Shown: positions 1 to 64,000 of the stretch, one piece after another
Layout: every line of letters begins with the position of its first letter
How positions within the stretch are numbered: the stretch's first letter is position 1
Source: Mytilus galloprovincialis
Lineage: Eukaryota > Mollusca > Bivalvia > Mytilida > Mytilidae
Length of the DNA stretch: 64,000 bases
Assembly: GCF_965363235.1 (NCBI RefSeq)
Contig: NC_134851.1
Coordinates: 35,802,321 to 35,866,320, forward strand
Reading direction: 5' to 3'
The notes under the pieces: model-generated
What the model was told of the DNA's origin: nothing
What the model saw: the letters and a program-made list of their open reading frames with translations, nothing else
Database searches by the model: none
Program-made: the position numbers and the translations under genes

Positions 1-145
1 AAGTAAGAATGAACGCGGTTGTTAAATTTGATAAATGCTTTTTAGTGTTTCCTTGTTAAATATTTGGTTTTTTTTTGTTCTGATTGAGTTTTTGACACGG
101 TGATGACTGCTATACCCCTATTTTGAAAATTTTACCTATTATGTC
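1..145 (+). repeat. Left part of an interspersed repeat (family R2) split by a later insertion
   Basis: The text around 77-145 (GACACGGTGATGACTGCTAT, then TTTACCTATTATGTCT) matches the start of the uninterrupted copy at 60990-61350. The other half resumes at 2437, so the element at 146-2436 was inserted into this copy. Confidence 0.6.
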
Positions 146-2436
146 TTTTTAGCTCAACTGACCCAAAGGGCCAAGTGAGCTTTTCTCATCACTTGGCGTC
201 CGGCGTCCGTCGTCGTCCGTCGTCGTCGTCCTGCGTTAACTTTTACAAAAATCTTCTCCTCTGAAACTACTATGCAAAATTTAACCAAACTTGGCCATAA
301 TCATCATTGGGGTATCTGGTTTACAAAATGTGTCCGGTGACCCGGTCAACCAACCAAGATGGCCGCCATGGCTAAAAATAGAACATAGGGGTAAAATGCT
401 GTTTTTGGCTTATAACTCAAAAACCAAAGCATTTAGAGCAAATCTGACATGGGTCATATTGTTCATCAGGTCAATTCTATCTGCCCTTAAATTTTCAGAT
501 GAATCGGACATTTCGTTGTTGGGTTGCTGCCCCTGAAATGGTAATTTTAAGGAAATTTTGCTGTTTTTGGTTATTATCTTGAACATTATTATAGATAGAG
601 ATAAACTGTAAACAGCAATAATGTTCAGCAAAGTAAGATCTACAAATAAGTCAACATGACCAAAATGGTCAGTTGACCACTTTAGGAGTTATTGCCCTTT
701 ATAGTCAATTTTTAACCATTTTTCGTAAATCTTAGTAATCTTTAAAAAAAATCTTCTCCTCTGAAACTACTGGGCCAAATTTAACCAAACTTGGCCATAA
801 TCATCATTGGGGTATCTAGTTAAAAAAATGTGTCTGGTGACCCGGCCAACCAACCAAGATGGCCGCCATGACTGAAAATAAAACATAGGGGTCAAATGCA
901 GTTTTTGGCTTATAACTCAAAAACCAAAGCATTTAGAGCAAATCTGACAGGGTAAAATTGTTCATCAGGTCAAGATCTATCTACCCAGAAATTTTCAGAT
1001 GAATTGGACATTTCGTTGTTGGGTTGCTGCCCCTGAAATGGTAATTTTAAGGAAATTTTGCTGTTTTTGGTTATTATCTTGAATATTATTATAGATAGAG
1101 ATAAACTGTAAACAGCAATAATGTTCAGCAAAGTAAGATCTACAAATAAGTCAACATGACCAAAATGGTCAGTTGACCACTTTAGGAGTTATTGCCCTTT
1201 ATAGTCAATGTTTAACCATTTTTCGTAAATCTTAGTAATCTTTTAGAAAAATCTTCTCCTCTGAAACTACTGGGCCAAATTTAACCAAACTTGGCCATAA
1301 TCATCATTGGGGTATCTAGTTTAAAAAAATGTGTCCGGTGATCCGGCCAACTAACCAAGATGGCCGCCATGGCTAAAAATAGACCATAAGGGTAAAATGC
1401 AGTTTTTGGCTTATAACTCAAAAACCAAAGCATTAAGAGCAAATCTGACATGTTTAATATTGTTTATCAGGTCAAGATCTATCTGCCCTGAAATTTTCAG
1501 ATGAATCGGACATTTCGTTGTTGGGTTGCTGCCCCTGAAATGGTAATTTTAAGGAAATTTTGCTGTTTTTGGTTATTATCTTGAATATTATTATAGATAG
1601 AGATAAACTGTAAACAGCAATAATGTTCAGCAAAGTAAGATCTACAAATAAGTCAACATGACCAAAATAGTCAGTTGACCACTTTAGGAGTTATTGCCCT
1701 TTATAGTCAATTTTTAACCATTTTTCGTAAATCTTAGTAATCTTTTAGAAAAATCTTCTCCTCTGAAACTACTGGGCCAAATTTAACCAAACTTGGCCAT
1801 AATCATCATTGGGGTATCTAGTTTAAAAAATGTGTCCGGTAACTCGGCCAACAAACCAAAATAGCCGCCATGGCTAAAAATAGAACATGGGGGTAAAATG
1901 CATTTTTTGGCTTATAGCTCAAAAACCAAAGCATTAAGAGCAAATCTGACAGGAAGTAAAATTGTTGATCAGGTCACGATCTATCTGCCCTGGAATTGTC
2001 AGATGAATCGGATAATCGGTTGTTATGTTGCTGCCCCTGAATTGGTAATTTTGAGGAAATTTTGCTGTTTTTTTGTTATTATCTTGAATATTATTATAGA
2101 TAGAGATAAACTGTAAACAGCAATAATGTACAGCAAAGTAAGAACTAAAATAAGTCAGTATGACCAAAATAGTCAATTGACCCCCTAAGGAGTTATTGCC
2201 CTTCATAGTCAATTTTTAATAATTTTCTTAAAATTTGAAGATTTTCAATAACATTTTCCACAGAAAGTACTGTTATAGATAGAGATAATTGTAAGCAGCA
2301 AGAATGTTTAGTAAAGTAAGATCTACAAACACATCACCATCACCAAAACACAATTTTGTCATGAATCCATCTGTGTCCATTGTTTAATATTCACATAGAC
2401 CAAGGTGAGCGACACAGGCTCTTTAGAGCCTGTAGT
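146..2436 (+). mobile_element. Composite element R1, copy 1: four ~500-bp modules, Helentron-like
   Basis: It starts TTTTTAGCTC with a hairpin around the AAGTGAGC motif, then (CGTC)n-rich sequence. Next come modules starting near 250, 748, 1249 and 1752 (AAATCTTCTCCTCTGAAACT; period about 500 bp). It ends in a GGCTCTTTAGAGCC hairpin followed by TGTAG. There is no coding capacity. Short open frames inside it recur in every module and are not genes. Confidence 0.7.
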
Positions 2437-2685
2437 TTTATTGACGCATTGCTGTCAATAAAATGGAATTTGATGCGATGGTCATACAAGTGAGAGGTTT
2501 AGCACTATAAAACCAGGTTTAATCCACCATTTTCTACATTAGAAAATGCCTGTACTAAGTCAGGATTATGACAGTTATTGTCCATTCATTTGATGTGTTT
2601 GATCTTTTGTTTTTTCCATTGGATTAGGGACTTGCCGTTTTGAATTTTCCTCGGCGTTAAGTATTTTTGTGATTTTACTTTTTTT
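2437..2685 (+). repeat. Right part of the R2 repeat interrupted by R1
   Basis: TTGATGCGATGGTCATACAA, GTGAGAGGTTTAGC and CGTTTTGAATTTTCCTCGG match the copies at 54660-54920 and 61080-61330. Confidence 0.6.
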
Positions 2686-3551
2686 TTTAATATCATCCGT
2701 AAACATCAGGCGACAAAGTGCATTTACATTTTAACATGTTATAGTTCAGAATACGCATGTAATGCTAGGCCCTTAACCGTTGCCAGTGAAATTTAAATTT
2801 ATTAACTTAAAGTAAATAAACAAATAACTATTAAGCTTGAATGAATATTTAAAAAAATAATTAATATTTTTCGATTAAAAAAAATAGCTGAATATTTTAC
2901 CATTTACCATTTGCCTTTTTAGAATACCATTACAAATTAGTTATCCAAGCTAATATCGAAAGTAGTCTTTAAGTTTTGCTTATTTAAGCCCTTAAAACAA
3001 GTTGAACGGAAAGAACCCATACTTACAAAAGCTTTATGGTATCTAATCATTATATCTAGAATATGGATTTACTAGAAGAAAAAACAATTTGAGGTACATT
3101 AACCTATGTAAAATAAACCTTTGTTTAAAGCAATGCAATTTTCCAACAAAAGATTAATATCCATTTTTCCTGATAGAGTTAAGCTTTGGCTAGTGACATA
3201 TAGAATACTTATGTCGTATTGTGTATCAGCTTCTTAGTCGTAGTTGTCATTGTCTGAAGGCGATAGTGGGCACATGTATACCTTGGACAACTTGCACATT
3301 TTGTTCTTCACGTCCCAATTAAAGGACCCTGTGATGAAATTACAGTTGTTAAATACAATTGAGGATATGTGTTTAATAGGGAACATTGTGTAATTTTAGC
3401 AATCACATATAAAGTACTGATTAGAATTATTTTCAAAATTATCAGAAAGATGATAGAATAACTGTTTGCAATTGCAGGTTAATTGGGCATCAAATCACTC
3501 TAACCCAATGGGAGCTATACTACATAACACGTATAATTAATCAGATTTTAG
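2686..3551. other. AT-rich sequence without a feature I can name
   Basis: It is probably intron of the DUF5054-like gene. I see no open frame with splice sites and no recognised repeat. Confidence 0.4.
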
Positions 3552-3679
3552 TTATATGTCATCATTGTATAACTACTACGGAGGGGCAGGATATGATAAA
3601 CCTAATTCTACTAAGAATGCAAATCCAGAGTCTAAACTTTGGAAGACTAAATTAAACAGAATGTGGAGATTAGATCAAG
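3552..3679 (+). CDS. Exon of the DUF5054-like gene (first in the window)
   Basis: The acceptor is an AG at 3550-3551 after a TTTT tract and the donor is AAG|GTATGG at 3679/3680. It enters in phase 2 and leaves in phase 1. It encodes a Tyr/Gly-rich start (YNYYGGAGY) and then KLWKTKLNRMWRLDQ. It joins in frame to the exon at 4758. It is the least certain of the four exons because it holds no motif I can name; the support is frame, splice sites and position. Confidence 0.5.
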
Positions 3680-6600
3680 GTATGGATTTCAAATATATAA
3701 TTCTTACATCAACAAGATGTATGACGGCGATTACACCTCCATTTTGTTGGTAGGGTTCGTGTTGTTTAACCTTAATGTTTCTGTGTTGCGTCTTGTGTAC
3801 TATTATTTGTCTGTTTGTCTGTTTCCATGTTTAGCCATGGCGTTATCTGTTCATATGTCCCTCTGGTATCTTTCGCCCCTCTTTTACAATGCTTTCCATA
3901 CATGTTTTTGGAATAACTATCTTGACCGAAAGTATATGAAGTCATTAATATCAACATCGAAAAGCATCATATAAAAGTGTAATAGGATCTTAATTTCATT
4001 AAATACCACAGCTCCGATTATATTTCATAGTATGTGTAAGTGCTGGATGAAACAAATAGAATTCAAACATTGTTATTTTTCTTCTGAATTTAGTAATTCA
4101 AGACAAAATATATATCATCGTTTTTTGTAGTGTAACATCAAACTCACCAATAGAAAAAGATGTGGTATAAGTCACATTCACACAACTCTCTATCCAAGTC
4201 ACAATGTGTAAAAAGTAAACCATCGTAGGTCAGAGTATGGCCTTTAACACGGAGCCTTGGCTCACAATGTTAAGCAAACTATCAAAGGCACAAAACGACT
4301 AGTGTAAAACAATTCACAAAGAAAAATCAACAGTCTAATCGGTTAGAGAAACGAAAATCACTTATGAACCACATCAACACACGACAACTACTGAACAACA
4401 AGTTCCTGACTTCGGACATGTGCAAAGAAATACAGCGGGTTTAATCGTTTTAAATAGTAGTATAATATTACATCATAGAAAGACAAACTTTAAAAACTTT
4501 AAAAATATCAATTGAAATGACTGAACTCGATCAAAAAGAAATATTAATATAAACATTTCTGTAAATATCACCCTTAAACAAAACATCGCAGTATCCACGA
4601 GTTTTGTGTATATATACTTTTCCTGGACTAAAAAACAAATTTGAATTCCCTGTGTTCTTAAAAAGATCTTGAATTTTTTTTTTTGATACGTATAGATGAA
4701 ACAGATACGATTATTAAATTATCATCAATATATATGTTTATACTGGCTTTTATTTAGATTCGTGTAGATTTGTCCTAGAACTTGTGATGGAAAATTCGAC
4801 TGCAAATACATCCTATGGTGCCCCACAGACCATTATAGTAGAATGCAATGAACGACAGTCAGACGAAACTTCTCCTGCCGGTAAACACGTTGAAGTTTTT
4901 AAAATACAACCTTACACATGCATACATCACCTGTCATTTATTCCTTTTTTTAAACGACTATATGTGTCAGTGGTTTCAATAAGTACGACAACGTCCAATA
5001 TCGGGTGAAACCACCGTTCACACGATCATCGAAACAAACCTACATATATATGGATACAATGTTGAATTCTTTGTAGAGGTAGTTTTTGTCATTCCTGCTG
5101 CAAATGTTGAGCTAGTTCTAACACTAGGTGTACACTTTAAAAAAACACAATGCTAAACACATCATTTGTGCATTTTGGTCTAAACTTGTCCCAGTTCTAA
5201 AGATGTTTACATGTATTGTGTGTAAATATTAACTACAATCCTTAACACTTTAATACTTCAACATCTAATACAAAGGTTTAATTTCTAGGCACGAATTTAA
5301 CAGTGTATATTTTGAAGATTGGGAATGATCTATCTTCAGACACCTTGTAATCTAATTAATAATTGAATCATTGCTCTATCTAAATCAGTTTGTTTTGGAA
5401 TTTGGAGACAAACACTTATTGGTCACTTTGACTCGCAAATAACCTATGCCAGCTTCAGCTGTTTAGAATATAACGATATTATCATTACCATCATCAAATC
5501 TTGTTTGAAAACACACAAACGATACATAATGATGTATATACACTCCACATGTGTTTTTCGTATAAGTATGTGTACTCGTGTTCAAAGTTCGTTAAGCCTG
5601 CATTATTAAATATTTGGAAGCAACACAATCACCTAGGCCTAAATATAAAATCTAAAACCCATTTATGTGATCGTTGCCCCTAGTTTTTAAACAATTGTGC
5701 ATTGAAATGTAGGAAATAGATAATTATGTAATTCATGTAAATATTTAAAACAAAAAGTACAGAATAAACAAAGCGTCTTTAGTTCCAGATCCCTTTTCGG
5801 TGCCCGTCAAGTCACTTATTTCTTATTGAATTATGTCATTAATTATTCGAAAGGACTTACTTGTTGCTACGATCAAACTTAATTTGTTTTTTCATTCATC
5901 AACGATGCAATACAATGAATACAGAGCATATTTTCTAGCCTTTCGGAACACCAGAAATCACTCGTTCAATCTGTAAATGTTGTCAAAACTTTTAAGCATG
6001 GAGCCTGTACTTTTCTCTTTGCACTCTTCAAAATTTTCTGAATTCATAATGACTATAGTTCTAAATATCCGCACAACAGAGTTAAATCTGCAAATTGGCG
6101 GAAGCAAATTTTTGTTCTTCCCTCGTCGGAATTTGAACTATAAGGATATCAAGACAACACCGCCTGCACTGTGTCCGGTGCTCTAGACCACTCACCCACA
6201 TAGACTTAATGGCCGAGTGAAACAGAGCGCTTATATATAAATCTTGTGTAAACAAAAATGCTAAAAACATCATCCCATGAGACTGTATAAATAAGATTAG
6301 GTCGAAGGTTTTCAGTTATGATTCATTATACTCAATATTCTAAGGGTCATATAAGTGGTACCTACAATAATATGTGAGACGCAGTAATTGATTTTTTGGG
6401 ATCTCAGTTGAAAATAGCTGTCGAGAATTGTATACATAAACATAAGGAAATTGTGCTTAAAATATTCAAACTGAGTTTGTGGTTGAAACGTGTCATATTT
6501 CATAACACAAAACATGTCACAGTCCCTCATTCATCTATGAGTCTGTTCAACATTAACCTGGGTTAGCACTTTATTCAACCTAAATTACTCGCGTATATGA

Positions 6601-9600
6601 ATAAATAAACTCATCATAGATACCAGGACTAAATTTAGTATATAGGCGTTTCGTCTACAAAAGACTCATCAGTGACGCTCGAATCCAAAAAAGTTAAAAA
6701 GGTCAAATAAAGTACGAAGTTGAAGAGCATTGAGGACTAAAATTCCTAAAGGTTTTGCCAAATACAGCTAAGGTAACCTATGCCTGAGGTAGAAAAGCCT
6801 TAGTATTTCAAAAAATTCAAAAATTTGTAAACAGTAAATTTATAAATATAACCATATCAATGACAATTCATGTCAGCACAAAAAATGCTCGTTCTGCTTT
6901 GTTGTTAATACTTCCGCTTTATTTACTCTTGAACAAACCGAATTAATCAATTAGCTTTTGTTCGTTAATGTGAGGAACTAAGTAATCAATTTAATAGAAA
7001 CGAACAGGTGAATAAATGAAATCCTGAAATCTAAAATATAGAAACTTAACACTGGTAAAACTACCTACGCTCTTCCAAAAAATAGCTTATTTTCACGAAA
7101 AGTACAAGTTTTCGTACAAATGAACAAGTTTAACTATATCATTTGGGCTTTGAAGCAAGAGTTATTTTGAAGAGCAAGACACCAAGCCGTCTAGCGGAAT
7201 CAATTTCTTACTACTTCAGTCCAGCAGTACCAAAATCAAACCGAAAGTGGTATTTGTCAAAAGTTGGTTATCTCGTTGATCATACAAATGTCGTTCAGAA
7301 TGGAAGTCAATATGTACACGGTATAGTAATTTTTAGCTCACCTGACCTGAAAGGTCAAGTGAGCTTTTCTCATCACTTGGCGTCCGTCGTCCGTCGTCGT
7401 CGTCGTCTGTTAACTTTAACAAAAATCTTCTCCTCTGAAACTACTGAGCCAAATTTAACCAAACTTGACCACAATCATCACTAGGATATCTTGTTTTAAA
7501 AATGTGTCTGATGACCCGCCTGCCAACCAACGTGGTCGACATGGCTAAAATTAAATATAGGGGTAAAATGCCTTTTTGGCTGATATATCTGAAACTAAAG
7601 CATTCAGAGCCAATCTGACAAGGTGAAAAATGTTTATGAGGTTAAGATCTATCCGCCTTGAAATTTTCAGACGAATCCGACAACCCGTTGTTTGGTTGCT
7701 TCCAACGAATTGGTGATGTTAGGAAAGTTTGCAGTTTTTGGTTATTATCTTGAATATTGTTATAGATAGAGATAAACTGTAAACAGCAATAATATTCAGC
7801 AAAGAAAGATCTACAAATAAGTCAATATTACCAAAATTGTCAGTGGACCCCTCAAGGATTAATTGCCCTTTATAGTAGGGATGGCAACGAGTACTCGAGT
7901 ACTCGGGTACTCGCTCGGAACGCCGAAAACTCGAGTACAGTTTTAGTACTCGGATACTCGTTTGCCTGTTATACATCTTGATACAGTTATTTTCACATTT
8001 CCATTCGCTTTAGTTCTGTTCATATACCTCTTTTGTAATACTAAATAGAATCAATTAACAACATAAATATGTTTATCCTGAGGATTTTGTTATAGTAGTG
8101 CAAGCAATTGCAACTACCATTCCTTCCAAGTAAATGTTATCATGTGCACTACTTGTAACAAAAAATAGAAAGTTAAACAGTCTTTCGTCTGAAATTGTTG
8201 ACCAGATCATATTTCTAAACAAGAATAAAATCAAAGTGACCTGAGGTGAACCCTATGCAACTGATTGGAGAAATTTTTAATGGTGTTGTAAACGGATCAA
8301 CACTTTCATGGATTGATAATTAACTCATAAAAATTTACCTTTGTTTGTTAATCAAGACTTCTATGTAAACGTGATTGGTATGAGATGTACATTTAATCAA
8401 TTTAATTTAATTACTCTGTTTTCGAAACTTAACAATAATTGTTTAATTTACAATTTAGAGATAGGCGAAAGTACGAGAGTGACATTCAAACATAAAAGTC
8501 GAAAATCAACTGACAACGTCATGGCTAAAAAAAAGAAAATCAGACAAACGATTGTGCCAAAAAAAAAAAAACAACCGAAAAATTAATACTGAGCAACACG
8601 AAAAAGCACAAGTAATTTGAAGTCCAATATTGTTGTTGACAAATTAATGGAGAAGTCGTATTATGAAAAAAATTCCAACTCCTCATGCAGGAACAGATGA
8701 TACATATAATGTCTACTTTGTCGGACTTTATATGCAAATATTTTTTTTGGATTTTATTGGAATGTGGTTCATGAACATGTACACAAACAATAATTGCTAT
8801 TATAATAGGTTATTTGTGGAAACTGCGGTCGGTAATTCATTGTTTAATTGACACAAAAAAGACAGAGGAGCAAGCTATGTTTGTAGTACGTTTGTCTTTC
8901 ATTAATATGTTTATGAAAGGTAATAACAAAAACACTACATCCAACCTAAAATCTAAACTTTTCAATAAGCGTTTAAGATTACTCCGAGTACTCGCGAGTA
9001 CACGAGTATCATGACCGAGTATCCGAATATTAAATTTCAGATCTTTTGACATCCCTACTTTATAGTCAATTTTTAACAATTTTTCGTAAATTTTTGTAAT
9101 CCCTTACAAAAATCTTCTCCTCTGAAACTACTGAGACAAATTTAATCAAACTTTGTTACAATCATCACTAGGGTATCGTGTTTAAAAATGTGTCCTGAAT
9201 TGGTGATTTTTATGAAATTTTGCAGTTTTTATACGACCGCAAAAAATTAACAAAATTTGGTCGTATATTGGTATCACTTCGTCGTCGTCGTCAGCGTCGT
9301 CCGAAGACAGATGATTTCCGGATAATAGGGGCCAAAAAAGGGGTCCAAATAAGCATTTTTTGTAGATTCGAGACAAAAACTTGTGTTAAAGTGTGTGGAT
9401 CTTTCTAAATTTGTACCACAAGGTTCCATAGCAAAAAAAGAAACGTTGGGACTGATTTTTTAGGTTATGGCCCAAACTGTTTAGGAATGAAGGGCCAAAA
9501 ACAATACTTTTCTAATACTTGCATAAATTGCTTATTTCTTGACCAATTTCAATTGGGTTTTATCTTATAATTCTTGGGCTTCTTTAAAATGCTGACTCTA

Positions 9601-11701
9601 ACAGTTTGTTAAGGCCCTGTTTTTAAATTGGTCCACATTGAGGTCAAAATCGTCCAAAATTAAATTTCAACAATAATTGAATAGATGGGGTTCTTTGATA
9701 TGCTGAATCTAACCATGAATTTATATTTTTTTTGATTTTTGGCCTCTACATCAAATTGAGGTCAAAAGGGTTCAAATTTAAACTTTGTTTGATTTCCTCA
9801 AAATTTGAATTATTGAGGTTCTTTGATATGCCGAATCTAACTGTGTATTTATATTTTTATTTATGGGTCCTGTTTTCAAATGGGTCTACATTAAGGTTCA
9901 AAGGGTCCTAAATTTAACTTAGTTTGATTTTAACAAAAATTGAATATTTGGGGTTCTTTGATATGCTGAATCTGAACATGTACTCGGATTTTTGATTTTT
10001 GGGCCTCGTTATCAAATTGGTCCACATTGAGGTCAAAGGGTCCAAAATTAAACTTTGTTTGATTTAAAAAAAAAATTGAATTCTTGTGTTTCTTTGATAT
10101 GCTGAATCTTACTATGTATTTATATTTTGGATATAGAACCATTATAGCTAAATTTGAAAATTTTAAGTTCAATATGACCCCGTTCATTCTGTGTCAGAAA
10201 CCTATGCTGTGTCAAATATTTTAACACAATCCAAATTCAGAGCTGTACCAAGCTTGAATGTTGTGTCCATACTTGCCCCAACTGTTCAGAGTTCGACCTC
10301 TGCGGTCGTATTCTAGCTGGAACATTTTATTGGTTATTATAGATAGAGATAAACTGTAGACAGCAACAATGCTCAGCAAAGTAAGATCTACAAATAAGTC
10401 AACACGACCAAAATTGTCAGTCGACCCCTTAAGGAGTCATTGTCCTTTATAGTCAATTTTTAACAATTTTCGTAATTTTTTGTAATCTTTTACAATAATC
10501 TTCTTCTCTTAAACTACTGAGACAAATTTAACCATAATCAACATTAGGATATCTAGTTTTAAAAATGTGTCCGATGACCCTGCTTTACAACCAAAATGCA
10601 GACATGGCTAAAAATAGAACATAGATTAAAAATGCCGTTTTTGGTTTATATCTCTGAAACTAAAGCATTTTAAAAGAGGTGACAGGTGGCAAAAATTGTT
10701 CATTACATTTAGATTTATCTGCCCTGAAATTTTCAGACGAGTCCCACTATTCAGGGGCAGCAACCCTTTGTTTGGTTGCTGCCCCTGAGTTAGTAATTTT
10801 ACGGAACTTTTGCCGTTTTATGTCATCTTATATATCATTATAGTATCTAATAATAGCTTATATCTAATACTATTAATTATGATTTTAACCTTATTTTACA
10901 TGATTTCCAAAGCATCAGTAAATACAGGTGAGCGACACAGTCTCTTGAGAGCCTCTAGATTATTTGTATATTTTGTTTTACAATAGCTGTTCGCAGAACA
11001 ATGAAATAATTCCGCAAATACGCAATATTTTACAGCACAGACTAGTAACAAAGTTTTTGTTGTTGAGGAAGAGACAAACATCACTAGAGAAATGAATATC
11101 GAAATAGCCCTTTCTTTGAAATATAACAAATTCGTGAGCATTTTTCTGTCTTAAAGTATGTATCCTCAGACAACGCATGTGTTCGACACCATACAAAAAG
11201 TTATCTAAAAACAAAGAAATCTCAATATATTATAAGACATTTTTTTTCTCGAAAAGGTGAACAAACTAAGCTACATAGAAAATATTTCGAGTGAAAAAAA
11301 ATCGATAGTCAAGTTAATGGTTTTTTAAATAAAAATATCTTGAATTAGTAAAGAATATAGTGCAAAAGAAGACTTTTATGTATTTTACAATACATTGTAA
11401 AACATTTTGTTTTTGTAAAATAGGTATTGAAGTCTCTCTACATGTTTATCTTTCAGCTGTTGATAATGGGGCATATTATATTGACGAGTCAGGAAATGGT
11501 CTTCAGTTAATAACTAAAGATGCACCTTTAGTTGTTATAGGGACAAAAACGAAGCATCCATCACCATTTCCTGTACCACTTGAACCAATTACCGTTGATG
11601 ACATCAAAGGCATTGGGTTTAACATCTATAATAACATATGGAATACAAACTATGTTTTGTGGTATCCGTATGATGAAAATGATTTCTACAAATCTATATA
11701 G
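3552..11701 (+). CDS. C-terminal part of a DUF5054 (GH38-like) family protein, four exons, 5' end outside the window
   Basis: I join four exons: 3552-3679, 4758-4880, 7156-7320 and 11457-11701. All internal junctions are phase 1 with GT-AG borders, and the joined frame stays open to a TAG at 11699-11701, giving about 219 residues. The joined protein shows, in order, SYGAPQTIIVE, TPSRLAES, a VDHTNVVQNGSQYVHAVDNG stretch, KDAPLV and GIGFNIYNNIWNTNYVLWYP. From memory this order (YGAP, TRLPE, NG..LHAV, DAPLV, NLYNN.WGTNF.MWY) is that of the DUF5054 C-terminal region, a family related to GH38-type glycosidases; the assignment was not checked by search. The catalytic N-terminal part would lie left of the window or be missing. 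Introns are filled with repeats, including a nested 3.6-kb element. A poly(A) signal-like AATAAA lies about 75 bp after the stop. A decayed copy is possible, but the intact frame and splice sites argue for a live gene. Confidence 0.62.
3749..3895 (+). repeat. Interspersed repeat fragment shared with 57125-57281
   Basis: GTTCGTGTTGTTTA, TTAGCCATGGCGTT and GGTATCTTTCGCCCCTCTTTT recur at 57125-57281 with few changes. The overlapping open frames are repeat, not genes. Confidence 0.6.
4150..4450 (+). repeat. SINE/MITE-like repeat family R3, diverged copy
   Basis: It shares ordered blocks (GATGTGGTAT, GTAAACCAT, GGAGCCTTGGCTCACA, CGACAACTACTGAACA, TTCCTGACTT, CAGCGGG) with the better copy at 53990-54310. 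It lies in an intron of the DUF5054-like gene. Confidence 0.55.
4758..4880 (+). CDS. Exon of the DUF5054-like gene (SYGAPQ motif)
   Basis: The acceptor TTTATTTAG ends at 4757 and the donor GCCG|GTAAAC follows 4880. The exon is 123 nt, phase 1 to phase 1. It encodes RFVLELVMENSTANTSYGAP and then QTIIVE; the YGAP-Q block is the first recognisable family landmark. The ATG inside the exon is not taken as a start because the frame is open through the acceptor. Confidence 0.6.
6020..6206 (-). repeat. tRNA-derived SINE, minus strand
   Basis: On the minus strand from 6206 the sequence has a tRNA-Leu-like head: GTGAGTGGTCTAGAGC as A box and AGTTCAAATTCC as B box about 50 bp later, then a non-tRNA tail. 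The arms do not fold into a full cloverleaf, so I call it a SINE and not a tRNA gene. A second head fragment lies at 16245-16308. Confidence 0.5.
6605..6885 (+). repeat. Interspersed repeat family R4
   Basis: Landmarks are CTCATCATAGATACCAGGAC, CGTTTCGTCTACAAAAGACT, CATCAGTGACGCTCG, GTTGAAGAGCATTGAGGAC and TTTTGCCAAATACAGCTAAG. Other copies: 17055-17200 (+), 18835-18975 (-), 25604-25890 (+), with fragments near 57060-57325 and 63585-63690. Confidence 0.6.
7156..7320 (+). CDS. Exon of the DUF5054-like gene (TPSRLAES motif)
   Basis: The exon is 165 nt, phase 1 to phase 1, from the acceptor GAAG at 7152-7155 to the donor CACG|GTATAG at 7320/7321. It encodes KTPSRLAESISYYFSP, a W-x-LSKVG stretch and VVQNGSQYVH, which becomes YVHAVDNG after splicing to the last exon. 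A large composite repeat begins only about 9 bp into the following intron. Confidence 0.62.
7876..9057. mobile_element. Non-autonomous hAT-like DNA transposon nested in R1, 8-bp TSD
   Basis: Ends are TAGGGATGGCAACGAG and (inverted) TAGGGATGTCAAAAG. Flanks are CTTTATAG at 7868-7875 and CTTTATAG at 9058-9065, a perfect 8-bp target duplication whose single copy restores the R1 text CCCTTTATAGTCAATTT. Subterminal regions are rich in GAGTACTCG. No transposase frame is seen. An 8-bp duplication is typical of hAT elements. Confidence 0.8.
9231..10311. mobile_element. Second nested TIR element in R1 copy 2
   Basis: Inverted ends ATACGACCGCA at 9231 and TGCGGTCGTAT ending at 10311. The interior has GTCGTCGTC-rich sequence and four or five diverged ~120-150-bp units containing TTCTTTGATATGCTGAATCT. 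The R1 sequence resumes with GGTTATTATAGATAGAG. No coding frame and no clear target duplication. Confidence 0.55.
11457..11701 (+). CDS. Last exon of the DUF5054-like gene
   Basis: The acceptor TTTATCTTTCAG ends at 11456, and the frame runs to TAG at 11699-11701. It encodes AVDNGAYYID, KDAPLVVIGTKTKHPSPFPV, and the C-terminal GIGFNIYNNIWNTNYVLWYP block followed by a short charged tail. The NIYNN-W-TN-x-x-WY pattern is the strongest family landmark. The 3' UTR contains AATAAA near 11775. Confidence 0.65.
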
Positions 11702-13389
11702 ACACGACATTCAATTGATTTTATGGTAAGGTAAAGCATGGTAAACACAGATTAATTAAATTAAAAATGTCAAAATAAAATCTTCTGTTTTATTCGTCAA
11801 CTTCCGCCAGTAGTATAAAGTGCAATATAAGTTTTGTCAAAAGATATAGTATGATTTATTATGTATAAATATATAAATTGTAGATATATACACGCATGTT
11901 AAATGTTCGCAGCATCAATAAAACGTATCAGATAACAGATAATGAATACAAGTTGTCTCCCATTGAATATATGTTTCGTATAGCTATAATCAGTGACATA
12001 TAGCACAAGATTTTCGCAACTGTCCAAATTATCTTTAACTATCATAAACACCAACGAACACTCACGAGAACTCCTTGGTCATTAAAATTACAGAAGGACG
12101 GTGCTAGAAATACTTTTTTTTTTGAAAACTGAATAGCTTTCAGTGTAGTAAGGGTTTAGTATGTTTTTTTATTACTCTTTCTGCATACGCGTTTTGTATT
12201 CTTGCGTAAACGGAAAAAATTCACAGGACAGAAGGTCACAAATTTGAAATCACAGTCACTACGGCATGTACGGTGGCCGTTCATTCGTTTTTGAAAGACA
12301 ATGCTGACTCAAACACATATTATGTTTACCACATTTAGCTATTGAAGATACACAGCATGTGTAGTCATGTAAATAACATTGCAAAATATGGTGTATTGAT
12401 TACCAGAGAAGAGCTGTTAAAAGTCTGGGTTTTCAGTATTTGCCTAGTTTTTTCCAACGACCCTTTAGAAGAACCCATCCCTTACGAAGAGTCTGATTTA
12501 GAGGGGGAAATTAGCTCTCACCAGCAAGTCTTTAAGGCATTTGGGACTACGTAAAGCCAAGAATATCTAGATTTTTGTTTTATTTCTTCCCAATTTTTGC
12601 CGATAAGGTGTTATAAATTGTCGGCATATTCGACCGCAAAGTTCTTGTTTTTGTCTTTTAGCAGTATTATTTGTGAAACAAATCCGTTCTATTCGGCTGT
12701 AAGTAATGCTCTTGGTGTAATATATAAGACGGTGACAACTCAAAGGAGAAATGTATTGATGTTTGTGTTACGGCTTACAATACATATTTGTACATATGAA
12801 TGCCATCCTTCACTTTAGCATGTTGAGTAACAATATCAATACCCATAATTTTCGAAAAACTTGATCATCATACAAATAAAACACCGACCAACGTTTGTAG
12901 AAAATTTAAGTCACCATTCAATAGTCTTGAATGTTATACAAATATACTAGAAACAAACGATCAAATGTTAATGGTTTTTGTATTCTAAAATCTTGTGAAC
13001 TAGATATATACAAATTAAGTACAACAACCGGCGGAGTGCGTAGTTATACATTTCAAAATAAGGTAACAAACCAAATGCTACCTTATTTAACGACCTGTTT
13101 TCGTTGGTATCATTTGGTGTCAACGTTTTCAACTTTCGTATCCAAAATCTTCCCAGAGTGACACTCTCCTCTCTGAACCATGGTGCACGTCGTATCAGTC
13201 GGGTGACTATTGAAAATCTGGAACATTTAAACTTGATATGTAAATATGTTACCTTTAAGAAGACAACTAATCAGAAAATTAAATGCCGACAATGAATTTT
13301 CTACCATAAATACGATACATCAAACCGAGCAACAAGTAATCACTATGCTAGAGTTGACAATATATGTGTTGAATTTATAGGTACATTTT
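11702..13389. other. Spacer between the DUF5054-like gene and a retroelement remnant
   Basis: AT-rich. It holds the 3' UTR with AATAAA near 11775. An open stretch at 12437-12550 is bounded by TTTTCAG and TAC|GTAAAG and could be an orphan exon, but I recognise nothing in it and find no partner exon. Confidence 0.35.
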
Positions 13390-13429
13390 TACAACAAATT
13401 ACCGAAATTTCTAACCGAACTAACTGTGC

Positions 13430-13980
13430 GTCTCTTCTTATCGACCTCTTACTGTCATACACGAAGATAAAAGAAGCCAAATCATTTAACTTCACATTCA
13501 AATTTATTTATGGTGTTTTTTCAATTAACATACGAGACTTTTCTGATATGGTTTTATTATTATATACTCCGAAACAAGAAAGTTAAGAAACAGCAGACAC
13601 GGCTTTATCTGTCTAATTTCAAGACGATTTTCTTGAATATGTAAAAAGCGGTCATCTCAGTACCCGAAACTCTGACAAACAAGAAGTTTTTATTTTTTTA
13701 ATTATAACTTTTCCCCATCTTAAAAGCAATATACCAACTTCACCAGAATATGAGATATACATTTCACTACTCATTCGATATCTGAGATCTTGTAACTGCT
13801 ACTCAGACTTTGTAAAACGTCCAAGTGTCTAAGAAAAAGTTAATGAATCAGGATTATGTCAAAGACCGATTCGCCCTTTTTCTTTAAAATTGCAGTGGAA
13901 GATACCAAGACCTTGTTTATATCAATGTCCATGTCAAGTTCACAATTAATGCATGATGGTCTTGAAGTATATAGCTTCTA
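13430..13980 (+). pseudogene. Decayed retrotransposon reverse transcriptase fragment
   Basis: Read across frames, the translation gives AKSFNFTFKFIYGVFSINI, HLSTRNSDKQEVF, NFPHLKSNIPTSPEYEIYIS and LLIRYLRSCNCYSDFVKRPS. This is the order of a retroelement RT common in marine invertebrates, where the first block normally carries the Y-x-DD catalytic motif (here YGVFS, lost). Several stops and frame changes show it is dead. Related 3' fragments are at 20756-20840 (-) and 53630-53877 (+). Confidence 0.6.
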
Positions 13981-14643
13981 TTGTTGATACTTTATTCGTT
14001 TCATATAGATTAAAGTTATAAAATTATATTGGCTGTTTCAATTAAATTTATTTTACAGTTTTACCGAGCTGTGAGACTCCTCATTAAGAAGAGCAATTTT
14101 GTTGTTTCTTTTTTTTCTTCTAAGAACTCTCTTTTGCTGATAAGATACTACAAATTAAACGATAAGTCCATGCATTTCCTGTCAATAAAGTATCATTTGA
14201 ATCGAGAATTGTAACATATATCAATATGTAAAATCGATATTCGAAAGACGGTTGTGGCATAATTCATGCCTATCACATACATTGTCGTATTTATCTGTGT
14301 TTACAAAATATCTTATCGTTTCATCAAATGTTATAGTGCAAAGTATGTACAGCGGTTTCGTCGTTTCATAAATTTTGTCATAATACATCCATAATGTTTG
14401 GACTTTTCGCGGATCATGACATTCTTATGAATAATTACTAAAAGTGCATTTTTTATTGAATCAAAAACAAGTATACTCAAAATCTCTGTATATAGTTCCA
14501 GTCATCACATACACTTATGAAAGAGCAGATGTGTGCTGTGTTACTATTATTTTATTTTGCCAGGAAACATATTCATTTGTTAATAAAATGAAACTTGATC
14601 TAGTATCAAATATTTCCGTATATTGTCATTTGAAAAAATAATC

Positions 14644-14695
14644 ATGGCAGTGTTAATCAGTTTTAGTTTGATCATATTAATCTCAGTGATCACCT
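14644..14695 (+). CDS. Gene A exon 1: leader peptide
   Basis: The ATG at 14644 is preceded in its own frame by a stop at once upstream (TAA at 14639-14641 lies just before it). The exon gives 17 codons of hydrophobic leader and ends ACCT|GTAAGT (phase 1). It matches gene B exon 1 in length, phase and donor. Confidence 0.65.
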
Positions 14696-17600
14696 GTAAG
14701 TACTTTTATCTTTTTTATTCTTTTTCTTTGTTCATTGATTTATATAAAATCGCACGATTTTAGCACGATGAGTTTTGTTGTATCGTAGACGTAATAATAC
14801 ATTTATATTGCGCTGCCTGTAAGGGGTTCTGTAGGAGGCGAGTGTCTTGCTATTCATTTTAAATTTTAATTTAATAGGTCATGGAATTCTTTCTTCCACT
14901 ATAACATTTCAATGTAATAAGTTATGGAATCATTACATCCCCTCTAACATGTCAATTCAATCATTGTATTCCCTCATTAATTCTCATGTATGTATTGAAA
15001 AAATATAGATAAAGGAGCTACCATTTGATTTTTATGGGGGGCTAGGATGAACAATTTTGTCCTGCATTTTTTTTTAGCTGTAATCTCTTACCTGCCTTTT
15101 TATTTTTCACTCTGTTCGGTCCTGCCTTTTTTTTTAGTTTATCCTAATTTTTTTTTACCTAAATTGTGGTCCTGACTTTTTTTTTGCAAGTGTCTCATCC
15201 TGCCTTTTTTTTACTCAAAACTCCTGTCCTGCCTATTTTTTTTCAAATTTCATCCTAGCCCCCCCCCCCCCCCCCCCCCCCCATAAAAATCAAGTGGTAG
15301 CTCCCTAAAGTTAAACCATTTAGGATTATAATCAAGAGAGAAATAGAAGACAATTATCAAATTTGAATTGAAAATAAGTTACATTGTTATGATGAAAATA
15401 GTAATTTATTTTATACAAACATATGAAACTTAGTCGAGATTAAGGATCTAACCTAATGTTCCACGATTCTATTTCACCAAACTCCGTATAACTAACACCA
15501 ATCTGAAAATTGAAAATAAGTTACATAGTTATGATGAAAATAGTAATTTATTTTATACAAAAATATAAAACTTAGTCGAGATTAAGGATCTAACCTAATG
15601 TTCCACGATTCTATTTCACCAAACTCCGTATAACTAACACCAATCTGAAAATTGAAAATAAGTTACATAGTTATGATGAAAATAGTAATTTATTTTATAC
15701 AAAAATATAAAACTTAGTCGAGATTAAGGATCTAACCTAATGTTCCATGATTCTATTTCACCAAACTCCGTATAACTAACACCAATCTGAAAATTGAAAA
15801 TAAGTTACATAGTTATGATGAAAATAGTAAATTATTTTATACAAAAATATAAAACTTAGTCGAGATTAAGGATCTAACCTAATGTTCCACGATTCTATTT
15901 CACCAAACTCCGTATAACTAACACCAATCTGAAAATTGAAAAGGATGGCTATTTTCAATCTCCTAAAGGAGATGGTTTATTTTAAGTTCTTGAAAACGGG
16001 GAACAATTCACTTTTCGAGTGTAAAAGAGTAATAAATTCAGATTAATTCTCGTTAGAAATTTTTTTAAAAGATAGTAGAACTGAGAACAGAATCACCATT
16101 ATTTTCCACGTTTTTATATATATATTTCATGACTGCATCAGTTTAATTCATGTTTACTTTATATTGTATTTAAATTATATGTATAAAACCCTCTTCTTAT
16201 TTAGCCAAACAGTGTAACATATAGATCTGAAATATTTTTGTTATTTCCTGCGCGGGATTATAGCAGCCTGCACTGTGTCCAGCGTCCTAGACCACTCGTT
16301 TCTACAACATTTGACAATTATACTAAAACAACGTTAGGGATGATGAGGTCCTCTTAAAGACTGGCATCTTGATATTACCTGTAATTCACCTGTTTTAGTT
16401 CTTAACTAAAATATTCTTAAAAAGGATATTGCTTTTTATAAGGTTCATTGTAAAATATTAACAAAACATAGTATTTTACATATAATTGGCTTTCATATTA
16501 TAAAAATGTCCCAAGATTTTAAAAAGTTGATATGATCTAGCACAGTGGTGTTAGTTTTAATTTTACTTTGTTTTCATATTGTTTACAATCTTGCTATCTT
16601 GAATAAACGTAAGCACTTTATATTCTGTGAGCTTTTAAGTATTTATAATAGATTGAATAATTAAGCTTATGTAAAAGTATCTACAACTGTTTATTATCAA
16701 AGATAAAGTATATTTAAATTTTTTAGTCAGCTTGCATTAGTTTTCCAATACTTACGTGACGAATAAAGAAAGTAGCTTACAATTCAACAAGCCAGTTCTC
16801 ACAGGTAAACAGGTTGGGAACAACCCCTGAAATGAAGGATAACCCCACAATGTAATGACTATCGCTTTTTTAAGGGGTAGATTCCAAGTGATTATAAATA
16901 TTTGTTGGTAAAAAAAAACATACTATTTGCAAAAACTTTTCCCAAAGAACTATACATATATCCAGTAACATATTGCTAAAACATGTCTAAGAATTTTGGA
17001 ATATTCATGGACTACAATTTTTTTAATATCAAAATTATAAATAGTAGAATTAAACTCATCATAGAACCAGGATTAAAACTTTATATTTACGCCAGAAGCG
17101 CGTTTCGTCTACAAAAGACTCATCAGTAACGCTCAAATCAACAAATGTAAAAAAATATAAAAGGCCAAATAAAGTACGTAGTTGAAGAGCATTGAGAACC
17201 AAAAAGAATAGAAAAGTTGTTCTAAATATAATGAATTTTCGCCTTTTTAGCTCAACTCGCCCAAAGGCCCAAGTGAGCTTTTCTCAACACTTTGCGTCCG
17301 TCGTCGTTTACTTTTACAAAAATCTTCTCCTCTGAAAATGCTGGGCCAATTTAAACCAAACCTGGCCACAATCATCATTGGGGTATCTAGTTTGAAAAAT
17401 ATGTCCGGTGACCCGGCTAACCAACCAAGATGGCCGCCATGGCTGAAAACAGAACATAGTGGTAAAATGTAGATTTTGGCTCATATCTCTGAAACCAAAG
17501 CATTTAAAGCAAATCTGACAGAGGTTAAATTGTTAATCAGGTAAAGATCTATCTGCCCTGAAATTTTCAGATGAATCCGAGAACCCGCTGTTGAGTTTCT

Positions 17601-20600
17601 GCCCCTAAATAGGTATTTTAAGGAAATTTTTCCGTTTTTGGTTATTATCTTGAATACTATTATAGATAGAGATAAACTGTAAACTGCAATAATGTTCAGC
17701 AAAGTAAGATCTACAAAAAAGTCAACATTACCAAAATGGTCAATTGACCCCTTAAGGAGTAATTGCCCTTTATAGTCAATTTTTACAATTTTTTTACAAT
17801 TTTTGTAATCTTTTACAAAAATCTTCTCTGAAGGTTCTAACACAAATTTAACCAAACTTGTCCACTATCGTCATTAGGGCATCTAGTTTAAAAAATGTGC
17901 CCGATGACCCCGCCCGTGAACCAAGATGGCCACCATGGCTTAAAATAGTACATAGGGTAAAATGCAGATTTTGGCTCATATCTCTGAAACCAAAGCATAA
18001 AGACAAAATATGCTGTAGATAAAATTGTTCATTAGGTCAAGATTTATCCCCCCCTGAAACTTTCAGACCAATCGGGCAACTTGTTGGGCTGCAGCCTGAA
18101 TTGTTAATTTTAAGGAAATTTTGCAGCTTTTGGTTATTATCTTGAATATTATTATAGATAGAGATGAACTGTAAATAGCAATAACGTAAAGCAAAGTAAG
18201 AGCTACAAATAAGTCCACTTGACCAAAGTGGTCAATTGACCTCATACGGAGTTATTGTCCTTTATAGTCATTTTTTAACAATGTTCATAAATTTTGATCT
18301 ACAAACACATCACTAACACCAAAACACAATTTTGTCACGAATCCATCTGTCTCCTCAATGGAAATTATTTTTTGGCATACTTGATTTGCATAGGATTTTT
18401 CAATAAAATGCTGAAAATATGCTTTAAACATTGCAAAAAACAAATATTTCATCAAATAAATTTAAGTCAGATATTCCTATGAAATTCATAATATGGATAT
18501 CCTTTTCATATTGGATACAATTTCTATTAAGTATGATGCAGACATTTCATAGTCAAAGCGTTACAACTAAGATACTACACAGGCGTCAAAAGGCGTCATT
18601 ATGGAGTAAAGGGGGTGGCGTCAAAAGGCGTCATTATGGAGGAAAGGATTAATAAGCACATAGACCAAAATGAGCGACACAGGCTCTTTGGAGCTTCTAG
18701 TTTAGTTTAAAAAGCCAAGTTTTTGGTTTTTCTCTTCTATACAACAGCGAATTACTCCCTTTCTGAGGGGGCAGTTTATTTGATATAGACATAATTATAT
18801 ATTAACTGTTTACAAAATTTTTTTTTTTTGAAATAATAACTTAGGTTTTTCTACCTCAGGAATATATTTAATACCTTAGCTGTATTTGGCAAAACCTTTA
18901 GGAATTGCTTGTCCTCAATGCTCTTCAACTTGCAACAAGTATAAACAAATTCAATCCTGGTATCTATGGTGAGCTTATTTCCTCATTAAATGAATATCCC
19001 TTATAGGGTTTGGGTGATATTTTAATAAATGAATGGATGGACCGTTAACGTTCAGTGGAAACTATAACATTCATGTCATGACGAATATTTGTTGATTTAA
19101 TATTCACAAAATCTGCATTGTACTTAACCGACACTCTGAGCCAAATTTTAAGCATAGAAATTCACAGTGTAAAAGTCCGCAGGTAGACATATCCCCCTCC
19201 CAGACCTGTGAACAATATATTTTCATTCGATATATGGCGAAAAATTAGGATCGACCACTGCCCCACATTTCCGCCTGAATAGTTTAAGTTATAAGCATTT
19301 TTTTTCGTTTACCGCATAATTGTCTGTATGGAAAGTAATGTTGTATCTGTATTGGTAACGGACTGGATATAAATGGTCGGTGAACATCATATTTCATATA
19401 GTCTAGCTTTATTATAATAAGTTTTCTATGCGTTTTATTCGGGAGCTTAACTTAACTTCTAAGGCCCCCTTAACAAATTCTTTGTTTGATGTTGCCTAAC
19501 CGTGCCTTGTAGGTTCAGGTACAATGTAGGTAGAAAAAGATTATTTTTTGGACCAACAATTTACATGTTTTAAAAACAAAGTTAGTAACTATTTTGATCT
19601 GAGCGACACTGATGAGTCTTATGTAGAGGAATACGCATATGGCGTATTAGATTATAATCATGGTACCTTTAATGATTAATTAGAGCACAATTGATTTTTA
19701 AACTTTGTGTTATTAACTGATTTGTGTAGAACGCTATTTGGATGGGTAGTTAGGCAGCATCAACCAATTATATGATTCAATTTTATGTCTGGCCTCAATG
19801 CCAAATTATTGCTGTTACAGGTATTTCTGATACTGATGCAGAAACAACGAGTGCCACATGTACCGACGATAAAGAAGGTATGTCAACAGTATTAATATAA
19901 TATATTACATTGAATTTGTAATATAAGTGATTTCGTAAAATTCCTGGAGATCATTGTCGCTCTTGTAAGATCTGATAACGAGGACAATCTGAGGTGAATG
20001 CTTAAAAATAGTCTTAATTAAATGTATAAAGGTCTCCAATATGGAGATATGATATCACATTGTAGGGTGATTTGTATAAATCATATATTTTTGTTAATCA
20101 GTTAAACTGTCCGTAATTTATATAAGGCAAAGATTGTTAAAACATTCAAAATTTTGTTATTCTGAAAACAAAAACCTTGATTTACCGTACGCAGGAAATA
20201 TGAAAAAAATAAAAACACTGAGCTCCCAGGAAATTTCTAAACGAAAAGTCCTTAAGGAAAAGCAAATTCAAAAGCTAAACACATCAACCAAATGATTAAC
20301 AACTGTCATATTCCTGACTTGGTAGGAAATGGTGGATTAAACCTTGTTTTATTGCTAGCTAAATCCCTCACTTGTATGACAGTCGCATAAAATTCCATTA
20401 TATTGACAACGATGTATGAAAAATAAACACCAGACATAATGGATATTTTTTTTAAATAGTGGCAATTCGACATTGTGTTATCATCTTATTCACTATAAAA
20501 ACAAACAAATATGTAAACAACCAAAAAACATTAAAGCATACAGACAAAGGACATTAGCAAAAATGAATGACAGGTATACAAAAATTCACCATAGCACAAT

Positions 20601-23600
20601 AACACAATGATGGGATGTATAAGTACCTTCCCACATCAAATGAATATTACCAAAATGGACTGATCAGTAAACGTAATAATTTACGAAGACAAATAAAAGA
20701 ATACCATGACACGTTATTAAGATAATACACAAAGTCAATACCTAGAATCTATACTTCAAGACCATCGTGTAGTATTTGTGAAGTTGATATGGAATATTTA
20801 TCAATAACATGAATAAGGTCTTGGTATTTTCCGATATTTTTTTTTAGTAAAAGGACAAGACGTCCTTTAATATACCCCTAGTTCATCAACCTTGTTCACC
20901 CTCTAGTTCATACACGTTTTAAGTGAAAGGCATTGTATCGACGGAATCGAAGTCACAACGAGCATTGAATTACTGAACCTCGTTTCATGGCTTTAATGGA
21001 TGTTATTGGGTGCACTGAAGCATTTTGTCGTATATCGTTGCATATCATTTCCACAGCAGATACTACATTTTTGAGAGAAAAACATAATTAGACATACTTT
21101 ATTCACAACAATTTACATCAGATGACACTTACACAAGATAAAATATGAAATATATGTTTTTAATCATGCAAAATACCTTGAACGCCTGTAATATACAAAT
21201 TTACTGACGGTTTATTTATTATTATATACAAATATGTTAGTGTAAAGTGTCTTAGAAATCTCCAAGTTTACGCTACGTTAATTGTTTTATGAATATCTTT
21301 TTTTTCTTTTGCAGGAGAACTACTAATGTTTTTTTCAGCAGGATTTATGACAGCATCCTTAGTATTTTCCATTGGTTGCTTTGTTTCAAAACGCAGCACC
21401 CAACCAAGGTATACACGATATAATATATTCATATTCATATGTTCATTAAAGGTTTCTACATATTAAAACAAATTTACTTGGATTATTATAAATTCTCCAC
21501 TTATTTCTAATTTATAACACACTTTATTTAACTTAGTCAATAGAGTTGTTTTCTCTTTGTCTAACCAAAGTAAAATCAATTTTATTTGGAATAAGGTTGT
21601 GTATATATATATATTGCTACAAATTATTTGATTCGAAATTTCTTCACGAAGAAAGATTAAATCTAGATAAAAAAAATCACAAATTCTCGACTTGTGTGTC
21701 AATGAAGTTGAAAAGACCTCCTGCCTTACTAAATAAGAATGGCACCAGCCTTATATATTCAAAGATGTGAAAAGGGGCAGAGTCACTTCTTGGTTAAAAA
21801 CGAATAATAAAACTCGTGTCATCTTCATACTTAAATGTATCTTAACGTCACGTTATAAATAAATTCATTACAATACTTTAAAAACTGGCCGGTAAAATAA
21901 TTACATAGCCAGCACTACAAAACATAAATCATATCTATTCATCAACAAATTAAGGTATCCTTTAAATCCTTAAAGCGAAGTATCTTTAACGGTGTAATTT
22001 TGAGACAGAATCAACTTTTTTTTTAATGTTGTTGTGTTGAAAATAAAGGGAAATGCATTTCATCTTCTAACACCAACAAACTCTGAATGTTCTGAATTCT
22101 TTATAACGATCTTAACCTACCAAGGAACTGTGGTCAGCTATCAGAAATCTCTTCCGTCCTCGAAGGCATTTTATTTTAAAATTTATAAAAATAACGACAT
22201 GTTTACAGTGCAAGTGTTTCATTCATTTGCAGAAATTATGCTTTGATTATGCTTACAGATTAAGTTTTTGTATCTTGCTTTTTTACCAGATTAGGTATGA
22301 GTGCCCATGAGAACACTCTCCATCCAAGTACAATGTATAAAAATTAACACCTATAGGTCAAATATGTCTCGTTGGCACTCATACCTCATTTTCTTATATC
22401 TAAATACAAAGTAATGAATTCAAAACGGAGCCTTGGCTAAATTGCAAATTATGCGTCCTGTGCTCAATTTTTCAATTTAAATAAATTTAGCGTTTAACTA
22501 CCATTTTTATATATAACAAAATCACAGTTCGTGGATGTCTGTTCATTTCTATCTATATATTACTGTTTTTAGTTTACTTTATTCTTATATTCCTCGATTA
22601 CGACATCATTATCCCCGTAGCTTTGCTTGCCATGAAGTACACGACAGGTTTCCCTTGTTGATCAAGTACCATATACTAATGCGCATTCTTTGATTTTTTT
22701 TAATAGTATTTTGTCTTTCGTCGTCTAACTTTAGGATATGGTGTTGTACATTAATCCTCGAAATTTTGATTTTGACTATCCTCATGGCATCTTCTTCCTC
22801 TTTTATTTGTTTTTTTTAATATTTCTTTATTCACATTTTCAAAGTATTGTATAATACAATCTCAATTAAAATAAAAAAAATACGACAAATTCAAATTTAT
22901 TTAACATTTGTCTTATTTGCTTACACTGACTAGTATATTTTATTTTGTTATTCAGCAATAAGAACAATAATGACACTACGATAACTGACCAAGGGGAACT
23001 TATGTTTGCAACAGCACCAGATAATGTATACGTTAACGAAGGATCGTGTGAGTCCGATCGTAAAAGTTATGGATACTGCAATATTGAAAAGAACTCTGAA
23101 AACTGTTCTCAGTCATCGAAATCTAAAAAGATATTAAATCAACTAGATTCGTATGATATGGTTGAGCACAATCGAGCAAAATCGCATTTGGGGAATGATG
23201 AAGATGATTCAAATCCGTATAACCATGTGACAGTCGATATGGAGGTTACCGAATACGACAACGCATGTTTTCTAAAGCCAAGGGCTGCAGTCATGGATCC
23301 AACATATTCTCATTTGTCAGAAGCAAACTTGCATATTGAAAGTCCTAATGCTACGAAACAAAAAGGTGACGAAGTAAACAACCAAACAAAGAGTTCCAAT
23401 GCTGAAACAAATTCAAAAGATCAACAGCAAAACACGTCAGAAAGGCAAAAGCCAAGGAAACCAGAAACGGAAAAAAGATACCAAAGGAAACCAGATATAC
23501 CACAGAAGCCTGAAATCAAAACTGATGACAGAAAAAAAACAAAACTAAAGGTCTTAGTGAATGGCGAAGAGCAGATACAAGAACATAAGATATGCTTAAA

Positions 23601-24201
23601 TGCTGAAATGGAGGAAAGCTCAAATATGACAAATTATGAAACCGACAATGATAAACTTGAAATAAAAGAGGGAAATAGGCTTAACAGAAAGAAGTTTGGA
23701 TACTCTTTCGTCCAGAAAAAGAAAGAAATCCCAAATAAAGATTCAGCAGAAACACCTAATGGATCCGATGCATTTGAAATTTCATGTGACGACGATGAAA
23801 AATCCTTCAAAATCAGGAGTAAAAATAAAGAACATAACACTGCAGAGAAATCAACTGAAGCAAAGAATGGGAAATCATCACTTGAGGTTTTGTTCGATCA
23901 AAGTAATGGTTTTTTCCTCTTTATTTCAAATTGTGAAGAGAGCAATGAAAGGAGCAACAAACACGTTTTTCCTGAAACCAGTTGCGGAAAATTAGCATTC
24001 CCAAATGGTAGGTATGAAACGTCAAGTAATAATGATAGTGATTCAGAAACCGAATTACTTCCACCTGGAATGGCCATCAATATTTTGTATGAGGATGTGC
24101 CAATTACCAAAGGAAATGTCAGGATCAGTGCTGTTGATGAGTCTTCGGGTCAGGAACTTGAATCGTCTCATGAACAATCTGAGGAGAATTACTCTATTTG
24201 A
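14644..24201 (+). CDS. Gene A: single-pass membrane protein with tiny ectodomain and tyrosine-motif tail (LAT/PAG-like adaptor architecture)
   Basis: Exons are 14644-14695, 19821-19877, 21315-21408 and 22956-24201, with GT-AG borders and phases 1, 1, 2; the total is 1449 nt or 482 residues. Residues 1-18 are a hydrophobic leader (MAVLISFSLIILISVITC), 19-37 a short acidic/Thr-rich ectodomain, 39-60 a membrane helix (FSAGFMTASLVFSIGCFV) with Cys58 at its inner edge, and the rest a hydrophilic, disordered-looking tail. Tail tyrosines: YVNE (Y93), YCNI (Y108), YDMV (Y134), YNHV (Y156), YDNA (Y168), YSHL (Y185), YSFV (Y317) and ILYEDV (Y446). YxN is the known Grb2-SH2 consensus, and IxYxxV fits an ITIM-type motif. 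Signalling by phosphotyrosine is inferred. Further phase 1-1 ectodomain exons could hide in the 5.1-kb first intron, so the tiny ectodomain is a minimum model. It is a paralogue of gene B. Confidence 0.72.
15013..15305. mobile_element. MITE with TAA target duplication and a ~30-base poly-C tract (PIF/Harbinger-like ends)
   Basis: Ends are AGGAGCTACCATTTGATTTT and (inverted) GGGAGCTACCACTTGATTTT, continuing into G/C runs. Flanks are TAA on both sides (15010-15012, 15306-15308). The interior is repeated CCTGCCTTTTTTTT-like text and a C run at about 15259-15282. It is in intron 1 of gene A. Confidence 0.55.
15370..15938. repeat. Tandem array, four units of 142 bp
   Basis: Units begin GAAAATAAGTTACAT at 15370, 15512, 15654 and 15796; spacing is exactly 142 bp with only a few substitutions. 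The array is in intron 1 of gene A. High identity suggests recent amplification. No coding frame. Confidence 0.85.
16245..16308 (-). repeat. tRNA-derived SINE head fragment, minus strand
   Basis: The minus strand reads CGAGTGGTCTAGGACGCTGG then ACACAGTGCAGGC, matching the A-box region of the SINE at 6020-6206. The B box is not preserved. Confidence 0.4.
17055..17200 (+). repeat. R4 repeat copy
   Basis: CTCATCATAGAACCAGGATT, CGTTTCGTCTACAAAAGACT and GTTGAAGAGCATTGAGAACC match 6605-6885. It ends close to the start of R1 copy 3. Confidence 0.6.
17244..18702 (+). mobile_element. Composite element R1, copy 3 (two modules)
   Basis: It starts TTTTTAGCTCAACTCGCCCA and ends GAGCGACACAGGCTCTTTGG then AGCTTCTAG. 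Modules start near 17320 and 17818. Two 32-34-bp copies of GGCGTCAAAAGGCGTCATTA lie at about 18583-18648. It sits in intron 1 of gene A. Confidence 0.7.
18835..18975 (-). repeat. R4 repeat copy, inverted
   Basis: TTTTTCTACCTCAGG, TTAGCTGTATTTGGCAAAAC and CTCAATGCTCTTCAACTT are the reverse complement of the R4 landmarks at 6605-6885. Confidence 0.6.
19821..19877 (+). CDS. Gene A exon 2: short ectodomain
   Basis: The exon lies between acceptor GCTGTTACAG and donor GAAG|GTATGT; it is 57 nt, phase 1-1. It encodes ISDTDAETTSATCTDDKE. Its counterpart in gene B (32399-32446) is also short, Ser/Thr-rich and phase 1-1, which supports it as a real exon despite its size. Confidence 0.6.
20200..20700 (-). 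repeat. R2 repeat copy, inverted, in intron 2 of gene A
   Basis: AACTGTCATATTCCTGACTT, CTCACTTGTATGACAGTCGC and ATAAAATTCCATTATATTGAC match the reverse complement of 54660-54920. The remainder (GACATTGTGTTATCATCTTA) is shared with 51900-51950. Confidence 0.55.
20756..20840 (-). pseudogene. Retroelement 3' fragment, minus strand
   Basis: The minus strand translates as KYQDLIHVIDKYSISTSQIL then HDGLEV, matching the end of the retroelement fragments at 13980 and 53877. It is a short decayed piece in intron 2 of gene A. Confidence 0.45.
21315..21408 (+). CDS. Gene A exon 3: transmembrane helix
   Basis: The acceptor TTTTCTTTTGCAG ends at 21314 and the donor CCAAG|GTATAC follows 21408 (phase 1 in, 2 out). 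It encodes FFSAGFMTASLVFSIGCFV then SK, a single membrane helix with basic stop-transfer residues. The FSAGFMTA and IGCFVSK blocks are shared with gene B at 34535-34625. Confidence 0.75.
22282..22405. repeat. R3 fragments head to head (short foldback)
   Basis: AGGTATGAGTGCCCATGAGA at the left and TCTCGTTGGCACTCATACCT at the right are near-perfect inverted copies of the R3 start. It lies in intron 3 of gene A. Confidence 0.55.
22956..24201 (+). CDS. Gene A exon 4: cytoplasmic tail
   Basis: The acceptor TTGTTATTCAG ends at 22955; the exon runs 1246 nt to a TGA at 24199-24201. It holds all tail tyrosine motifs, a K/E/Q-rich middle, a conserved NRKKFGYSFVQ block and the C-terminal MAINILYEDV block. 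The frame is open a few codons upstream of the acceptor, but exon 3 joins only at 22956 (AG+C). Confidence 0.8.
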
Positions 24202-24226
24202 ACATCTAGCTTATTTGAACAGTATA

Positions 24227-24440
24227 TACTATGGACTCATTATAATTCGTGGGATGCTAATTTTCGTTGATTTCGTGGTTACAGGTAAACCACGAATCTA
24301 AATGTTCAACAGAAAACAAATTTTATAAAGGTCTGTATATATGCACTTCACACTAGTACTACGAAATCAAATATCCACGAAAATACAAAGTTTCCTCAAT
24401 CCATGAAAGTTGGTACCCACACAACAGTGAATCCACAGTA
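24227..24440. mobile_element. MITE in the likely 3' UTR of gene A
   Basis: Ends TACTATGGACTCAT and GTGAATCCACAGTA are inverted repeats flanked by TA. A second family member with the same ends is at 58139-58361. It begins 26 bp after the gene A stop codon, so gene A transcripts probably contain it. Confidence 0.6.
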
Positions 24441-24930
24441 GATTAAAATCCTTATTCTACATCCACCTTGAATGACGTAATTTCGTTATTTTGATAATCA
24501 ATGCTACGGGTACTTGCTAAATAAATGCCAAAAAATATATATGCATTTTATAAATTGACTATTTTTTAACAAAATGCTTTAAGTTATAACATTTAAAGAA
24601 ATATTGGACCACTGTTATAATTATTTTGTAATTTATTTTTATTATCTAAAAAAAACTCCAAGCTTTGTAATACATGGATACATAAATAATTTACGATACA
24701 AGTATTACTACTAAATCTTTCAATAACAGTCTCAAGCTTAAAATCCACTTTTAGAATTGACATAAAACAGTTTATTCAAAGATAATTGATAGTTATACTG
24801 CATTCATCAGTATTGTTGTGAAGGATTTATAAAATTACATCCTTTATCAATAGGAAATTAAATCTTGTGACTCGTGTTGGGAGAGTGCTATGCACGTTAA
24901 GAATTCTTTCATGCATCGGTAGATGAGCTG

Positions 24931-25022
24931 TTAAAAAAGCTCATTTTTCGTAGCATATCATATATACCGTCATTTCTAGTTGACGGTATATATGATATGC
25001 TACGAAAAATGAGCTTTTTAAA
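24931..25022. repeat. Near-perfect hairpin, ~41-bp arms, 8-base loop
   Basis: AGCTCATTTTTCGTAGCATA in the left arm and its reverse complement in the right arm, around the loop TTTCTAGT. Only about one mismatch or slip at the outer end. It could be a very young MITE or a small-RNA hairpin. Confidence 0.75.
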
Positions 25023-25603
25023 ATACTGATTTTTTTATCCAGTAAAGTAAATCTATTGCATAACTTGTCTAATGATTTTTTTTTATTATTTGTCCTCTTT
25101 TGGACCTGAACTGGACAGAAAAATAAACAAACAGTCAAACAATCAATGATGTTCATATTTTTATTTGCTCATTTTGAATAAACAAAGTGTTTTCCACCAA
25201 TGAAATTGTTGGATTTGATGTTTATTAATTATGAAGAATGAATGTAAATCTTTATCAACACTTCAGCTCATACTTGATAATGAAGAAAGGGAATTACATT
25301 CTCTTTATACACATACATACCACACTTCTATTTTGATAAATAGATTTTTTATTTTGTCAAGAAAATTTCGATTATCATAAAAGGACACTCTGAAATACAG
25401 AATGGGTACATATTGCCGTAGTTTCACCGTATTTATTAATCATAGACATAAATTCTTTCACTGTTGGTATTTAAAGAAATGAACTTAATATTTCTGACCC
25501 TTTTATCTCAATAATAATGTTATTCTAACTATTACAGAGAACGATATTTTCAGCTGATAACTATAGTTAGCTCTAATGAATGTAATAATGAAATAATGTA
25601 CAT

Positions 25604-25890
25604 AATAAACTCGTCATACGCCAGACGCGCGGTTCGTCTACAAAAGACTCATCAGTGACGGTCGAATAACAAAAATGTTAAAAAGGTCAAATAAGTACGA
25701 AATTAAAGAGCATTGATGACCAAATATTTCTCAAAGTTTTGCCAAATAAAACTAAGGTAATATTTTCCTGATGTAGAAAAGCCTTAGTATTTCAAACATT
25801 TAAAGTTTTTGTTAACAGTAAATTTATAATTATGAACATATCAATGATAATTCAAGTCAACACAGAAGTACTGCCTACTGGATATAGTTG
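25604..25890 (+). repeat. R4 repeat copy
   Basis: GTTCGTCTACAAAAGACTCA, GAGCATTGATGACC and TTTTGCCAAATAAAACTAAG match R4; the end reaches TTCAAGTCAACACAGAAGTA. Confidence 0.6.
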
Positions 25891-26577
25891 TTTGTATTAT
25901 GCCTAAAGTAAACATATACACAAAAATTATATTTTAGACTGTTTTCATGCTGCTAAGTAAACTAAGTATTCGTTGCATATTTAGCCAATAAGTTTGCTAT
26001 TTGTGTAACTTATACTTGTTTAATTTGCGAAATTAGAGCAAACAAGTAGACAAAAGAAAATCATACTTTTGAACTTTTCTTCGAAATACAATATAAATAA
26101 ATACACAAATACTTAGTATGATGCATGTAAAGCAAATAAATTATTGATTATCATACGAGCTATTGGTAAAAAAGAAAAGAGAAAAATGGGAAAGATTTAA
26201 GTTATATTAATCTTTGTTGATAACGTCGATGATGTTGATGGTCTGTCTCCGCATCAATACCGTTTTTTGGAGGTGCAGGAAATCTGTTTGCCCTTTTGAT
26301 GAAATTTTATATAAACAATGTTTATCTTAAAATTCTAATATTTGTGTTTATCTGTATCTGTATTTATTTTGTTTTTTTAGTTTGCATGTCCGTTGTTTTA
26401 AGGAAGAGTAAATATTCATTTTAATAACGACCTCTATAAATATGTATTCATTGAAGTATTTCATTTTCATTTTATTTGTTTGATCATGATGATATAATTA
26501 TTATTACGTATATAGTTAAAATAAAACAATTACAATGAAGTCATTGTAAAAAAAAAAGACTTGATTATGAATGTTTA

Positions 26578-26640
26578 GATGACGCCGACGACGAAATGTA
26601 AAATAGCTATGTCTCGCTTTTTCGACAAAAGTCGAAATTG
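26578..26640 (-). repeat. Small GTCG-rich repeat fragment, minus strand
   Basis: The minus strand reads GACTTTTGTCGAAAAAGCGA, then GACATAGCTAT and TTCGTCGTCGGCGTC. It is the same family as 45460-45540. Confidence 0.4.
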
Positions 26641-27079
26641 ACAAAATTCAAGACAAAATCCCCCAAAATACATCTTCAAATCATAATGCACGCTCTTCAA
26701 CAAGAGACCAGGGTTCATAGTAATTAAACATTAATTAATCTCACAGTTATAAATCACATGAATGCCCAGCAGAGCATATGATATGACTTTTGTTATCAAC
26801 TGCTGCTGGTATAGATCAACTGCTTATTGTTAATATCGCATGCCTTTCTTAAATTTATCTCACAGCATTTCGACGTCATTCTGCAAATTCCAATAAAAAT
26901 TTCTCTGTGGTACATTTTAGTGAAAAACATAACCATGTAGAATAAAAAAAACTATTAGGAAACAGATGAATAAATTATCTAAAAATGCAAAACAAATAAT
27001 GCAATAAATGAATGTTATAAAAATTTATAAAAGTTCTTGTTTGAATGTCTTCTGCTGAAGTATATGATAAAAAGAACAT

Positions 27080-27194
27080 AGCATGTCATTTTTTTTTTTT
27101 ATATCAGACCCCTTTTCAGCCCATTATCAAAATCCTCCCTCGAGCCTGTCGGCTTACGGGCTGATATGGGGCCTGATATAAAAATTGCCATGCT
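27080..27194. mobile_element. Short MITE
   Basis: The left end AGCATGTCA...TATATCAGACCCC pairs with the right end GGGGCCTGATATAAAAATTG then CCATGCT. About 115 bp, non-coding. Confidence 0.5.
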
Positions 27195-30100
27195 TTAATC
27201 TATATTTATCACATTCTGCAGGCTTAAGAATGGGAATCTCAATATCCAGGTAGGCGTTTAATTTTCTGAAGCATAAAATGCATTCAATTTTCACTTAACT
27301 AGTTCCTGGCGTGCCTTGAAACATGTTTGTCTGTGCTCAGATAAATTGAAAAATATATTTGTGGGTACACCACAAAATCTACTCTCAAAACAGACAAACC
27401 GATGTAGCTATGATGGTTTTGAGGCATGGCAGGTCCTAGATATATAAAGTTATATGAATTTTAAAACTGTCCTGGATTTTAATGGGATTCTTTTTCAGTC
27501 TGCAGAAGCTAGCAAAATAAACAAACATGTAAGTTTCGTTTTAGTACGGTCCACTAAATTACACAGGTTACATCACCTAGCTATTATATGCAGAACTCGA
27601 TAGTACCTCTATTGTCAATTTAAATCAATACAACCCACAACATTTCAGTAAGAATTCTACTTCGTCAAAATTATCTCATCATTACGCCAGCTCATTTTTA
27701 CAATCGTAGGAATTGAAGCCATTGTAGGGATGACGCGCTGTCAATTTAGCTCTTGAAAACTGATAGATTTATCAATATACTATATAGCACGGTTACGCTC
27801 ATTATATGTCAGTTGTATTTTAAAGACAAATGTATCTACTAGCTAATGGGCATAAATTAATGTATTTGTCTGCATTGAGTTAACTTAAAACTATTTTCTG
27901 ATCGAATGTCAGGTGGAATTTTCGAAAATTCATAAACATTTAAAAAAAAAATCTAATTTAATATTTCGTGGTAGGACAGACTAAAAATATTCAGTGGTTA
28001 AAGACTATAAATCCGAATTATCACACACAAAAAATGATTTTATTTCGAAGATATGCATGTTTAAGATCCAACTTAAAAGACTGTTGTCAAGTACTATTAG
28101 TAAAAAAAATAGCTATTCAAACACACCTACTCTGTTTTTTGTGATTCATTAGAAAGGTATTTCACTTACCCATATAATATATTGCATCTTTTAGTTCTAC
28201 GAATTTGTGATGTTATAAAGTCAACCTTGTAGCCTTGATATATAAAAATGATAGAATCTGAAGCGAGAGCATGTATCAAATACTCTTGATTTATACGTTT
28301 CCAAGACAAAATATTCAACTCAAACAAGCCCTAACATAAAAAGGTGCACTCGATTTTCTATTTTCAATACAATTGTTACCCATTTTTTTGGATTTTTTTC
28401 TTGAGTCACATAATGGAAGGGCAGACACGAAAATAACTAAACTAAAAGATTGATATGTTCTCCGTCCGTGGTAATCGAGGTTATGCATTTTCTACATCGA
28501 ACTTGATAGATACCCATGTCGTCGACTTGATATCTAATTGTTCTGCTTAACTATGTAAAAGATAAATCAGAACTTATGCAAATGGTGTTTTTAAAATAAT
28601 ATACTTCGTAATTGTGTAGAAAATTGTCATTTTATTTATTTCTATTAACTTTTAAAATGTTTGTTTATATAGTAAACATTACAGTAAGCATTTATCGCCT
28701 TCTCTAACAAAGAGCTTCAATTCTTTTGTTCTATTTCAACCGGGTTTCCGCCTGATTTAATATACAAAGGGGGTTTCTCAAATAACTTTCCAAACTCAGT
28801 TTATTTTTGCATCTCTGCAGGAACAGAAAAAATGAAAAACAAAATCTTTAACTTATAGTGAATTTAAATTTTATATATCTAGGTTCAGCCATGCTTTTAA
28901 ACTTTTCCAAGTGCATAGGTTCATTTGTACTCACAGCGAAAAAACGACAAGATTTGTTATCATCAGCCTTGAGACTGAAATATCAACCAGTACACATCCA
29001 ACGTTCAATGCATGTAGCGTAAAAGGTAAAAAAAAATGTGTTTCTTTCACATTAACATGACATTGTGCAATGCCAAAATATTGGTATCGACAGAATGTAG
29101 GAACGATAATGTTCCTATGTGTCAATACTATTTTGTTAAAAGTGCCTTATTAGTAATTTGTTATAAATATTTTATTTAAAGAATCAATAAGTTTACCCTA
29201 TTTGTACCTATATTTACGGGCTCGATAAATAACATCACCGCAAAAATTAGGATGTGTTATCCCATTTTTAAGTTTTCTACTAGCACATCCAAACTTCCAA
29301 ATCAGATTTTCGTATCGATGAATACATTTATTAAAGGTTTTGCTAGAAATACATAGATAACGTTCGTGAAATCGAAAACATCACCAAATGAACATGCATA
29401 GCAAGGACGTTGGGATATATAAATACCTATAACATAAGGAACATCACAATAAAAAAAATGAAAATTAACCATAGGGAACAAAGAATCGTCCCCTTTATCG
29501 TAAATCTGCGAGAGTTATCCTTGTATATATCTAAATATCAGAAACGACATGTATGCTGTTTATCTTTCAAAATGATTTATTCACATTATGTTCCTTTGAG
29601 TAAATTAGGCATTTTGTTTAGAGAATTCGTGATTTTCCCCGAAAAATTCAATAAGATAATAACGGTAAGTGTTGTTGAATTTTACCAACTGAATGGGATT
29701 TGTATAGCTCTTTGCTGGATTTTACCACAACTTGTGATTCATAACAACACAACAACAGGTCTGCTTTTAAAGGTTCGCAATTGGTATACCTAGGAAGTCT
29801 AAGTTGTGGTTAGATTAAATAGAGTCTCCTAAATGCTTTTTCTTAGAGAATTAGCAGCACTCTTAAAATAACAGTTAAGATTATAATTAACGGTAATACT
29901 AGCGCCGGGTCAGAAAAGAGATAAATCGTGCAAAAGTGCAAATCATGTCTTCTGACAGAAACCCTAAATAAACAATAAAAATTGTGACAATAAAATAAAT
30001 TGGCAGAGGTATGAAATACAAGATTTGACAGAAATTATATTACGGATAATACAATATGGGAAAGTATATTGTTTAAAAAGGTGTTAGCAGCTACGAGATA

Positions 30101-31272
30101 TGAATGTATAAACAATTTAATTCGCTTTAACATGTTTCAGCAGTTTGGTTCATTTTTTCAAAATAAGCAAAGAAACATAGCTGATAAATTATTCACTTAC
30201 AAATGTGAATAATTCTACAATATTGAATCCGTATTTATGTGACCTTAAATTTGACCCGTTAACTGGTGATGGGCCACACATGTATTCATCTGTTAAAAGA
30301 GAAAAAATTAACATTGAAAATGAAAAGAGGAAGAACCATATGATTGACTGATGCGATCCACAAAACAATCATTATTTATACAGGTAAAAATCGATGATAA
30401 ACGTTTAACCTGCAGTATGAAATCAAACACACCTAGAACAATCCATATGCACATGACTGCTTTTTATCTATGTTTATATGCACTTTTTATATCAGGTAAT
30501 ATGACCATCGGCAGTCCTCGGCTGGTCTAGACTAAAATACACACGAAATTTCTATACATCTATGACTTTACACATTGTTTGTTTTTATTTGAAACTAATG
30601 GTACATGAACATGTGATTTCCATTTTAGTTGTAATAAATCAAATATGGAAATTTGAGTCGAATTGGTGAATATGACAGCTTATGCCCCTTACACGTATAG
30701 TTATTCGACTTAGCACACATCAGTTTGTTATCTTTAACAATTGATATTGCATCATTTTGTCGAATTCTTTAATGCTGGTAGTTTGTGCAATCCTTAGAAC
30801 AGTTGAAAGCCGTCTTAATAATGTTTTATATTTTAGTCTGTTATCAAGGCGTTATGGTGAGCCCGGAAATCAGAAACAACAATATACCGTGTTTCTATTG
30901 AATAAAGTGCCAACAAAGTAAAGCCTGGTATGTTTTATGAGTTTACTGTTAAATTTAGATAAAATACATTCTGCTCAATTGTGCATGACTTTGGTAGAGT
31001 GAGTTTATTTTTCATAGGTGGTATGAAAGAAATATACGATAGATAAATATCAAATGATTATGCATTGTTGGAGAACTGGAATAATGATTTATGAGAACGC
31101 AATAGAACTAAAAAATAATGGTTTAAAAGGAAATTATTATTATTCATTCAGTCTAGCGTCAATAATTTGCAATACCAGGAAACGTCCACTCTTATTAAAA
31201 TTAGTATGAATTCACATTATGTTTTGACTAAATATTTCCGTATTTCATATCAGTTATAAAAATATATGAAAA

Positions 31273-31327
31273 ATGGCGACGGTGTCCATCTTTCGATGGG
31301 GGTTTATAATTTTACAGATTACATGCT
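31273..31327 (+). CDS. Gene B exon 1: leader peptide
   Basis: ATG at 31273, donor TGCT|GTAAGT at 31327/31328, phase 1. It encodes a hydrophobic leader ending ITC(C). An upstream ATG at 31266 is out of frame and gives no leader, so the 31273 start is preferred. Confidence 0.65.
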
Positions 31328-34300
31328 GTAAGTACAAATATATGTTTGCCTATTTTTTTCTACTCTCGACTCTGCAGAAAAGAGGATCAAAAATCTTTAT
31401 CATATGGTTACATACATACATCAAGGTATTTCCTCCTTCGAAACGACAGTTTAAGATACTAGTAATGTGCCATTCTTAATCAATTTCAAGGGGAACAAAA
31501 CCCGTTTAATATTTTATCCATGAAAACAAATGCCGTTGTATAATGTTTTTGGTATTCCCCAAAAAATACGTTGAATTCAAATCAAAACAGAAAATTAGAG
31601 TTCTCTTGTATTTCAGATAATGTTAGAGTATGTTATAAATCCTACCGTAAAATTTCATTGTTCAAAAACCTTACGAGGACCATACATACAGCCTCAGGCA
31701 ATAACAATCACCATGCCGAGTGTCATGACAATTAGAAGAAGAAAGCTTCGCCTTTGACGGAAGAATATTTATCTTTAAAAAAGAAAAGTAGTTTATAAAG
31801 CTGAAAATGACAAGTCGTTACCTAAAAAATCAATTTGGTGTCAATTTGAAATTTTGGCAACTCATTTTATAATTTAAGATTTACAAACTTTCTAGTGCAT
31901 ATTGATAGAGAATGGAGACCTTACACTGTTTAAATGCATACGTATCAATTCAAAAACAAATAACGTCTCCTAGTCGATTGATATGAATAAAATCCTTTGA
32001 TTAGGATGAAACACAGGTAACAGTGTATAAGAATTGTAATGATGTTCCGGACAAATTTACTTATACAAATGGTGACTTGGATGGAGAATTGCCAAATTGA
32101 CACTCATACCACATTTTATATAAAATTACATTTTTTAATACGTATTTATGACACAATTTTACAAATTTTAATGAAAAGATGGTAAAAGTTCGAGGCAATA
32201 TACCGAACAAACTTGTATAACATGTCGAAAGAAAAAAACAAGGAAATAACCCAATAGGTGCTTTATTTTGAGCATATAAAAATATGACTGTTTTTGTGAT
32301 AGAAATGAATTAGTAACAGTTTACGATGCATTTATTTAGACGCCAATATACAAATGTGTATTTCTGTTGTAAAAGTCTTTTTTCACATATAACTGCAGGT
32401 TTTACAGACAATTCTTCTACTGTACAATCTACTACTGATAGATATAGTAAGTCTGTATTAATATTTACAGTTTATAATTATTCCCAAATAATTTATCATC
32501 ACAATTCAAAATGCAAGATTAACGTATTGTCCTTCTATTCATTGTCATGCCTGTTCAAAGATGATATTCAACTAGAATCATCTATTTTAAGGAAAGTTTT
32601 AAATGGTGTATCAAAATATAATAATATGTAATGTTCGACTTCTTTAATGTTTTTAAATCGCTATCCTTGTAACGTAAATTAGGCTCAGAAATCGTATTTT
32701 AATTCGCAATCACCTATTCCTAAACTTACATAGAATTTCCAGGATTTGAACACTTTCGGTTAAATCTCATTGAGTGTTTTTAAATTCAAGTATTCATTGA
32801 GCTCAATCGATACATATTTTCATCTATTTTTTTTCAATTTTCCATTTTCATTTAATAGTGTACTATTTTACCTATATTTTAGATACCGTTTGGGATTATA
32901 TACAATCATTCTTTATAAGTGGTGAGTATAACCAACTAGCATGCTATAATTTTAATAGTTCAAACACGCCTGGAAAACCTTCAATTCTCAACCAAATGGT
33001 TAAGCGAGAAAAATTAATTGGCACTTGCTGTTGAGCTTTTCTGGTGAAAATATAAAAAAAGTCATCAATTTATTGTCAATCCGTGAATGTTGTCTTAAAT
33101 AGGAGAATGTAACGTCATAGATAACTGAATCAGATCTTTTCTTGATCATTATCCGTCCAATGTGATTTAAAATGACATCGAAAGGATTTTTCTTCCGCAT
33201 GCAGGTAAGTGCGGCCAGCTCATTGAATATTTGACAAAATAAAATAAGATCTTCAACACGTATCAGTATATATCCTAATCAATATAAACCTATATTAACA
33301 GTTTTTAACTATTTCTTTACAAATATAATTTTATCAAGCAGATTATCTTGTAGTGTATGCTAGGTTGAGATTGTCCGGTATCGGTTGTGATATTCTGGAA
33401 CAATGTAAAAACTTCCAACTAACTACTTGTTAATCAGATACGACCGTCAAAATTCGTGAACCCTCTGTATAGTGGTTGTCATTATAGCTTGTTTTTGTTT
33501 TAACTTTTGTTTTGTATGTTCGAGTCTTGTTTATCTATAAATACAATAACTAAAGAGTGGTGGTTTTTAAAGTCGCTATGCTTAATGTCTCCAGCGCTTG
33601 GCTCTTTATCGCTTGGCTAAACATCTGGTTTTCTAGGCTTTAAAACTACCACTCTTCAGTATTAGTATTAATAGACCTACAATATTAGAACATACAATAC
33701 TAATGTCAAAAGAAAAGCAAGTTAAAATGACAACCCTTATACAGAGGGTTCATGAATTGTTAGGGTCGTATCTGATTGACAATTATCTATTTCGAAGATT
33801 TGTTTTTACAGAAAATCTCAACATTGTTCAAGTATATCCCAACTGATACCAGACAATCTCAACCTGACATACCTTTTAAGATATTCAGGTAAATCAAATC
33901 ATCTTCGTAAATATATAGAATAAAAACTGTTATTATACGTTAATAGTGAGGAATAAGAACTTTTATATACTGATATATATATTACGTATTGATTAACTGA
34001 TTGTCATTTTGTCAAAAACGGAATGAGCTGACAGCACTTACCTGCGGGAGAAATGTCAATACGATGTCATTTTAAAATCACATTGGTCCGAGTAATGAAC
34101 AAGACAATCTTTTATTTAGTTATCTATGGTATTACATTCATCTATTCAAATAAATACTTACAGATTGACAATAAATTGATAAGAAGTCGACCTATCCTGT
34201 CTTTATTTTTGGTATTATTACCAGAAAAGCTCAAACGGAAGTGCCAGTAAATTATTTCTAGCTTACCCATTTGGATGAGATTTGATGGTTTACAAGGCGT

Positions 34301-36790
34301 GTCAAAGCTGACTCTTTACAAACAAGTAGTCCCTATTGAATGTATACAAGACACTATATGTTAAGGTGAAGAACCCGACTGAAAGCTCATTTGTTTTAAT
34401 AATCACTTTTATAGGCCTACGCGTTTTGCTAACCCGATAGATTAGTATCCATTTGAAAACTTTAAAGTATCTCCTAACACAATCATATAAATACTGTTAT
34501 CAAATAGTTACACATGACTTCATTATAATTTTAGAATCCATAATGTACTTCTCGGCGGGTTTTATGACAGCCGCTTTGATTTTTGCCATTGGCTGTTTTG
34601 TCTCAAAATGCAAGACGTCACGAAGGTATGTGAGATGTTGCAATTAGTAAACAATTGAATAATGACAGATTATTGACGATACAAATGCCTTGAAAATCTG
34701 GAATACTTGTGTTCAAAATGCCCATAAGAAAACCGCACAACTAGAATACAATATTTATTTCAGTAACCTATTATTATGATAAAATCATATCTTGCTTAAA
34801 AGTTTTTTTGTCCCAAAAAAAACTCAAACATCCTTCACCTCACGAGCTCCCTTTAACATATTACGTAGGCTTTGAACTATGCTTTGTATCAAACTCTTTC
34901 AATGAGGCAGCAACACAAAAGCAAAAATAACCAATCGATATCTAGAGGCCAGTGTACAGTCTTCAACAAAAAATAGATTCCTAAATAAACTGACAAGCTA
35001 TAAATCGTTTCGAATCTAAAAGAAATGTTAATAAAATTAAAAATTAATCTGTTAAAAGCTATAATTCCATTTTTCTAATTGAGCTACCAGCATATGCTTA
35101 GCTTTAAAATGCCCTACAATAATACATAGTTAGAAAGTTCAACAAAACATACCAGTACCCATATATTGCATAGCGTTTTCTGTACAAAAAATAATATTAT
35201 GATAATTTTGTAAGATACATGTTAAAAGTTAAGGCACATACTAGTAGCTCAATGCGTAGCACGTGTGTATCTTCAATTAACTTCATCAGGACGAACTATT
35301 CTAAAGTTTGGACCTTTGAATCAAAACAAAAACACTCAAATGAAACAAACAAGACCTTCTAAATATTAAAGATTGGTATGTGGTGACCGTGTATACAACA
35401 GAGGCGACAGTTTAATGGCCGATATAGAACTTGCTTTCTAAAAATTATATATGTAAATATAGGCAAATCATATCATAGGTAATGAATATGTTGACTTAAA
35501 TATAGGAAAGATGATGATGCAGAAAATGCTGAACTTATCGATGACGAGGACAAAGTGTTTGTATCAGCACACAAAAACGAGTATGTTAATGAAGGTTCGT
35601 TCGAATCTGATCAGAAAAGTTATGCTTACTGCCATATTGACACGGATCAAAAAAGCTCCGATGACTTTTCCCAATCATCAACATCTAAAAAGCGGTATAA
35701 TCGAGAATCGTACGATCTTGTTGACCACAACAGGATAAAATCGTCGTTGTTGAATAAAAAGGAAAATCCAAATCCGTATAACCATGTGACAATCGATATG
35801 GAGGTTACCGAATACGGCAACGCAAGTTTCTTAAAGCCAAGGATTGAAATCATGGATCCAACATATTCTCATTTGTCAGAGATGAAATTGCAGGATGAAA
35901 AGACAAAGAAAGACGATAAAGGGAAAATAGAACACAAGTCAACGGATGAAAAAAACAATTCAAGTAATAAAGAAAATAAAAAACAAAAGACAACGGAAAA
36001 AGAAAAGCAGAAAAAAACAGAAAAGAAAAAAGAAAAGAAACCAAAAAAAGTATTCGAAAATCAAAAACAAAAAAAGTTTGAAAATGAAACACAGAAACAA
36101 AAGAAACCAGAAACAGAAAAACAAAAGAAAAAGCAAAATAATCCGGAAAAAGATCAAGGAAAGCAAATAAATCAACAAAAAGAAACCTATAAACCAAAAA
36201 CGCTAGAAAATGAAGCCTTAAAACAAAAAGAAACAGAACCAAAAGAGAAGATGAAAATCAAAAAGGAACAAAGAACCGACATAATACAAACAACAATGGA
36301 AAAGGGAGAATATAAAGTCATTAACAATTGTGAAAATGATGAAAAGACAGTTGAAAATGACAACGAAAAAGAAAATCCCTCAGAGGACAATAAACTAAAT
36401 CGACACAAATTTGGTTACTCCTTAGTTCAGAAACAAAGATCCATCCCAAATGAAAAAACAGCGCACATAATAGAGGGATCACACACTTTTGAAATTTTGT
36501 GTGATCAAGATGATAGCTCTTACCAATTAACTTCTAGCAGCGAAGAAAGTAATGAAACTAGTGAAGTTTCTACTGAGAGTAACAGCAGAGAATCATCAGT
36601 TCCGGGTGTAAGCGATGAAACTTCCGGTAGCGGAAGCGAAACTGAAACCGATAAATTATTGCCATCTGCGATGGCGATAAATATCTTGTATGAGGATGTG
36701 TCCGTCTCCAAGGGAAACGTCTTAATTGGTGCAATAGTTGAGACCTCTGAGTCAGAATTTGAATTACAAGAGAAAGATGGAAATAACTAA
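31273..36790 (+). CDS. Gene B: paralogue of gene A, tyrosine-motif membrane adaptor-like protein
   Basis: Exons are 31273-31327, 32399-32446, 34535-34625 and 35506-36790, phases 1, 1, 2, total 1479 nt or 492 residues. Layout: leader (residues 1-19, MATVSIFRWGFIILQITCC), about 17-residue ectodomain with an NSS glycosylation sequon, membrane helix (36-57, FSAGFMTAALIFAIGCFV), juxtamembrane Cys55 and Cys60, then a long tail. Tail tyrosines: YVNE (Y91), YCHI (Y106), YDLV (Y134), YNHV (Y156), YGNA (Y168), YSHL (Y185), YSLV (Y369) and ILYEDV (Y460). The motifs from Y134 to Y185 fall at the same residue numbers as in gene A. The linker between Y185 and Y369 is lysine/glutamate-rich low complexity, longer and more basic than in gene A. 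A possible extra in-frame exon lies at 32883-32921. AATAAA follows the stop by about 40 bp. Function in phosphotyrosine signalling is inferred. Confidence 0.72.
32050..32125 (-). repeat. R3 fragment, minus strand, intron 1 of gene B
   Basis: The minus strand reads ATGTGGTATGAGTGTCAA and ATTCTCCATCCAAGT, the R3 start. Confidence 0.45.
32399..32446 (+). CDS. Gene B exon 2: short ectodomain
   Basis: The acceptor AACTGCAG ends at 32398 and the donor ATATA|GTAAGT follows 32446; 48 nt, phase 1-1. It encodes FTDNSSTVQSTTDRY, Ser/Thr-rich with one N-glycosylation sequon. It is equivalent to gene A exon 2. Confidence 0.6.
32883..32921 (+). CDS. Candidate optional exon of gene B (39 nt, phase 1-1)
   Basis: The stretch lies between a pyrimidine-rich acceptor (CCTATATTTTAG) and a strong donor (GTG|GTGAGT). 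It is 39 nt, phase 1-1, and would insert NTVWDYIQSFFIS between the ectodomain and membrane exons without breaking the frame. I see no counterpart in gene A. It could be a cassette exon or chance. Confidence 0.3.
32959..34308. mobile_element. Large inverted-repeat (foldback) element in gene B intron
   Basis: The left flank text ACACGCCTGGAAAACC, CCAAATGGTTAAGC, TTGAGCTTTTCTGGT and AATGTGATTTAAAATGACAT recurs inverted at the right (GGTTTACAAGGCGTGT, GCTTACCCATTTGG, ACCAGAAAAGCTCAA, ATGTCATTTTAAAATCACAT). Inner arms also pair (GGTTGAGATTGTCCGGTATC with GATACCAGACAATCTCAACC). Arms are about 600 bp and diverged; the centre is near 33600. The short open frames inside are not genes. The intron transcript could form long double-stranded RNA. 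Confidence 0.75.
34535..34625 (+). CDS. Gene B exon 3: transmembrane helix
   Basis: The acceptor TATAATTTTAG ends at 34534 and the donor CGAAG|GTATGT follows 34625 (phase 1 in, 2 out). It encodes SIMYFSAGFMTAALIFAIGC and then FVSKCKTSR. It is nearly the same protein as gene A exon 3. Confidence 0.75.
35506..36790 (+). CDS. Gene B exon 4: cytoplasmic tail
   Basis: The acceptor CTTAAATATAG ends at 35505; the exon runs 1285 nt to a TAA at 36788-36790. It begins with an acidic stretch (RKDDDAENAELIDDEDK) and then the first motif EYVNEG. It ends with a Ser/Glu-rich stretch and the conserved MAINILYEDV block. Confidence 0.8.
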
Positions 36791-38726
36791 ACTCGTCCAA
36801 GTTTTTCTTTCTGAAAAATTAATAAATGGAATATATGTACATTGGCTGACAACTCATTGAGGCTGCAATATAAAATAATTATTTTATCCATTTATTAGGA
36901 CAGTACTTTTCACTTTCAAAGTAAATCAAACATACAGGTAGGATAAGGAATATCTTTTTGTGCAAACGTAAAAGTTGGGTTTCATAATCGGATGTAGTTA
37001 GATAAGTTCTGTTGACTCAAGAAAATAGATATCGATTTTCGTTTGTTTAGAATATGTTGTGTTCTTAGAAATATGATGCGTAGTTTTAATTGTGAAATAG
37101 AAGAATGTACTAATATTCATAACACAAAATTCCCTACACATTGTATACTGTCTGTAAAACCTGTTGATGAGATTTTTATTCCGATTGATATCGTCACTGA
37201 TTATTTTGGTCCGTTTGATTTCTATAAATCTTCAAAAAATAATTCTGAAAATTCATTTTTACAAATACACATTTTTTTCTTAAAGTATGTGTATGTATGA
37301 TATATACGCGAACTCGGACTATAAATATCATTATTTTAGGCCAATAATAAACAAAAAAGGGTACATGTCTAATGTTTTGTTGTGAATGGAAAGCTGTTAC
37401 ACTATTCATACCTACCTTATCAAGTATTTTATATATATATAAAAAATAGAACTAACATAAAACCCTACTGTGTAACTTTTTTTTATTTTGGTCCAAAATT
37501 ATGATGTTCAAAGTCAGAGTTCGTATATATCATACATTAACATAAATCAAGAGAAAAAAAGTTTTTCTTACATGAATATTTAAGAATTATTTTCTGAAGA
37601 TTTATGGAAGTCAAACGGACTTTAAATTATTAAAGGAAAACAACACTGAATTAATAATACATATGTGTAGGCCAAAAAATTCTACCAATGCATCGAGTGT
37701 GATAAGATATTTATCCACTCTCGACAGTTAAATTTTAAATATCCAAAACGCTCGGCGAGCCTCGCGTTTTAAATTTGAAAATTTAACTGTCTCGAGTGGA
37801 TAAATATCTTATCACACTCGATGCATTGGTAGAATCTATATGTATATTTTAAATTGAAGGTTTATATTTTGTGAACACTACATATCAACATTTCATTCAG
37901 TTATCATTATTTTGACAACAATGAGTACAAAATTTTCAGATTTCCGAACTCATGACCATAAGTGTACTACGTTATACAGCGATGTGAAAAAACTTATTTA
38001 ATAAGTTGGATGTGAATGTGGACCCGGATTACGGAGGGTCCCTTAAAAATAAGGGGAGGGTGGCAGGAGCTGAAAAAAGACATTAAAACATATTAAAAAA
38101 AACTAATTGTTTATCATGAAAAGGTTGGACCATGCCCAGGGTATTTGTTTTAATTCACATGTTTGACTCTGCTTGATACCTGATAGCCCTTGGAGAATGA
38201 TATATATGATTGTACTTTGTATCATAAGGGATTTTATATAATTAAACTATCCCTTATCTCATATAAAAAAATGTTAACAAAACATTATATGTGGTCTTAC
38301 GGTTGCCTTATGGGATATCAAAGTGCAAATATAATTCATTAGCATGAAACGTCATCAATAATGATCAATTGAATCTGTGTCTGTATTCAATTAATTCTTT
38401 CATACTATGCTTTATACTCATTTTAACATGGGCAAGTCATTCTATTTGTCAATATCTTTATATATATCGAGCATTGGCGTGGGTGTAAAATATTGATTTT
38501 TTTTATACTTTGAAGCGGACCTATAATACCCGTTCGAAAGGCAGTCATTTTGATTTGATGAACCAAAAACGTTATAGAAAATCAACAGTATAACGGTAAT
38601 AAAATTGCCGCATATATGCACAGCTTACGCTGGTAAAATCATTGCGATCAGATCGTGAAAGATCTGGTATCGGATCGTGAATGCAATCAATTTTAAACAT
38701 TTACTACAGTGGTAATTTTTTTAATA
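36791..38726. other. 3' flank of gene B and AT-rich spacer
   Basis: AATAAA near 36829 is a plausible poly(A) signal for gene B. A palindrome lies at 37679-37835. The rest has no feature I can support. Confidence 0.4.
37679..37835. mobile_element. Palindromic MITE, 157 bp
   Basis: Left arm ATTCTACCAATGCATCGAGT...TTATCCACTCTCGACAGTTA and its reverse complement to 37835. The loop contains CTCGGCGAGCCTCG. No target duplication is obvious. Confidence 0.65.
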
Positions 38727-39881
38727 ATAGACTTATGGCAAGCCGTTCTCGTCAAAACTACGTTTAAAACATTTTTCGAAAATTTTACACACTAAGAATT
38801 TAAAAAAAAAAACCACACTGATATTAAAAAACCTAAAACCACACACTGAGATTACGAAAAATGAAAAACACACACTGAGAATCGAAAATTACAAATTGAG
38901 AATTGAAAATTACACACTGAGATTTCAAAAAGACACACTGAGATGAAATAAACTGAAAAACACACACTGACTGAGAATTTGAAATTACACACTGAGAATT
39001 TAAAATTACACACTGAGATTTGTGCGCACTTTTTATGCGCACATATCTAATTAGCATACGTAATCTTAATCTATTACAAGTTTAACACAACTATGGGACA
39101 TAACTCGTTAGTCCTTCAATCTGGTGCCAAATGTTTTATAAAATACAATAGCAATACAACGTTAAAGACTAATAGAACAAGAAAAATACCCACTTACTCT
39201 CATTACAAAATATAACCAGAGACATGTATTATATGTCTCTGATATAACCAAATGTTGATAACTTTATTAAAATTATAAGAAATTATCGGAACAAAAAGAC
39301 AAACAATGCAATGACATGTTCACCCAAGTGTCTATTATAACATAGAAACGTAACAACAAAAATATAAAAGATTACCTTGCGAAATCAGGGTAACAGTTGA
39401 AAGACTTGAAAAGGACCTATGCTTAAAAAGTTTTAAGCAAACAATCCCGATACACCGTTAGCAATAATATTAATCTGAATTATATTGACAAATAACTTAT
39501 AAATATGAGTTAGTAAAAAAAAAACGATGTTAAGTCTTGAAATTTGTTGTGAACGTTGGTTGAAGGAACCGCATTTCATTATAATGACAAGAGTTCTAGA
39601 GACCATGATATTAATCTGTTGAATTATTCATCTCATGAATATTCATTAGTAATTTGCATATTAATCTCAACGTGTATTTTTGAAATCTCAGTGTGTAATT
39701 AACAATTTTCAGTGTGTCTTTTTAATTTCTCAGTGTGTGTTTTTCATTTTTTTTTAATCTCAGTGTGTAATTTTAAAATCTCAGTGTGCTATTTTAGGTT
39801 TTTTAATCTCATTGTGTATTTTTTTCGAAAAAAGGGTTTAAACATAGTTTTGACGAGAACGGTTTGCCATATAGAGTCTAT
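38727..39881. mobile_element. TIR element with clustered CACACTGAGA subterminal repeats
   Basis: Outer ends are ATAGACTTATGGCA... and (inverted) ATAGACTCTATATGGCA..., both followed by CGTTCTCGTCAAAACTA-like sequence. Inside the left end, (A)CACACTGAGA(T/A)T occurs about eight times over 38805-39025; inside the right end the reverse motif AATCTCAGTGTGT occurs about seven times over 39660-39825. The centre has no coding frame. It looks like a non-autonomous DNA transposon whose subterminal repeats could be transposase-binding sites. Confidence 0.65.
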
Positions 39882-40339
39882 GAAAAACGAGATGATTTCA
39901 AATTTCAACAAGCATTAGCCTTTCAAAAAGGGCTAGTCGACTCTTAGCTGATGAAAATGGAAAGTGCTCTCGTTTATTCATTTACTAGAGTAGCCACGTG
40001 CATCAGTCAACAAATTTTACCACACACGTGAGGTCACACGTTATGAAGTAGTATATATCGTTTAACGTTGTTGTTTACGAAACTCCAGAAGATTCGACTA
40101 TTTATAGATAAAAGTTACATGTGTACCAATATCATGAATATGCATGATTAATGACAAGGCAAAATCTAATTGCAAATCCGATACTCTACGGGATTGAAGG
40201 ACATTTAATAGGTTTGGATTGTCCTAACCAATTAATAAACTTTGATTATTCACGTCTCGTAATATCTTCCAATCAGGTAGCAAGAAAAATTCACGTACTG
40301 ACTGTCCATCGTTCAATTCTTAATATCGACTCCTAGGAG

Positions 40340-41230
40340 TCGATAACAATGAACATGAGGTCTAGGTCAGATAAAAATGCCACCAAGACATGTACACCTT
40401 ACAATTATATTCCATACACCAGCTACATTGGTCCTATCGCAAATAGAACTTGAGAAACACAAAAACAATCTTCTTGTACAAATGAACCCTGATAATGAGG
40501 TCAATGGCATATGAACCCTGCCAGACAGACATGATCATCTAGCTGAAAAACATTCCATATCACAAATATAATTGGCCTATTTTTTTTTTATAGTAACAAA
40601 GAAAACTCATCATAGGCAAACGAACCATGAAAATAAGGTCAAGTTCATATGGCAAACAGATTACTAGTTTGAGGCCCACCTCCTGGTGCGTTGAAGGCCG
40701 ACTTCGTCTGTTATCTGTTCTTTGGTCGAGTCTTTGTCTCTTTGATATATTCCCCATTTATGTTCTCAGTTTTTTTTTAGTACACCTCACAATTATTCCA
40801 TATACAAAAAATAGTGGCCCTATAGTATTGCTTATAGTATCGGAGAAATAGAATAAACAACAAAACTAAACATTGTCCAATGAACCATGAAATTTAGGGC
40901 AAGGTCAGATGAAACCTGCTAATCGGACACGACCACCTTTCAATCTTCCCAAAATAAAATAGCAATGACCTATTGCTTATAGTATCTGGGATACAGACGT
41001 GACCACGAAAACTTCGCCGTGTTCACTGATCCATGAGCTGAGGTTGAGGTAAGGTTAACGCAGCATGATAGACATGCAGATCCTGCAGCCAAGGAACCCA
41101 TTTACGTAATAAAGCTATCTTATTACTCGTATTTCACATGAAAAAAATGTTGGTATTTAAGCAGTCACTGAAAAATGACAACGAGGTCATCGACATGGAC
41201 ATAAAACATGTCACATGTCACCTACCTTCT
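40340..41230 (+). repeat. Degenerate tandem-like repeat (AATGAACCATGA...AAGGTCA units)
   Basis: Units containing GAACCATGAAA..AGGTCAAG, ATTCCATA and ATAGTATC recur irregularly near 40345, 40483, 40625 and 40880, each about 140-260 bp. It is too diverged to define the period by eye. Confidence 0.4.
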
Positions 41231-41885
41231 GAAATATAAAGCCACCATTGGTTTTTTTTTATTCATATGCATCGAATTCTGCGACTTTTGTCGCAGGCGA
41301 GAGAACAAATCATACACAAGTACCTAAAAAAAGTCTGTACACCAGACACTAATGAAATTCAAACAACGAACCATGTGTGTACTAGTATGCTACGATCTTT
41401 AATTTGGTTAAAAAATTGGTGCTCTAGCTTTAGCTTAATCCATTATTTAAGTAAAACGCATTTATAAAGTACAAATTTTATTATTCGACAAATATTAATT
41501 CAAAACAAATGACGCTGGAATTGAAAGTGCATTGTTATTTTTTATCTTAATTTATCTACTATACATTTCTAGGAAAATGAGTGGTTTCATCCGCGTGGAG
41601 ACCGTATATAGTTCATATTCATTTTTAGTAGGTGTCGTTTATTTCAAACACGGTCAATAGTGGTGCTACGTTCCTTTGAAAAACCCAACACGGCGCTAAG
41701 GAAAAACCTGAAAGGTTTAAGAGACGAAGAAATTGAGGATGACCAATTGAAATAAATTCATACTAACAAGTTTTTATTGTTGCCATTTGATTCATTAGTA
41801 TAGACTAAAGAAAGAAGGTTCTTAATATTGAAGACTTGATCTCTTTGATAATACCACATGTTAAGATAGTCTGTTAGCTAAATCC

Positions 41886-42010
41886 GTTACACAGTGTGCT
41901 AGTGACCTAAATACAAACGCATATGGGAGTTCGAGCTTCGCTCTAACCCATATGAAATTAACTGTCCCCATATATATCGTATTTAATAGGTCACTGGCAC
42001 ACTATGTAAC
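41886..42010. mobile_element. Short MITE
   Basis: GTTACACAGTGTGCTAGTGA at the left and TCACTGGCACACTATGTAAC at the right are inverted ends of about 30 bp; 125 bp in all. Confidence 0.6.
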
Positions 42011-42487
42011 TAATAATATTACAATTGTTCTGATAAGTGTAAGAATCTATACTATTAAACGAGAAGACCTCATTTTATGTGTCGCTTCTCTTCCTTCCAC
42101 ATTAAATTAATCATCATGACTCTGTGTTCTTTAGGTATCATGCATAGTCGCATTTGTCATCCATTCTTATGATTATTCAGATTGTAAACTATTAAACTAC
42201 TATAATATACAGAGACTCTCTGTATAATGTCTACTTTTTTCTGAAATATTTACTATCTAATGGGTCATACCAGTTGGGTACATATTGAAACAAGTAAAAC
42301 AAGTGGAAACAAGAATGTGTCCATAGTATACGAATGCCACATCGGCACTATCATTTACTATGTTTCGTCGACCGTGAAATGGGATAAAATCTCTAATTTG
42401 ACATTAAAATTAGAAAGATCTTATCGTAGGGAACATAGTTTCGAGTTGGTTGGACTTCAACTTCATCAAAAACTACCTCGACAAAAA

Positions 42488-42690
42488 CTTTAACCTGAAG
42501 CGGAACAGACGGACGGACGAACGAACGAACGGACGATCAGACTAGAAAACATAATTCCCATAAATGGGGCATAACAATTTATTGTTGAAAGTGAAAACTT
42601 TAACCTGAAGCCGGACAGAAGGACGGACAAACGAATGAACGGACGAACAGACTAGAAAACATAATTCCCATAAATGCGGCATAAAAAATT
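42488..42690. repeat. Two tandem 112-bp units with GGACGAACGAACGG tract
   Basis: ACTTTAACCTGAAGC, a GGACGGACGAAC run, and AGACTAGAAAACATAATTCC occur twice (42488 and 42597), about 110 bp apart. This is a repeat family fragment. Confidence 0.6.
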
Positions 42691-42707
42691 ATTGTGAAAG
42701 TGAAAGT

Positions 42708-43290
42708 AGTGATTTGGCCAAAATGAAAGTAGGGTAGAGATTAGAGGGAGGCAGGACTTATTCGGGACGTCGAGATCGGGTGTTTTTAAGCTCGGGATTT
42801 CGGGATTGATCATTACGGGATGCGGGAATATTTTTTTTTTTTAATTTCGGGATGTCGGGATATGAATTTCGTTAAAATACGCACCTCGAGATTTCATGTT
42901 TTTAGTGATTTGGCCAAAATGAAAGTAGGGTAGAGATTAGAGGGAGGCAGGACTTATTCGGGACGTCGAGATCGGGTGTTTTTAAGCTCGGGATTTCGGG
43001 ATTGATCATTACAGGATGCGGGAATATTTTTTTTTTTAATTTCGGGATGTCGGGATATGAATTTCGTTAAAATACGCACCTCGAGATTTCATGTTTTTAG
43101 TGATTTGGCCAAAATGAAAGTAGGGTAGAGATTAGAGGGAGGCAGGACTTATTCGGGACGTCGAGATCGGGTGTTTTTAAGCTCGGGATTTCGGGATTGA
43201 TCATTACGGGATGCGGGAATATTTTTTTTTTTAATTTCGGGATGTCGGGATATGAATTTCGTTAAAATACGCACCTCGAGATTTCATGAT
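42708..43290. repeat. Tandem array, three units of ~195 bp
   Basis: Units begin AGTGATTTGGCCAAAATGAA at 42708, 42904 and 43099 and contain CGGGACGTCGAGATCGGG and ATTTCGGGATGTCGGGATAT. They are almost identical, differing by one substitution and one or two T-run lengths. The array is followed by a partial unit. Confidence 0.85.
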
Positions 43291-43925
43291 TTTAAGCCCG
43301 GGATTTCGGGATCAGGGCCCCTCAGACCACCCCTCAGACGAGCCTTAGTCATTTATACGAGATTCAAATCCCACCATTGGCATGTTAATAGGGCTCTCAA
43401 AAGGAAAATCACTGATGGATTGTCCTAGAAGCACATTTTATTAGAATAATAATGGTCTATAAGCAGTTTCATGTTTGAAGCGGTGCAAATTTTTAATTTA
43501 ATTTGACTTTTACCAAAAAAATGCATTGTAGCAAAGGGGAAGAATAATTGTGGTATAAGGCCAGAAACACGAAAAATAATTGGATTTAACAGAAAGGAAA
43601 CACATAACGGATTTTGGGAAAAAGGGAGAGGGCTTTTGATACCTTATATGAAACTCTCAAGTCATAATATCTTTTACAAAAATTCATCCTACAACAGTTT
43701 ACAAGCTGTTTATGCCCGCGATTTCGCGGGTGTGTTCTAGTCTTGTTTATTAACCAATACCCACTGTCACACTAGGGTTTAAAAATTATATCGGCCTCCT
43801 TCATTACTTATAATTATTTTTTTTATACTTTTGTTTTTGTTTTTGTATCACTTGATTCATTAAATATACTGCATTATCTTATTCAAATCTTTAAAAATCA
43901 ACACTTTCCATAGACATATATCTGA

Positions 43926-44372
43926 TAGAATGAAATTCAAAACAGTGTAGCTGTGGCCATTGATTGACACATTAAAATCATCCATTGACTGGGACAATTT
44001 ACGTGAACGTTTGTCTGTAACGACCACTGTTCACGACGTACCTACGATAGACATTTAAACTGTGGGGTCACCAAAGGTTTCTTAACGCCTTTAATTATAA
44101 AATAATTCGAAAAATTAATCAGGAATAACCTTTGTGTTTTGATTTATATAATTGATATAAATCAAAATATCGTGTTATTTCTGATTAATTTTTCGAATTA
44201 CTTTATTTAGGTGTTGAGAACCTTTGGTGACCCCATAGTTTAAGTGTCTTTAAAAAGTACATAGTGAGCATTGGTCGTTACATACAAACGTTCACCTAAA
44301 TTGTCCCAGTCAATGGATGATTTTAATGTGTCAATCAATGGCCACAGCTACACTGTTTTGAATTTCATTCTA
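43926..44372. mobile_element. Foldback element, ~447 bp, ~215-bp arms
   Basis: The left arm begins AGAATGAAATTCAAAACAGT and the right arm ends with its complement ACTGTTTTGAATTTCATTCT. The arms keep pairing through GGCCATTGATTGACACATTA, CCATTGACTGGGACAATTTA and AATTCGAAAAATTAATCAGG. The centre (near 44150) is a TTATAT-rich loop of a few bases. Confidence 0.75.
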
Positions 44373-45459
44373 ATTGGATACGGGATACAAATGATATATT
44401 TCCGGTGTTGTTACAACCCATGTTGTTACAACTTATTTATGAAAAGTTCAGTATTTTCTTTTTTAGCTTCTGCTTTGCTTGCCAAGTCGTTGTACATATG
44501 TAATCGCACACTGCTTTTCGCACCCTTGGTCTACTGTGTCGGACGTTGACTGTACAAAAAACTGCAAAAAAAACAAAAAACAAAACATATACAGTAAAAT
44601 GGTATTGTATAAATATATTTCATTCTAATCTTTACACCTGATAATACTAAATGCATGATTATGAATCGGTAAAGATGGTTGTGATACCAAATTCAGACAC
44701 ACGTCCGCTAAAATCAACCTTTAAAAACTTAACTTTTATTTTTAAACAATCAAACAAAATCTAAGAAATTATCGAGACTCCCATTCTTACAAACGTCTAG
44801 GTGCTCAAGTGTTGGATGTTGTAGGTTCGATCTCTGGCCGTATTAAACCTGGAACAAATTCAGTGAATTCAGATGATATAAACATTTAAAAATGTGAACT
44901 CTACATGTCTCCTGCGACTGCTGGTTGTCAGTGTAAAAGTGTAATGTTTATCGCCAAAAATTAAGTCTGTTTTTCGGTAAAATGTAGGGAAAATATCGAA
45001 CTTTGCTCATCAGATATTATTTCTTGATCTTGAAGAGGCTTATTTCCTATTTTCAAAACATTCAATTATGGTTTAACAAATTCATTGATATCTTTAAAAC
45101 TGTAATCCGTTACTGTATGTGAAATTAAATTGTAAAGAAAATAAAAGTAAACTATCACTAAAATAGGGGGTGCAAATCTTAGACATTACTCTTAATCATA
45201 AAATGGCTCCTGTCAAAGTTTCATGTAATTCAATGAATGTTGAACTACATGTACGTTATTGATTTTTGAAAAATTATAAAGAAAAACTTGACCGAAAACT
45301 GTATCTTAATGTTGACGGCAAAAAAAAAAAACTCACTTCGGCCTTTCATCTGTAAAATATTGAAAATTTACAAAACAAAACTTGGAACGGATAGCATACG
45401 CCATTTTAAATTTATAATATTTCTCAAGATTTGTATGAACATGATTTTTGTCGAGCCGA

Positions 45460-45540
45460 CGACTTTTGTCGGAAAAGTGAGACATAGCGATCCTACATTC
45501 CGTCGTCGTCCTCGTCGGTGGCGTCCAAAAATATTCACTC
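45460..45540 (+). repeat. GTCG-rich repeat fragment
   Basis: GACTTTTGTCGGAAAAGTGA, GACATAGCGAT and TTCCGTCGTCGTCCTCGTCG match 26578-26640 inverted. Confidence 0.4.
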
Positions 45541-46353
45541 TGTGGTTAAAGTTTTTGAAATGTTAATAATTTTCTTAACCTATCCTGGTTTTCTGCCAAA
45601 CAGAAAAGTCGACAGAAGCTCGTTTATGATGATAAGGTAATATCCAGAAGTAAATTTTGTAAAAAAAAAAATACCGTTTATCCGTATTTTTACTTACAAA
45701 TGGACTTAGTTTTATCTGCCAGTCAACATTGTTAAAACTTTCAAAATTTTAACTTTCTTAAAATATGCAGGGCCCGGCACCATTAAACTTTTTTTTCTGA
45801 GTAAAAAATATATTCTCAGAATGAATTATTTTACTCAGCTAAGAATGAGAACTTTTTTATCCGCCATAAACAAATATTTTCAACTTTGAGAATATTCTCA
45901 GCTGAGGATTTTTTTTCTCAGTGATGTAATTGTTAAAATAGATGTTTGAAAACTAAAAAGTGTACCAAACTTCGCTAAAACGCATCATCTCTTTAGCAAT
46001 AATGTAAAACATAAAAAAAATAAATTATGATAGATAAAATGATCAGTAGCATATAGTCCGAGACCACAATTATTTCGTTGTACATTTCTTTTAGACTTTT
46101 AAAACTTCTTTTAAATTTCTTTTAAAACTCCCACCTGCGCTTTCTCAATATTTTTTTTACAGTGTGTCGTAGTGGAGTGACAGATCAAGAAAAAAAGTGT
46201 TTATTTTACGACTTTAATGGACCGGCATACCTGTAGGCTAAAAACGATTTTTTTTTTGCAAAGCTAACTTTTTTTGCCCAGTCGTAACATTTCATGCTAT
46301 GCAGTTTTTTTTTTATACAAGAGTGCACACACTGAAATGTCTCGCCATCGTTA

Positions 46354-46441
46354 CAAATCATTGACATTATGTTGATAGTCCTAAATATAAAGCTTTATTA
46401 CAACTGACATTATGTTGATAGTCCTAAATATAAAGCTTTAT
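46354..46441 (+). repeat. Tandem duplication of ~41 bp
   Basis: TGACATTATGTTGATAGTCC through AAAGCTTTATTACAAC is repeated exactly twice in a row. Confidence 0.8.
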
Positions 46442-46560
46442 TACAACTGTCACTTAAACTTAACATAAACTAAGAAAACTATTAACTAGTCGTTGTTGGT
46501 TGCCTTATGTCATATTTGTTTTTCGTTTATTGGTTTTACCTAAAACAGACCGTTGTTTTT

Positions 46561-47840
46561 TTTTTTGCTCACCTAGCCCGAAGGTGCATCCGGCGTCCTT
46601 TGTCCGTCGTCGTTGTCCGTCGTCGTTAACTTTTACAAAAATCTTCTCCTTTGAAACTACTGGGCCAAATTAAACCAAACTTGGCCACAATCATCATTGG
46701 GGTATCTAGTTTTAAAAATGTGTCCGGTGACCCGGCCAACCAACCAAGATGGCCGCCATGGCTAAAAATAGAACATAGGGGTAAAATGCAGTTTTTGTCT
46801 TATAACTCAAAAACCAAAGCATTTAGAGCAAATCTGACAGGAGTAAAATTGTTTATCAGGTCAAGATCTATCTGCCCTGAAATTTTCAGATGAATCGGAC
46901 AACCCGTTGTTGGGTTGCTGCCCCTAAATTGGTAATTTTAAGGAAATTTTACTGTTTTTGGTTATTATCTTGAATATTATTATAGATAGATCATAGAGAT
47001 AAACTGTAAACAGCAATAATGTTCAGCAAAGTAAGATTTACAAATAAGTCAACATGACTGAAATGGTCAGTTGACCCCTTTATGAGTTATTGCCCTTTAT
47101 AGTCAATTTTTAACCATTTTTCTAAAATTTTAGTATTCTTTTAAAAAATCTTCTCCTCTAAAACTACAGGGCAAAATTTAACCAAACTTGGCCACAATTA
47201 TCATTTGGGTATCTAGTTTTAAAAATGTGTGGCGTGACTCTGCCAACCAACCAAGATGGCCGCCATGGCTAAAAATAGTACATAGGGGCGAAATGTAGAT
47301 TTTGGCTTATATCTCTGAAACCAAAGCATTTAGAGCAAATCTGAAAGGGGATAATTTGTTTATCAGGTCAAGATCTAACTGTTTTGTCTGAAAATTTCAG
47401 GCAAAACAGTCAACCTGTTGTTGGGTTGCTGCCCCAGAATTAGTAATTTTAAGGAAATTTTGCAGTTTTTGGTTATTATCTTGAATATCATAATAGATAG
47501 AGATAAACTGTAAACAGCAATAATGTTCAGCAAAGTAAGATCTACAAATAAGTCAACATGACCAAAATTGTCAGTTTACCACTTTATAGTCATTTTTTAA
47601 CAATTTTCACAAATTTTTGTAAATTTTTGTAAATTTTTAGAATATATTTTTCACTGTAATTACTGGGCCAAGTTCATTATAGATAGAGATAATTGTAACA
47701 AGAAGAATGTCCAGTAAAGTAAGATCTACAAACACATTATGATCACCAAAACACAATTTTGTCATGAATTTATCTGTGTCCATTGTTTAATATACACATA
47801 GACCAAGGTGAGCGACACAGGCTCTTGAGAGCCTCTAGTT
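46561..47840 (+). mobile_element. Composite element R1, copy 4 (two modules)
   Basis: It starts TTTTTTGCTCACCTAGCCCG and ends GTGAGCGACACAGGCTCTTG then AGAGCCTCTAG. Modules start near 46640 and 47147. The short frame at 46651-46893 lies in the module and is not a gene. Confidence 0.7.
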
Positions 47841-48705
47841 TTCGTTTGCATTGTTTCACATTTGTCTTATGTCGGTGGCTTTATATTGGTTTTGTTTATT
47901 GTTGTATGCCGTACGGTGACCAACAGTTGCCTATATTTGTTTTATTTGTTCTGTGTTGATTGGTTTTCCATTAACCAAGTGAGGAGAGTTTAACAATTAG
48001 CCATTTTATTACCACTCAACAAAGATATATATATATCGTACATTACGTAACTTCTCTGTAGCGATGATGTAAGGTGATGTAAGGCTGGTCCACCGGGCTA
48101 AATGAAATAAAATTCAGCCTTGTATAAATGTTTATGAATGCGAACATACATTTTGCCTTTGCAATAGTCCTACTAAAATATAATGTGTCTACGTGCTAAA
48201 AAACGCGAAACTGTTCGTGGCATACACGAGAATAAATGCCGTGAAAAGATTGAAGAAACCACGCATTCTGAGAACTAACTATCATCTTCCATACACATTT
48301 CTATGGTTGTTCAAATTATTTGTCTCATTAATTTTGTCTTTTCGGTTGTACATAATGCCCTCTTTGATTGTTTTAATTGTCGTAAAGGAGGAGGTTCAGT
48401 AAGACCCCTTTTTGGCCCCAAAGCATGTCAGTATTACAAAATTGTTAAAATGTAAACCTTTGGTTATTTATTGGAAAGTAGAATGCTATTTTTGACAATA
48501 CAAGTTATATATATAGCACGCCTTTTACGAATTAACGTATTAAATTCACGAAAAGCGTAGTGTTCATATATCGGGTACTGGTATCATTAAGTCTTGCTAA
48601 ATTACTGAAATCTTCACAATTTTAGCATTTTAGTTAAATTTTAGACGGTTTCCGTCTTAAATGAAAGTGGCCGCATTTGTGTTCATTCTTAATATTGAAA
48701 TGCAA
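47841..48705. other. AT-rich spacer
   Basis: No exon or named repeat seen apart from a short TA run near 48030. Confidence 0.35.
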
Positions 48706-48710
48706 GTTGT

Positions 48711-50480
48711 ATTTAAGAATTGAATGCTTCTTTTTGTAACTTCATTGGAGTGTAAAAGCGTTGACCAAAGTACATTTTGTATGAAGCGCGGAACCTATGA
48801 AGTTACAAAAAGAAGCATTCAATACTTATAATTACATTTTTTAGCTATGATCACAAAAACACGAATTTTATAATTGTTTTATTTAATTCACCTGTGCACT
48901 TTATTGTGGGACCACGTGTTATCATGAATGAAAAGTTTTATTGAGTGATGCAATTGCTTTAGGAATAACACGTAATGTGCAGTTAGCCAATCAGAATAAA
49001 GTATTATGATGAAACATACATCTAATGTAATTATTTGATGATAATACATTACATATGTAAAGTTTGAGGATGAACACGGATGCGGCCACATTAATTTTTG
49101 ACATCGGAGTGTTTTAATGAATAAATCATTTAAAATATTTCACATATATAAACTAATTGAATCAACGGAAATAGAATTGGAAAAAGACTCTTTTGAAAGT
49201 TTTTAAAAAGTGTCTAAAATCTTTCGTCAGATGAAATTAAAATTTGAGGCCAAAATCTGCCCTTACCGGACTTTTGAAGTATTGGCTTTGAGTAGCATTA
49301 TAGAGACATCATACCCTTTTATTTCAAGTCAAAAGGGGGTGCATGGAGGGTGTGGAAATAATGTGATTGCTTTGTAAGTAGTGTCAATAAATTATCATGT
49401 CTAAGACTAGATGAAAATGCATGCATATTCTGCTTCAAAGCAAGTGACTTGTAAAACCTTAGAAGTTGAAAAAAACACTTTACCTTTACTGTTAAAATAA
49501 ACAAAATACTACGTATCAGACTTTTTTTTTTTTATCACATTACAATTATAGATAATCCTATGTTACCAAATCTTTTTGATACCGAAAAACTAGTGACCCT
49601 GATAAATTCCTCAAATATAAACTAAATGAAAAAAAAAGTCTTTGTAGATGAGGACAGGAAATGCTTGATATTTGATTATTCAAGATGAAAGAAAAAATAA
49701 CCTTTAATATATTTTTTACCAGTAATATATTTTATAAATAAGAAGATGTGATATAACTGCCAATGAGACAACACTCAACAAGAGACAAAATGACACAAAC
49801 TTTGACAACTATAGCTAGGTCACCGTACGATTTTCATCAATGAGCAAAGTCATGACCGCATAGTCAGCTATAAAAGGCCCCGAAATGACAAATGTAAAAC
49901 AACTTAAACAGAAAACTAACGGCATAATTTATGTACAAAAAATGAACGAAAAACAAATATGTAACACATCATCAAACGAAAACCATCGAATTTCAGGCTC
50001 CGACCCAATCTTTATCATTAATAATTGTGCAAGTTTTCAAGGAAATTCAGAATTTTAGTCAAAAGAGGACTAGCACTTTTCGGAAAAATTACAATTTTTA
50101 CATATGAGTCAAGTTATAAAATGATAACTTGAAATAATTACATTAGATGTATGTTTCATTATGATACTTCATTCTGATTGGCTAACTGCACATCGCATGT
50201 TATTCCTTAAGCAATTGTATTACTCAATAAAACTTTTCATTGATGATAACACGTGGCCCCACAATAAAGTGCACAGGTGAATTAAGTAAAACAATTATAA
50301 AATTCGTGTTTTCATGATCATAGCTAAACAATGTAATTATAAGTATTGAATGCTTCTTTTTGTAACTTCATAGGGTTGTAACAGCGTTGATCGTGCGCAT
50401 ATTTTTAGAATACAAAATTACTTCGGTCAACGCTTTTACACCCCAATGAAGTTACAAAAAGAAGCATTCAATTCTTAAAT
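48711..50480. mobile_element. Long TIR element, ~380-bp arms, with smaller hairpins inside each arm
   Basis: The outer ends TTAAGAATTGAATGCTTCTT and (inverted) the same are followed by matching arms (GTGTAAAAGCGTTGACC; CACCTGTGCACTTTATTGTG; CATACATCTAATGTAATTA) to about 49040 on the left and from 50100 on the right. Within each arm TTGAATGCTTCTTTTTGTAA occurs again in inverse orientation, making a nested palindrome. The ~1-kb interior contains an R3 copy at 49735-49990 and no transposase frame. Confidence 0.7.
49735..49990 (+). repeat. R3 repeat copy inside the long TIR element
   Basis: AAGATGTGATATAACTGCCA, ATGAGACAACACTCAACAAG, AGCTATAAAAGGCCCCGAAA and AACTAACGGCATAATTTATG follow the order of the R3 copy at 53990. 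Confidence 0.55.
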
Positions 50481-50626
50481 AACATATATAAACATGACAA
50501 CAATGTATTCATTTGTTTAATTTTAGTTGTTATTATTTGTTTTTGTCACAAGTATCAGGTTCACTTATAAAAAAGAATAAATAATTTCAATCTATATAAG
50601 GTTTAACAATATCTTTCTAATCAGGG

Positions 50627-51171
50627 GGGCGCAGGGCATTTGAGCGAAAAAAATAAAACTATTAGGGGACATTTGAGCGTCAACATTTAATCAGAGCCAA
50701 TTTAAGTGCCGTATTAATCCGATCACCTGTGTTTACAAACAACAACATATATAAAGATACGAAGTATAGAGGAATGTGCACCACGATCGAGAAAAGATAA
50801 AGAGAAAGAGAGAGCAGTTCCTAATGCAATTCTATGAACAGTATTGTACAGGGGGTATATCTAGACCCATTACGTACGTTCTCTTGGTTACAATTCCAGG
50901 CTAGAACAGACTTTTAACATTAGTGCTGAATTTTAATGGACATGTCTTATATTGTGCTGTCTTGAGTTTTTTTTTTTTTAATTTATTATATATTATTTAT
51001 TTACTAAAAAGGGTTAAAATTATTTCGCTAGAATGGGCTTTGACAATTTTCATTTTCGCTAAAATGGGTAAAAATTCTGGCGCTCAAATGGGTTCTATTT
51101 TGGCGCTCAAACGTCCTATTTTTTTTTTCTCTCTCAAATGTCCCATCAATGCGCTCAAATGTCCTCCGCCG
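50627..51171. mobile_element. Non-autonomous TIR element with 8-bp TSD AATCAGGG (hAT-like)
   Basis: Ends are GGGCGCAGGGCATTTGAGCG and (inverted) CGGCGGAGGACATTTGAGCG. Flanks are AATCAGGG at 50619-50626 and AATCAGGG at 51172-51179. The element carries several internal GCGCTCAAATG-type repeats near its right end. No transposase. Confidence 0.65.
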
Positions 51172-51219
51172 AATCAGGGGGTAGGAAATGCAGTCTACCA
51201 AAAAGTAAAACCACATAAA

Positions 51220-52130
51220 AAACTGAACTCCGATAAAAAACCAAGAAGGAAAGTCCCAAATGAAACGGCAAAACCAAAAGCTAAAACATATAAAACGAAT
51301 GGATAACTACTGTCATATTCCTGACTTGGTACAGGCATTTTATTTATGTAGAAAAATGATGGATTAAAACTGGTTTTAAAGCTTGCTAAACCTCTCACAT
51401 GTATGACAGTCGCATAAAATTCCATATATTTGACAACGATGTGTAAATAAAGGCAACAGTAGTATACCGCTGTTCAAAACTCGTAAATCAAACAAAATCG
51501 GGGTAACAAACTAAAACTGAGGGAAACGCATTAAATATAAGAGGAGAAGAACGACACAACATTAAAATGTAACACACACAGAAACGGACTAAGCATCAGA
51601 CAAAATCCGATGAGAATAACAAATATAACATCAAAACCAAATACATGAATTTGGGATAGAAAAGTACCGTGACACGTCTTATAGTAATGTGAAATCACAC
51701 TCAAAAATAAGAGAAAACAAACGACGCAACGTTAAATTGTAACACACACAGAAACGAACTATAATATAACAATGGCCATATTCCTGACTTGGTACAGGAC
51801 ATCTTTAAAGAAAAAAATGGTGGGTTGAACCTGGTTTTGTGGCATGCCAAATCTCGCACTTTAATGTAAACCAAACCAACAGACATAATAGGGAAAAATG
51901 TCAATAATAGGGGTACAGCAGTCAACATTGTGTTATCATCTTAATCACTCTAAAAACAAACAAAAAATAGATTAACAAACATTAACCATAATGGCAAAAT
52001 ATGTATAAGTACAGAGCCACGTCATACATGTATGTAAGAAAGAAACACAAAAAGGCATACAGAAAAGGCATATTGACAAAAATAAAGGACAATAATACAA
52101 AAATTATCACCAAAGAGATAAGTCTGACTC
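51220..52130 (-). repeat. R2-type repeat copies in series, inverted
   Basis: ATATTCCTGACTTGGTACAG occurs at about 51314 and 51779, and AAATTGTAACACACACAGAA-like text at 51567 and 51735. This is the reverse complement of the family at 54440-54930, partly duplicated. The short minus-strand frames here are repeat. Confidence 0.55.
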
Positions 52131-52195
52131 TACAGCAATAATATAATCTTTATTGCAAAATTACACCCATAAGGGTCAAGCAATACAATCAAACA

Positions 52196-52280
52196 ATAAT
52201 TTTATACAATACAGTACAATGCAATACAATGTAATACAATGCAATACAATGAAATACAATATAATACAATACAATATATA
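52196..52280 (+). repeat. Degenerate AATAC-type microsatellite
   Basis: Runs of (G/T)CAATACAAT units over about 85 bp. Confidence 0.7.
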
Positions 52281-52329
52281 GAATAATAGAACATTAGAGT
52301 TCAATTATAAATGTATGTAAAAAACACCA

Positions 52330-53147
52330 TCATAACCTTGCCTGACACGGGTCTGACTCCCTCAGTTCTAAAGACTGTTTAATGAAGACTCCAATATGAC
52401 AAACAAGTTCAGGGATGGGGTTTAGAATGAGTTTAAGTTTATTGAATGCATCAAGATGTTGAAATAATGGTACATAGTCTTTTAGATAAGCAAAAAGATT
52501 AGAACGCAAAGATATGTTAATGTCACAATACAAAAAGAAATGAAATTATCATCTAGGACTGACAATTATTTTTTAATTTCCCATAAAGACAAAGTTTGGA
52601 TGAGGAATCCATTTTTGAAAGTTTCTTTAAAGTATTTTTTTCATATTCCTCTGAAACAAACTTTTTTATATTACATTTTAACACGTTTTTTGATTGTTTA
52701 AAAGGTACATTATTATTAGAGTAATTTTCTGGTTTTATTTTCATTTCTTTAAAAATTTTATCTGGAAATGAGTACCAAGAATAGATTCCTTCTGAATGTA
52801 AATTTATGTTTGTTTGTAGAGATTCTTTAACCAGGGGATTGATATCATTACAATTTATTCTATAAAAATACATGAGTGTTTGAGTTTTTATAAAGGAGTC
52901 CAAAGTAAATCTACCTAATTCTAATCTAGCATTTATGTTAGTGGCTGTCTTTTTCAGTCCTAATACTGCTTTACAAAATTTAGAATGAACCTTCTCAAAG
53001 GGAGATTTTTCTGCTAATGCAAGAGTATCACAAAATGTATTATTTAACAGGAAAATATTCCAAAAGGGAATCGATATGTAATTTTATCATGATCTTGTTT
53101 ACTTTTTAATTTATCTAAGGCAATAATTCCGTTTTTATACATGTTAT
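52330..53147 (-). pseudogene. LINE (non-LTR retrotransposon) 3' coding fragment, minus strand
   Basis: On the minus strand the frame from about 53075 to 52553 is open: WNIFLLNNTFCDTLALAEKS, PFEKVHSKFCKAVLGLKKTA, NINARLELGRFTLDSFIK. The vh.kF.k.vLG.kk...n...LELGR pattern is the C-terminal region of LINE polyproteins in molluscs. A stop or frameshift lies upstream near 53090, and the continuation to 52330 ends with VCHIGVFIKQSLELRESD after another frame break. The upstream polymerase core is absent, so this is a truncated, dead copy. Confidence 0.65.
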
Positions 53148-53629
53148 ATCAGGGCTAGTAAATGCAGTCTACCATAGGAGTAAGTATACAGCATTAAACA
53201 GGAAAATATTCCAATGGGGAATCGGTACTATTATCATAGTTTGTATTCATCCGGTTTGAAATATCGCGCGCTAAGATAAGTTATGTATTTATATTCTTTT
53301 CATGCTTATCGAGGTCACTGAACTTGTGTCTTTAAACGGTAACAAAACATAAAGATGTGTCGTAGAAAATATAGCTGAAAACATTTAGCAGGTAAACTTT
53401 CTTGTACAATATCTCATTGTGTCTGTTTTTTCTGATAATTTTCATACGAATGATCACATACATAATATTGCTTGAAACACTGATTTTTATTTTTAGAAAA
53501 GAAAAAAAATTGTGGAAAATTTTGTGATGTATTTATATAACTTCCTTGTGTTCAGATTTCGTTTTCCTCATTGTCGCATTTTGATGAAATTACGATTCGA
53601 TCGACTGGTTTCTCGAGACTGGTTTACCA

Positions 53630-53877
53630 TGTTTACTGAAATTTATATTTCCCAACACATTCGGTATTCAAAAAACGTCACAATTACGTGTCTGAGCAGA
53701 AAGTTGACGAACCAAGGTTATACTCCTGGTTATTTCAAAGAAAGTTTCCTCTTTTTTTTTCTGTATAAGTTCATCCATGGGTATTACATCTTTGGTTCAT
53801 CGGAAGATACCAAGACCTTGTTGATAAATGTATCTGTATCAACTTCAAAAATAATACACAATGGCCGTGAAGTATAA
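53630..53877 (+). pseudogene. Retroelement fragment, same family as 13430-13980
   Basis: LSRKLTNQGYTPGYFKESF and the final VSVSTSKIIHNGREV follow the L..KL..QGY...(L)..SF.KF and (L)....SVS pattern of the retroelement C-terminus. The apparent frame from 53512 is a chance extension; its middle carries a T-run slip (FLFFFLYKFIHGYY). Confidence 0.45.
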
Positions 53878-53989
53878 TAGGTTCTTGGTACTGGTATTGT
53901 TTTACATCTTAATGCGCCTTTACGCATTGGACATGTTGAAGTATTCTTTTATTTGCCTGTGTAAATTAATACTTTTAATAGTTATATAG

Positions 53990-54310
53990 ATATGAAGATG
54001 TGGTATGAGTGCCAATGAGACAACTCTCCATTCAAATAACAATTTATAAAAGTAAACCATTATAGGTCAAGGTACGGCCTTCAACACAGAGCCTTGGCTC
54101 ACACGAACAACAAGCTATAAAGGGCCCCAAAATTACTAGTGTAAAACCATTCAAACGGGAAAAAACCAACGGTCTAATCTATATAAAAAACGAGAAACAC
54201 GTATAAACATGATATATAACATAAACAAACGACAACTACTGTACATCAGATTCCTGACTTAGGACAGGTGCACACATTTGCAGCGGGATTAAACGTGGTA
54301 TTAAAAAATG
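53990..54310 (+). repeat. R3 repeat, best-preserved copy
   Basis: ATGAAGATGTGGTATGAGTG, CCAATGAGACAACTCTCCAT, CAGAGCCTTGGCTCAC, CGACAACTACTGTACATCAG and TTGCAGCGGGATTAAACGTG. Confidence 0.65.
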
Positions 54311-54439
54311 GTGCTAAACCTTCTCCCTTTTTCTTAGACAATAGTATCATGAGTATAACATCACAACATAGAAACACACACGATAAAATATCAATTGGAA
54401 GGCTTAACTCAATCAAAAAACATTTATTTATATAAATAG

Positions 54440-54930
54440 TCTTTTATGATAATGTCCATTTGGCGTTGCTCGGTACTTATACATCCCGTCATAATCTGTG
54501 TTATTGTGCTATGGTAAATCGTTGTGCTTTGTCTTTCAATTTTGCTGTTGTGCTTTGTATATATACGTTTTTGTTTTTCATTGTTAATATATTTGTTTGT
54601 TCTTATAGTGATTAGGATTATAAAATAAAGTTAACTGCTGTACCACTATTTTTGACATTTTTACCTATTGACTGTTTGTTTTGTTCACACATTGTCAATA
54701 CAATGGAATTTTATGCGACTGTCATACAAGTGAGAGGTTTGGCTTGCGATAAAATCAGGTGAAGTCCACCATTTTCTGCATAAGAAAATGCTTGTACAAA
54801 GTCAGGAATATGACAGTTCTTATTAATTAGTTTTATGTGTTTGAGCTTTTGACTTAATTTGCCATTTGATTGGGGATTTTCCGTTTTGAATTTTCCTCGG
54901 AGTTCGATATTTTTGTTATTTAACTTTTTA
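54440..54930 (+). repeat. R2 repeat, uninterrupted copy
   Basis: TTTTATGCGACTGTCATACA, AGTGAGAGGTTTGGC, ATAAGAAAATGCTTGTACAA, and TTTTGAATTTTCCTCGGAGT. It serves as a reference for the interrupted copy at 1-2685. Confidence 0.65.
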
Positions 54931-55742
54931 TTCTAATTCATATTTGTGTTAATTTTCAGATAGATTGATTATGAATTGTATCATTTTAAGAACATACTCA
55001 GCCATTAAATATTGAAATATTAAATGTTAAGTAATAAATTGAACCTACTGCAGAAGAAATCCCCCACAAAAATATCTCATGACTATTTCATTCCATCTGT
55101 TTAAAGGACTATTAAATTTGATTTATACCTCTTTTAATAACAATGTAAAGACACAAAGTGAGCTTATAATTAGATTTTATTATAACAATGGGAGAGATTA
55201 ATATTGTAAGGTCACTCGAAGGTGTGTATATGTTCTAAATTGGCCAGACAATACTGGTCAAGTTTCAAGTACATCAACACTCCTACACACAGGGCTTTAA
55301 GTATTCATAAAACATGACCAAGCATTATCTGACCTATTAGATGTATTTTATATTGACAGACTTGGACGATTGACTATTTTTGTCTTGATTAAAATGTATT
55401 ACTCACTTCCGTTTTCTATTATGATGGTCATTGTTTTACGCTTGATTAAGCATATTTCATTGGTTATATATCTTTTGGTGGTTTATTTCTATTGAAGTCT
55501 ATAGTTAATTCTGGATTTATATCCAAACTGGAGACACGTATCATATACTTCTGCTGTCTTGATTTGTGTCAATTATTTTCTGTTTCATAGTGTACGTATT
55601 TTTTTGAAGGAATTCCTCAATTATTTCAGGTCAGTATACACACATATCTCTAGATATTATATTTATATCTTATTTCATCTGATTATTACAAGATTTATCA
55701 GTATTTCACTCACAAGTACCTTTCCATTTTAGCATGACTTCC
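54931..55742. other. AT-rich spacer
   Basis: No gene, splice-framed exon or repeat recognised. Confidence 0.35.
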
Positions 55743-55892
55743 AGGAACGGATCCAGTCATTTAAAAAAAGGGAGAGTGGTGGTTCTAACCCAGGATAAAA
55801 AGGGGTCTCCATCCATTTGTCCCCATTCAAAAGTATTGATTGTAAAAAAATAAGGGTTACCAGCCCCCGGAGCCCCTTTTGGATCCGCCACA
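55743..55892. mobile_element. MITE with GGATCC-type ends
   Basis: GGAACGGATCCAGTCAT at the left and TTTTGGATCCGCCACAG at the right are imperfect inverted ends; 150 bp. Confidence 0.45.
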
Positions 55893-56252
55893 GAACTTGT
55901 AGTAGGAATGTGTATCATGTGGTTTCTGAATGAATAATGTTTTTTTTAACGTTGTGGTTCATTATATCATTTTTTTCAAATATGAACGTGTTCACACCAC
56001 TTATTTAACTATGAATATAAACAAACCTGTACATCCAGCAACAAACATGTAAGGCCTGGCTGGACCTAGATGAATACATTTTTAAATCATTTTCAGTTTT
56101 AAGTATTAAAAATTGGACTAGATTTTGCTAATAATTTTTTATCGTTCATGCAGAAAGTACCAAAATAAACTTAGTTAGGAAAGCTATTTTAGAAGTATAA
56201 ACTATCCTTCAAACCAATGGGACACTCAATAAAGCATACATTATTTAGATAA

Positions 56253-56441
56253 TACAGTGAAACCTGTTTAAACCGAACATCTCTGGGACTCAAGTTTTGA
56301 TTGGTTTTGGCTGATGGTCGGTTTTATCAGGTTCACAACGCATACAATTTGATATGACAGTGCTTAAGAACATGATTGGTTTATCAAGTTTATACAGATT
56401 TTCGGTTTATGCAGGATTCGGTTTAGCCAGGTTTCACTGTA
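56253..56441. mobile_element. Tc1/mariner-type MITE
   Basis: Ends TACAGTGAAACCTG and CAGGTTTCACTGTA are perfect inverted repeats of 14 bp with terminal TA. 189 bp, no coding frame. Confidence 0.75.
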
Positions 56442-56594
56442 CTGACACGTTTGTATTATGACCAGACAATACAAGACACACGGAAAGACAATTAAAATGT
56501 TTTGTGACAAAGACAAAGACAAAGATATATTTTTATAATTCCAAACTTCAAATAAAATGTGGTCTACATAAATTCATATACGTTTGTATGTACC

Positions 56595-56754
56595 AGTGGC
56601 GGATTCAGAAATTTTCATAAGTGGGGGCCCTCTGACTGACCTAAGAGGGGGCCCGCTCCAGTCACGCTTCAATGATTCCCTATATAAGCAACCAAATTTT
56701 TTCCCAAAAAGGGGGGGCCCGGGCCCCCTGGGCCCCCCCTCTAAATCCGCCTCT
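56595..56754. mobile_element. GC-rich MITE (GGCGGATTCAG / TAAATCCGCC ends)
   Basis: AGTGGCGGATTCAGAAATTT at the left and CTCTAAATCCGCCTCT at the right. The arms contain GGGGGCCC runs. Open frames on both strands here are by-products of the palindrome. Confidence 0.6.
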
Positions 56755-57059
56755 GTGTACTGTCTTTTTAACATGTTTTAACTGTCATTTACATGTCATT
56801 TTGTTTAAGTACAATTGCCCATTTTGATTTTATCATATAAATGTTCACTTACAACTTAATTTTTACATCAATAGTATGCATGTTATTCATTCTAATTTGT
56901 GTATAATTTCTTGTAACATGTTTGCTTATAATAGCTGTTTCTGATTAAAAGGAATGTTCACGGAAAAGGATTTACATTATTATTACATGTATCATTTCCC
57001 TCACAAAGCATGCTCTTCATTTTCGAACTTTATTTGCCTTTTTTTAATTGCCTTTTTTT

Positions 57060-57325
57060 TATTTGAGCGTCACTGATGAGTCTCTTACCCTTCCGGAGCA
57101 CCTGAGATCACCCCTAGTTTTTGGTGGGGTTCGTGTTGTTTATTCTTTAGTTTTCTATGTTGTGTCATGTATACTATTGTTTTTCTGTTTGTCTTTTTCA
57201 TTTTTAGCCATGGCGTTGTCAGTTTGTTTTAGATTTATGAGTTTGACTGTCCCTTTGGTATCTTTCGTCCCTCTTTTATAGATGAAACGCGCGTCTGACG
57301 CAAATACAAATGTCTATCCTGGTAT
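57060..57325 (+). repeat. R4 copy interrupted by the repeat shared with 3749-3895
   Basis: TTGAGCGTCACTGATGAGTC at the left and GATGAAACGCGCGTCTGACG then TATCCTGGTATTTATGA at the right are inverted-sense R4 text; between them GTTCGTGTTGTTTA...TTTCGTCCCTCTTTTA matches 3749-3895. Confidence 0.5.
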
Positions 57326-57529
57326 TTATGATTAGTTTATTGCGAAAGAAAAATATTAAGATTCATCCTCTGAAACCCTTCTTGAGAACGTAAGGGTTCA
57401 AAACCCTTTAAGTAAGAAATGTTGATTAATTTGACTCTTTTATGTTAACAAAATGCCTCACATCAAACAATAAATATTCTTCTAGATACATTAACATTTA
57501 TAAAATAACACTGCTAATAACTACTTCAT

Positions 57530-57760
57530 TAAGTATGAAATCTTTTCGCCCTGTTGCTGCTTCTTTATGGACAAGTTTCCCTGACCACATCAGGACTAAA
57601 ACGAACTTCACACATTTTAGAAGTCTTGTTCAGTTTTGAAGTGGATCGGACTTGTTTTGCTCTCTGTCTACATATAGTTTTTTTGAAACATTTTTTTGCT
57701 GCATTAACACCATTGCTGGCATTGCGATTGGAAGTTTTATATTTTACTTCTAAGAAGAGT
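57530..57760 (+). pseudogene. LINE reverse transcriptase C-terminal remnant
   Basis: Frame 57530-57637 reads MKSFRPVAASLWTSFPDHIR then TKTNFTHFRSLVQF, the S(F)..aAp.LWn.LPd.IR......FkslLk pattern at the end of many LINE ORF2 proteins. It hits a stop at 57637 and the rest (GSDLFCSLSTYS) continues in the same register beyond. A dead fragment. Confidence 0.5.
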
Positions 57761-57804
57761 TATTAGTTAAGATGTTAAAGGTTGCGTCATATTGCCGATA
57801 CAAA

Positions 57805-57982
57805 TACAGTCAAACTTGTTTTAAGAGACCACTTAAGGGAGAGCACACAAGTGGTCTCTTAAGACAGGTGGTCTATAAATACAAGTTCAATTCATATGAA
57901 ATGTACTACAGAGGTATCTAAAATTGGTGGTCACACAGGTTTTTGCTTAATACAGGTGGTCTCTAAAGTAAGTTTGACTGTA
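57805..57982. mobile_element. Tc1/mariner-type MITE
   Basis: Ends TACAGTCAAACTTG and CAAGTTTGACTGTA-type (AAGTTTGACTGTA) with TA. Internal GAGACCAC/GTGGTCTCT motifs recur four times in both orientations. Confidence 0.7.
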
Positions 57983-58138
57983 TACTGATATTCAAGTATC
58001 GTCTTTGGCATATTTTATTACAGTGATTGATTCTTATCGTATTGCTGTGATATACATGGACACCCCGAAAAATCAACAGAATCTATTTAAATAATTTCTA
58101 GCTGAAGTACTGGACACATTGAAAGATTTATATTTGAT

Positions 58139-58361
58139 TACTATGGATTCATATTTTCGTTGGTATCAATTTTGTGGATTGAGAATAACTTGGTGTTTTT
58201 ATGGCGTTTTTATGGGTATTTGATTTCGTGTTTTTTGCCCATCTCTGCATACACAACAAATAGACAATTTGTTATTCGTTGAACATTTGAATTCGTGGTT
58301 CACATGTTCCCACGAAACTCACAAAGATTGGTATCCAACGAATAATAATGAACCCACAGTA
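58139..58361. mobile_element. MITE of the same family as 24227-24440
   Basis: Ends TACTATGGATTCAT and ATGAACCCACAGTA, inverted. It lies about 100 bp upstream of the B-box gene's start codon, so it may fall within its promoter or 5' intron. Confidence 0.6.
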
Positions 58362-58459
58362 TTAGTTTACTTGTTATAAAATGCGAACTACAGAACACAT
58401 TTTGAGAACGATTTTGTTTTTTTTAACATATATATGTCTTTCCATTTTAGGAAGTCCAG

Positions 58460-60148
58460 ATGGCTTCAGACAAACCTGTACCTTGTGGACCGTGTAAGTT
58501 TGATGATTTCACGATTGAAGCAGGAAGTTGGTGTACTAATTGTGAAGAAGGGTTATGTGAAGATTGCGAAAACGTTCACAGAAAAATCAAATTATTACGA
58601 AACCATAAGGTCATTTCAATAGAAGATTATCGTAAGATTGAAAATGTTACCATTTCTTTGGTTTGTGAACTTCATGGAGAAAACCTAGAGTTGTTCTGTC
58701 AAAGTCACGATAAAGCCCTGTGTAAGGCTTGTGTCAGGTCAATAAACAAGTTATGTCCTGGTATTGTACCAATTAGTGTTGCCTCAAAAAACGCAAGACA
58801 ATCAACTGCTTTGTCTGACCTTGAAAAAGAAATCCAGAGAACAATTCTAAACGTGCAAGACTTCACCAAAAATCGTGAATCCGCTACTAAAGAAATTGAA
58901 AAACAAGAATTAATGGTTAAAAACATTATTTTTGAAACGAGAACAAAAATAAACAGCTACCTAGACAAGCTCCAGGAAAAACTATTGCTCAAACTAGGAT
59001 CTATATCTGACAATTGTAAATCAAAAAACAAGGAATTCCTTCAAAAGCTAGAATCAAAGACAGAAATGCTAACCAAACTAAAGGAACAGACCCTTCACTT
59101 GAAACAATTGTCTTCTGATATACAAGTGTTTCTCGGAACACACCAGGTCAATAAACGGATCGTTAGCGAGATCAAATCTCTGAAGACTGAAATAGGTGCT
59201 ACTAAGGATTATGAATTAAAAGTTGATATTCATAGTTTAATTGAAAATTTCTCAAAAAAAGTTGAGGACTTTGGGCAAATAAAGGTTTTGGAAAGTTGTA
59301 CCGAGTTAGAATTCAGAGACTACAAAATTGATCAAACTAAAATTGAGACCAAAGTTCCAACATCAGGAATCCTTTCCGACATGAAACTTCAGTTAATTAA
59401 AACATTTCAAATGAAGAGGGAAACCGATTATGTAATAGATGTTAGAGGTTGTGTCATATTACCGAATGGTAATTTGTTGATGACGAATTACTCGAAACAA
59501 AATCAGCTCGTAGAGTATAAATATACCGGTGAACATATGCGCGATATTCAAGTCTCGGCGTTGCCATTTTTCATTGCAGTTATAGATCCTAATCGTATTG
59601 CTGTAACGTACGGGGACACCGCGAAATTCTTGGAAATAAGAAATACTCATTCTTTTCGCGCTGAAAAAGAAATTCGATTACCAAGTAAAGGCTATGGAGT
59701 ATCACACGAGGATGGCAGACTTTATGTAAAAAGTGGAAACTCTACAATACAAGTCATGGATTTATCTGGAAAACAATTGGAAACATTGAAATTATCATCT
59801 GATAGTGTAATAAACATTACAACTAGCAGAGACAAGATATTCTACACAGATTACAAAAAGAACATAGTACATTGTTGTCGCTTGAATGGAGAAGAGTTAT
59901 GGCAGGTTAAAAGGGAATCCGTTTCCCACCCTTATGGTGTTACAGTAGACAATGACCGTAACGTTTATGTTGTAGGTCTTGTTTCAAATAATCTAACAAT
60001 TATACAACAAGATGGAAAAGACAGTAAGACACTACTGACAGAATCAGATGGACTTTTCTATCCCCAAGCTGTGGACTTTGATATGGATAAAAGAACACTA
60101 CTCATATGTAATAAAGGAGGAAAAGTTTCAATGTACAAAGTCGTGTAA
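58460..60148 (+). CDS. B-box / coiled-coil / NHL-like protein lacking a RING (TRIM-like), 562 residues
   Basis: This is an intact single-exon frame from ATG 58460 to TAA. Residues 9-49 form a first B-box with Cys/His at C9, C12, C25, C28, C33, C36, H40 and H49. Residues 69-91 are the core of a second B-box (C69, H72, C80, H83, C88, C91). Residues about 110-260 are a Lys/Glu/Leu-rich coiled coil. Residues about 310-562 carry repeated strand patterns (GCVILPNGNLLMTNYS, HPYGVTVDNDRNVYVVGL, FYPQAVDFDMDKRTLLICN) of an NHL-like beta-propeller. There is no RING before the B-box, so ligase activity of its own is unlikely. Such proteins are expanded in bivalves and often annotated as TRIM45/56/71-like. 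An acceptor-like TTTTAG lies 10 bp before the ATG, so a non-coding 5' exon is likely. Confidence 0.88.
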   Translation: MASDKPVPCGPCKFDDFTIEAGSWCTNCEEGLCEDCENVHRKIKLLRNHKVISIEDYRKIENVTISLVCELHGENLELFCQSHDKALCKACVRSINKLCPGIVPISVASKNARQSTALSDLEKEIQRTILNVQDFTKNRESATKEIEKQELMVKNIIFETRTKINSYLDKLQEKLLLKLGSISDNCKSKNKEFLQKLESKTEMLTKLKEQTLHLKQLSSDIQVFLGTHQVNKRIVSEIKSLKTEIGATKDYELKVDIHSLIENFSKKVEDFGQIKVLESCTELEFRDYKIDQTKIETKVPTSGILSDMKLQLIKTFQMKRETDYVIDVRGCVILPNGNLLMTNYSKQNQLVEYKYTGEHMRDIQVSALPFFIAVIDPNRIAVTYGDTAKFLEIRNTHSFRAEKEIRLPSKGYGVSHEDGRLYVKSGNSTIQVMDLSGKQLETLKLSSDSVINITTSRDKIFYTDYKKNIVHCCRLNGEELWQVKRESVSHPYGVTVDNDRNVYVVGLVSNNLTIIQQDGKDSKTLLTESDGLFYPQAVDFDMDKRTLLICNKGGKVSMYKVV

Positions 60149-60524
60149 CGCTTTTACATCGTATTACATGAGAATATTTCGTACGACTTCACATGTATAC
60201 TGATAAGAAAACAACCAAAATGAGCTGTGTCCTCCTCAAAACAGTGATTTGTTATATTTTTAACTAAATTATCATATGGAAAGTTCTGGTTGAAACTTTG
60301 ATGATGTTTTGTAACTCGTATTTTTATTAGGATTTCTTTGTCTTAGATTAGAATATTCAAGCTTCTAATTTTGCTTTTCACTACTGAGCTCAATCGTATC
60401 TGTGTTCAAGGCATTTGGCGTCTCATTGGGTGAATTTCTTGCGTGACAGGTTGCATTATCTGGTCCGTTAAGGCAGAATGGTAATGTACCACCTTTTGGT
60501 TCGGAATTACACTTTGTGAAATAG

Positions 60525-60595
60525 TATAAAAATAAGGATATGTGGTACGAATGTCAATGAGAAAACTATCCACCAGAGTTCATACATGAATTCGC
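60525..60595 (+). repeat. R3 fragment
   Basis: AAGGATATGTGGTACGAATG and TCAATGAGAAAACTATCCAC match the R3 start. Confidence 0.5.
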
Positions 60596-60989
60596 ATGTT
60601 TTGATACAGAAATGTTATGAAGTGTAGAATTTTTCATTATTATTATAAAGACATTCATCTCATTTGTATCTGCTGTAAGAGCATTACCAGTACTAATTTT
60701 TCTGCACCAGAAATGCATTTTGACAAACAATTTCTCTTCACGAATGCTCCAGGACAAAATCTTTGAATATTAAAAAAGATATAACTTTGAGGACCCGATT
60801 TAACAAAAAAAAGACCCGAATCATAGTCAAATACGGACAAGGAATCAGATCTTAGCGTAATGGAGATATATGTCTTGATTTCAAAAAATGATAAGATAGT
60901 AATAGCAATGACTGTTCAAATTTCTTTGTGACGTTTGCATTTTCTAACGCCCAACACGCGAAACAAGGAATGTGTTTTTTTTAATTTGA

Positions 60990-61350
60990 TAGATGCTTTT
61001 TGTGCTTTTTGTATATGTTTGTTTGTCTTCAGATTGTAACACAGTGATGACTGCTGTTACCATATTTTGACTATTTTACCGATTATGTCTGTTTTGTTCA
61101 CGCATCGTTGTAAAAATAACGGAATTTGATGCGACTGTCATAAAGGTGAGAAATTTAGCGTTATAAAACCAGGTTCAATCCACCATTTTCTACATTTGAA
61201 AATGCATGAACCAAGTCAGGAATATGACAGTTGATGTCCATTCGTTTGATGTGTTTTATCATTTGATTTTGCCATTTGATTACGGACTTTAGTTTTGAAT
61301 TTTCCTCGGAGTTCAGTATTTTTGTGCTTTTTTTTACACTGTACAAGAGA
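60990..61350 (+). repeat. R2 repeat copy
   Basis: CAGTGATGACTGCTGTTACC, ACCGATTATGTCTGTTTTG, GATGCGACTGTCATAAAGGT and TTGAATTTTCCTCGGAGTTC. This copy is the empty-site reference for R1 copy 1. Confidence 0.65.
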
Positions 61351-61779
61351 AATCCAAATATTTAAACATACAAACATTCATACAAAAGTTGATGAACTTA
61401 TTAAACGAATTGGAACATAAGTCCACAACAAAATGTCTTCCAAAAACAAAATAAGGTCTGTGTGCTGACAGGAAATACTGTGTAGTGTCGATTACAGCAG
61501 TTCTTTTTCATAACAATTATGTATCGACCGTACTCCTTGAAAATTAAAGTCGTTACGTTAATAGATCCTAGTTTTATCATAAATTTGTTTAGTATCAATC
61601 TCAAGGAGAGATCACGATAGAAAACATACTTTTTTTTAGTTTCGATAGTATCGTTAGGGTTTGAGTTTGGCAAAACCTTTTAGGTCCTCAATTTTCTTTA
61701 ACATGTTTTAACATTATTAATTTTTTAGAGACAGGAATTTTTTGTACACTCCTTTTGCATCTGGCTAAAAAAAATATAA

Positions 61780-62090
61780 TAAAAATATGGATATGTGGTA
61801 TGATTATCAATGAGACAACTATCCACAAGTGTGGAAATGAAATAGGTTTGTGTATTTATAGGCCATCGTACGACCTTCAACAACTCATACCGTATAGTCG
61901 ACTATAAAGACATAAAAAAGTGAAACAATACAAACGAGAAAAACTAACGGCCTTAACCTAAACAATACGGAAAACAAATATGAAAGAGATGAACCAACGA
62001 CAACAAATGAAAGCAAGGAACTTTAAACATGCAAATAAAATTTTGCGGGGTTAAACATGTTTTTACGCGCTCAACACTCTATATAACATG
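61780..62090 (+). repeat. R3 repeat copy
   Basis: GGATATGTGGTATGATTATC, AATGAGACAACTATCCACAA, CGAGAAAAACTAACGGCC and TTGCGGGGTTAAACATG. Confidence 0.6.
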
Positions 62091-64000
62091 GTATAGTGCT
62101 GTACAACACAAAAGTGTTAGAAACGGTAAAAATCAGTTGCAATATACTATTCCGTATTGAAAAATATTGGTATAACAAATTCAACGCGTGATGTATTTAC
62201 GTAAATTAGTGTATTATACACATTTACTCCAGCAACCAAATACCATAGATATCCGTTTGACCTACTAACTGAATTTTGTTTGCATAACTTTTTTTGAAAG
62301 GAAACCATAAATAATGTTGCCTAATATATTAACGTGCAAAGAGTGCCGTACTGTCCATAAACTAGGTATCAGCTACTAGGTTCCCATTCCAACAAGATGG
62401 GACTACAGATGTATACATCCTGCTATTGGCAAACGAATGTGACTTGTTGGATACATATACCTCATAATGAAAAACACTAACTAATTTTAGGCTTCATGGA
62501 CACCCTCAGCAATGATTTAATCAAATATAATTTACAAAAATAATACAGTAAACAAATTGGCGCAATCATCAATACATCTTTCTTCTTTTGTTGCTAAGTG
62601 CGTTTGCGTCTAAATATTTATCTTTTTTGTCTTTATGCTTTCATGTACATGGTATCCAAATGTTTTTTCCTCGAGCATCACCGAGTATACGTTAGATTGT
62701 AATATTATGATTAGCGCCGTAAATTGTTGTCTTTTAAAGGTAACAAACTCGAAGGAGTCTGTATCCCGCACTTGACATTTGACTTTTAATTTTGACTTTT
62801 TGCTTGATCCAACTTTGCCATTCCATTTATATATGAGTAAATCGTTGTGTGGTGAATGATGGTATTTTTATGTTTTGTATACATTATTTCCATAAAAGAT
62901 CGATGAAAGTATGAGATGTTTGTGCATTGATTTATGTTTTCGAATGATGTCCTTGCACAAATGATAAAAGTAAGTAAAGTTTTGACAAGTTTGTGATATC
63001 AAAAAACCCTGGCGTAATAATTGTTTAGTAATACATGTGTTTTATACCATTAGAATCAATAAGATTTTACATATACGAGCGAATTAAACAATTTGAGATA
63101 TTTAAGAATCGAACATTTGACAATAGGAAATGAAAATTTATCTCTATTATCCTATACAGTATTTAGCCCTGTTAGAAATACAAATATCATGATCCAGGAA
63201 AGGGCAATGTACATTATAAGTAGTAGCTTTAAGTAAAGTAAGTTCTACTTTACAGACCTCTTTAGTGTACATACTAAAGTCATCTTTATATGGTAAATAT
63301 GAACTAAAATAGTAATCTTTGACCTATATTCTTCAGAAATTCAAAGATATTTACTTTAAAAACTTTTAGTTTAGAACGCGAAAATGTTAACAAATCTATG
63401 ACTTGCATAAATTATTTCGATTCAAATAGTAAAAATACGGTACTTTATAAAACTGAAGCGCAGATAAGTGTATCTTGTGAGTGGCTGTTATATTATACCC
63501 CAATAAATCTATGGCTTGTATACGTGTCTCTTAAATAAGAGAAAAATTAGTTTAATCCTAAACCAAATCATTGTTTTAGTTGGGTATTATTTACCGCCAC
63601 ATCTGCAGTTGACACTGGGTCGATACCTCTGCTGGTGGAGTATAAGTACTCGAGGGTATCATCAGCTCAGTGGATAGTACTTCAAAACTGAAACGATTTA
63701 AAGCTACTTTTTTTGAAATTGTCTGTTAATAAATTTAAAGTTTATAAAAAAAATAAGATTTCAGTCCCTCCGGCAAAGTTGATCTTAGGCAACAACCATT
63801 TTCTTACCGGGGGGATTTTTATTGTGTTCATATATTTTTTTTTCAGAACCTTCCTCCGATAAAATATTTTGTTTCTTATGAAAAGGAAAGCATTTTCCTA
63901 TAATGTGGAACAGAAATACATTTTCCCCCACAAAACCATAAAATAAACAAAAAATTCATTTTAACTTTTTAATTGATGTAATATGTAAAGCGCATGGCTC
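62091..64000. other. AT-rich spacer to the right edge
   Basis: It holds a fragment of R4 near 63585-63690 (TTGACACTGGGTCGATACCT, CTGCTGGTGGA, GAGGGTATCATCAGC). No exon is recognised. Confidence 0.4.

Follow-up and report, generated by a model that had tools for sequence, protein, structure and literature searches.

A tandem pair of candidate transmembrane phosphotyrosine adaptor genes, with a second copy, in the genome of Mytilus galloprovincialis

Background

Could a mollusc carry membrane scaffolds built on the same plan as the transmembrane adaptors of vertebrates, and are two neighbouring genes of the mussel of this kind? Transmembrane adaptors are described within lymphocyte signalling, and the portion of PMC2803307 cited here gives them a short ectodomain, a single helix and a long tail with several tyrosine sites. 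The same portion places a CXXC motif in LAT, LIME, NTAL and PAG, and counts LAX, SIT and TRIM as being without palmitoylation sites (PMC2803307). A sequence-only reading had proposed that a tandem pair of paralogous genes with this architecture occupies 14644..36790 of the window, by which we mean the whole stretch of 64,000 nucleotides analysed (contig C14, 35802321-35866320). We examined the gene models, their conservation and their possible relatives in the genome, which was searched as 1.38 Gb in 331 contigs.

Results

Two paralogous genes on the plus strand

The proposed bounds proved exact: gene A starts with its ATG at 14644, and the stop codon of gene B ends at 36790. Both paralogues lie on the + strand, A at 14644-24201 and B at 31273-36790, and their exons, joined at GT/AG borders, remain open for 482 and 505 amino acids, respectively. 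The pair was likewise borne out by the match between the two tail exons (38% identity, E 1e-71) and by a second pair, A' and B', on contig C2. Judged by exon lengths, the introns are in phase 1 as far as the helix exon and in phase 2 ahead of the tail exon.

Gene A has four exons, as had been proposed. Exon 1 (14644-14695) contains the start codon and a hydrophobic leader (MAVLISFSLIILISVIT), is open and ends at a GTAAGT donor, its C2 copy being 6 nt shorter and in frame. Exon 2 (19821-19877), a phase 1-1 exon between a TTACAG acceptor and a GTATGT donor, encodes a short acidic predicted ectodomain and has a C2 copy equal in length and frame. Exon 3 (21315-21408) encodes the predicted transmembrane helix (hydropathy peak 1.83) and the juxtamembrane GCFVSKR, and its helix-coding stretch is identical in C2. 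Exon 4 (22956-24201) encodes the predicted cytoplasmic tail in one open frame. Intron 1 measures 5.1 kb by these exon models and holds a 142-bp unit repeated four times in tandem with 98% matches (15366-15942).

Gene B had also been given four exons, and that count is probably one too low, a probable fifth exon (32883-32921) having been missed. Exon 1 (31273-31327), present in the C2 copy, contains the start codon and leader (MATVSIFRWGFIILQITC) before a GTAAGT donor, and exon 2 (32399-32446; phase 1-1) encodes a serine/threonine-rich stretch of predicted ectodomain with one N-glycosylation sequon, the C2 copy being 60 nt long and in frame. The probable extra exon, numbered 3, would extend the ectodomain by NTVWDYIQSFFIS; it is a phase 1-1 exon between a TTTTAG acceptor and a GTGAGT donor, its C2 copy is 51 nt long, open and in frame, and no counterpart was recognised in gene A. 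Exon 4 (34535-34625) encodes the predicted helix and the juxtamembrane GCFVSKC, with a C2 copy 9 nt shorter, and exon 5 (35506-36790) the predicted cytoplasmic tail in one open frame. The helix exons of B and A share 67.6% protein identity (E 1.5e-14) over a 34-residue match that extends a few codons beyond the exon. A further candidate exon of phase 0/2 near 33812-33889, inspected by eye, was dropped for its phase mismatch with the neighbouring exons.

The pair recurs on another contig

When the whole genome was searched with the tail of B, with the best 97 of 301 candidates scored, all eight match rows fell in A and B of the window and in the second pair, on C2 near 42.105 and 42.120 Mb. A comparison of C2:42070001-42150000 with the window showed that the two stay colinear, through introns as well as exons, between about 3.3 and 46.3 kb of the window, in matching pieces of 70-94% identity. 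By this alignment, the second pair sits in a segmental duplication of approximately 43 kb (window 3300-46300 against C2:42085200-42137100), within which no other genes were recognised in the few checks made. We rejected a haplotype artefact as the source of the C2 copy: the two copies lie on different contigs, and we prefer a duplication because the exon flanks, at 60-97% identity, are more divergent than alleles would be expected to be.

Every exon of A and B has a C2 counterpart with GT/AG borders, an open frame and conserved phase. Seven of the eight gaps within exons in the alignment of C14 with C2 are divisible by three, while of the 65 gaps in flanks of 200 bases only 13 are; the eighth exonic gap is a gap of 10 nt in exon 2 of gene B, the total lengths of which differ by 12. 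Several stretches outside the exons are also alike between the two contigs. The 200 bases 3' of the stop codons are 93% identical for A (24202-24401) and 97% for B (36791-36990), above the intron flanks, and window 37679-42058, at 94% identity, is closer than the introns and includes an inverted pair of short tandem arrays of the ACACTGAGA type (38787-39022 and 39665-39823). About 0.7 kb 3' of the gene A stop lies a long palindrome (24931-25024) that matches its C2 counterpart in both orientations. A repeat whose unit measures roughly 500 bp is dispersed at 240-2226 (four tandem copies), 7324-7876, 17244-18296 and 46561-47642, and occurs also on C2.

Anatomy of the predicted proteins

Both A and B are predicted to begin with a leader, followed by 20-40 residues outside the cell, one helix with GCFVSK at its end and a tail 420-440 residues long, and conservation in four copies supports this architecture as first proposed. 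Hydropathy shows two peaks in each of the four proteins, at the N-terminal leader and at the helix, and none in the tail; a signal peptide is predicted from hydropathy alone. The ectodomain so delimited would make up 4-8% of the protein across copies. An earlier estimate of about 20 residues agrees with A (22 residues) and is too low for B, which would reach about 32 with the extra exon. Acidic residues outnumber basic ones in all four ectodomains, the ectodomain cysteines are not conserved, and one N-glycosylation sequon each occurs in B and B', at different places, with none in A and A'.

The helix core contains no charged residue (D/E/K/R) in any of the four proteins. The positive-inside rule bears on membrane topology, and it lends no more than partial support to a type I topology: the first post-helix residues are basic (SKR, SKCK), but the 20 residues after the helix carry a net positive charge in A and A' and a net negative one in B and B'. 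At the membrane border, A and A' have a single cysteine (CFVSKR) and B and B' have two in the arrangement C-x4-C (CFVSKC), so that the CxxC palmitoylation site of the raft adaptors is absent from all four.

Conserved tyrosine motifs in the tail

Between 75% and 80% of the tail consists of disorder-promoting residues, with no Pfam domain in it. There are 13 tyrosines after the helix in each of A and B and 12 in each of A' and B', and nine alignment columns have tyrosine in all four copies. Eight of these nine fit YxN or Yxx[VILM] in every copy: YVNE, YCNI/YCHI, YDMV/YDLV, YNHV, YDNA/YGNA/YDNG, YSHL, YSFV/YSLV/YCFV and YEDV. The eight conserved motifs of the sequence-only reading are thus better described as nine conserved tyrosines, eight of them in a motif. 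Of the eight columns with tyrosine in some copies only, one fits (one-sided Fisher p=0.003 against the conserved columns), and shuffled tails give an expected rate of 0.21-0.23 per tyrosine. Because A/A' and B/B' are close duplicates, independence in these statistics comes from the two diverged paralogues A and B. Between these, 11 of the 13 tail tyrosines of A align with B and nine are kept, as against 176 kept among 343 aligned residues of other kinds (one-sided p=0.04).

YxN motifs bind Grb2-type SH2 domains, and YxxPhi motifs are read by a range of SH2 domains or by AP-2. Every one of the four copies has Yxx[V/L/I] at six of the nine conserved tyrosines (YCNI/YCHI, YDMV/YDLV, YNHV, YSHL, YSFV/YSLV/YCFV and YEDV), which in A numbering span about 340 residues.

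A constrained tail and a diverging ectodomain

Between A and B we obtained dN 0.37, dS 1.5 and dN/dS 0.25 over 419 codons, with a dN/dS of 0.27 in the tail. The close pairs gave higher ratios (A against A' 0.62 overall and 0.55 in the tail; B against B' 0.59 overall and 0.40 in the tail), and the counts of N versus S changes in the tail, combined over the two close pairs, gave p=5e-5. On these substitution counts the tail evolves under purifying selection, and recent constraint, judged by the close-pair ratios of 0.55-0.62 and 0.40-0.59, is modest. Residues 219-358 of the B tail show no constraint in the comparison of B with B', where the ratios of 0.84 and 1.98 come from few changes.

The ectodomain presents a different pattern. 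Nucleotide identity between C14 and C2 is 72-73% in the ectodomain exons, compared with 80-91% in the leader, 90-95% in the helix and 94-95% in the tail, and amino-acid change in the ectodomain is far above that in the tail (p=3e-20). The flanks adjoining the ectodomain exons are 60-92% identical, and the exons themselves fall inside this range. Being no more alike than their flanks, they lack the constraint that a fixed ligand-binding fold would impose. The raw pN/pS of the ectodomain exons is 2.4 (N versus S, p=0.04), a value obtained from 46 aligned codons that include indels and dependent on the alignment. We prefer the reading that the ectodomain is nearly free to drift over one of driven change; positive selection may nevertheless act on it, and would suit contact with something outside the cell.

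Relatives in the genome and in the databases

The helix exon (E up to 10) and the first tail block each gave four matches in the genome, namely the four genes, and nothing further among the best candidates scored. The last tail block gave seven rows, six of them in the four genes and one on C7 at E 2.99. We considered the latter as a distant paralogue and took it as chance, since its frame encodes a B-box/NHL protein (Pfam B-box 3.6e-5, NHL 0.001) resembling an ORF of the window at 58451-60148, although BLAST of this frame with B as the sole target gave E 2e-5, and with B' 0.008, over a serine-rich stretch. A larger receptor family sharing the helix and the searched tail blocks was thus not found in the 1.38 Gb genome at the sensitivity used. 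That ORF, free of stops over 565 amino acids and of the TRIM type, shows zinc fingers of the B-box class (E 1.7e-10) and matches beta-propellers weakly; to it a B-box/NHL frame at L025:3074-4798 is similar.

Homology to LAT, PAG, SIT or LAX, which had been suggested, finds no support in profiles. With E up to 10, hmmscan of the four proteins returned DUF1345 (0.36) and CSG2 (0.41) only, one member each and at chance level, with filters that discard most matches above 0.1; the best match, at E 0.36, is unrelated. A genome search with the Pfam PAG model, at E up to 1, gave no match, but it gave none in any control genome either. A search of the PDB by sequence gave no relative (best E 1.4), and neither did tRNA and Rfam scans of the window. 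Among the matches listed from the open-access literature, none describes such a family in a bivalve. SH2 domains gave 54 exon-level matches in the genome (E up to 0.001), some with internal stops and some resembling the halves of a split domain. All of them lie on contigs of the series C1-C14, of which 13 have matches, in keeping with the 14 chromosomes of mussels. Hence potential readers of phosphotyrosine, which in transmembrane adaptors is bound by SH2/PTB proteins, exist in this genome.

Discussion

A candidate phosphotyrosine scaffold

We propose that A and B are type I single-pass phosphotyrosine scaffolds that dock SH2 proteins and work like LAT, SIT and PAG, possibly having arisen independently, and we regard this as a probable reading, held with reserve. 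The likeness claimed is one of action and not of membership by descent. The architecture and the motif grammar speak for the adaptor interpretation as first put forward, the missing homology and CxxC speak against parts of it, and it is from the former that we infer a phosphotyrosine function. The leader would place a little-constrained ectodomain of 20-40 residues outside the cell, and the helix, together with a membrane-border cysteine that is possibly acylated, would tether the tail to the plasma membrane. Upon the triggering of a separate receptor, a membrane-associated tyrosine kinase, presumably of Src or Syk type, would phosphorylate up to eight or nine tail tyrosines; SH2 adaptors of Grb2 type would next be drawn to the YVN and Y[DG]N sites, and to the YxxL/V/I sites other SH2 proteins such as those of PLC-gamma, SHP or Csk type.

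Since YxxPhi motifs double as endocytic signals, the same tail might instead belong to an endocytic or sorting protein, in which unphosphorylated YxxL/V serves as a signal for the AP-2/AP-1 mu subunit and the tail drives the trafficking of partner cargo. Six of the nine conserved tyrosines would suit such a role; the conserved YVN and YDN/YGN sites, however, are not known to be sorting signals, and six YxxPhi motifs over some 340 residues would exceed what sorting needs, so that we think this unlikely. Rather more unlikely is a signalling subunit that pairs through its helix with ligand-binding receptors, after the manner of DAP12, FcR-gamma and CD3-zeta. A tiny ectodomain and a tyrosine tail are common to these proteins and to A and B, but ITAM subunits are defined by a charged helix residue and a YxxL/I pair at ITAM spacing. 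In A and B the helix is uncharged in all four copies, the conserved Yxx[V/L/I] motifs stand at least 18 residues apart (A numbering) and are without ITAM spacing, the ectodomain cysteines vary, and the tail is several times longer than in most such subunits.

The rapid change of the ectodomain raises the prospect of a true small receptor, in which the short ectodomain would meet a ligand or a molecule of a pathogen and diversify, with direct signalling by the tail. The elevated pN/pS and the excess of amino-acid change over the tail point in that direction, although so few aligned codons, with their indels and dependence on the alignment, weaken the first of these, relaxed constraint accounts for most of the change, and 20-40 residues would be too few for a folded domain; we judge such a receptor improbable. 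The tail exons might also form part of larger receptors through unrecognised ectodomain exons or promoters. Intron 1 of A is long enough to give this some room, a 104-aa open frame (32317-32631) encloses exon 2 of B, and our comparison of A and B frames missed the short leader and ectodomain exons, and so could miss other short exons. That protein-level comparison, of 280 same-strand frame fragments from the A region against 154 from the B region, yielded at E below 1e-4 the helix exon, the tail and their shifted frames only, the next pairs outside these exons (E 0.001-0.002) being two short, chance-like matches. Moreover, the interval from the leader exon to the helix exon of A has no + strand frame of at least 80 amino acids, and the 104-aa frame of B is interrupted in the C2 copy by a stop three codons ahead of the exon 2 acceptor. 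A large ectodomain spliced between exons 1 and 3, which the sequence-only reading had named as evidence against its proposal, is therefore unlikely within the reach of a comparison that short exons escape, and we consider larger receptors in general very improbable.

Comparison with known systems

The scaffold reading can be set beside several known systems. SIT possesses a leader and an ectodomain that is short and glycosylated; B and B' each have a single sequon. Grb2-type YxN sites are found in the raft adaptors as well as in A and B, and LAT is not known to have a leader, in contrast to the cleavable-looking one of A and B. In the portion of PMC2803307 cited here, the raft adaptors LAT, NTAL/LAT2, PAG/Cbp and LIME resemble A and B in their short ectodomain, single helix and long multi-tyrosine tail, and differ in having CxxC, while A and B are molluscan and have no Pfam match. 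The non-raft adaptors SIT, LAX and TRIM have the same anatomy, likewise without CxxC (PMC2803307), and show no sequence match to A and B. By the structural definition given in that portion of PMC2803307, the predicted anatomy fits a transmembrane adaptor that lacks CXXC. The part of PMC3177817 cited here gives SIT two consensus sites for Grb2, and the SIT family is ranked among novel vertebrate proteins in the corresponding part of PMC5620054.

More tentatively, molluscs may have evolved their own transmembrane phosphotyrosine adaptors independently of vertebrate LAT, PAG and SIT, their tail conserved and able to dock SH2 proteins at several sites, their miniature ectodomain diversifying and, in this lineage, the pair doubled onto another chromosome; we offer this as a possibility that is open to serious doubt. 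If the molluscan adaptors are indeed independent, a LAT-like signalling hub would exist without an adaptive immune system, and a protostome pair that shares this plan but is unrelated in sequence would show that a membrane anchor combined with a multi-tyrosine scaffold can arise by convergence. The gene pair would also provide a simple way into the receptor signalling of bivalve haemocytes. Among molluscs, the TM1 proteins of the Guadeloupe Resistance Complex in the snail Biomphalaria are comparable with A and B in being encoded by neighbouring genes for single-pass proteins with fast amino-acid change. They differ in the proportions of the protein, their large beta-rich N-terminal ectodomain making up more than 50% of it in the part of PMC4361660 cited here, as against 4-8% in A and B.
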